Source: Verrucomicrobiaceae bacterium (GTDB taxonomy: Bacteria > Verrucomicrobiota > Verrucomicrobiia > Verrucomicrobiales > Akkermansiaceae). Taken from it: DNA of 36,286 nucleotides. Under the pieces are notes generated by a model. It had not been told where the DNA came from. It saw only the letters and a list, made by a program, of their open reading frames with translations, and searched no databases. The translations under genes and the position numbers were made by a program. Below are positions 1 through 36,286 of the stretch, piece by piece (within the stretch, counting starts at the first letter, position 1; the number at the start of each line of letters is the position of its first letter). The stretch spans positions 1-36,286 of the forward strand of contig JAIYDT010000427.1 of the NCBI GenBank assembly GCA_027487355.1. The letters are read 5' to 3'.

Positions 1-23
1 ATGTGGAGTCCATGAGAGGAAGT

Positions 24-584
24 TCACTCGGCGGGAAGGACGGGCTCCAAGGATCTCGCAGAAGGGATCAGAATCAGGCCGGTGATGTGGAGGAGAGCGG
101 CGAGGCAGGCGAGGTAGAAACCGGGGAGATAGCGTAAGTGGATGTAAGTTGATACTCCTCCGGCTCCAATAGCATAGCTGTAGCAATACTCTGATTCACC
201 CCAGCCGTGGATCAGTGCCAAAACGACGCCTAGATCGACCAAAATCCAAAGCCACTTCATTAGATTGGCCCGGGGAAGCCACGCCATGGAAACTGGAGCC
301 ACTAGGAGATTCAGTGAGAGGAACACGACCAAGGCGTAGTAGGTTAATCTCGTTTCGGTGAGGCCTGGATAGTATCCTGTTAGTTGCGATAATGCGAATA
401 CGTTGACGCGAAGGAGAGAGCTCGTGCTTCGAGTATATTCGTCGGGCGAACTAACGGGCCTGCCCATCATGCCGGGAGCTGCCACATCGAAAGGGCAAAC
501 CCACGCAAGAAGAGCTGCGACAATGGCAAGCACCAGGGTGGCGCGTGCGATTCTCAAACGCTGATGGTAGGCGAATGAGGTCAT
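24..584 (-). CDS. Hypothetical four-helix membrane protein
   Basis: I do not recognise this 186-residue protein. It has four hydrophobic stretches likely to cross the membrane, at about residues 12-30, 82-101, 108-126 and 150-174, with a polar loop of about 50 residues between the first two. No catalytic motif is visible. The ATG at 582-584 is preceded by no Shine-Dalgarno sequence, as is general in this window. It lies downstream of ptsI on the same strand, separated by 64 bases that hold two hairpins, so co-transcription is uncertain. Its composition is more AT-rich than ptsI, suggesting a less conserved or recently acquired gene. The frame is open with a normal stop, but protein identity is unresolved. 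Confidence 0.6.
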   Translation of the reverse strand: MTSFAYHQRLRIARATLVLAIVAALLAWVCPFDVAAPGMMGRPVSSPDEYTRSTSSLLRVNVFALSQLTGYYPGLTETRLTYYALVVFLSLNLLVAPVSMAWLPRANLMKWLWILVDLGVVLALIHGWGESEYCYSYAIGAGGVSTYIHLRYLPGFYLACLAALLHITGLILIPSARSLEPVLPAE

Positions 585-598
585 GGTCGTGAAGACTC

Positions 599-641
599 GG
601 AGCGGGACGCTCCAGAGACGGACTGGAGCAGAGATGCTCCA
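599..641. repeat. REP-like double hairpin between ptsI and the membrane protein gene
   Basis: Two adjacent inverted repeats are visible. At 599-613, GGAGCG and CGCTCC flank a 3-base loop. At 624-641, TGGAGCA and TGCTCCA flank the 4-base loop GAGA. They sit just downstream of the ptsI stop and could act as a terminator, but neither is followed by a T-run. The second hairpin core matches one at 32025-32040 on the opposite strand with a compensated base-pair change, which points to a dispersed REP-like family. Confidence 0.55.
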
Positions 642-648
642 GCCACGG

Positions 649-2415
<1,767 letters not shown>

Positions 2416-2459
2416 GCTGCACGGTCAGATTGAAGCGGGCGAGGGGAAGGCCCAAGCCT

Positions 2460-2515
2460 GAAATTCGAAATCCGAAACCCAATGGGAGAAATTCGAAATC
2501 TGAAATTGGAAGCGG
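2460..2515. repeat. Heptad-phased AT-rich repeat, ptsI-ptsH spacer
   Basis: Reading the plus strand from 2460 in steps of seven gives GAAATTC, GAAATCC, GAAACCC, AATGGGA, GAAATTC, GAAATCT, GAAATTG, GAAGCGG. Six of the eight units fit GAAAYYN in strict phase. The array fills half of the 115-base spacer between ptsH and ptsI and contrasts sharply with the GC-rich coding DNA on both sides. Function unknown. It resembles in form the heptameric STRR repeats described in heterocystous cyanobacteria, without implying homology. Confidence 0.6.
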
Positions 2516-2530
2516 GAGAGGCGGAGGGCC

Positions 2531-2797
2531 TCAGTCCTCCTCGAACTTGCGCGTGATCAGGTCCGCAATCGCATCGAGGGCGGCATCGGCGTCCTCGCCA
2601 TCGGCGGAGACGGCAATCACCGATCCGTGGCCGGCGGCGAGCATCATCAGGCCCATGATGCTTTTCCCGTCCACTTCCTCACCATCCTTCTCAACGCGGA
2701 TTTCCGATTGGAACCGGTTCGCCGTTTTGACGAACTGGGCCGCGGGCCGGGCGTGGATGCCGAGCTTGTTGAGGATGGTGAAATCTTTCCGAGGCAT
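2531..2797 (-). CDS. ptsH: Phosphocarrier protein HPr
   Basis: HPr receives phosphate from enzyme I on His15 and in HprK-containing bacteria is also phosphorylated on Ser46. Both sites are visible in this 88-residue protein: 'GIHARPAA' with His15, and 'GKSIMGLMML' with Ser46. Length and fold order match the family. The gene lies between hprK and ptsI on the same strand. Presence of Ser46 together with HprK upstream indicates that the ATP-dependent regulatory phosphorylation is likely used here. The ATG at 2795-2797 is preceded by a pyrimidine run, not a Shine-Dalgarno sequence. Gene symbol ptsH is assigned by function. Confidence 0.95.
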   Translation of the reverse strand: MPRKDFTILNKLGIHARPAAQFVKTANRFQSEIRVEKDGEEVDGKSIMGLMMLAAGHGSVIAVSADGEDADAALDAIADLITRKFEED

Positions 2798-2886
2798 GGA
2801 AGGGGGAACTGGGACTGGTAACGGCGGGACTCTAGGGATCGATCCGCCGGGACTCCAAGGGAAAAAGTTCCAATTTGAGAAAGCAC

Positions 2887-2914
2887 GAGATTCGAAATTC
2901 TAAATTCGAAACGA
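2887..2914. repeat. Heptad-phased AT-rich repeat, ptsH-hprK spacer
   Basis: Four seven-base units in phase on the plus strand: GAGATTC, GAAATTC, TAAATTC, GAAACGA. They belong to the same GAAATTC-type family as the array at 2460-2515 and lie in the 228-base spacer between hprK and ptsH. The rest of that spacer shows no gene. Confidence 0.55.
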
Positions 2915-3025
2915 AGAGGAAGAGCCTGCTCCCCAATTCGTGTCAGCCACTCTCGAAGGGTTCATGGCCTGCCGGATCAGGCGACAATTCCGAGAGGCTG
3001 ACCTTTTCCTTTCCGCTTTTCCCAT

Positions 3026-3988
3026 TCACCCCACCCCGCCACCGGCGGACATGTGGTTGAGTAGCTTCTGGTTGAACTCGTCCGCCATGTTGTAGCCGAG
3101 GCGGCGAAGCTGCTGGTCGAGCGCCGCGATGGCCACCATGCGGGCAGTATCGCGACCCGGAGCGACCGGGATCTCGACGTGCGGGATGTGCTGGCCGAGC
3201 AGCTCGTAGGTCTTTGGCTGGAGGCCCAGGCGATCGACCTCGTTCAGGTCGGCGTGGGGTTTCAGGGTCACGACCAGATCCAGACGCTTGTCGGGGCGGA
3301 TCGAGGCGAGACCGTAGAGGTTGGCGGCGTTGATGATGCCGATGCCGCGGATTTCCATGTAGCCGCGGGAAAGGTCGGGGGCGGTGGCGATCAGTTCGCC
3401 GCCGACAAGTTTGATGCGCACCATGTCATCGGCCACCAGCGAGCCCCCGCGCTCCAGCAGGCCGACGGCGGTCTCGCTTTTTCCGGAGCCGCTTTTTCCG
3501 ACAATCAGGACGCCGATGCCGCGCATGTCGACCATGCAGCCATGGACGGTGACGGAGGGGCCAAAGTCGTGCTCCAGCCGGATGGTGGCGGCGTTCAGGA
3601 ACTTCATCGTCACCTGGGAGGTGCCAAAAATCGGGATGCGGTGATCCTTCGCGACGTCCATCAGGTCGGGTCCGAGGTCCGCGCCGCGGGCGACGACGAT
3701 GCAGGGGATGTCACGATCACAGATCCGCCGGAAACGGTCGGCGCGCTGGGAATCTGGGAGCTTCTTCAGGTAAGCCAGCTCGGAGTTGCCCAGGACCTGG
3801 ATCCGCTTGCGGGCGAAGTAGGAAAAGAATCCGGCGAGCGCGAGTCCGGGACGATTGATGGCCGGCTCGCTGATGAGGCGGTCGAAGCCGTGGCTCTCGC
3901 CATGCAGGGAAAGCCCGAGCACCTCGGCATGTCGCTCGAAGAACTCCCCGACGGTGATCGAGGCGATGGTTTTCACACGCGGCGTCAT
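3026..3988 (-). CDS. hprK: HPr kinase/phosphorylase
   Basis: This bifunctional enzyme phosphorylates HPr on Ser46 with ATP and reverses the reaction by phosphorolysis. The 320-residue length is typical (~310). The N-terminal regulatory domain covers about residues 1-130. The C-terminal catalytic domain carries the P-loop 'GKSGSGKS' at residues 164-171, preceded by 'VHGCMVDMRGIGVLI' and followed by 'LVADD' at about 184-188, all hallmark HprK features. The gene is first in the order hprK, ptsH, ptsI on the minus strand, with 228 bases before ptsH. This gives a complete HprK-HPr-EI chain in one place. The ATG at 3986-3988 gives the normal N-terminus. Confidence 0.95.
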   Translation of the reverse strand: MTPRVKTIASITVGEFFERHAEVLGLSLHGESHGFDRLISEPAINRPGLALAGFFSYFARKRIQVLGNSELAYLKKLPDSQRADRFRRICDRDIPCIVVARGADLGPDLMDVAKDHRIPIFGTSQVTMKFLNAATIRLEHDFGPSVTVHGCMVDMRGIGVLIVGKSGSGKSETAVGLLERGGSLVADDMVRIKLVGGELIATAPDLSRGYMEIRGIGIINAANLYGLASIRPDKRLDLVVTLKPHADLNEVDRLGLQPKTYELLGQHIPHVEIPVAPGRDTARMVAIAALDQQLRRLGYNMADEFNQKLLNHMSAGGGVG

Positions 3989-4057
3989 AGAGGCATTCGA
4001 TGCGAAGGCCGTGAACTTTCAAGTTCCAATCGTGGAACTCCTCCACCGTTGCGACCT

Positions 4058-4426
4058 TCAGGCCGTCTTCGGGAAAAAGCGGACCTGATCCAGGCCCTTG
4101 AAATGCTCGTCCTGAGTCCAGAGCAAGGCCTGATGGCGCAGCGCGGTCGCATAGATCAGGCTGTCCGCCAAGGGAAGCGGATGCCGTCCCGCTTCCAAGG
4201 CGAGTGATGAGTCCAGCTCGATGACCTTTCCCTGCTGCATGACCGCTGCGATCTTCAGGGCGTCATTCTCACCCCGCTCACACAGCACTTTCTTGAAGAC
4301 TTCGTAGAGCGTGATCACCGGCACCATCAGATTCTCCGTGTCTTCGATCGCCGGCGCGAAAAGCTCCGCCCGGCTGGTGTCCGCCAGGTATTCCAGCCAG
4401 CCGGATGAATCGACGACGTTCTTCAT
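4058..4426 (-). CDS. VapC-type PIN-domain toxin
   Basis: PIN-domain toxins are Mg-dependent RNases. This 122-residue protein has the acidic set in order: Asp6 in 'VVDSSGW', Glu42 in 'LYEVF', Asp88 in 'LADSLIYATA' and Asp106 in 'TQDEHF'. The ATG at 4424-4426 begins three bases after the antitoxin stop codon at 4429-4431. A GTG at 4430-4432 overlapping that stop is an alternative start that adds two residues. Tight coupling to the upstream AbrB-like gene is typical of vapBC operons. The RNA target cannot be inferred. Confidence 0.85.
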   Translation of the reverse strand: MKNVVDSSGWLEYLADTSRAELFAPAIEDTENLMVPVITLYEVFKKVLCERGENDALKIAAVMQQGKVIELDSSLALEAGRHPLPLADSLIYATALRHQALLWTQDEHFKGLDQVRFFPKTA

Positions 4427-4428
4427 GG

Positions 4429-4635
4429 TCACAGCCGGTCAGCTTCACGCGCCACCTTCGTGTCCATCCCGCGAAGGAATCCGCGCATCGACTTGACGGT
4501 GCGAACGGGGATGAATTCCACCCTGTCACCATAGCGGATCACGTGGAGTTTTTCGCCGGGTGTCAGATGGAGCGCATCCCGGATCACCCGAGGGATCACC
4601 ACCTGGAATTTGGGAGAAAGGGTGACGGTTTCCAT
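4429..4635 (-). CDS. AbrB/MazE-like antitoxin
   Basis: This 68-residue protein starts with an AbrB/SpoVT swapped-hairpin DNA-binding domain, 'TLSPKFQVVIPRVIR' at about residues 5-19 followed by 'PGEKLHVI'. That domain is found in antitoxins that bind their own promoter. The C-terminal ~25 residues ('MRGFLRGMDTKVAREADRL') would be the toxin-binding tail. The frame remains open much further upstream, but the ATG at 4633-4635 gives the canonical domain start. It precedes the PIN toxin with essentially no gap. The 102-base divergent spacer to the EVE-domain gene is where an autoregulated promoter would be expected. Confidence 0.82.
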   Translation of the reverse strand: METVTLSPKFQVVIPRVIRDALHLTPGEKLHVIRYGDRVEFIPVRTVKSMRGFLRGMDTKVAREADRL

Positions 4636-4737
4636 ATCGATGGGCAGAACGTAATACGCCCGGAAGTCGGATGCAAGCGGGCGCTCCGGTCGCCTCTTTT
4701 CGCTTTCCACCAGAGGATCGTCTCCCATCTTTCCTCC

Positions 4738-5196
4738 ATGCGCCACTGGTTGATCAAGTCCGAGCCCGATGTCTTTTCGATCGATGACCTCGCGAAGGTG
4801 AAGCAGGAGCCCTGGAGCGGCGTGCGGAACTACCAGGCGCGGAACTTCATGTGGAAGGACATGCAGCCGGGCGATCTGGCGCTCTTCTACCACTCGAACG
4901 CCGTGCCGCCCGGCGTGGCGGGGGTCGCGCGGGTGGTGGGCGAGCCCTATCCGGACCCGACGCAGTTCCAGGAAAAGAGCGAGTATTTCGATCCGAAGGC
5001 CACCGAGGACAAGCCGCGCTGGTGGCTGGTGGACTTCGAGTTTGTGGAAAGATTTTCGCGTTACGTCCCGCTGGCCGATCTGAAAGCCGACGCCGCTCTT
5101 GAGGGCATGTTGGTGCTCCAGAAGGGCACGCGGCTCTCGATCACTCCGGTCGAGCCGAAGCACTTCAAGCGGGTTTGCAAGCTGGGGAAGAAGTAG
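4738..5196 (+). CDS. EVE-domain protein (thymocyte nuclear protein 1-like)
   Basis: EVE domains have a PUA-like fold that binds modified bases in nucleic acids. The 152-residue protein is a complete stand-alone EVE domain. It opens with 'HWLIKSEPDVFSIDDL', contains 'WSGVRNYQARNFM' at about residues 26-38 and 'GDLALFYHSN' at about 45-54, and later has 'PRWWLVDF'. The frame is open upstream, but the ATG at 4738 gives the standard N-terminus and is preceded by a pyrimidine tract ('ctcccatctttcctcc'). The cellular role of bacterial stand-alone EVE proteins is not settled. Its gene is divergent from the toxin-antitoxin pair and convergent with galK, so it seems to be a single-gene unit. Confidence 0.9.
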   Translation: MRHWLIKSEPDVFSIDDLAKVKQEPWSGVRNYQARNFMWKDMQPGDLALFYHSNAVPPGVAGVARVVGEPYPDPTQFQEKSEYFDPKATEDKPRWWLVDFEFVERFSRYVPLADLKADAALEGMLVLQKGTRLSITPVEPKHFKRVCKLGKK

Positions 5197-5236
5197 TGGC
5201 TGCGATTCCCAAGCGCATGACGATCAGGATGGGCTT

Positions 5237-5253
5237 GGCGCTTGGAAAGCGCC
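5237..5253. terminator. Hairpin between convergent EVE-domain gene and galK
   Basis: GGCGCTT and AAGCGCC form a perfect 7-bp stem around a 3-base loop (GGA) in the 64-base spacer between two convergent genes. No long T-run follows on either side, so factor-independent termination is not certain. Its position suits a bidirectional terminator. Confidence 0.45.
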
Positions 5254-5260
5254 GCCACGA

Positions 5261-6436
5261 TCAGAGCAGATGCGCGCCTTGCGAGGGGCGCGAGGCGAAG
5301 ATCTGCGGCTTGATGCCGGTGGCGGCTTCGTATTTCTCGGCGAGCGTCGCGGCGATGGCCTCGGCCTTGTTGGATTCGCAAAGGGTCACGGTTGAGCCCC
5401 CGAATCCACCACCGGTCATGCGGGCTCCGATCACGCCGCCGCAACGGCCGATCGAGCGGGCAATCTCGACCATCAGATCGAGTTCCTTGCAGGAGACCTC
5501 GAAGTCATCGCGCAGCGAATCGTGGCTGGCGGCCATGAGCGGAGCGAGTTCGTCGTAGTGGTTGTGGGAAAGGGCTTTGGCTGCTTTCAGCGTGCGGGCG
5601 ATTTCCGTGACGACGTGGCGTGAGCGGCGGTTGACCGGTGAGCCGAGCATTTCCCAGTTCGCAGTGACATCGGCCTCGGTGACGTCGCGCCAGGAACTTT
5701 TTCCGATGATGGCGAGTCCGTCCTCGGTGTTCTTGCGGCGGGCGGCGTAGCCACCGTCGGAGAGTTGGTGGTGAACCGTCGTGTTGGCAATGATGACGGT
5801 GAGGTCGGGATTTTCAAAAGGCACCAGCTCGGGCTCGCCGGAGCGGCAGTCGATCAGCACCAGGCGGTTGGTCTTTCCGAATGCCGAGGCGAACTGATCC
5901 ATGATGCCGCAGGGCACGTGGGCGAACTCATGCTCGGCCTTCTGGCAAAGGAGGGCCTTTTCCCGCGTCTCCAGCACGGTGTCCAACAGACCCTCCAGCA
6001 AGGTGGCGGTGGCGCATTCAAGTGCGGCGGAGGAGGACAGGCCCGCACCACCGGGGACCGACGAGACGATGAAGGCATCGAAGCCGGGAATCTGATGGCC
6101 GCGATCCTGGAAGCCGCGGACCACTCCGCGCAGGTAGTTCGCCCACGTTGGCTCGCCTTCGGTGACCTCTTGATCGACTGGAAAAGTCGCAATGCCGGGG
6201 CCATGGGCGGAGGCGATGCGGGCTTCGTGCCTGCCATTCGGCGCAGCGGCGATCACGATGTAGCGGTCGATCGCGAAGGGCATCACGAAGCCGTCGCAGT
6301 AGTCGATGTGCTCGCCGATCAGGTTCACGCGGCCTGGAGCGGCGGCAGTGAGCTTTGCCTCGATGTTGAAGGTCTGGAGCAGTCCGGCTGCGGCGTCAGC
6401 GGCAAGATCGGCGAGGGGTTCGTTGAGTTGCAACAT
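5261..6436 (-). CDS. galK: Galactokinase (GHMP kinase)
   Basis: Galactokinase phosphorylates galactose at C1 with ATP, the first committed step of the Leloir pathway. The 391 residues match the family. The galactokinase signature 'PGRVNLIGEHIDYCDGFVMP' lies at about residues 35-54, the GHMP ATP-binding motif 'PGGAGLSSSAALE' at 128-140, and 'GIMDQFASAFG' holds the catalytic aspartate. The C-terminal 'MTGGGFGGS' completes motif III. The gene is last in a tight operon: 15 bases after the 64-residue membrane protein, itself 19 bases after a sodium/solute symporter. This predicts galactose (or arabinose-like) uptake coupled to phosphorylation. The start is preceded by a pyrimidine run. galT and galE are not in the window. 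Confidence 0.93.
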   Translation of the reverse strand: MLQLNEPLADLAADAAAGLLQTFNIEAKLTAAAPGRVNLIGEHIDYCDGFVMPFAIDRYIVIAAAPNGRHEARIASAHGPGIATFPVDQEVTEGEPTWANYLRGVVRGFQDRGHQIPGFDAFIVSSVPGGAGLSSSAALECATATLLEGLLDTVLETREKALLCQKAEHEFAHVPCGIMDQFASAFGKTNRLVLIDCRSGEPELVPFENPDLTVIIANTTVHHQLSDGGYAARRKNTEDGLAIIGKSSWRDVTEADVTANWEMLGSPVNRRSRHVVTEIARTLKAAKALSHNHYDELAPLMAASHDSLRDDFEVSCKELDLMVEIARSIGRCGGVIGARMTGGGFGGSTVTLCESNKAEAIAATLAEKYEAATGIKPQIFASRPSQGAHLL

Positions 6437-6451
6437 GGGAAGGGAGGGGTC

Positions 6452-6646
6452 TCAGGCCTTTTTGCCGCGCTTGGCGAAGTAGAGCATCACCAGTCCGAAG
6501 ACCAGCATGACGCAGCCCCAGATCGTGTTGACGTTCAGATCGAGGGATTTCGCATACATCGGGTCACCGTTGGTGGCCAATCCGTAAACTGCGAGCATGA
6601 TGCCGTAGAGGGTGAAGACGAGGCCGATGGGAAGTCGAAGGTCCAT
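6452..6646 (-). CDS. Small two-helix membrane protein in the symporter-galK operon
   Basis: I do not recognise a named family. The 64-residue product has two hydrophobic segments, about residues 5-23 and 42-58, separated by a ~20-residue polar loop and ending in a basic tail ('KRGKK'). It lies between the symporter (19 bases) and galK (15 bases) on the same strand, which suggests a role with the transporter. The frame extends 16 codons upstream, but those would overlap the symporter stop and are poor coding sequence; the ATG at 6644-6646 starts right before the first helix. Confidence 0.72.
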   Translation of the reverse strand: MDLRLPIGLVFTLYGIMLAVYGLATNGDPMYAKSLDLNVNTIWGCVMLVFGLVMLYFAKRGKKA

Positions 6647-6665
6647 GGTGGATGGGAGTGGAGGG

Positions 6666-8537
6666 TTACCAGAAGATGTAGTTGAGGACGACAACCGCGA
6701 TCATCACGATGGTTCCGAGAACGGCGGGGCGCAGGATCCAGGGATCGTTGTCGGAATTCTGCTTCTCCGTGAGCGAGTAAACGAGTCCGCGCAGTTCGTC
6801 GTCGGTCTTGGTCCGCTTGGTCAGCAAGGAGACTACGGCGTTCACGGCGAAGGTCGTGCTGAACGCTACGATGGCGACCCAGAAGCCCTGGGACATTTCC
6901 TTCGGATACTCGATGAGCTTGTCGGCAGACAACCCGACGAAGGTGAGCCAGCCGCCTTTCAAGCCCATCGCATTGCCGGTCGCAAAGCAGCTTCCGTGGA
7001 AGAGGACCGCAGTGATGGTGCCGATGACGAGTCCCCAGAAGGCACCGCTGCTGTTTGAGCGTCGAGTGAACATGCCGAGGAGGAAGGTGGCGAACAGCGG
7101 GGCGTTGACGAAGCCAAACACCAACTGCAGCACCGACATGATGTTGTTGTATTTCGAGGCGATGAGCGCACAGCCCATCGCGGCGATGATTCCGAACACG
7201 GTGGCTAGCTTTCCCGTGAAAAGGTAGTGGGAATCCTTCGCTGCTTGGGGAACGAGCACCACCTCCTCGGAGGTTCCGTCAGGGCGTGTCAGGGTGAAAG
7301 GTTTGGCAATATCGAGATACTTTTCGCGGATGGTCTTGTAGATGTCGTAGGTCCAGACGGTGTTGAAGGCGGTCACGTTGGCCGCCATGCCGGACATGAA
7401 CGAGGCCATCAGGGCGGTGAGCGCCAGCCCGAGCAGGCCGTTCGGGAAGTAATGGAAGATCATCGAAGGCAGCACCTGGTTGTAGTTGCTTTCCATGATT
7501 CCGGTGACCGCGTTGAGCTTCTGCGGGATCGAATAACCGCCGGCGACGGCGTCGGTGGTGAGGCCGTAGGCGATCATGCCGGGCAGGATCACGATGGCGG
7601 GGAAGAGCATCTTGGGGATGGCTCCGATGATCGGGGTTCGGCGGGCCGCGCCCATCGAGTTGGCAGCCAGCGCGCGCTGGACCTCGGCGAAGTTGGTGGT
7701 CCAGTAGCCGAAGGAAAGCACGAAGCCGAGGCCGAAGAGGATGCCATACCAGGGCACTCCGAGCGGATTGGCGGTGGTGGCTGTCTGCGCCCAGGAGTGC
7801 ACCGCGCCTTCACCGGCTGGGGAGGCGTGGAGCTTGACCATCAGGCCATCCCAACCGCCGACGTTTTTCAGGCCGAGGTAGGCAAGCGGGGCGATGCCGA
7901 AGACGATCATGAAGAACTGGAGCACTTCGTTGTAAATGGCGGAGCTCAGGCCGCCCTTTAGCACATAGGCCAGCACGATGGCGGAGGTGACGACAAGGGA
8001 GACGCCATAGTTCCAGCCTAGCAGGGTGTTCAGCAGATCGGCCAGAGCGTGCATCGAAATGCCGGAGGAGGCGATCGTCATGAAGGCGAAGGACACCGAG
8101 TTGAAGACGCGGGTCGGTTCATTGTAGCGCATCTTCAGATACTCCGGCACCGATCTGGCCTTCGATCCGTAGTACATCGGCATCATGAAGATCCCGAGGA
8201 AGACCATCGCAGGAATGGCCCCCACCCAGTAGAAATGGGAGGTCATGATCCCATACTCCGCGCCGGAGGCCGCCATTCCGATCAGCTCCTGGGCGCCGAG
8301 ATTGGCGGAAATGAAGGCAAGTCCGCAGACCCAGCCGGGAATCGAGCGGCCGGACAGGAAGAAGTCTTCCGCGCTTTTGACGTAGCGCTTCAGTGCGAAG
8401 CCGATGCCGATGACGAAGGCCAGGTAAATCCCAAGAATCGAGTAATCGATGAAATGAAGGTCGATTCCGGCCGGCTTGACGACCGCGTCCACGGCCGGGC
8501 CCGCATTTGCAAGCAACTCGAAAGGGTCAAGAAACAT
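6666..8537 (-). CDS. Sodium/solute symporter (SSS family, SGLT-like)
   Basis: SSS proteins couple substrate uptake to a sodium gradient across the inner membrane. The 623-residue protein has many hydrophobic helices in the SSS order. The segment 'SAEDFFLSGRSIPGWVCGLAFISANLGAQELIG' (residues ~53-85) is the characteristic TM1-TM2 region, followed by 'SVPEYLKMRYN' and 'YVLKGGLSSAIYNEVLQFF'. Next-door galK makes galactose or another hexose the likely substrate, as in SGLT-type members; this is inference from context. The ATG at 8535-8537 is chosen because the first helix follows at residue ~30; the longer frame adds 21 residues that overlap the spacer to the SIMPL gene. Confidence 0.88.
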   Translation of the reverse strand: MFLDPFELLANAGPAVDAVVKPAGIDLHFIDYSILGIYLAFVIGIGFALKRYVKSAEDFFLSGRSIPGWVCGLAFISANLGAQELIGMAASGAEYGIMTSHFYWVGAIPAMVFLGIFMMPMYYGSKARSVPEYLKMRYNEPTRVFNSVSFAFMTIASSGISMHALADLLNTLLGWNYGVSLVVTSAIVLAYVLKGGLSSAIYNEVLQFFMIVFGIAPLAYLGLKNVGGWDGLMVKLHASPAGEGAVHSWAQTATTANPLGVPWYGILFGLGFVLSFGYWTTNFAEVQRALAANSMGAARRTPIIGAIPKMLFPAIVILPGMIAYGLTTDAVAGGYSIPQKLNAVTGIMESNYNQVLPSMIFHYFPNGLLGLALTALMASFMSGMAANVTAFNTVWTYDIYKTIREKYLDIAKPFTLTRPDGTSEEVVLVPQAAKDSHYLFTGKLATVFGIIAAMGCALIASKYNNIMSVLQLVFGFVNAPLFATFLLGMFTRRSNSSGAFWGLVIGTITAVLFHGSCFATGNAMGLKGGWLTFVGLSADKLIEYPKEMSQGFWVAIVAFSTTFAVNAVVSLLTKRTKTDDELRGLVYSLTEKQNSDNDPWILRPAVLGTIVMIAVVVLNYIFW

Positions 8538-8603
8538 GTCCACGAGGCTGCGACCTGGGTGAAGGGACGTCAAGAAGGCCGTGCGACCGACGCGGGGCAA
8601 CGA

Positions 8604-9404
8604 TCACTCCACCTCGTACTCAGCGTGGACGATGGTGATGATGTCCTTTTCCTTCGAGGAGGTGTCGTTGTTGCCTTCATTCGAGGTCTCGGTGGAATTG
8701 GCGGCGTTGATGTTGATGATGCCCATGTCGGCATAGACCAGCTTGCCGACCTTGGTGTTTCCGGCCGAGTTCAGGATGTTCTCCGCCCGAGACCGGGCGT
8801 CCTTCGCAGCTTCGGCGAGCATCTCCAGTTTCAGCTCACCGAGCCGGGTGTAGTAGTAGTTCGGGCTCTGCGAGGCCACATCCACGCCCTGTTCGAGCAA
8901 GGTCGTGATCTCACGGGAAACCTTTTCCACGAGGGGCACGCTGTTGGAGCTGACCGTCACCACCTGGGTGGCCTTGAAGCCCTTCGACTCCTTGCGTTCT
9001 GAGCGCAGGGGCACGTTCGTTCCTGGAAGAACCTTGTCCTCCTTGATGACCTCGAACTCCTCGGTGATGGTCGCGGAGCTGGTCTGGATCTCGTCCTCCT
9101 TGACGCCCTGCTTTTTCAAGAATTCGACGACCTTCTCGGTGCCGCCCTTGAGGCTGAGGTAGGCGGCGGTCCGCTCGGGGGCGCTGGCCTCGACTGAGGC
9201 GGACCAGTGGATCAGGTCCGAGACGATCCGCTTGCGGGCGGAGCCGGTGATGCGGATGTTGTTTTTCTCAGGTTTCTTGCGGACGTCCTTCCAACTGCTG
9301 GCGGCGATGAAAGTGGAACCGGCCAGCCCGAGGGCGATGGCCACCGCACTGAGGAAGGGAAGCGAGACTTTGCGAATCGAGCGGACAGGTTTTTCCGAGT
9401 TCAT
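8604..9404 (-). CDS. SIMPL-domain (DUF541) periplasmic protein
   Basis: The 266-residue protein has a basic N-terminus and one hydrophobic segment at about residues 16-36, then a SIMPL/DUF541 domain: 'NIRITGSARKRIVSDLIHWSASVEA' at ~48-72, 'GVKEDEIQTSSATITEEFE' and 'AAKDARSRAENIL' near residue 200. Members are found in the periplasm or outer membrane; their biochemical role is poorly defined, with links to oxidative-stress tolerance (E. coli YggE). Residues ~235-255 are a low-complexity N/S/E-rich insert ahead of the last strand. It lies 66 bases upstream of the symporter gene on the same strand and may share its transcript. Confidence 0.82.
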   Translation of the reverse strand: MNSEKPVRSIRKVSLPFLSAVAIALGLAGSTFIAASSWKDVRKKPEKNNIRITGSARKRIVSDLIHWSASVEASAPERTAAYLSLKGGTEKVVEFLKKQGVKEDEIQTSSATITEEFEVIKEDKVLPGTNVPLRSERKESKGFKATQVVTVSSNSVPLVEKVSREITTLLEQGVDVASQSPNYYYTRLGELKLEMLAEAAKDARSRAENILNSAGNTKVGKLVYADMGIININAANSTETSNEGNNDTSSKEKDIITIVHAEYEVE

Positions 9405-9477
9405 GATCCATTAACTCTCGTCATCTCTCCGGTAAATGAAAAGCATCAAGTCTGTGGAACTGTCGTTCGTGACCGAC

Positions 9478-9957
9478 CTACTCCCGCCAGCTGACTTTTT
9501 CCAGCCGCCAGCCATCCTCGGCCTTTCTCCAGGTGAACGAGGCATCGCCAGGACTGTCGATCACCTGGGTGCCGGAAAGCAAGACCCGCGCCTCGATCCG
9601 GGCACGGACGTTGGCGAGATCGCGATCGACGAAGATGGCGTCGATCCGCTCGATCTTGAAGCTCGTTTCCTTGGCGTTGTTGCAGAGCCAGGTGAAGGTG
9701 GAGCCGATTTCGCTGCGGGCGAGGGTGCCATTGGCATCGGCGATGGAGGGGATGTCGAGTTCGACGCTGGGCTGGAGCAGGCCATCGAGTTTGAACGAGC
9801 CGAGGCTGCGGCCGGCGACGCGTGAGTCCGCTTCCAGGGTGAGGACCTGGCAGAGCTCGCGGGTGCGTCGGGTGACGACCTGGGTGGGCGAGAACCACCA
9901 CATGACGAAACCGGCGAGGAGAATCAGGACGGCAACGATGAGGGTCAGTCGTTTCAT
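9478..9957 (-). CDS. Membrane-anchored hypothetical protein downstream of SulP
   Basis: The 159-residue product has one N-terminal transmembrane or signal-anchor helix (about residues 5-23, ending 'MWWFSP') and an extracytoplasmic domain. The C-terminal half ('RARIEARVLLSGTQVIDSPGDASFTWRKAEDGWRLEKVSW') has the alternating pattern of an NTF2-like or similar curved-sheet fold; this is a guess from pattern only. The start codon overlaps the SulP stop in a 4-base ATGA arrangement, so the two are translationally coupled. Function unknown. Confidence 0.7.
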   Translation of the reverse strand: MKRLTLIVAVLILLAGFVMWWFSPTQVVTRRTRELCQVLTLEADSRVAGRSLGSFKLDGLLQPSVELDIPSIADANGTLARSEIGSTFTWLCNNAKETSFKIERIDAIFVDRDLANVRARIEARVLLSGTQVIDSPGDASFTWRKAEDGWRLEKVSWRE

Positions 9958-11825
9958 GATTTCGTAGGATCGTAGTAGATGCGGATGTCGGCCTTGTCGG
10001 TGCCGAGGAACTGCTGGGCGCGCTTGAGGGCATCGCGCGTGGACAGGTTCGGGTTGCTCGGCTTGTGGATGAAGATATTGCTTTCCCCGGCCTCACGGTT
10101 GCAGCCCTCCTGGAGGGTGACGAGCACGCCGGACTGTTTCAGCACCCGGTAAACCTCGCGGGTGGCTCCGGAGATGAGGATTTGGCGGTCGTGGGCGCGG
10201 GTGAAGTGGATCAGGTCCTCCAGAGCCATCACGCTGGTGGCATCGAGGTGGCGGGCGTTCTTCAAGCGCAGGATGATGACCTTGAGATCGGGATCGGAAA
10301 CGGTGCGCTGGATCTGAGTGCGGAAGAGTTCCGAGGCCCCGAAAAAGAGGTCGCCCTCGACGTGGACGATGGAGATCGAGGGAATGGGACGGGGACGTTT
10401 TTCGCCGCGCTCGCGAAGCTCGCCGGCGTCGTCGAATTCATACTCGATGAGGAAGGGCTTGCTGGCCTTGCGCAGGAAGAGGGTGATGGAAATGGCGACG
10501 CCGATGAAGATGGCGACGTGGAGGGGGGTGAGGAGAGTGGCGAGGAAGGTGATGATCAGGACTGCGGCGTCGTCCGAAGTCGAACGCAGGCAGATGCGGA
10601 GATGGCGGAGGTTGAAAAGGGCGAGGGCCAGGGCGATGACCAGGGCGGAGAGGGCGGCCTTCGGGACGAAGTCGATGAGCGGCACGCCGATGCGGGGCGA
10701 GAGTGCGATCAGCACGGCGGCGACGAGGATGTAGATCCCGGCGAAGGTGGAGGCGAAGCGCGACTGGGCCCCGGAGGCGAAGTTCAGGGCCGAGCGGGTG
10801 AGGGACCCCGAGGCGGGCATGCCGCCGGCGAAGGCGCTGGCGAGATTGGCCATGCCGACGGAGAGCATGTCCTGATTGAGGTCGGGATGGTCGCCGCTGC
10901 GGGAGGCGATGGTTTTCGCCATCAGGGTGTTTTCGAGGGCCGACAGAAACGCGATCGCGAAGGCCACGCCGATGAGCATCGAGATGTCGTCGAAGATGCT
11001 GGGGCCGCCAAACTTCGGCAGGGTGGGGACGAGGTCTTGGAGCGTGAAGGTGGTGAAATGCGGAACCTTTGACCAGACGGATGGACCGAAGTGGATGAGC
11101 GAGCCGAACAGGGCGGAGGAAAGGGTCAGCGAGATGGCGAAACCCGGCCAGCGGGGACGCAGTTTCCGCAGCGTGTAGTACGCGGCGAGGCTGGTCGCGG
11201 CGATCACGAGTGAGGGCCACTCGATCAAAGGCAGGGATCTCACGATCGAGATCACCAGTGTGACGAAGGTCCGTGAGCTGTCGGCCGACATCATTTCGGC
11301 GATGCCGAGCGAGTCCTTGAGCTGGTTGGCGATGATCAGCACGGCCGCTCCGGAGGAATAGCCGATCAGGACGCTGCGGGAGATGTATTGAAGAAGGTCG
11401 GCCACTTTCAGCAGGGATCCGGCGATGAGGATCAAGGCGGACATCAGCACGAGCAGGGGGACCAGCTCGGACTCCCGGGCAAGCAGCAGGGGATTTCCAG
11501 CGAAGAGGCTGAAAAGCATGAAGGCCGTGGCATTGGTGGGGCCAAGCGAGGTGTGGCGCGAGCCCGCGAACAGCGGAGCCACGAGTGGAGCGACGATCGC
11601 GCAGAGGATGCCGAAGACGATGGGTAGCTGGGCGATCGAAGCGAAGGCCATCGCCTGCGGAATGGCGAGCAGGGTGACATTGAGCGCTGCGCGGGCATCG
11701 AACCTCGCCTTTTCAAGATCGTAGCGCCTCAGGCTGCCGATGAACGGAAAGGGCTTCACCTGGCCCGATGTGAGGAACCCCGCGACATCGCGGGCGGCCC
11801 TCGTCAGCGTGCGGCTCAGACTCAT
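9954..11825 (-). CDS. SulP-family anion transporter with STAS domain
   Basis: SulP/SLC26 proteins move inorganic anions such as sulfate or bicarbonate across the inner membrane. The 623-residue protein has the hydrophobic core with 'NVTLLAIPQAMAFASIAQLP' (SulP signature region) at about residues 50-70, 'SLGPTNATA' and 'GGMPASGSLTRSALNF'. The C-terminal STAS domain follows at about residues 465-570 ('SISIVHVEGDLFFGAS...HLDATSVMALEDL'). About 50 residues follow the STAS domain. The ATG at 11823-11825 is 10 bases after the LptF/G-type stop and gives a standard N-terminus; the longer frame overlaps that gene. Substrate cannot be read from sequence. Confidence 0.9.
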   Translation of the reverse strand: MSLSRTLTRAARDVAGFLTSGQVKPFPFIGSLRRYDLEKARFDARAALNVTLLAIPQAMAFASIAQLPIVFGILCAIVAPLVAPLFAGSRHTSLGPTNATAFMLFSLFAGNPLLLARESELVPLLVLMSALILIAGSLLKVADLLQYISRSVLIGYSSGAAVLIIANQLKDSLGIAEMMSADSSRTFVTLVISIVRSLPLIEWPSLVIAATSLAAYYTLRKLRPRWPGFAISLTLSSALFGSLIHFGPSVWSKVPHFTTFTLQDLVPTLPKFGGPSIFDDISMLIGVAFAIAFLSALENTLMAKTIASRSGDHPDLNQDMLSVGMANLASAFAGGMPASGSLTRSALNFASGAQSRFASTFAGIYILVAAVLIALSPRIGVPLIDFVPKAALSALVIALALALFNLRHLRICLRSTSDDAAVLIITFLATLLTPLHVAIFIGVAISITLFLRKASKPFLIEYEFDDAGELRERGEKRPRPIPSISIVHVEGDLFFGASELFRTQIQRTVSDPDLKVIILRLKNARHLDATSVMALEDLIHFTRAHDRQILISGATREVYRVLKQSGVLVTLQEGCNREAGESNIFIHKPSNPNLSTRDALKRAQQFLGTDKADIRIYYDPTKS

Positions 11826-11835
11826 GAGGCGAGGG

Positions 11836-12933
11836 TTATTTGAAGCGGGAGCGGCGGAACAGCCAGAGTCCGAGCAGGACCAGAACGATGTTCGGGGTCC
11901 AGATGGCGGCGGTGACACTGGCGTCGGTCTGGAACTGATCGGCCAGCATCGAGCCGAGGAAATAACCTGCCGCGATGAGGATGCTCAGGACCAGGCCGCC
12001 GGAAGTGTCGCGCCGGCGGCTCTTGATGCCGAGAGGCACGCCGACGAAGGCGAAGGCGAGGCAGGCCATCGAGTAGGCGTAGCGTCGCGTGATTTCCGAG
12101 CGCACGGAGACGCGGGCCTTTTCGCTGAGCCGGGGATCCTCGTTGGCGAACTTGAGGATCTCATCGTTGGTCATCGCCGCCGGTTTTGGCTTCTTCGGGC
12201 GGGAATCTGAAAAGCTGAGGAACCAATACTGCGCCTGGCCTGCGATGGCCCGGTCAAAGGTGCCGTCCTCCTTCGGAGACTCGATGAAGGTGTTGTCGAG
12301 GGTCAGTTTGAACTGCTGCTCCACCTGGTCGACCATCAGCTCGACGCGCCCGGCGTGGACGTAGGCCGGTGGTGGGGCGTCGGGGTCGTTGACCTTCCGA
12401 GTTTGGTACATGTGGAAGCCGACCAGGGCGTCGCCGTCCTTCCCCTCGATGAAGACCTTCTGGTTCTTGAAACGGGACTGCACCGCGCCGGGGTCGAGCA
12501 GGGCGCGGGGATCGCGCATCACCTCGCGGTAGAGGATGCTCTCCATCGAGGCCTTGGCCATTGGTGCGATGCTGATGTTCATCCAGACGCTGAGGCCGCA
12601 GAGCAAAAGGGCGACGACGAAGACCGGGGCGGCGATGCGTGGGAGGCTGATGCCAGCGACCCGGAAGCCGGTCAGTTCCTGGTCCGAGGAAAGCCGCCCA
12701 AAGACCATGAGCACGGCGGAGAGGAAGCCCCAGGGGATGGTGAACATCAGCGAGACCGGCAGGATGTTGATGGCAAACTGGCCGACGATGGCGAGTGGGA
12801 TGTGCTGCTCGACCAGAAGCGGCCGGATTTCCCGGAAAAGGCTGCCGAGGACCAGAACGACGGACAACACGAGGATGGCGAACAAGGTGCCGAGCAGCAC
12901 TTGTTTGCCGATGTATCGATCCGAAATCCGCAT
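11836..12933 (-). CDS. LptF/LptG-family lipopolysaccharide export permease
   Basis: LptF and LptG are the inner-membrane subunits that, with the LptB ATPase, extract lipopolysaccharide for export. The 365-residue length is typical. It starts 'MRISDRYIGKQVLLGTLFAILVLSVVLVLGS' (first helix ~12-32), has two further helices at about 56-80 and 95-118, then a periplasmic jellyroll region (~120-265), and three C-terminal helices from about residue 280. 'GRLSSDQELTGFRVAGIS' near residue 78 is a good family motif. Only one permease gene is here, so a partner should be elsewhere. It indicates a Gram-negative envelope. The gene is first of a minus-strand unit with SulP and the 159-residue protein. Confidence 0.88.
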   Translation of the reverse strand: MRISDRYIGKQVLLGTLFAILVLSVVLVLGSLFREIRPLLVEQHIPLAIVGQFAINILPVSLMFTIPWGFLSAVLMVFGRLSSDQELTGFRVAGISLPRIAAPVFVVALLLCGLSVWMNISIAPMAKASMESILYREVMRDPRALLDPGAVQSRFKNQKVFIEGKDGDALVGFHMYQTRKVNDPDAPPPAYVHAGRVELMVDQVEQQFKLTLDNTFIESPKEDGTFDRAIAGQAQYWFLSFSDSRPKKPKPAAMTNDEILKFANEDPRLSEKARVSVRSEITRRYAYSMACLAFAFVGVPLGIKSRRRDTSGGLVLSILIAAGYFLGSMLADQFQTDASVTAAIWTPNIVLVLLGLWLFRRSRFK

Positions 12934-13148
12934 GGTGTCGGGCGAACATGGGCTGGAGTCGGTCCGGTGTCGAGGCGCGAGATGTCATTTCGAATCCGGT
13001 GGACTCCTTCAACTGTTAGGCTCCTGCGGGTCCTATTTTCTTGCCCCTCGTCGCCCGATTGTTTCCCTACCGAAGTCATTTTGGAAATCCGCGGGCGTGC
13101 GCTTGGCACGGCGTGCGCTTTGCAGTGACCAACCGATCCAGATTTTCC

Positions 13149-13772
13149 ATGTCAGATTTCCCAGTTTCCAACGCCCTTCCGCTGGTCTCGCGCCGCGGGG
13201 CGCTCGCCACGTTCGGTCTTGCCGGACTGGCCCTCGCCGCCGGAACGACCCCGGCCAAGGCCTTCTTCCTCCGGAAATCGGGGGAGTCCTCGTCCGGCGC
13301 GACGCTGGCCGACCTTCCTCCGGAGTGGGTGGCGCATCAGAGCTACCTCCTTCCGGACTATTACCGCTATCTGACTCTGGTGAAGCTGACCCGGATCACT
13401 CCGGTGCAGGTGATCATGGCCCATGCCAAGGAGCATCAGGGCGTCTGGAACGGCATTCCTCCCAAGTCCATGTGGCCGCGGATCGTGAGGACCCTCCGGG
13501 TTCTGGACCGTGTCGGGGCCGAACTGAACCTGCCGGTGAAGGAGATCATTTCCGCCTACCGGGCTCCGGCCTACAACGCCCGCTGCCCGGGAGCGAAAAG
13601 CGGTTCCTGGCACCAGGCGAACTACGCGGTGGACGTCTCCTTTCCGACGCACGCCTCGACGGTGACTGCCGTGACGCGCAATCTTCGCGACCGGGGCCTT
13701 TTCAAAGGCGGCGTCGGCGGCTATCCGACCTTCACCCACGTCGATACCCGCGGGGTGAACATCAACTGGTAA
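13149..13772 (+). CDS. Tat-exported DUF882 / M15-type murein peptidase
   Basis: The family includes E. coli MepK (YcbK), a zinc murein endopeptidase. The 207-residue protein starts with a likely twin-arginine signal ('SRRGALATFGLAGLALAAG', residues 14-32). The zinc-site pattern is present: 'GSWHQANYAVDVSF' gives His155 and Asp162, and 'FTHVDTRG' gives His197, with the supporting 'ISAYRAPAYNARC' upstream. The domain covers about residues 60-207 and ends right after the last motif. The frame is open upstream to 13041, but the ATG at 13149 puts the Tat motif in the expected place. It stands alone, divergent from the LptF/G-type gene and convergent with lacI. Confidence 0.87.
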   Translation: MSDFPVSNALPLVSRRGALATFGLAGLALAAGTTPAKAFFLRKSGESSSGATLADLPPEWVAHQSYLLPDYYRYLTLVKLTRITPVQVIMAHAKEHQGVWNGIPPKSMWPRIVRTLRVLDRVGAELNLPVKEIISAYRAPAYNARCPGAKSGSWHQANYAVDVSFPTHASTVTAVTRNLRDRGLFKGGVGGYPTFTHVDTRGVNINW

Positions 13773-13795
13773 GCGCGGCGGCTCCACGCCAGCCC

Positions 13796-13828
13796 ATCCG
13801 CAGGAAAAGGTCAGCTTTTTCCCCGGAT
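13796..13828. terminator. Hairpin between convergent DUF882 gene and lacI
   Basis: An interrupted stem is visible: ATCCG (13796-13800) pairs with CGGAT (13824-13828), and GGAAAAG (13803-13809) pairs with CTTTTTCC (13815-13822) with one bulge. The A- and T-runs give U-rich stretches to transcripts in either direction. It overlaps the lacI stop codon and lies in the 38-base convergent spacer, so a bidirectional terminator is plausible. Confidence 0.45.
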
Positions 13829-14845
13829 CGTGGCCCCGGGCACCCAGTCGCTCTCGATCATCATCGACTTCGCGAACGAGGGGACGCCGAATTCAGAGCG
13901 GTGCAGGGCTCCGACCAGCATGTCCAGCGCGGCCACTCCGACGTGTTCGTTGTTCTGATTCATCCCGGCCCATTCCGGCAGGTCCGCCGTGCGGTCGAGG
14001 TGGATCAGCCCGACCTCGCCCGGCACGTCCACCTTCATCGCGGAAAGCCAGTCCTTGAGCTCGGCGTGGAGCGTGATGATGACGTCCGGCTGGTGTTCGC
14101 GGAACCAGTTGGCGAAGTCCTCGGGAGCCTCGCGGTTGAAATTCAGGCTCGGAATCCGTTCCGATTTCGCGAGTTGAAGCTGGCCCATGAAAAATCCGGC
14201 ACTGAAGCGACCGTTGAGATTCTCATCCACTTTCCGCTCGATCACCAGACCGGGCCGCCGGTAGCCCAGCGAAATGGCCTCGTTGAAGCTGTCGAGCGAG
14301 GTCGCATACTGGTCGTTGCTCGCGCAGTGGAGCTTCGGTCGGGTGGTGCGCACGCCGACGACCACGCAGGCGAACTGCGTCCAGATCGGGCTGAAGGCGG
14401 TCGGCAGCAGACCATTTTCAAGCACCCCGGTGATGATTAACCCGCGGATGCCGCGTGAGTTCAGGATGGTGGCCAGCCGTTTCGCATCGATGTCCGGCTC
14501 CCACAGCCAGAACTCGTCCAGGCTGTAGCCGAGCTGGTTCCCTCGCAGCGTGCTGCCCGCCACCCAGTCGCGGAAGGTCTGGAACTCGCTCAGCTTGTCG
14601 CGCTCGCCAGACGCATTGATCAGTCCAAGGGTGGCTTGAAACTTCTGGGTGCGGCTGGCCCTGAGCTGCGCCATCAAGGCCGCCACGGTCGGATTCGCCC
14701 GATAACCGAGCTTTTCCGCGATCACCTGGATCCGCTGGCGGGTCTCCTCCAGCAGCCTCGGGTCGTTGCGCAGGGCAAGGGAAACGGTGGATTTGCCGAC
14801 TCCCGCCGCGTCGGCGATGTGCTGAAGGGTCGGTCGGGATTCCAT
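13811..14845 (-). CDS. LacI-family transcriptional regulator
   Basis: The 344-residue protein has the LacI layout. The helix-turn-helix 'PTLQHIADAAGVGKSTVSLALRNDPRL' lies at about residues 5-31, the hinge region with 'GYRANPTVAALMAQLR' at about 47-62, and a periplasmic-binding-protein-like sensor domain follows to the end. The 'GYRANP' hinge is characteristic. The start at 14843-14845 is set by the HTH; the longer frame runs into the control region. It is transcribed away from the giant amylase gene, with 237 bases between, so control of the two alpha-glucan genes by a sugar ligand is the natural inference. The ligand is not readable. Confidence 0.92.
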   Translation of the reverse strand: MESRPTLQHIADAAGVGKSTVSLALRNDPRLLEETRQRIQVIAEKLGYRANPTVAALMAQLRASRTQKFQATLGLINASGERDKLSEFQTFRDWVAGSTLRGNQLGYSLDEFWLWEPDIDAKRLATILNSRGIRGLIITGVLENGLLPTAFSPIWTQFACVVVGVRTTRPKLHCASNDQYATSLDSFNEAISLGYRRPGLVIERKVDENLNGRFSAGFFMGQLQLAKSERIPSLNFNREAPEDFANWFREHQPDVIITLHAELKDWLSAMKVDVPGEVGLIHLDRTADLPEWAGMNQNNEHVGVAALDMLVGALHRSEFGVPSFAKSMMIESDWVPGATIRGKS

Positions 14846-14850
14846 GGGTT

Positions 14851-14909
14851 GAACCGTACAACGTCGGGTTCGTTGTGGCCACCTCATTTTTGTGTGAACC
14901 GTGCCAACG
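14851..14909. promoter_or_regulatory. Candidate LacI operator region
   Basis: Immediately upstream of lacI, ACAACG (14858-14863) and CGTTGT (14871-14876) form an inverted repeat, with GAACC (14851-14855) and GGTTC (14867-14871) as a second, offset one. The half-site GAACCGTACAACG (14851-14863) recurs as GAACCGTGCCAACG at 14896-14909, one base longer. Paired or repeated sites in a divergent regulator-target spacer fit an autoregulated operator. There is no experimental support. Confidence 0.4.
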
Positions 14910-14966
14910 ACCGAGGGAATGTTCCTGACGCCAGTTTCCTTGAGCCAAGGGCAGATGGAGGCCGAT

Positions 14967-15042
14967 CCGTGAAGGGCTTTTCCGTTGCAGTCCGACCAGT
15001 CCGATCCAGATTGGAAGGCTTCGATTTCTGAATCCTTCACGG
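14967..15042. promoter_or_regulatory. Spaced inverted repeat upstream of the giant amylase gene
   Basis: CCGTGAAGG (14967-14975) and CCTTCACGG (15034-15042) are perfect 9-base inverted repeats separated by 58 bases, with a nearby TTTTCCG/CGGAAAA pair that could extend the structure. The second arm is 40 bases before the start codon. This could be a second regulator site pair or a leader RNA structure. Confidence 0.35.
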
Positions 15043-15082
15043 AAAACCCACCCGGAGGATTCGTCCTCACTCCTTCAAACCC

Positions 15083-18000
15083 ATGATTTCCAGAGTTCGT
15101 CTTTTCGTGATTTCAGGTCTGCTTGGTCTGGCCCTCGCCGTCCCTGCGGCAGGTGAGGCGATGCTCCAGTATTTCAACACCAGCTGGGCCGAGATCACCC
15201 GCAAGATGCCCGAGCTGGCGGAGGCCGGCTATGATTCGCTGTGGTTGCCGCCACCGACAAAAGGCTCCGGTGGCCTGTCGGTCGGCTACGATTGCTGGGA
15301 CCGCTTCGACCTCGGATCGAAGGACCAGCGGGGCAGCGTGCGCACCCGCTATGGCACTGAGGCGGAGCTGCTGGAACTGGTCCGCGTGGCCCATCGCTTC
15401 GGGATCCGGATCTACTTCGACAATGTGATGAACCACAACGCGTTCGATATCCCCGGATACAACGCTTCGACCCCGATCGACCTCTACCCCGGTTTCCTGC
15501 CCGAGGATTTCCATCTGCGGAAAACCGAGGATGGCTTTTACCGGAAATGGGACAACACCCGCAGCTGGAGCGATGCCTGGCAGGTCCAGAACCTCGGGCT
15601 TTCCGACCTGATCGACATCGCCACCGAGCCGGGCACCACCAATTTCAACCACGGTCCGACCGAGGGCAGCACGATGCGGAAAATCGACTTCGTCCGCCAT
15701 CCAAACCAGCCCGAATACTACTGCTACCTCCCCACCGCGACCGGACAGAAGCACTCCGCCGGGCAGGGGACCTATGTCGGCTTCGGCCCGGCAAACGGGA
15801 TCACCACCGGCATCATCGCCGCGAATCCATCGTTCTATTCGGAGCGGGTCGAGGACCTGCTGCATCGCGCTGCCCGCTGGCAGATCGACCGCACCCGCGC
15901 GGATGGCCTGCGACTCGATGCCGTGAAGCACACCCCGGCCGACTTTTATGGCGCGACCTATGGGGCGGACAAGGATTCCTCCTCCTATGGCTACACGGGA
16001 CAGGTCCAGGTCCAGTTCAACCTCAGCCGCGGCTTCTCCGATTGGAGCAACCATCGCGACAGCCTCTTCAACACCGAGCAGGGCCGGGACGATGCCATGC
16101 TCTTCGGCGAGCATCTCGGCCAGCCACCGGCCTACGGGCCCTACATCGATGCCGGCATGCGGCTCATCGACAACGATCTTCGCTCCAATTTCAACAACCT
16201 CCTCGGCAACCCTTCCTCAGGACTCACCGGCTACGACGCCCCGGGTTTCGGCGGTTTTCCGGCCTCGGTCTCGGTGCCCCACGCGCAGAGCCATGACAAC
16301 GACTTCGCCGGACGCCGTGAACTCCAGCACGCCTTTTATTTCACCCGCGCCGGCCTCCCGCTCATCTACACCGATGGCAACTATCACGCCGAAACCTTGG
16401 GCGAGAGCGGTGGGGCCTTTCCGCGTCACGCCAACACCGCCTTCCTCGGCCAGTGGGGGGATGCGAGGATTCCCAACCTGCTCCGCGTCCACCAGGACTT
16501 CGCCCGCGGCTGGCAGCGTGGACGCTGGAGCGGCTCCGACCTGGTTTCCTACGAGCGCATCGACGACCGCAGCTTTTCCGAAAGCAACCAGTCGCTCAAG
16601 GAACGGAAGGGCGTGACCATGCTGATCGCGGTCAACGACAATTACTCCAGCGGCGTCTCGATCCAGGGCGGAACTTCCTTCCCCTCGCAGGCCGGCGGAG
16701 GATCGGAGAACAATCCGAACACCAACGACGAGTATCTCTTCCAGTACGCACGCGGCTACGGCAGCCAGACCGGATTCTACACCTATGCGTCTTCTCTTTC
16801 CGGCGTGACGGTGGACAAGGGCAGCTACTTCGTTTTCGCCCCCCGCACCCCGGAGGAATCCGATCTCTGGAAATCCGCAGGCGGCGAGCCGATCACCCTG
16901 CTCCAGAACGGCCAGCAGGTTCCTACGGTGAACGTCGTACGTCGCGACGGTCCCGATGGTGATCCCGCCTTCAATCCGAACGGCGTTGCGGATCCCAACA
17001 ACAGCGACTTCGCCTACACGGTCGCGGTTCCGCGCGTCACCTCCGCCACCAGCCTGAAGTTTGTCGCCCGCGTCGATGGCTCCGCCGAAAATGTCCTGCT
17101 GCGCCTCGATGGCGGCATCGACCTCAACGGCACCCGGCCTCTAGGAAATGTCGATCCGCTTTTCCGCGACAATCCGCCAGCCGTTTCCAACGACAGCTTC
17201 CTCGGCTATGAGCAGCCGAACTTTGTCCGCCGCCAGCAGGTCGAGAAATTCGCCGCACGCGACACCAGCCGGAACCAGTTTGGCTCGACCGGTGCCGAGA
17301 CCTACACCAAGACGATTGGCAGCGGCAGCTTCACCGTGGTCAACGGCCCGACCGGCTCCAACAACTTCTCGAACGACGGCGGCAACCAGGCTTCATTCCT
17401 CTATCATGATCCGGCGCAGGCGGTCGGCGGCACGCCTGGGGGCGGCTGGCCGGGGGGGAATGTTCCGCAGCAGTTTGTCGAGAACGCCTCCACGATCTCG
17501 ATCTGGGCGAAACCAAACGGCGTCGGCCTCGGTTTCAAGATGTTCTGCTATTACACCACTGATGGCACCAACCCCGAAGGCGCGGGCGGCACCGGCACCG
17601 GCACGACGAAGGTTTCGGAAATGGCCTTCAGCCACAACCAGGACAGCAACGACTGGTGGATGACCTCGAACATCCCCAAGCCCGCCTCGGGAAGCGTTTT
17701 CAAATACAAGGTCGGCATCCTCAAGGAAGGCTCCTCCAGTGTTTATCCCTCGGGTCCCGATTCGGTGTTCCGGAAAAAGCGGATGATGACCGTGTTCGAA
17801 ACACCAACGATCAATCCTTCGACTCTTAGCTACTCGGCGCACAATGATTACAACTCCACGACCACCGGCCTTCAGGAAGGTTTCCATATCATCCGTGGTC
17901 GCGCCTTCCTCAAGCGGGATGGAAAATCACCTCTTTATAACACGTTCTCCCGCACCTTCTACTACGACGCGGCCACTCCCGGCGGGCAGATCGTCTTCCC

Positions 18001-21000
18001 CGGCAGTGATGGCGAGCAGATCGGCGGCAGCGAATATGGTGCGGTCGTGAGAGCCGACAATTCGGTGCAGGAAGTCTGGTATCGCGTGACCGACGGCGAA
18101 GGCAGCAACGACGACTCCGCCACCGGCACCAGCAACGGCAACGGAGCCTGGGTCAAGGCCACCGAGATCACACCCACTGTCGCCATCACGCCCACCAATC
18201 CCGCGCATGGCCGCGAGTGGCGCTTCAACTATGTCAACATCCCCGCCACCGGCAGCGCCACCCTCGAGGTGAGGCTCAAGGAGCTGAGCTCTTCGGATGA
18301 CATGAATCTAACCGATGTGGCCGGGCATTTCACCACGCTCACGCGGACCATCCAGACCCGTGGCCCGGACCTGCGGCTCTTCGTCGCCTACCCGCAGGCG
18401 GAAGGTGATGTCATCGATGACTCCTATGTGCTCAAGGTTTACTTCTCGAAGAGCCTCGCCGATGGCACCACCGAAGCGACCCTCAAGCAGCGCTTCACCG
18501 TGCGATACGGGGCCAACGAAGGCTGGTCCGCCGGCATCCAGGTGCTCGATCGTGCGGCCTTCTCGATCAACTACAACGAGACCTCCGACTACCACGCGCT
18601 GGCGTTCCGGGTTCCGAATCTTTTCAACGGCTCGGATGATTTCCTCCACCGCATCGAGGTGACTTACGATCGCGCTGACCCGCTTTCCGATCTCGTGGCC
18701 ACCCGCCGGGTTCGGGCCGCGCCGAGCACGCTTCCCCGGGTCACCATTCTCCAGCCCCAGGAGTTCGACAGCAACGGCAAGCTGGTCGAGATCATCCTCC
18801 CCGATGGCCCCGGTGCCGACACGCTGCCCTACACGGTGCGGGTGGAAACCAGCGCCAATGCCACCTCGGTTGCCCTCGGATTCGAACTCGGCAGCGGCAC
18901 GCTCACGCCGGTCGATGCCGACCCTGTCGCCATCGGCATCCAGCCGACCTATCAGGGCTCCAGCGCCTTCTGGGATTTCATTTGGACCATCAATGCTCCC
19001 GGCACCTTCCGCTTGGTTGCATCCGCCGCAGGTCCGGGTGGAAATGCCGCCGACAAGCGCAACGCCACCGTGATCCGTCGCCAGCGGGTGGCGGGAAATC
19101 CAAGCGATCTCGATGACGATGACGATGGCCTTTCCGACTTCGATGAAGGCACCATCACGCCCCTGCCGAATGGATTTCCGACCGATGACGTCCGCTACAA
19201 GGCGAATTCCGAGCAATGGACCAATGGCGACATCCATGTCCACTTCGCCTACGGAAAGTCCGATCCGCTGCTTCCGGACAGCGATGGCGACGGGCTCCCG
19301 GACGGCCTCGAGGTCGGCTGGCGCACGCCGTTTTCGGCCACCAATACGGCCACCGACACCAATGGCGACTCGTTCCCGAATTTCATCGGCGACCTCGATC
19401 CGCCCTTCTTCAACACCCTCGACAACCTCGGCTCGGTGCCGGGTGTGAACAGCGCTTCCGAAGGTGGTGACCGCACGAAGCGTCTGCGTGGCTCCACCAC
19501 CGATCCGGGAAATCCCGACAGCGATGGCGATGGCATTCTCGACGGCGTGGAGGACTCGAACCGCAATGGCTGGGTCGATGGTGACGGAGCCTCGCTCGGC
19601 ACGACGACCGCCGCCACCACCGGGCGCAACTGGCCGAACGGCGAGATCGATGTCGGCGAGGTCTGGTTGGAAACCCATCCCGGCAACCCCGACACCGATG
19701 GCGATGGACTTTCCGATGGATCCGGCGAGGACAAGGATCTCAATGGCGTCATCACCGGTGACTCGAATGCGGACCGCGTCTGGCAATCGGGCGAAGTCTG
19801 GACGGAAACGAATCCCTTGAAAGGCGACACCGATGGCGATGGCCTGCCTGACGGATGGGAAACCGGTTTCGGCCTCAATGCCCTCGACAATGGTACCGTG
19901 GCCTTCGATGGCAGCACGTCCAATCCCAACAACGGAGCCGCAGGCGATCCGGATCAGGACGGCCTGACCAATCTCCAGGAACTTGTTGCCGGAACCGACC
20001 CACGGGTGGACAACACGGTGCCGCCCTTTGCCGGAGAAAAGATCAACATTGGTCCGGTCTCCGAGGCCGACTCGATCGTTCGAGGTGCCGTGACCAATCG
20101 TCAGGAGTTCACCGACTGGAAGATCAGTGATCTGGTCGTGCTCGATGAGTTCGAGGGCGATGGTTCAGGCAATCAGGGAGGCGACACTTATCTCGGCAAT
20201 GATGGCTTCGACAGCTCGCGCGACATCGTGGCGTTCTACGCCCGTGATGGCGGCGATCCGGTGGCGGGTGGCACGGATGAACTTTATTTCCGCGTGGATT
20301 TCCAGGACCTCCAGCCATTCGCCGAAGAGGGGAATCTCGATCTCTATGTGCTCATCGACACCGGCAATCCCACCATCGGCGAGTATGCCCTTCCAGATGA
20401 GGTGGACACCGGCACCCAGATGAAATGGGAGGCGGTGGTCGCGGTTTACAAGTCCAACGACGGTGCGGTCTTCGTCGACACCAACCCCGCGAACAACACC
20501 ACCGGCATCAATCAGGATCTGACTTCAAAGGGCGTCCAGCGTCGCGCGGCCGGCTCGCTCAATGGGTTCAAGAAGGCCTACTTCGACAGCAAGCAGGATG
20601 CGGTCGAGTTCTCGATCAGCCGCCAGGCGCTCCGCGATGCGGGATGGCTCGGAGATCCCGCTTCACTTTCGTTCCAGGTCTTCACCACGCGTGATGGCAC
20701 GAAGAACAGCCCGCAGGGAGCCGGAGATCTCGGCGGTCGCAGCGACATCCGCGACACGATCTACGACGATTGGCTGGCCGAAGACTACTGGCGGGACCAA
20801 GGCTATATCTCGCAGAACAGCGAGCTGCGCACCTGGTTTTCCTACAACGGTCCGGATCGTGGCAAGCGCGCCAAGGTGATGTCGGTCATCCATGGCAACG
20901 AGCCGATCCTTCCCGGCTCACAAATCCAACTGCGGCTCAACAATGGCGCGGGTGCCGGATATTACCGGCCCTTCGATGTCCATGATGCCTATTCGTCCAA

Positions 21001-23365
21001 GCTCGGCCTGCATGTCACTCCCACCCTCGCCTCGTCGCTCCAGTGGGCCTCGGTTGATCCGGCCGCTTCAAAGCCCTGGCGCGATGGTCCGGCTTTCAAC
21101 CAGCGCATCGGACAACTCGCGTCCGACGGGGTCGTCGAACTCATATCCTCGACCTATGCCGACTCACCGCTGCCTTACTTCAGCCAGGCGGCGATCAATG
21201 ACAGCATCGGTCTCTCCAACACCCTGCTGCAGGGCATCTATGGGGTCGCTCCATCTTCCCGCGTCTTCTGGGTGCCCGAACGGGTGATCGACGAAGGCGT
21301 GCTGGCCAAGGTCTCCGCCGCCGGATTCAGCCATGTCTTCATCGACCAGTTCCGCCATCTATCAGGACAGTTTGGACGTTCGAGCGCGCTGCTCGACGAC
21401 GGCTACCGCATCAACCAGATCAACGGCGTGAAGGCGATGGTGATCAATGATCGGGCCTCTGAGTTCCGCTTCAGGAACACGGACTCCGGGCTCGACATCA
21501 ATCTCCGCCAGTTGCTTTCCCGAAAGGCCCGCAGCGGTGAGCAACATCAGATGCTCATCCTGTCGAGCGACCTCTCCGACTTCCGCACCAAGGCGAGTGC
21601 CGACGCCTACGATGCCAACATCGCCTGGCTTGCCAGCCGTCCATGGATCGAACTGGTCGGACCCGATCAGGTCGCTGCCGGTCAGGTGGATCTCTCGGTG
21701 CCGCCAAATGGAACTGCCGACACCTTCGCACCGGTCAATCGCGGCAGCTCGGTGGTCTTCACCCGCAAGCAGGCCCCGCTGTGGCTCGATCACGCCACGC
21801 AGGGAACCTACGATCACTGGTGGTTCGGCAGCGCGCAGGAGGAAAGCCTTCGCGACAAGGTGTTCAACATCCGCCCTGGCGTGCCGATCAATCGTGCAGG
21901 GGGAGCCGACAATTTCTACGGCGTCCAGCAGTTCGGTCCGGGTGGAGTGGGGATCACCCGCGATGCCTGGAACTCGGTGTCCTCCATCGGCAACACGCCG
22001 CTCGGCAGGCTCGCGCGCGGCACGTATCACAGCTCGCAGTTCCTCGCCGGTTGGCACGATGAGGACAATGGCGACCTGAGCACCTTCTCGACCGGTGACT
22101 TCATCAATGCGGACACCACCTTCGACACGCTTGCGGCATCGAGTCGGATCGCCCAGTCGCAGTCGCGCTTCGCCGCTGTTTACCAGGGAGTTCAGACATG
22201 GGCCACTTCGCCGCCTGCCACCGCCCAGGCCAATGCGCTGGATGTGGATCTCGATGGTGAAAGCGAGTTCGTCCTCTCTAACAGCCGAGTCTATGCGGTC
22301 TTCGAGGCCATTGGTGGTCGCTGCGTCGCCGCCTGGGCGCGGGATGTTTCGAATGGCCAGGTGCGCCAGGTCATTGGAAACCTGCTGTCCTTCAGCGGCA
22401 CCGAGACCGAGTTTGAAGGTTCCACCAATCACGGCGCGAACGGCAGCGTCGGAGCCTACCGCACCAGCGCCTTCAAGGACTGGTGGGCCGGCAGCACCGG
22501 CGGCGCTGACACCTTTGTGAACGCACTCTACACGGTCGCTCCCGCATCCTCCGGCACCGGTTGGCGGTTCACGAATCCGGCGGGAACGATTGTGAAAACC
22601 ATCCGCCTCGAAACCGGCGGCGATTCGCTCGTCGCCTCCTATCAACTCTCCGGCGCGGTTTCGAAACTCTTCGTCCGCTTCGGCCTGAGCCCGGACCTCG
22701 ATGACCTGCTCGTCTCCGGTCAGGCCCATCTGACCACGCCCGCTCTAACAGGCTCGACCGTTTCGCTCAGCAACCGCTCACCCCTCGCCACCACCACGGC
22801 CGCCGTGCAGGCGGTCTCGGGCGTGACCTGGCAATCGCTCGCCACCGACGACGAGGTCGCCGCCTTCGACACCCTCCGCCTGCGCAACCAGGCGCAGACC
22901 CAGCAGATTGAGATGGAAAGCCAGGCCTCTTCCTTTGTGATCGGGCTCTCGCTTTCCACCACCGTCCTCGATGGCGATCAGGACGGGCTGCCCGCCGATT
23001 GGGAAACAGCGAACGGACTCGATGACAACAACCCGAATGGCGCGAACGGACCGGAAGGCGATCCCGATGGCGATGGCGTCTCGAACCTCATCGAATGGCT
23101 GGTTGGCATGAACCCTCAACTCACGGATCGTTCCAGCTATCCGAAGCTCGGCATCGCCTCGATCAATGGCGGCGTCCGCCTGACTTTCGCCACGCTTCCA
23201 GGTCGCAGTTATCAGCTCCAGTCGTCCCTCAATCTCGGCACCTGGTCGCCCTTCGGGACTCCCACGATCACGCCTGCCAATGCCGCACCCGGCCTGCTCC
23301 AGATCGACGACACCTCAGGCCTGCCCAAGCGCTTCTACCGCATGGTTATCTCACCTGTTCCCTGA
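15083..23365 (+). CDS. Giant secreted multidomain alpha-glucan hydrolase with GH13 and GH57-like domains
   Basis: The 2760-residue protein starts with a signal peptide (residues ~1-25). A GH13 alpha-amylase barrel follows (~25-560): region I 'DNVMNHN' (Asp113), nucleophile Asp279 in 'GLRLDAVKH', acid/base Glu343 in 'FGEHL', and Asp405 in 'SHDND'. Beta-rich linker domains follow to ~1335. Residues ~1340-1645 hold at least five Ca-binding DxDxDG (thrombospondin type 3-like) repeats, then a DOMON-like region (~1650-1910). A second catalytic region (~1930-2190) matches GH57 in order: 'HGNEP' (His1937), 'ELISSTYADSPLP' (Glu2019), 'FWVPERV' (Glu2066, nucleophile position), 'FIDQ' (Asp2088) and 'SSDLSDF' (Asp2163). 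A 'DVDLDGESEFVLSNSRVYAVFE' type domain near 2388, more Ca repeats (~2630-2675) and a C-terminal 'YQLQSSLNLGTW...RFYRM' module close it. GH13 is clear; the GH57 assignment rests on motif order and spacing. It is 24 bases upstream of the next amylase gene. Confidence 0.88.
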   Translation: MISRVRLFVISGLLGLALAVPAAGEAMLQYFNTSWAEITRKMPELAEAGYDSLWLPPPTKGSGGLSVGYDCWDRFDLGSKDQRGSVRTRYGTEAELLELVRVAHRFGIRIYFDNVMNHNAFDIPGYNASTPIDLYPGFLPEDFHLRKTEDGFYRKWDNTRSWSDAWQVQNLGLSDLIDIATEPGTTNFNHGPTEGSTMRKIDFVRHPNQPEYYCYLPTATGQKHSAGQGTYVGFGPANGITTGIIAANPSFYSERVEDLLHRAARWQIDRTRADGLRLDAVKHTPADFYGATYGADKDSSSYGYTGQVQVQFNLSRGFSDWSNHRDSLFNTEQGRDDAMLFGEHLGQPPAYGPYIDAGMRLIDNDLRSNFNNLLGNPSSGLTGYDAPGFGGFPASVSVPHAQSHDNDFAGRRELQHAFYFTRAGLPLIYTDGNYHAETLGESGGAFPRHANTAFLGQWGDARIPNLLRVHQDFARGWQRGRWSGSDLVSYERIDDRSFSESNQSLKERKGVTMLIAVNDNYSSGVSIQGGTSFPSQAGGGSENNPNTNDEYLFQYARGYGSQTGFYTYASSLSGVTVDKGSYFVFAPRTPEESDLWKSAGGEPITLLQNGQQVPTVNVVRRDGPDGDPAFNPNGVADPNNSDFAYTVAVPRVTSATSLKFVARVDGSAENVLLRLDGGIDLNGTRPLGNVDPLFRDNPPAVSNDSFLGYEQPNFVRRQQVEKFAARDTSRNQFGSTGAETYTKTIGSGSFTVVNGPTGSNNFSNDGGNQASFLYHDPAQAVGGTPGGGWPGGNVPQQFVENASTISIWAKPNGVGLGFKMFCYYTTDGTNPEGAGGTGTGTTKVSEMAFSHNQDSNDWWMTSNIPKPASGSVFKYKVGILKEGSSSVYPSGPDSVFRKKRMMTVFETPTINPSTLSYSAHNDYNSTTTGLQEGFHIIRGRAFLKRDGKSPLYNTFSRTFYYDAATPGGQIVFPGSDGEQIGGSEYGAVVRADNSVQEVWYRVTDGEGSNDDSATGTSNGNGAWVKATEITPTVAITPTNPAHGREWRFNYVNIPATGSATLEVRLKELSSSDDMNLTDVAGHFTTLTRTIQTRGPDLRLFVAYPQAEGDVIDDSYVLKVYFSKSLADGTTEATLKQRFTVRYGANEGWSAGIQVLDRAAFSINYNETSDYHALAFRVPNLFNGSDDFLHRIEVTYDRADPLSDLVATRRVRAAPSTLPRVTILQPQEFDSNGKLVEIILPDGPGADTLPYTVRVETSANATSVALGFELGSGTLTPVDADPVAIGIQPTYQGSSAFWDFIWTINAPGTFRLVASAAGPGGNAADKRNATVIRRQRVAGNPSDLDDDDDGLSDFDEGTITPLPNGFPTDDVRYKANSEQWTNGDIHVHFAYGKSDPLLPDSDGDGLPDGLEVGWRTPFSATNTATDTNGDSFPNFIGDLDPPFFNTLDNLGSVPGVNSASEGGDRTKRLRGSTTDPGNPDSDGDGILDGVEDSNRNGWVDGDGASLGTTTAATTGRNWPNGEIDVGEVWLETHPGNPDTDGDGLSDGSGEDKDLNGVITGDSNADRVWQSGEVWTETNPLKGDTDGDGLPDGWETGFGLNALDNGTVAFDGSTSNPNNGAAGDPDQDGLTNLQELVAGTDPRVDNTVPPFAGEKINIGPVSEADSIVRGAVTNRQEFTDWKISDLVVLDEFEGDGSGNQGGDTYLGNDGFDSSRDIVAFYARDGGDPVAGGTDELYFRVDFQDLQPFAEEGNLDLYVLIDTGNPTIGEYALPDEVDTGTQMKWEAVVAVYKSNDGAVFVDTNPANNTTGINQDLTSKGVQRRAAGSLNGFKKAYFDSKQDAVEFSISRQALRDAGWLGDPASLSFQVFTTRDGTKNSPQGAGDLGGRSDIRDTIYDDWLAEDYWRDQGYISQNSELRTWFSYNGPDRGKRAKVMSVIHGNEPILPGSQIQLRLNNGAGAGYYRPFDVHDAYSSKLGLHVTPTLASSLQWASVDPAASKPWRDGPAFNQRIGQLASDGVVELISSTYADSPLPYFSQAAINDSIGLSNTLLQGIYGVAPSSRVFWVPERVIDEGVLAKVSAAGFSHVFIDQFRHLSGQFGRSSALLDDGYRINQINGVKAMVINDRASEFRFRNTDSGLDINLRQLLSRKARSGEQHQMLILSSDLSDFRTKASADAYDANIAWLASRPWIELVGPDQVAAGQVDLSVPPNGTADTFAPVNRGSSVVFTRKQAPLWLDHATQGTYDHWWFGSAQEESLRDKVFNIRPGVPINRAGGADNFYGVQQFGPGGVGITRDAWNSVSSIGNTPLGRLARGTYHSSQFLAGWHDEDNGDLSTFSTGDFINADTTFDTLAASSRIAQSQSRFAAVYQGVQTWATSPPATAQANALDVDLDGESEFVLSNSRVYAVFEAIGGRCVAAWARDVSNGQVRQVIGNLLSFSGTETEFEGSTNHGANGSVGAYRTSAFKDWWAGSTGGADTFVNALYTVAPASSGTGWRFTNPAGTIVKTIRLETGGDSLVASYQLSGAVSKLFVRFGLSPDLDDLLVSGQAHLTTPALTGSTVSLSNRSPLATTTAAVQAVSGVTWQSLATDDEVAAFDTLRLRNQAQTQQIEMESQASSFVIGLSLSTTVLDGDQDGLPADWETANGLDDNNPNGANGPEGDPDGDGVSNLIEWLVGMNPQLTDRSSYPKLGIASINGGVRLTFATLPGRSYQLQSSLNLGTWSPFGTPTITPANAAPGLLQIDDTSGLPKRFYRMVISPVP

Positions 23366-23389
23366 TTTCCGATCCACAATCTTCCCATC

Positions 23390-26300
23390 ATGAAACTGCT
23401 TATCCATCTGTTCGGCTGTCTTTTCCTGGGCTTGGGCTCCCTCCAGGCCTGGACCGCCAATGAGACCGACTTCCCCGGTGACGGCCAGGGCTGGGATCTC
23501 GGCACCACCAACTCCTACAAGTACACCGGACCCGATGGCAGCACCGAGTGGTTCCGCTACGAGTGGACAGCTCCTGCTTCCGACACTGACTACAACTTCA
23601 AGATGGTCAGCGGAAACAACTGGAACAACGACTACGGCGGCAACCTGATCTTCCCGAAGAACGAGCTGGCCCTGATGTATTTTCAGCCGATCGGGGACTC
23701 CCCATCGAAGCTCTCCGGCGGCGTGACCAGCGGAAAACGCTACATCTTCACCGCCAAGGATCCTGGCCTGACCAATACCTTCATCAGCGTGATGGAGCTC
23801 TCGGCCGCTCCCGTCGCCATCACCAACGCTACTCGCAACGCCTCCACCGGGCTGATCACGATCACCCTCAATGCCACGCCCTCGGCCGAGGAAAAGGTCT
23901 ATGTCCGCTACACGGATACCAACTGGACCTACTCGCAGGTCATCCAGGCTCAGGTCTCGGGAACCACCGCGACGGCAACGATTCCCGACATCAAGGACGG
24001 CCGGAACTATCAATGGTATGCGCTGACCAGCACTGCCACGGCCGACAAATTCCATAACAGCTTCGCCACCGATGCCCTCACGCTTTCCTGGAGGAAGGAT
24101 ATCTCTGGAAACTTCACCATCACCGGAGTCCCGAGGATTTCAAACCTGACGATCAACAGCGCCAGCGGCCCTTATCAGACCACCAAGTTCTTCATTGATG
24201 AGATCGCCGGGCAGTCGTTCCCGCTTGATGCCAGCGTCACCTTCAACGCCGGAACTCCTCCGACCGAGGTGGAACTCGTGACCAACCTGAACCGTCGCGA
24301 CAAGGCCGACCAGGACAACAACGCCGACGGAGTCCCAGACGGCATCCTCCCTCCCGCCCGCGATGTCTGCGGGCAGAATGATTCGAACTACTACCGCGCT
24401 TATCCAATGACCGCCTCCGGCTCGACCTGGAGTGCCTCGGTCGCGGTGACGAAGACGGGTGCCTATCGCGCCACGGTGCGCTACCGCTTCTCGCCAACCG
24501 GTCCCTGGTTCTACTATGGGGATCGTGATCACGCCGTCGTCGTCTCGCCGAAGAAGACCCTGGAAATGACCCTTTATGAGCTCAACCCGCTCACCATCGA
24601 GGCCACCGCTGCCTCTGAAGCAGGGCGCAGCACCTTTGTCGATCTCCTCGGAGCGGCCGATGGAGATACCGATGGCACCGACCCGCTGAACCTCGATTAC
24701 TTCAATCTCGTTCAGACCAACTGCCTCTGGTTCCAGCCGATCCATCCCACCGGTGGACTCGGGGTCGAGAATGATCCGGCCACCTCCTCGCCCTACTCGC
24801 CGGGCAGTCCCTACGCGACGAAGAACTTCTTCGCTGTGAACCCCTATCTCGGCAGTGCCAACACCGAGGCCTCGGCCTTGGCGGAATTCCAGAACTTCGT
24901 CCAGAAGGCCGACACCTACAATGGCAGCGTCGGCACGATCAACGTGATGCTCGACTTCGTGGCGAATCACACCGCGTGGGATGCCGTGTATGGGCAGGGT
25001 GGGGTTGACCTTGGCTACACCGGCTCGACCTCCACCGCGATCCCGGGGAACTGGTATTCGCGAACAGGCGATTACGGTCAGGCGGCCACCTATTTCACCA
25101 GTCTCACCGACAAGGACAAGGCGGTGGCACCGGACCGCAATGACTTTGGCAAGTGGAGCGACGTGGCCGAACTCTACTACGGCCGCTACTCCGCCCTCTG
25201 GCGTTATGGAAGTTATGCCTCCGGCTCAGAGCCCCACAAGAACGAGGATGATTTCGTGGATTTCAACAGCCTCAGCCCGGAGGTGATCAAGTTGTGGAAA
25301 TACCTCGGCCACTACCCGACCTACTGGCTCCAGCAGACCGGTCACTCACTTTCCAATTCGACCACCGGATCCGCAGCCTCGCGCCTCGCCGACGACAACA
25401 AGGGCATCGACGCCCTGCGTTGCGACTTCGGCCAGGGCTTGCCGAACCCGCTCTGGGAATATGTCATCAACAAGACCCGCGCCGCGAAATGGAACTTCGT
25501 CTTCATGGCGGAAACCCTCGATGGCGCTGAACCCGGCTATCGCAGCAACCGCGTGTTCGACATCCTCAACGAGAACATGGTGTTCAACTTCACCGCCAGC
25601 CGCCTCAACAAGGAGTCCGACTTCCAGAGCAACCTCGAATCCCGCCGCTCCACCTATCGCACCGGCGCGATCCTGCTCAACATCACCGGCCACGATGAGA
25701 TCCTGCCGGACAACGACGCATGGCTGAACGCCACCCGCTATGCCGCGATGTCCGCCGTTCCTGGTCTGCCGATGGTCTTCAACGGACAGGAACAGGGCAT
25801 CCAGAACTTCAACACCGGCTCCGGAACTTGGCATTACGACGGCTTCGAGACCGATCACGAACTCAACTTCGGAAAGCGCATCCCCCACTTCAAGAAGTGG
25901 AACCGCGCGCAGTTCTGGTATCCCGCCACCCTGCCACCCAACAACACCGGCATGGCCCAGTGGTATGGCCGGGTCAACTGGGCGCGCTTGAACAGCCCCG
26001 CGATCAAGAGCCTCAACCAGTATTATCTCGACCAGCGGATCAGCGGTGGAGCTCCAGCCGACAACCTCTTCGCCATCGCGAAATACGAGCAGGCCAATGC
26101 CTCTCCGGCCTTCAAGGACGTCGTGCTCTGCTTCGCCAACCTCTTCGCCCACAACGCCACCAACCCCGGAACCGGAGCCACCACCCATCTCAGCACCAGC
26201 AGCACCTTCGACCTCCGGGGTGGGGCAGGGGATCCCCTGTGGAACCTCCTCGGCCTGAAGAACACCGCCGCCCGCAGCTACAATGTCCGCAATCTCGCCA

Positions 26301-27079
26301 GCAGCAATGCCGCCGCGAATGTCTGGACCACACCACGCACCGGCTCCGACCTCTACACCAACGGACTCTTCGTGGGACTCGGCGGCGGCACGGTGAACCC
26401 GATCACCAACGACGGCGAATTGGCCCAGTTCCTGAAGGTGGTCGATGTCACGCCACCGCCATCCCCGACCCCTCTCGCGAACTACTATGAAATTGGTAGT
26501 TCCGGCACCTTCTCCTGGGTCGCGAATGCCGGAGCCGATGACAATGTCGCCTCGTGGCTCGTTGAGATCTTCGAGAACGGGGTCCTCTCCTCCAGCCAGA
26601 CGATTCCGGGCACCCAGACAAGCTTCTCCTTCTCCGGTTCTCCCGGAAACACCTATCGCGCCCGCATCACCGCCATCAGCGCGACCAGCGTTTCCTCGAC
26701 TACTCCTGGCAGCAGCGATTCTGGTCCGCCCAATCCGTCCTCCACCACCACCGCCGTAAAGCTCCTGCTGGCGGCGGGCGATGATGATGGCGACGGCCGC
26801 AGCAATCTCGACGAACAGAACGCCGGCACCAATCCGCTCGATGCCGCCTCGCTCTTCAAGATCCTCTCGATCCAGCGCAGCAGCCCCGCCGTCAGCATCG
26901 GATTCACCTCCGTGATCGGAAAGACCTATCAACTCGAGACCTCCACCTCGCTAGACTCAGGCAGTTGGACTCCAGTCGGCTCTTCATCGGTCGCAACCAC
27001 CACACAATCCTCCCTCACCGACCCCACCGGCGGCACCGATCCCAAGCGCTTCTACCGAGTCCGCGTCACCGGGCCTTGA
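23390..27079 (+). CDS. Secreted GH13 alpha-amylase-type enzyme with N-terminal beta domains
   Basis: The 1229-residue protein has a signal peptide (residues ~1-20, 'LLIHLFGCLFLGLGSLQA'). Beta-rich modules, possibly carbohydrate-binding, span ~20-390. A GH13 catalytic domain (~395-870) has 'LDFVANHTAWD' (Asp522), nucleophile Asp679 in 'ALRCDFGQG', acid/base Glu708 in 'FMAETLDG' and Asp769 in 'ITGHDEILPDND'. The 'LWFQPIHPTGG...GSPYATKNFFAVNP' stretch near residues 446-485 recalls GlgE-type GH13 enzymes, but secretion argues for a depolymerase. The C-terminus has a 'DDDGDGRSNLDEQNAGTNP' Ca-binding repeat and a 'YQLETSTSLDSGSWTPVG...RFYRVRV' module like that of the upstream giant enzyme, so both are probably exported or surface-attached by one route. 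The 24-base gap makes a two-gene operon under the divergent LacI likely. Confidence 0.9.
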   Translation: MKLLIHLFGCLFLGLGSLQAWTANETDFPGDGQGWDLGTTNSYKYTGPDGSTEWFRYEWTAPASDTDYNFKMVSGNNWNNDYGGNLIFPKNELALMYFQPIGDSPSKLSGGVTSGKRYIFTAKDPGLTNTFISVMELSAAPVAITNATRNASTGLITITLNATPSAEEKVYVRYTDTNWTYSQVIQAQVSGTTATATIPDIKDGRNYQWYALTSTATADKFHNSFATDALTLSWRKDISGNFTITGVPRISNLTINSASGPYQTTKFFIDEIAGQSFPLDASVTFNAGTPPTEVELVTNLNRRDKADQDNNADGVPDGILPPARDVCGQNDSNYYRAYPMTASGSTWSASVAVTKTGAYRATVRYRFSPTGPWFYYGDRDHAVVVSPKKTLEMTLYELNPLTIEATAASEAGRSTFVDLLGAADGDTDGTDPLNLDYFNLVQTNCLWFQPIHPTGGLGVENDPATSSPYSPGSPYATKNFFAVNPYLGSANTEASALAEFQNFVQKADTYNGSVGTINVMLDFVANHTAWDAVYGQGGVDLGYTGSTSTAIPGNWYSRTGDYGQAATYFTSLTDKDKAVAPDRNDFGKWSDVAELYYGRYSALWRYGSYASGSEPHKNEDDFVDFNSLSPEVIKLWKYLGHYPTYWLQQTGHSLSNSTTGSAASRLADDNKGIDALRCDFGQGLPNPLWEYVINKTRAAKWNFVFMAETLDGAEPGYRSNRVFDILNENMVFNFTASRLNKESDFQSNLESRRSTYRTGAILLNITGHDEILPDNDAWLNATRYAAMSAVPGLPMVFNGQEQGIQNFNTGSGTWHYDGFETDHELNFGKRIPHFKKWNRAQFWYPATLPPNNTGMAQWYGRVNWARLNSPAIKSLNQYYLDQRISGGAPADNLFAIAKYEQANASPAFKDVVLCFANLFAHNATNPGTGATTHLSTSSTFDLRGGAGDPLWNLLGLKNTAARSYNVRNLASSNAAANVWTTPRTGSDLYTNGLFVGLGGGTVNPITNDGELAQFLKVVDVTPPPSPTPLANYYEIGSSGTFSWVANAGADDNVASWLVEIFENGVLSSSQTIPGTQTSFSFSGSPGNTYRARITAISATSVSSTTPGSSDSGPPNPSSTTTAVKLLLAAGDDDGDGRSNLDEQNAGTNPLDAASLFKILSIQRSSPAVSIGFTSVIGKTYQLETSTSLDSGSWTPVGSSSVATTTQSSLTDPTGGTDPKRFYRVRVTGP

Positions 27080-27090
27080 GGTTGTTGATG

Positions 27091-27130
27091 CTTTTCAGAG
27101 GAGAACGGGAAACTCTTCTCATCTGAAAAG
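27091..27130. terminator. Hairpin after the amylase operon
   Basis: CTTTTCAGA (27091-27099) and TCTGAAAAG (27122-27130) form a perfect 9-bp outer stem, extended after one mismatch by GAGAA (27101-27105) and TTCTC (27116-27120). It begins 12 bases after the amylase stop. No T-run follows on the plus strand, so it may terminate by other means or protect the mRNA end. Confidence 0.5.
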
Positions 27131-27158
27131 GTGGGCAGGTTTTCCGCATCGCCAGCAG

Positions 27159-27294
27159 GTCCAAGGCACCACCAGCCTTTTGGACGAGGGCGGAATTTTC
27201 GAAATCTTTCCATCATCCAATTCCAGCTTGGCTTGGCAACAGGACGGACTTAGAAATTGTGCCATGAAGCCGTTTTCGGAACTCCGTAGTTCCG
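27159..27294. repeat. Two further inverted repeats in the post-amylase spacer
   Basis: GTCCAAGGC (27159-27167) can pair with GCCTTTTGGAC (27175-27185) with two extra Ts, and CGGAACT (27277-27283) pairs perfectly with AGTTCCG (27288-27294) across a 4-base loop. With the hairpin at 27091 and the palindrome at 27311, they make the 300-base gene-free stretch 27080-27379 unusually rich in structure. No convincing gene is visible there. Confidence 0.4.
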
Positions 27295-27310
27295 GGTCGC
27301 CTTTGCACCC

Positions 27311-27332
27311 GCTCACCGACCGGTCGGTGAGC
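27311..27332. promoter_or_regulatory. Perfect 22-bp palindrome
   Basis: Each 11-base half reads GCTCACCGACC, and the second half is its exact reverse complement, with no spacer. The ACCGACCGGTCGGT core resembles operators bound by TetR-type dimers. It lies 48-70 bases upstream of the small membrane protein gene at 27380. No TetR gene is in the window. It could alternatively fold as a 9-bp hairpin with a CCGG loop. Confidence 0.5.
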
Positions 27333-27379
27333 ATCCCCTAAACCCGACCAATCGTTGGACCATGCTATTTGATAATAAA

Positions 27380-27721
27380 ATGAAGAAGATCATACACCTA
27401 ACCGCAAAGGCTTTTGTTACGCTTGCCGTCCTTGTAGCTTTCGGAATTACCGTTCTTTATACTACGGGACTTTCCTACATCTATTGCAGCTTGCGGGAGG
27501 GATCATGGAAGAAAGCTACCAATGAGAGGGATCTGGAGTCCCGACTATTTGCCTTCTACTCAAAGAACTCAATTCTTCCCGAGCAGTCTTACATGGGGAG
27601 AGATCATGTCATTACGCCAGGTCAGCGCATGACGCGCTATCTGATTTTCGACAAGGAGCCTTTAGATGTTGTCTGCAATGAAGATGGTTCGGTTGTGGGT
27701 TTCTACGTGTCTTATGAATGA
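27380..27721 (+). CDS. Small membrane-anchored hypothetical protein
   Basis: I do not recognise this protein of about 113 residues. A basic N-terminus ('MKKIIHLTAKAF') leads to one hydrophobic helix (~residues 7-32), and the rest is a soluble, probably extracytoplasmic domain of about 75 residues. An in-frame ATG at 27362 would add six residues. The ATG at 27380 is preferred because it lies in the same TTTGATAATNAAATGAA context as the start of the next gene (27829). The gene is visibly more AT-rich than the amylase genes, suggesting an acquired island. Confidence 0.6.
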   Translation: MKKIIHLTAKAFVTLAVLVAFGITVLYTTGLSYIYCSLREGSWKKATNERDLESRLFAFYSKNSILPEQSYMGRDHVITPGQRMTRYLIFDKEPLDVVCNEDGSVVGFYVSYE

Positions 27722-27828
27722 CATTAAAATATTAATCGAAAAAGGAGGATAATCCAACGGCGGGTAACGATCCAGTTTTTATTCGGGCTTCCATCCCCGC
27801 CGTGGATGGCCTAGACTTTGATAATTAA

Positions 27829-28236
27829 ATGAACAAGCGAAATCGAGCTCTATTTGCCATCTTCGCACTGATCGTAATGGTTGCGGCGACCGCATTCTTC
27901 CTCCGGGATGTTCCACCCACGATCCCTCCATTTGATGGGGCGCTCTTCATTCAGATTGGTGGCCGAGATCCAAAGAGAGTCGAGATCAAGAAAGAGGATC
28001 TAAGTCAACTTCGACAGATCATCGAAGCCACGAAGCGAGATCGTTCCCCGATGAAGTGGATGCTGTTAGGAACGCTTGAGCTCAGAGCCAACGGAACAAC
28101 CATTTCAACCATTCAGATGTTCTCCAATCCAGAAGGTCCAGGACCGATGAAGATGTCGAAAGATTATTACTTGGGCTGCGATCAAAAGTCATTTCAGGAG
28201 ATTCTGGCGCGCGCGACTCCAATAGATAGGCCATGA
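27829..28236 (+). CDS. Small membrane-anchored hypothetical protein
   Basis: The 135-residue product has one N-terminal helix (about residues 7-25, 'ALFAIFALIVMVAATAFFL') and a soluble domain with alternating strand-like segments ('GALFIQIGGRDPKRVEIKKEDLSQLRQIIEATKRD'). No known motif is visible. The start at 27829 sits in the same TTTGATAATNAAATGAA context as the previous gene, although the two proteins are not obviously similar. It is AT-richer than the flanking regions. Function unknown. Confidence 0.62.
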   Translation: MNKRNRALFAIFALIVMVAATAFFLRDVPPTIPPFDGALFIQIGGRDPKRVEIKKEDLSQLRQIIEATKRDRSPMKWMLLGTLELRANGTTISTIQMFSNPEGPGPMKMSKDYYLGCDQKSFQEILARATPIDRP

Positions 28237-28343
28237 CGTCACTGGTTCAAAAAACAAGTCGATCAAGACCCGATGATAAGACGGGGAACGTTGGCACTTG
28301 TCTGTTTTCAAGGTGATAAAAGAACACACGGACCCACGAAGCG

Positions 28344-28952
28344 ATGCGCCGACATCTAGCAGCTTGTTCGATGATGACCGGGATCGCTGCGTTCCTGGTT
28401 TTCGTGGGGGTGTCGCATTCGTCGGGAACGATCCACGACCGATCCTATCTGCTTTGCAATGGATTATCAGGAAGTGCGGTCGCTGGCATTGCCGTGATCA
28501 CGGCGATGGTCGCGAGCCTTCTGAAAAAGCGGTTGGTGGCGAGCTACTCGGGTTTGGTCGCGCTGCTTTCCGGTCTCGTCGCCTTTGTTCCAGGCGCGAC
28601 CGAGAATCACCGAGTCGCTTTCACCAAGGAGAAGCTATCGGACATCTACTCATCGACCGCACAAAGAGGGTCTCCCTTTCCCGATCGATACGATTTTTCA
28701 TCTGTGCCTGATTCCGAACTCCTCATCTCTTCCGGTTACTGGGTCTCGGATGATCACCTGAAGTTCGAGGTGTATTACCACATCGGCTCCGATTCCTATA
28801 CGATGGCTTATCCCAATCAAAACTGGCAGTGGCGCGGTTACGGCTATGCAGGTCCATCTTCTGCCGAAGCCGAGCAAGCGGGTAATGGAAACCCCACCAA
28901 CACTCCCGAGTCGAAGTCCGGGGAAACGAACAAACCGCAACCTGGTGAGTAA
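28344..28952 (+). CDS. Hypothetical membrane protein with three hydrophobic segments
   Basis: The 202-residue protein has three hydrophobic stretches (about residues 10-26, 44-60 and 66-83), then a soluble domain of about 85 residues rich in Tyr and Trp ('YWVSDDHLKFEVYYHIGSDSYTMAYPNQNWQWRGYGYAG') and a disordered polar tail (N/T/S/E/P/G-rich). No enzyme motif is visible. It is the last gene of the small-protein island and is convergent with the GH10 gene, 78 bases away. The ATG at 28344 precedes the first helix by about 10 residues. Function unknown. Confidence 0.62.
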   Translation: MRRHLAACSMMTGIAAFLVFVGVSHSSGTIHDRSYLLCNGLSGSAVAGIAVITAMVASLLKKRLVASYSGLVALLSGLVAFVPGATENHRVAFTKEKLSDIYSSTAQRGSPFPDRYDFSSVPDSELLISSGYWVSDDHLKFEVYYHIGSDSYTMAYPNQNWQWRGYGYAGPSSAEAEQAGNGNPTNTPESKSGETNKPQPGE

Positions 28953-29030
28953 CGTCCCATCGCTGAAGCTGGGCCGACTGCCGAGGCCACTCTGCGGGCC
29001 AGGTCATGAAGCTCGCTTGTCTCCCCGAAC

Positions 29031-30188
29031 TCACGGAGCCTTCTTCTCCTCACGCTTCTTCTCCCCTTCCTTCAGCACCGCGAAGAACGCGGGTTTGGGC
29101 AGCATGGCCCGATCGATCAGCAGGGCGTGATTGGTCCTGCCCCGGATTGGAAAGTGGTTCAGCCAGCTGAAGCCATCGTTCAAGCCCCACAACGTGACAC
29201 GGGTCACCGATTTCCGATGACGCAGATACACGTCGAACAGCTCGGCGTAGCGTTTTGCCAGTTTCTGCTGAACCTCATCGGGCAGCCCGGTCTTGTAGGG
29301 ATCGAGGGCCGGATCCGCCTGTTCGCGGCGGTTGATGTCGGCGTTGCCGAAACCTCCCCTTGCGGGAAGCACGTCCACATCGAGTTCGGTCACCATCACC
29401 TTCAGTCCAAGAGCGGAGAGATCCTGAATGGTTTTCTCAACTTCGGAGAGGGCAGGTCGATCCAGGCTGAAATGCGATTGGGTGCCCACCCCGGTGATCG
29501 GCACTCCGCGGGCGATCATCCCCTTCAGCAGGGTGACGCAGTTGCGGCGCTTGCGCGGGTCCTCGAGGCCGTAGTCGTTGTAGTAGAGCTCGGCATTCGG
29601 CGCCGCCTCCCTGGCAAAGCGGAAGGCGTGATCGAGGAAATCGTCGCCAATGATGCGCCGCCATGGCGAATCCCGCAGCAGCTCGGGGCCCCCGTCGGAG
29701 AGGGCCTCGTTGACCACGTCCCAGCCTTTCACGGAGTCCTTGTAGCGATCGGCCACCGTCCGGATGTGTTCGCGCATCCGCTCCAGCAACTGCTCGCGGG
29801 TCGCGGGCTTTCCGTCGTCTCCCTTGAACACCCAGTCCGGCGTCTGGCTGTGCCACACCAGTGTGTGACCGATCAGTTTCATGTCGTGGGCCTTCGCGAA
29901 GTTGGCAAAGACATCCGCCGATTTGAATTCGTAGCGACCCGGAGCGGGATGCAGGGCCTGCCACTTGAACTCGTTCTCCGGAGTGATGGCCGAGAACTGC
30001 TTTGCCGCCACTTCCTCCGCCTTGGGAACCCGTCCGTTGATCTGGTAGGAGCCCAGCGCCACTCCCACCAGGAAATCATCCGCGAACACGCTCCGCAGCG
30101 TCGCCGGCGGCTCGACGGCATGCGCCGCAGGCAGCGACCAGGCAAGGCACGCCATCACGACGAGGCGGGAAAGGGAAAGTGGGTTCAT
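29031..30188 (-). CDS. Secreted GH10 endo-1,4-beta-xylanase
   Basis: GH10 enzymes cut beta-1,4-xylan with retention of configuration. The 385-residue protein has a signal peptide (~1-24, cleavage near 'AAHA'). The GH10 barrel covers about 30-370: 'ITPENEFKWQALHP' (~68-81), 'GHTLVWHSQTPDW' (~107-119), acid/base Glu161 in 'WDVVNEALSD', 'YYNDYGLEDP' (~202-211), and nucleophile Glu268 in 'VMVTELDVDVLP'. 'VTLWGLNDGFSWL' near 334-346 completes the site. It is a single-domain enzyme with no visible binding module. It lies 38 bases after the esterase gene on the same strand, so the two likely act together on xylan. Confidence 0.94.
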   Translation of the reverse strand: MNPLSLSRLVVMACLAWSLPAAHAVEPPATLRSVFADDFLVGVALGSYQINGRVPKAEEVAAKQFSAITPENEFKWQALHPAPGRYEFKSADVFANFAKAHDMKLIGHTLVWHSQTPDWVFKGDDGKPATREQLLERMREHIRTVADRYKDSVKGWDVVNEALSDGGPELLRDSPWRRIIGDDFLDHAFRFAREAAPNAELYYNDYGLEDPRKRRNCVTLLKGMIARGVPITGVGTQSHFSLDRPALSEVEKTIQDLSALGLKVMVTELDVDVLPARGGFGNADINRREQADPALDPYKTGLPDEVQQKLAKRYAELFDVYLRHRKSVTRVTLWGLNDGFSWLNHFPIRGRTNHALLIDRAMLPKPAFFAVLKEGEKKREEKKAP

Positions 30189-30226
30189 GGGGATTCATTG
30201 ACGGACCAACTTGAAGTAAACCCGCC

Positions 30227-31123
30227 TCAGCGGAAAACATTCTGTGCAAAGTAAAAAAGGCTGCTGCCCCAATGGGCGGCGTCGTGGCCATGACCATCGA
30301 CGTGCCAGGCATGCGGCACCTGCTTTTCCTTCAGGTAGGCATGCATTCCCTGGCTGATGTTGATCAGGCCGTCCTTGTTGCCGCAGGTCAGCACCAGCAG
30401 CTTCAGGTGTTTTTTCGACTCATCTGGTTTCGGGAGGAGATCTGCCGGGGCCTTGGTGTTCGGTGCCGGGGAGAACGCGCCGATCCACGCAAAGGTGTCG
30501 AGGTGGCTGAGTCCGAAGTTCAGCGTCTGCCCGCCGCCCATTGAAAGCCCGGCCAGCGCCCGACCCTCCGGGGTCTTCACGACTTCATATCTTGCGGCGA
30601 TCACCGGAATCACATCGTCGAGCAGATCCCGCTCGAAGTTCGCGAACGCTGGGGCCGCCGCGTAGATGTTGCCTTCCGGACGATCATTCTTCTGGGCGCG
30701 ACCATTCGGCATCACCACGATCATCGGCACCGCCTTCTTGTCCGCGATCAGGTTGTCGAAAATCGCGTCCACCGTCACGAAGCGCTGCCACTCAGTCTCA
30801 TCGCCACCGATGCCGTGCAGCAGATAGAGCACCGGATAGTTCTTCTCCTTCGAATAGCCCGGAGGCGTGTAAACCTGCATCCGGCGTTTCGTGCCGACTG
30901 TTTTCGAGTCATACTCCACCATTTCCAGCCGACCCTGCAGGATGTCCTTGCGGCGCACGTTGAACCCTCTTGGCGGAGCGTCGAAGGCCGGCTTGTCATC
31001 GGGTGTCAGGACGATCGGACGACCGAAAGCCTTCTTGGGGTCCGGCGGGGCGTCTGCCCCATTCGAGGTCAAGGCCATCGCCGCCATCAGACTGAGGACC
31101 GGGAGGAATCGGGTGGGTTTCAT
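30227..31123 (-). CDS. Secreted esterase (feruloyl/acetyl esterase-like, esterase D family)
   Basis: The 298-residue alpha/beta-hydrolase starts with a signal peptide (~1-23). The oxyanion region 'YPVLYLLHGIGGDETEW' lies at ~96-112, the nucleophile motif 'AGLSMGGGQ' gives Ser194, Asp251 in 'TCGNKDGL' is the likely acid, and a His in 'DGHGHDAAHW' (about 277-284) the base. This pattern is that of esterase D/feruloyl-esterase-type enzymes often linked to GH10 xylanases, which remove feruloyl or acetyl groups from xylan. Exact ester specificity is inferred from context. The ATG at 31121-31123 sits directly before the signal peptide; the longer frame adds 19 poor codons. Confidence 0.87.
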   Translation of the reverse strand: MKPTRFLPVLSLMAAMALTSNGADAPPDPKKAFGRPIVLTPDDKPAFDAPPRGFNVRRKDILQGRLEMVEYDSKTVGTKRRMQVYTPPGYSKEKNYPVLYLLHGIGGDETEWQRFVTVDAIFDNLIADKKAVPMIVVMPNGRAQKNDRPEGNIYAAAPAFANFERDLLDDVIPVIAARYEVVKTPEGRALAGLSMGGGQTLNFGLSHLDTFAWIGAFSPAPNTKAPADLLPKPDESKKHLKLLVLTCGNKDGLINISQGMHAYLKEKQVPHAWHVDGHGHDAAHWGSSLFYFAQNVFR

Positions 31124-31271
31124 GCACCACCTACTACGCGCCCATTTTCCCGATCCGTCAAAGGGCATCGCCTCCCACAAAAAGGGTTCTCAGAAGCTGT
31201 CTTGAGAATGAGGAACCAATCCAAACGCAGAAAAGCAGCCGAAGATGGACGGGATGAACGCGGGTGATTGT

Positions 31272-31664
31272 CTACTCCTTGGATCGAGTGACCAGAGGCA
31301 ATGCCCCGAAGTGACCGTCGCGGGTGGCGAGTTCACCGTGGCACTCGTGGCAAAGGGCGGCGATCCAGATGTCATTGGTGGGAATGGGAGTTCCCTGGTT
31401 CTGGAGGTGGAGCAGGAACTCGCTGTAGATTTCCGCCGTCCGGAGTGTGACCGGCATGACTTCAACCTGAGGCTCCTTGAGGAAGGCGTGCAAGTTGCCG
31501 AGATTCCGTTCGAACAGGCTCCCTTTGCAAAAGCCATGCATGAGTTCGCCGACAACGATCGAAGGCACCACGATTCGATCCGCGATGGCGATCCGTTCAT
31601 GCCACCGCCCAGTCCGCCTCCAATCGCTGTAGGCATTGGTATCCAGCACGAGGATCAGCTCCAT
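31272..31664 (-). CDS. VapC-type PIN-domain toxin
   Basis: The 130-residue protein has the PIN acidic residues in order: Asp8 in 'LVLDTNAYSDW', Glu40 in 'IVVGELMHGF', Asp98 in 'PTNDIWIAAL' and Asp116 in 'ATRDGHFG'. It is an Mg-dependent RNase-type toxin by family. Its start overlaps the upstream antitoxin gene by 10 bases, which implies translational coupling. It is only distantly similar to the PIN toxin at 4058 and is paired with a different antitoxin type, so the two pairs are independent systems. Confidence 0.88.
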   Translation of the reverse strand: MELILVLDTNAYSDWRRTGRWHERIAIADRIVVPSIVVGELMHGFCKGSLFERNLGNLHAFLKEPQVEVMPVTLRTAEIYSEFLLHLQNQGTPIPTNDIWIAALCHECHGELATRDGHFGALPLVTRSKE

Positions 31665-31903
31665 AGCTCGTCATCCACCTGCTTGAGATCCTTTTCCAGA
31701 AATGCCTCCCATTCCGGGCCGAAGTCCGAATCCCCGGCATACTGATCCAGGTTGGTTTTCCGGATCGGTTCGACGTCGGCTCCCAGCCCGCGCCGCAACG
31801 CGTCGAGGAGCACCTGATTCATCGACACGTGAAGTCTCGACGCTTCCTGTCGCGCCCTTTCCACCCAGGCCTCCTCCACCCGGCGTATGGTCACTTGAGT
31901 CAT
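31655..31903 (-). CDS. Antitoxin of the PIN pair, ribbon-helix-helix-like
   Basis: The 82-residue protein begins 'MTQVTIRRVEEAWVERARQEASRLHVSMNQVLLDALRRG', the strand-helix-helix layout of RHH (Arc/CopG/FitA-type) DNA-binding antitoxins. The acidic C-terminal half ('DFGPEWEAFLEKDLKQVDDELW') would wrap the toxin. Start at 31901-31903 places the ribbon strand at the N-terminus; the nine upstream codons are not needed. It precedes and overlaps the PIN toxin gene. Confidence 0.8.
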   Translation of the reverse strand: MTQVTIRRVEEAWVERARQEASRLHVSMNQVLLDALRRGLGADVEPIRKTNLDQYAGDSDFGPEWEAFLEKDLKQVDDELWS

Positions 31904-32024
31904 GCATGCACTAAGTCTTAAAAAACGCATGCAGTCAATGACTCATTCGGCAGAGTGACCTGCGGCTTCCCGCTCAAGCCCCGAGAGCTCTCCACTCCCT
32001 CCGAGCATTCGACTATGTGGAGCC

Positions 32025-32074
32025 GGGGCATTTCTGCCCCCAAGTCAGGGTGGTTGCGACAGGAATCTCGCAAC
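32025..32074. repeat. REP-like double hairpin downstream of the MFS operon
   Basis: Two adjacent stems: GGGGCA (32025-32030) with TGCCCC (32035-32040) around TTTC, and GTTGCGA (32053-32059) with TCGCAAC (32068-32074) around an 8-base loop. The pair lies 4 bases past the MFS stop and may end that operon. Reverse-complemented, the first is GGGGCAGAAATGCCCC, which matches GGAGCAGAGATGCTCC at 625-640 with one compensated base pair and one loop change. Confidence 0.6.
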
Positions 32075-32077
32075 TCC

Positions 32078-33364
32078 CTATTTCACCGGCTCCATTTTTG
32101 GGACGAGGAAATGGAAGCACGCGAGGGCGGCGAGGTAGGCCAGGCCGGCGAAGGTGAAGAGCAGGGTGTAGACGTGCTCGTTGTTGGAGTTCTTTGCCTG
32201 TGAATCGAAGAGGATGGCGGTGAGCTTCAACAGCCCCATCGTGCCGAGCCCGCCAGCGGTTCCGCCGATACCGGCGACGGTGGCGACCGCGTGCTTGGGG
32301 AAAAGATCGGAGACGCTGGTGTAGAGGTTCGACGACCAGCCCTGATGCGAGGCCATGGCGAGCCCGACGATGCAGATGGCGATCCATTTCCACTCCTGCG
32401 GCACGAAGGTGGTGAGCGCCACCGGCAGCACGCCGATCACGCAGATGAGCATCGCGGTCTTGCGGGCCTTGTTGAGCGACCAGCCGCGTTTCAGAAGCGT
32501 GGAGGAAAGCCATCCGCCGCCGATGCTGCCGACATCCGCCATCAGATAGATCACAAGAAAGGGTGGACCGAATTCGAATATCTTCATCCCAAAGTGCTGG
32601 CTGAAGAAGAGCGGTAGGAGATAGATGTTCCAGCGCCAGATCGCGTCGGTGAAGAATTTCCCCATCATGAACGCCCAGGCCTGGCGGGTGGAGAGGATGC
32701 GCCTCAACGGCATGGATTCGGTGATGGCGTCCGGCGGATCGCTGCGGATGTGGGCGAGTTCGGAGGGCGAGACACGCGGATGGGTTTCCGGAGAACGGAA
32801 GGCCGTCAGCCAGAATGCCAGCCAGATGAGGCCGACACCGGCGGTGGCGAGAATGGCTGCCTGCCAACCGAAGTGATAGAAAATGATCGGCACCAGTGCA
32901 GGAGCAAGAATGGCCCCGACGTTGCTTCCGGAGTTGAAGATGCCGGCGACCAGGGCACGCTCGCGACTGGGGAACCATTCGGCCACGGCCTTGGTGGCTC
33001 CGGGAAAGGCACCGGATTCTGTTAGGCCGAGGAGGAAGCGTGCAAGGCAGAAGCCGACGATGGTGGCCATGCCGCTGTGCATGGCGAGGGCGATGCACCA
33101 ACCGGCCAGCGCGATGGCGAGTCCGAGTCGGGTGCCGATGCGGTCGAGGATGCGTCCGACAAAGGCCAGTCCGAAGGTGTATCCGACCTCGAACCAGAAG
33201 GTGATGTTGGCGTAGTCGGCATCGCTCCAGGTGAAGATCTTCTTCAGCTCGGGACTGAGCACGCCGAAGACCATCCGGTCCATGTAGTTGATCGTGATCA
33301 TCGCGAAGATGAGTGCACAGATCACCCAGCGATATCGGGAGGTGGGTTTTTGGGTTTCGGTCAT
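32078..33364 (-). CDS. MFS transporter, anion:cation symporter (hexuronate/sugar-acid) type
   Basis: The 428-residue protein fits the ACS branch of the major facilitator superfamily, which includes ExuT, GudP and DgoT. It begins 'YRWVICALIFAMITINYMDRMVFGVLSPELKKIF' with the ACS-type 'NYMDR' in helix 1, then 'RILDRIGTRLG' in loop 2-3, and 'FLLGLTESGAFPGATKAVAEWFPSRERALVAGIFNSGSNVGAI' in helices 4-5. Twelve hydrophobic segments are countable. It lies 10 bases after an SDR gene and probably imports the sugar acid those dehydrogenases oxidise. The ATG at 33362-33364 is preceded by a pyrimidine tract; the longer frame overlaps the SDR gene. Confidence 0.9.
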   Translation of the reverse strand: MTETQKPTSRYRWVICALIFAMITINYMDRMVFGVLSPELKKIFTWSDADYANITFWFEVGYTFGLAFVGRILDRIGTRLGLAIALAGWCIALAMHSGMATIVGFCLARFLLGLTESGAFPGATKAVAEWFPSRERALVAGIFNSGSNVGAILAPALVPIIFYHFGWQAAILATAGVGLIWLAFWLTAFRSPETHPRVSPSELAHIRSDPPDAITESMPLRRILSTRQAWAFMMGKFFTDAIWRWNIYLLPLFFSQHFGMKIFEFGPPFLVIYLMADVGSIGGGWLSSTLLKRGWSLNKARKTAMLICVIGVLPVALTTFVPQEWKWIAICIVGLAMASHQGWSSNLYTSVSDLFPKHAVATVAGIGGTAGGLGTMGLLKLTAILFDSQAKNSNNEHVYTLLFTFAGLAYLAALACFHFLVPKMEPVK

Positions 33365-33374
33365 GGAGAGAAAG

Positions 33375-34160
33375 TCAGGAGGGTTTGGGCAGGGCGCGGG
33401 TGTCGTTGACGGAGATGCCGCCATCGACGAGGAGGGTTTGGCCGTTGACGTAGGCGCTGGCGTTGCTGGCGAGGAAAAGCAGCGGACCTGTTAGATCCTC
33501 GATCCTTCCCGGCCTGCGCAGGGGAATCTTGTCGCTGAGGTAGCTGACCCACTCGGCATTGTCATAAAGTACGGCGTTCTGCGCGGTCTTGAACCAGCCG
33601 GGCGCGAGGCAGTTCACCGTGACGCCACTGGGTCCCCAGTCGGCCGCGAGGCTCATGGTGAGTTGCTTCACCCCGCCGCGGCTGGCTCCATAGGGGGCGA
33701 GCCCGGCATACCCGGCGACGCAGGTGACCGAGCCGATGTTGATGATCCGGCCCTTTCCGGTCGCGACCATTTGGCGGGCGACGGATTGGGCGACGAAGAA
33801 CAGGCCGCGCAAGTTGGTGTCGAGCACGGTGTTCCAATCGTCCCAGGTGATGTCGAGCGCGGGCTTGCGGACGTTGCAGCCGGCGTTGTTGACGAGAATG
33901 TCGAGGTGGCCGAAGGCCGAAATCGCGGTGGCGATGCCGGACTCGATGCTGTCGTGATCGCGCACATCAAGGGCGATGGGGATCGCGCGACGTCCGAGGG
34001 CCTCGATGTCACGAACGGTTTCATCGAGCGACTCCAGCGTGCGGCTGGTGATGGCAACATCGGCTCCGGCCGCCGCGAGCGTGAGGGCAAAGTGCTTTCC
34101 AAGGCCACGGCTGGCTCCGGTGACGAGTGCGGTCTGGTCGGTGAGGGAGAATAGGGACAT
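33375..34160 (-). CDS. SDR-family oxidoreductase, gluconate 5-dehydrogenase-like
   Basis: Short-chain dehydrogenases reduce or oxidise sugar (keto)acids with NAD(P). The 261-residue protein has the Rossmann motif 'TGASRGLGKHFA' at 14-25, 'NNAG' at 91-94, Ser144 in 'NIGSV', and Tyr157 in 'YGASRGG'. The last motif has Arg161 where the catalytic Lys of YxxxK is normally found, read directly as a CGC codon. The overall sequence, including 'WNTVLDTNLRG' and 'NCLAPGWFKT', is closest in style to gluconate 5-dehydrogenase (IdnO-like) and KduD-like enzymes. It sits between a zinc dehydrogenase and an ACS-type transporter gene. Substrate is inferred from context. Confidence 0.87.
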   Translation of the reverse strand: MSLFSLTDQTALVTGASRGLGKHFALTLAAAGADVAITSRTLESLDETVRDIEALGRRAIPIALDVRDHDSIESGIATAISAFGHLDILVNNAGCNVRKPALDITWDDWNTVLDTNLRGLFFVAQSVARQMVATGKGRIINIGSVTCVAGYAGLAPYGASRGGVKQLTMSLAADWGPSGVTVNCLAPGWFKTAQNAVLYDNAEWVSYLSDKIPLRRPGRIEDLTGPLLFLASNASAYVNGQTLLVDGGISVNDTRALPKPS

Positions 34161-34171
34161 GGGGGAAGAAA

Positions 34172-34210
34172 TGACTAATGACTAATAACTAATAACTAAT
34201 AACTAATAAC
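34172..34210. repeat. Heptad tandem repeat between zinc dehydrogenase and SDR genes
   Basis: Five perfect-phase 7-base units: TGACTAA twice, then TAACTAA three times, followed by a partial TAAC. It occupies most of the 59-base spacer between two genes of one probable operon. The units differ in sequence from the GAAATTC heptads near ptsH but share the period. Each unit carries a stop codon, so the array gives stops in all frames. Confidence 0.8.
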
Positions 34211-34219
34211 CCATACCTC

Positions 34220-35254
34220 CTACGGCTCCAGGATGACTTTCATGAAGCTGCTGCCGTCTTTGGCGCTGAGGGTTTGGAACCATTGGGCGCCTTCGGATAG
34301 TGGGGCGACGGCGCTGATCATTGGCTCCACGCGGATGATGCCGCGTTCGATGAGGTCGAGGCAGAGCGGATACTCGCCGGCGGAGGCGCAGGTGCCGTGA
34401 AGGTTGAGCTCGCGGGTGACGACGGCTTGCAGAGGAAAGTCCGCCTTGGGCGCAAGGTTTCCCACCAGCACGGCCGAGCCGCCTCGACGGAGGAGGTTGA
34501 GGGCCAGGTTCAGGGTGGCTCCGATGCCGACGACTTCGAAGGCCGCATCCGCCCCGACCCCATCGGTGAGGCGGAGGGTTTCCTGCACGGCATCGGTGCT
34601 GCCGGAGTGGATGGTGTCGGTGGCACCGAGTTCGCGGGCGAGGGCGAGGCGGTTCTCGGCGAGATCGATGGCGATGATCCGTTTCACGCCCGCCCATTTC
34701 AGGGCCTGGATGACAAAGAGTCCGATCATCCCGCTGCCGATGACCGCGACGGTGTCATTCGCTCCGAGTTTCACCCGACCGACCGCGTGGATGGCGATGG
34801 AAACCGGTTCGACCATCGCGGCCTGCACGAAGGAAAGTGAAGGCGGCAGGGCGTAAAGAATCCGGGTCGGCAGGACCACGTATTCCGCGAAGGCTCCGTG
34901 CTGGCGATACTCCGGAGGTGCCACCCCGACGACGCGGCGGTTGCCGCAAAGATTCACCTGTCCGGCCCGGCAGCTATCGCATTCTCCACAGAAGATCGTG
35001 GAGTCGAAGGTCACGCGGTCGCCGACCTTCCATCCAGTGATGCCTTCCCCGAGAGCGGCGATTTCCCCGGAGGCTTCGTGGCCCATGATGAGGGGTGGGA
35101 GGCGTCGGCCGGTGGAGCCATCCCAGCCATGGATGTCACTGCCACAAATGCCGCAGGCGCGGATGCGGACGAGGACTTCTCCGCTGGCTGGAACAGGAGT
35201 CGGGAAGTCGGTGTATTCCAGGCAGGAGGGTGCGTTGAGGAGGAGGGCTTTCAC
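34220..35254 (-). CDS. Zinc-dependent medium-chain dehydrogenase, polyol/sugar-acid type
   Basis: The 344-residue MDR-family enzyme has catalytic-zinc residues Cys37 in 'CGICGSDIH' and His59-Glu60 in 'MGHEASGEI', structural-zinc cysteines 89, 92, 95 and 103 ('CGECDSCRAGQVNLC'), and an NAD-binding 'VIGSGMIGLFVIQ' near residues 170-182. Family relatives include L-idonate 5-dehydrogenase, L-threonine 3-dehydrogenase and sorbitol dehydrogenase. With the downstream SDR and ACS-type transporter, an idonate/galactonate-like route (5-dehydrogenase then 5-keto reductase) is the best inference. The start is GTG (35252-35254), preceded by a pyrimidine-rich 'gctcctcc'. It is first in the operon and divergent from the gene at 35376. 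Confidence 0.9.
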   Translation of the reverse strand: MKALLLNAPSCLEYTDFPTPVPASGEVLVRIRACGICGSDIHGWDGSTGRRLPPLIMGHEASGEIAALGEGITGWKVGDRVTFDSTIFCGECDSCRAGQVNLCGNRRVVGVAPPEYRQHGAFAEYVVLPTRILYALPPSLSFVQAAMVEPVSIAIHAVGRVKLGANDTVAVIGSGMIGLFVIQALKWAGVKRIIAIDLAENRLALARELGATDTIHSGSTDAVQETLRLTDGVGADAAFEVVGIGATLNLALNLLRRGGSAVLVGNLAPKADFPLQAVVTRELNLHGTCASAGEYPLCLDLIERGIIRVEPMISAVAPLSEGAQWFQTLSAKDGSSFMKVILEP

Positions 35255-35375
35255 GGAGGAGCATTGAATTGCCTAAAGTCGGGCAGGTGTCACGCATCGA
35301 TGAGTTTCCGCCGCAATCCGGATCGGCACTTGATTTGTCTTGCCCTGGCAAGGAGCCGACTGGTTCGATTGGATC

Positions 35376-36286
35376 ATGGAAAGCAGTGCGAGTCCCTCCT
35401 ATCAGGCCGGTTATGAATTGGGGAAGACGGTCGCGCCGCTGATTCTGGCAGTCATTCTTCTGGTGGTCGTTGGATTCTTCATCTTCTCCATCATCAAGGC
35501 CTGCAAGCGCAAGTCGGCTGGCTGGATCATCAGTTCGGTCATCAGCGGAGTGCTGGCCATCGTCGGGATCCTTGGCGGTCTCGGCCTGGCGGTGGGCAGG
35601 ATCGTGGAAAAGCAGGCGATCGCCGCGAACGGTGGAGGAAAGTCCACGCTGGTCACCGGAAAGTCCGGCACCTTCACCATCGAGATGCCTTCCAACTGGG
35701 GCGAGTTGCCCCAGCTCATCAAGGAATCGGATGCCCAGCTCGCTGTCGGCAATGGGAGGCGCGAGCTTTATACGATCGTCCTCGAGGAATCGAAGCAGGA
35801 CATCGAGAGCGATCTTGAGGGCTATGACAACCTCGTCCTGACGAACATGAAGGCGAAGATGAGCGGCGCGGAGCTGTCCGAGGTGACGATCCGGACCCTC
35901 AATGGACTTCCCGCGAGGCAGCATCGTCTCGAGGGCTCCTTTGACAGGATCGGCATTGTTTATCACATCGCAACGGTCGAGTCGCCGGACGCGTTCTATC
36001 AGGTGCTCACCTGGACCCTGCGCTCGAAGGAGCCGACTGCGAAGCCGATTTTGGAAGAGGTCATCAACAGCTTCAAGGTGCTCCCTTCCAGCGAGACGGT
36101 GTCTTCTGGTAAATCCACTCCGGGCAGCGCCCAAACTGCACAAAGCACCGAGACCCGCCTTCGCAAGGTGACCGCGAAACTTCTCGATCTCGATCCTTCC
36201 GTGATCAAGCTGGAGTCCACCCTTGAAAAGGATCTCGGGGCCGACGATTTCGATATCGTGGAGTTGGTGATGGCGGTTGACGAGGA
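35376..36286 (+). CDS. Membrane protein ending in an acyl-carrier-like domain (truncated by window end)
   Basis: The frame is open from the ATG at 35376 to the window edge, giving 303 visible residues. Two hydrophobic helices lie at about residues 17-42 and 48-74. A soluble domain follows (~90-240), starting 'GTFTIEMPSNWGELPQL', with the look of PsbP/DUF1795-type domains, then a polar linker. From about residue 259 an acyl-carrier-protein-like domain begins: 'VTAKLLDLDPSVIKLESTLEKDLGADDFDIVELVMAVDE'. It matches the ACP helix-II pattern except that the phosphopantetheine Ser of 'GADSLD' is Asp291 ('GADDFD'). A carrier function through phosphopantetheine is therefore unlikely. The remaining C-terminus is unseen. 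It is divergent from the dehydrogenase gene. Confidence 0.8.
   Translation, partial: MESSASPSYQAGYELGKTVAPLILAVILLVVVGFFIFSIIKACKRKSAGWIISSVISGVLAIVGILGGLGLAVGRIVEKQAIAANGGGKSTLVTGKSGTFTIEMPSNWGELPQLIKESDAQLAVGNGRRELYTIVLEESKQDIESDLEGYDNLVLTNMKAKMSGAELSEVTIRTLNGLPARQHRLEGSFDRIGIVYHIATVESPDAFYQVLTWTLRSKEPTAKPILEEVINSFKVLPSSETVSSGKSTPGSAQTAQSTETRLRKVTAKLLDLDPSVIKLESTLEKDLGADDFDIVELVMAVDE

Follow-up and report, generated by a model that had tools for sequence, protein, structure and literature searches.

The cleavage of alpha-glucans has been solved independently by GH13 and GH57, which normally occur on separate proteins. GH57 enzymes are defined by a Glu nucleophile on strand beta4 and an Asp proton donor on strand beta7 (PMC6037648). 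The described enzyme closest in whole-domain fold to the GH57 domain reported here is the 4-alpha-glucanotransferase of Thermococcus litoralis (PDB 1k1x/1k1w), which shares its barrel, the helices that follow and the beta-sandwich, and which carries the nucleophile motif WLTERV where our protein has FWVPERV. That enzyme is stand-alone and only about 14% identical, whereas the family we describe is variable at the acid position. The barrel is also similar in the GH57 amylopullulanases of Aquifex aeolicus (9jlu, Z 26.5) and Staphylothermus marinus (7e1y, Z 25.6); the Aquifex entries carry mutations at E256 and D352, two residues 96 positions apart, compared with 97 for E2066 and D2163 of our protein, but these amylopullulanase chains have no GH13 domain. 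On the GH13 side, liquefying-type alpha-amylases (3bc9, Bacillus-type) are the best sequence matches and likewise have the catalytic triad, to which the protein described here adds 2,000 further residues, the GH57 domain among them. The open-licence papers we searched contained no description of a GH13-GH57 fusion; a 2018 survey notes one GH57 sequence of an Opitutaceae bacterium as unclassified, and this sequence is possibly a relative. If conserved, such a fusion would offer a natural experiment on cooperation, within one chain, between two folds that attack the same polymer.

The window analyzed, a stretch of 36,286 nucleotides from a Verrucomicrobiaceae bacterium, encodes a giant protein of 2760 amino acids (2760 codons in a single frame, 15083..23365, +) composed of a GH13 domain, a beta-rich middle, calcium-binding-type repeats and a GH57-like domain. 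Its first residues (MISRVRLFVISGLLGLALAVPAAGEA, 15083..15154, +), read from the translation, look like a Sec signal peptide, suggesting that the protein is exported. The initial annotation had placed a GH13 and a GH57-like active site in this one polypeptide, and every residue it named was found at its position in the translation; Pfam independently recovered both Alpha-amylase (residues 37-129, E 1.3e-9) and Glyco_hydro_57 (E 8.7e-8).

The GH13 alpha-amylase domain (15155..16882, +) is liquefying-amylase-like. It matched the NCBIfam alpha-amylase model PRK09441 over residues 33-302 (1.6e-33, under the strict equivalog cut-off), and a profile built from 23 relatives retrieved PDB alpha-amylases with E-values as low as 5.2e-33, the best being 3bc9. 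The triad lies near the N-terminus, as first annotated, with D279 (codon 15917-15919) in GLRLDAVKH, E343 (16109-16111) in FGEHL and D405 (16295-16297) in SHDND, all on the + strand, and these residues are invariant in every relative that covers them (25-26 of 26). AlphaFold gave a low-confidence model of this region (pLDDT 48), unsuited to a fold search, and the GH13 (beta/alpha)8 fold is therefore predicted from sequence homology.

Between the two catalytic-type domains lies a conserved middle region of beta-type domains (17000..19102, +) that matched no family significantly and gave only weak hits to Fn3_assoc/CHB_HEX_C and to amylase accessory domains. It is followed by Asp-rich, thrombospondin type-3-like repeats of the calcium-binding type (19112..20002, +) that join the halves; these were recognized from D/G repeats in the translation, a sub-threshold TSP3_bac match and partial matches to CglD and MtsD. 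Immediately before the GH57 barrel is a highly conserved domain (20045..20857, +; 58-81% identity to relatives) with no significant family match, either from the giant-protein sequence or in the PDB, which is possibly a beta-sandwich. The protein ends in a C-terminal Asp-rich repeat and tail domain (22838..23362, +), and its last ~100 residues are shared with the product of the next gene at 35-38% identity.

Pfam, profiles of the relatives, a structural model and fold searches all place a GH57 barrel at 20858..21922 (+). The PF03065 score of 32.2 bits exceeds the cut-off of 21.2, and since 25 of 28 relatives also score above it, the match is not due to chance. An hhalign comparison with 15 other GH57 proteins from the relatives' genomes gave an E-value of 5.5e-12 in the nucleophile region; it aligned that region and not the acid region of the canonical enzymes, so the acid position was set by an FDDWEA motif of a sister family and by the strand ends of the model. 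The profile A1 found no PDB relatives by sequence; these emerged only from the fold search. The AlphaFold model of residues 1905-2585 (pLDDT 83, pTM 0.87) is closest to the T. litoralis 4-alpha-glucanotransferase (Z 28.5, whole-chain rmsd 9.2, 484 aligned), followed by the Aquifex amylopullulanase (Z 26.5, rmsd 3.5 over 338) and then by branching enzymes. The alignment to 1k1x (model residues 23..681) extends past the barrel into the helices and beta-sandwich behind it (21923..22837, +), an arrangement as in the glucanotransferase.

Both the Pfam match and the modeled barrel, of the incomplete (beta/alpha)7 type of GH57, uphold the initial assignment of this half to GH57. In the model, the short strand VFW (model 157-158), taken as beta4, is followed by E2066 (codon 21278-21280; model residue 162), and model strand 254-259, taken as beta7, ends in D2163 (21569-21571); from sequence and model together, the two are predicted to occupy the nucleophile and acid positions of the published GH57 definition. 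Also in the barrel are H1937 (20891-20893) and D2166 (21578-21580, all +). Conserved sequence regions CSR-1 (H-x-N/H-Q), CSR-3 and CSR-4 were located, CSR-2 is present without a conserved Glu, and CSR-5 (ATQGTYDHWWFG) was placed by eye only. In place of the Glu of the canonical DxE motif, this protein has S2165.

Contig scans recovered 31 loci of this kind, under record names that include Verrucomicrobia(ceae), Akkermansiaceae, Haloferula, Kiritimatiellae, Lentisphaerae and PVC-group bacteria, together with one uncultured bacterium. The GH57 part was present in 38 of 388 genomes of the phylum, and full-length homologues are ~2,600-3,000 residues long and can be aligned over the whole protein. 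Both domain profiles were detected in five of six divergent long proteins (L125, L126, L128, L129 and L130), which implies that the fusion is old and inherited; the sixth, L127, lacks its start in the sequence stretch available. The GH13-GH57 fusion is conserved across Verrucomicrobiota, Kiritimatiellota and Lentisphaerae, its two halves being inherited together, and is not a local accident. Nine proteins of ~1100-1260 residues (L116-L124) form a sister family with a homologous GH57 domain (E about 1e-100), but with no match to the GH13 profile A2. At L125, two genes of the giant type stand in tandem (145-9828 and 10178-12499); both match the GH13 profile, and the second is incompletely covered by the sequence stretch available. 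The genome has one more, distant GH57 match (C83, L003); it was considered as a copy of the giant protein and rejected, its WHNHQP motif being that of another GH57 class. The same genomes also encode apparently exported GH57 proteins of a separate class, represented by L112 and L003, which show WHNHQP and FPTEMA motifs; other frames of 1100-1300 residues in this class are found at G017:C16, G015:C26 and G002:C185. A 26,627-residue open frame in L073 (G220:C61) was discarded as an artefact of N-masked sequence.

Residue conservation was scored in 51 non-redundant long proteins, which include some fragments but were all counted as fusion-family members, and in the nine sister proteins. The nucleophile E2066 is invariant (40/40 relatives; 60/60 with the sister family), R2067 and H2092 are nearly or fully invariant, and H1937 is His in 35 of 40 relatives (47/51 non-redundant fusion proteins; 56/60 including the sisters). 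The residues first proposed for the GH57 site divide: H1937 and E2066 are conserved, E2019 is Glu in only 14 of 40 relatives, and D2163 lies at the acid position here while varying across the family. Position 2163 is Asp in 13 of 40 relatives and in 11 of 51 non-redundant fusion proteins; the remaining 40 carry N (16), M, S, G, W, A, R, H, Q or L. In the sister family it differs, being the canonical Asp in 9/9, within FDDWEA[FY] or a close variant. Three residues further on, position 2166 is Asp or Glu in 48 of 51 fusion proteins and Ala in all nine sisters, and the canonical GH57s compared have a non-acidic residue there; L035, L040 and L130 have no acid at either position.

On a tree computed without the motif columns, the state of D2163 changed at least 4-5 times. 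An AU test rejected the grouping of D-bearing fusions with D-bearing sisters (p-AU 1.9e-70), so simple retention of the Asp is rejected, and the acid must either have disappeared early, to be regained in the line leading to this protein, or have been lost several times; the test fits either history. Nei-Gojobori dN/dS values are 0.02-0.19 for the GH57 barrel, in pairs with and without D2163 (one pair being saturated), and 0.04-0.16 for the GH13 domain. These low values indicate that both halves are under purifying selection and that GH57 domains without the acid are not decaying. The standard acid is missing in ~80% of the family, so a second activity of canonical type is not what the architecture conserves.

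The interpretation we favor as probable is that the giant protein is an exported alpha-glucan degrader, combining a GH13 endo-alpha-amylase with a GH57-fold domain that is likely a second enzyme here and is acid-less in most relatives. The two are linked by ~1,300 residues of non-catalytic domains. The GH13 half probably cuts alpha-1,4 links of starch or glycogen outside the cell, and the GH57 half of this protein, with E2066 and D2163, is likely a second retaining alpha-glucan hydrolase or transferase in the same chain. Judged by sequence, this protein has two complete catalytic pairs, and two active sites are plausible. Speaking against a second enzyme are the rarity of Asp at position 2163 (11 of 51 fusion proteins) and the Ser at 2165. 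In most relatives, which lack the acid, the GH57 half would serve as an alpha-glucan-binding domain or one of altered chemistry. The division of labor within the chain that the initial annotation suggested, with debranching or transglycosylation as examples, is hypothetical.

It is also conceivable, though we think it unlikely, that no member of the family has an active GH57 half, this half being a pseudoenzyme kept as a platform that binds alpha-glucan for the GH13 domain, with D2163 incidental in this lineage. The variable acid position in 40 of 51 fusion members is what such a history predicts, and GH57 "like" proteins, in which a catalytic residue has likewise been lost from the fold, are considered inactive (PMC6037648). 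The D352N variant of the Aquifex GH57 enzyme is present in the PDB with substrates or cyclodextrins, which would fit a site where turnover is blocked and binding spared. Pseudoenzymes usually lose the nucleophile too, however, and here E2066 is kept in every protein compared, with R2067 and H2092 almost equally constant; unlike the "like" proteins, this family loses the acid only, never the nucleophile, and is fused to an active-looking GH13 domain.

Less probable again is a GH57 half of altered chemistry, in which the acid disappeared and returned, or shifted to D/E2166, while the nucleophile stayed constant. If true, nature would have a widespread set of GH57 enzymes joined to GH13, some of them acid-less, some acid-shifted and some acid-bearing. 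The variation at the acid position also bears on what a retaining glycosidase can do with its nucleophile alone. Slightly more doubtful is the version in which the half is active family-wide and the acid has simply relocated, D/E2166 serving as proton donor one helical turn on. The near-universal acid at 2166 in the fusion proteins, set against Ala in the sisters and non-acidic residues in canonical GH57s, is as this scheme predicts, but L035, L040 and L130 would be left without a donor, and D2166 is retained also where D2163 is present. That the barrel is instead a polysaccharide deacetylase (CE4/NodB) or GH38-like is highly improbable, since although these families have the fold in common and appear among the fold matches, they score clearly below the best GH57 structures (Z 21-28.5 against at most 19 for CE4 deacetylases and 14.6 for GH38; Foldseek, VIA), and sequence matches were to GH57 only. 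The Pfam searches of the giant protein and relatives returned no CE4 profile, and neither the TFDD nor the HxxxH metal-binding motif of CE4 was seen at the strand ends, as judged by eye from the translation and the motif alignment.

The surroundings of the gene agree with the favored reading of an exported alpha-glucan degrader. Directly downstream is a second secreted GH13-like protein of 1229 aa (23390..27079, +; PF00128 4.6e-5, over the cut-off), a homologue of which neighbors the giant gene in about half of those relatives for which flanking sequence was available. Upstream and divergent is a LacI-type regulator (13811..14845, -; PF00356 2e-12), whose homologues adjoin the giant gene in a few relatives. 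This regulator and the neighboring GH13 gene would fit a starch/maltodextrin locus. Some 11 kb away are genes for a PTS enzyme I-like protein and an HPr kinase (649-2415 and 3026-3988, -), which suggest a regulatory PTS. The window also encodes a GH10 family protein (29031-30188, -; 1.8e-98).
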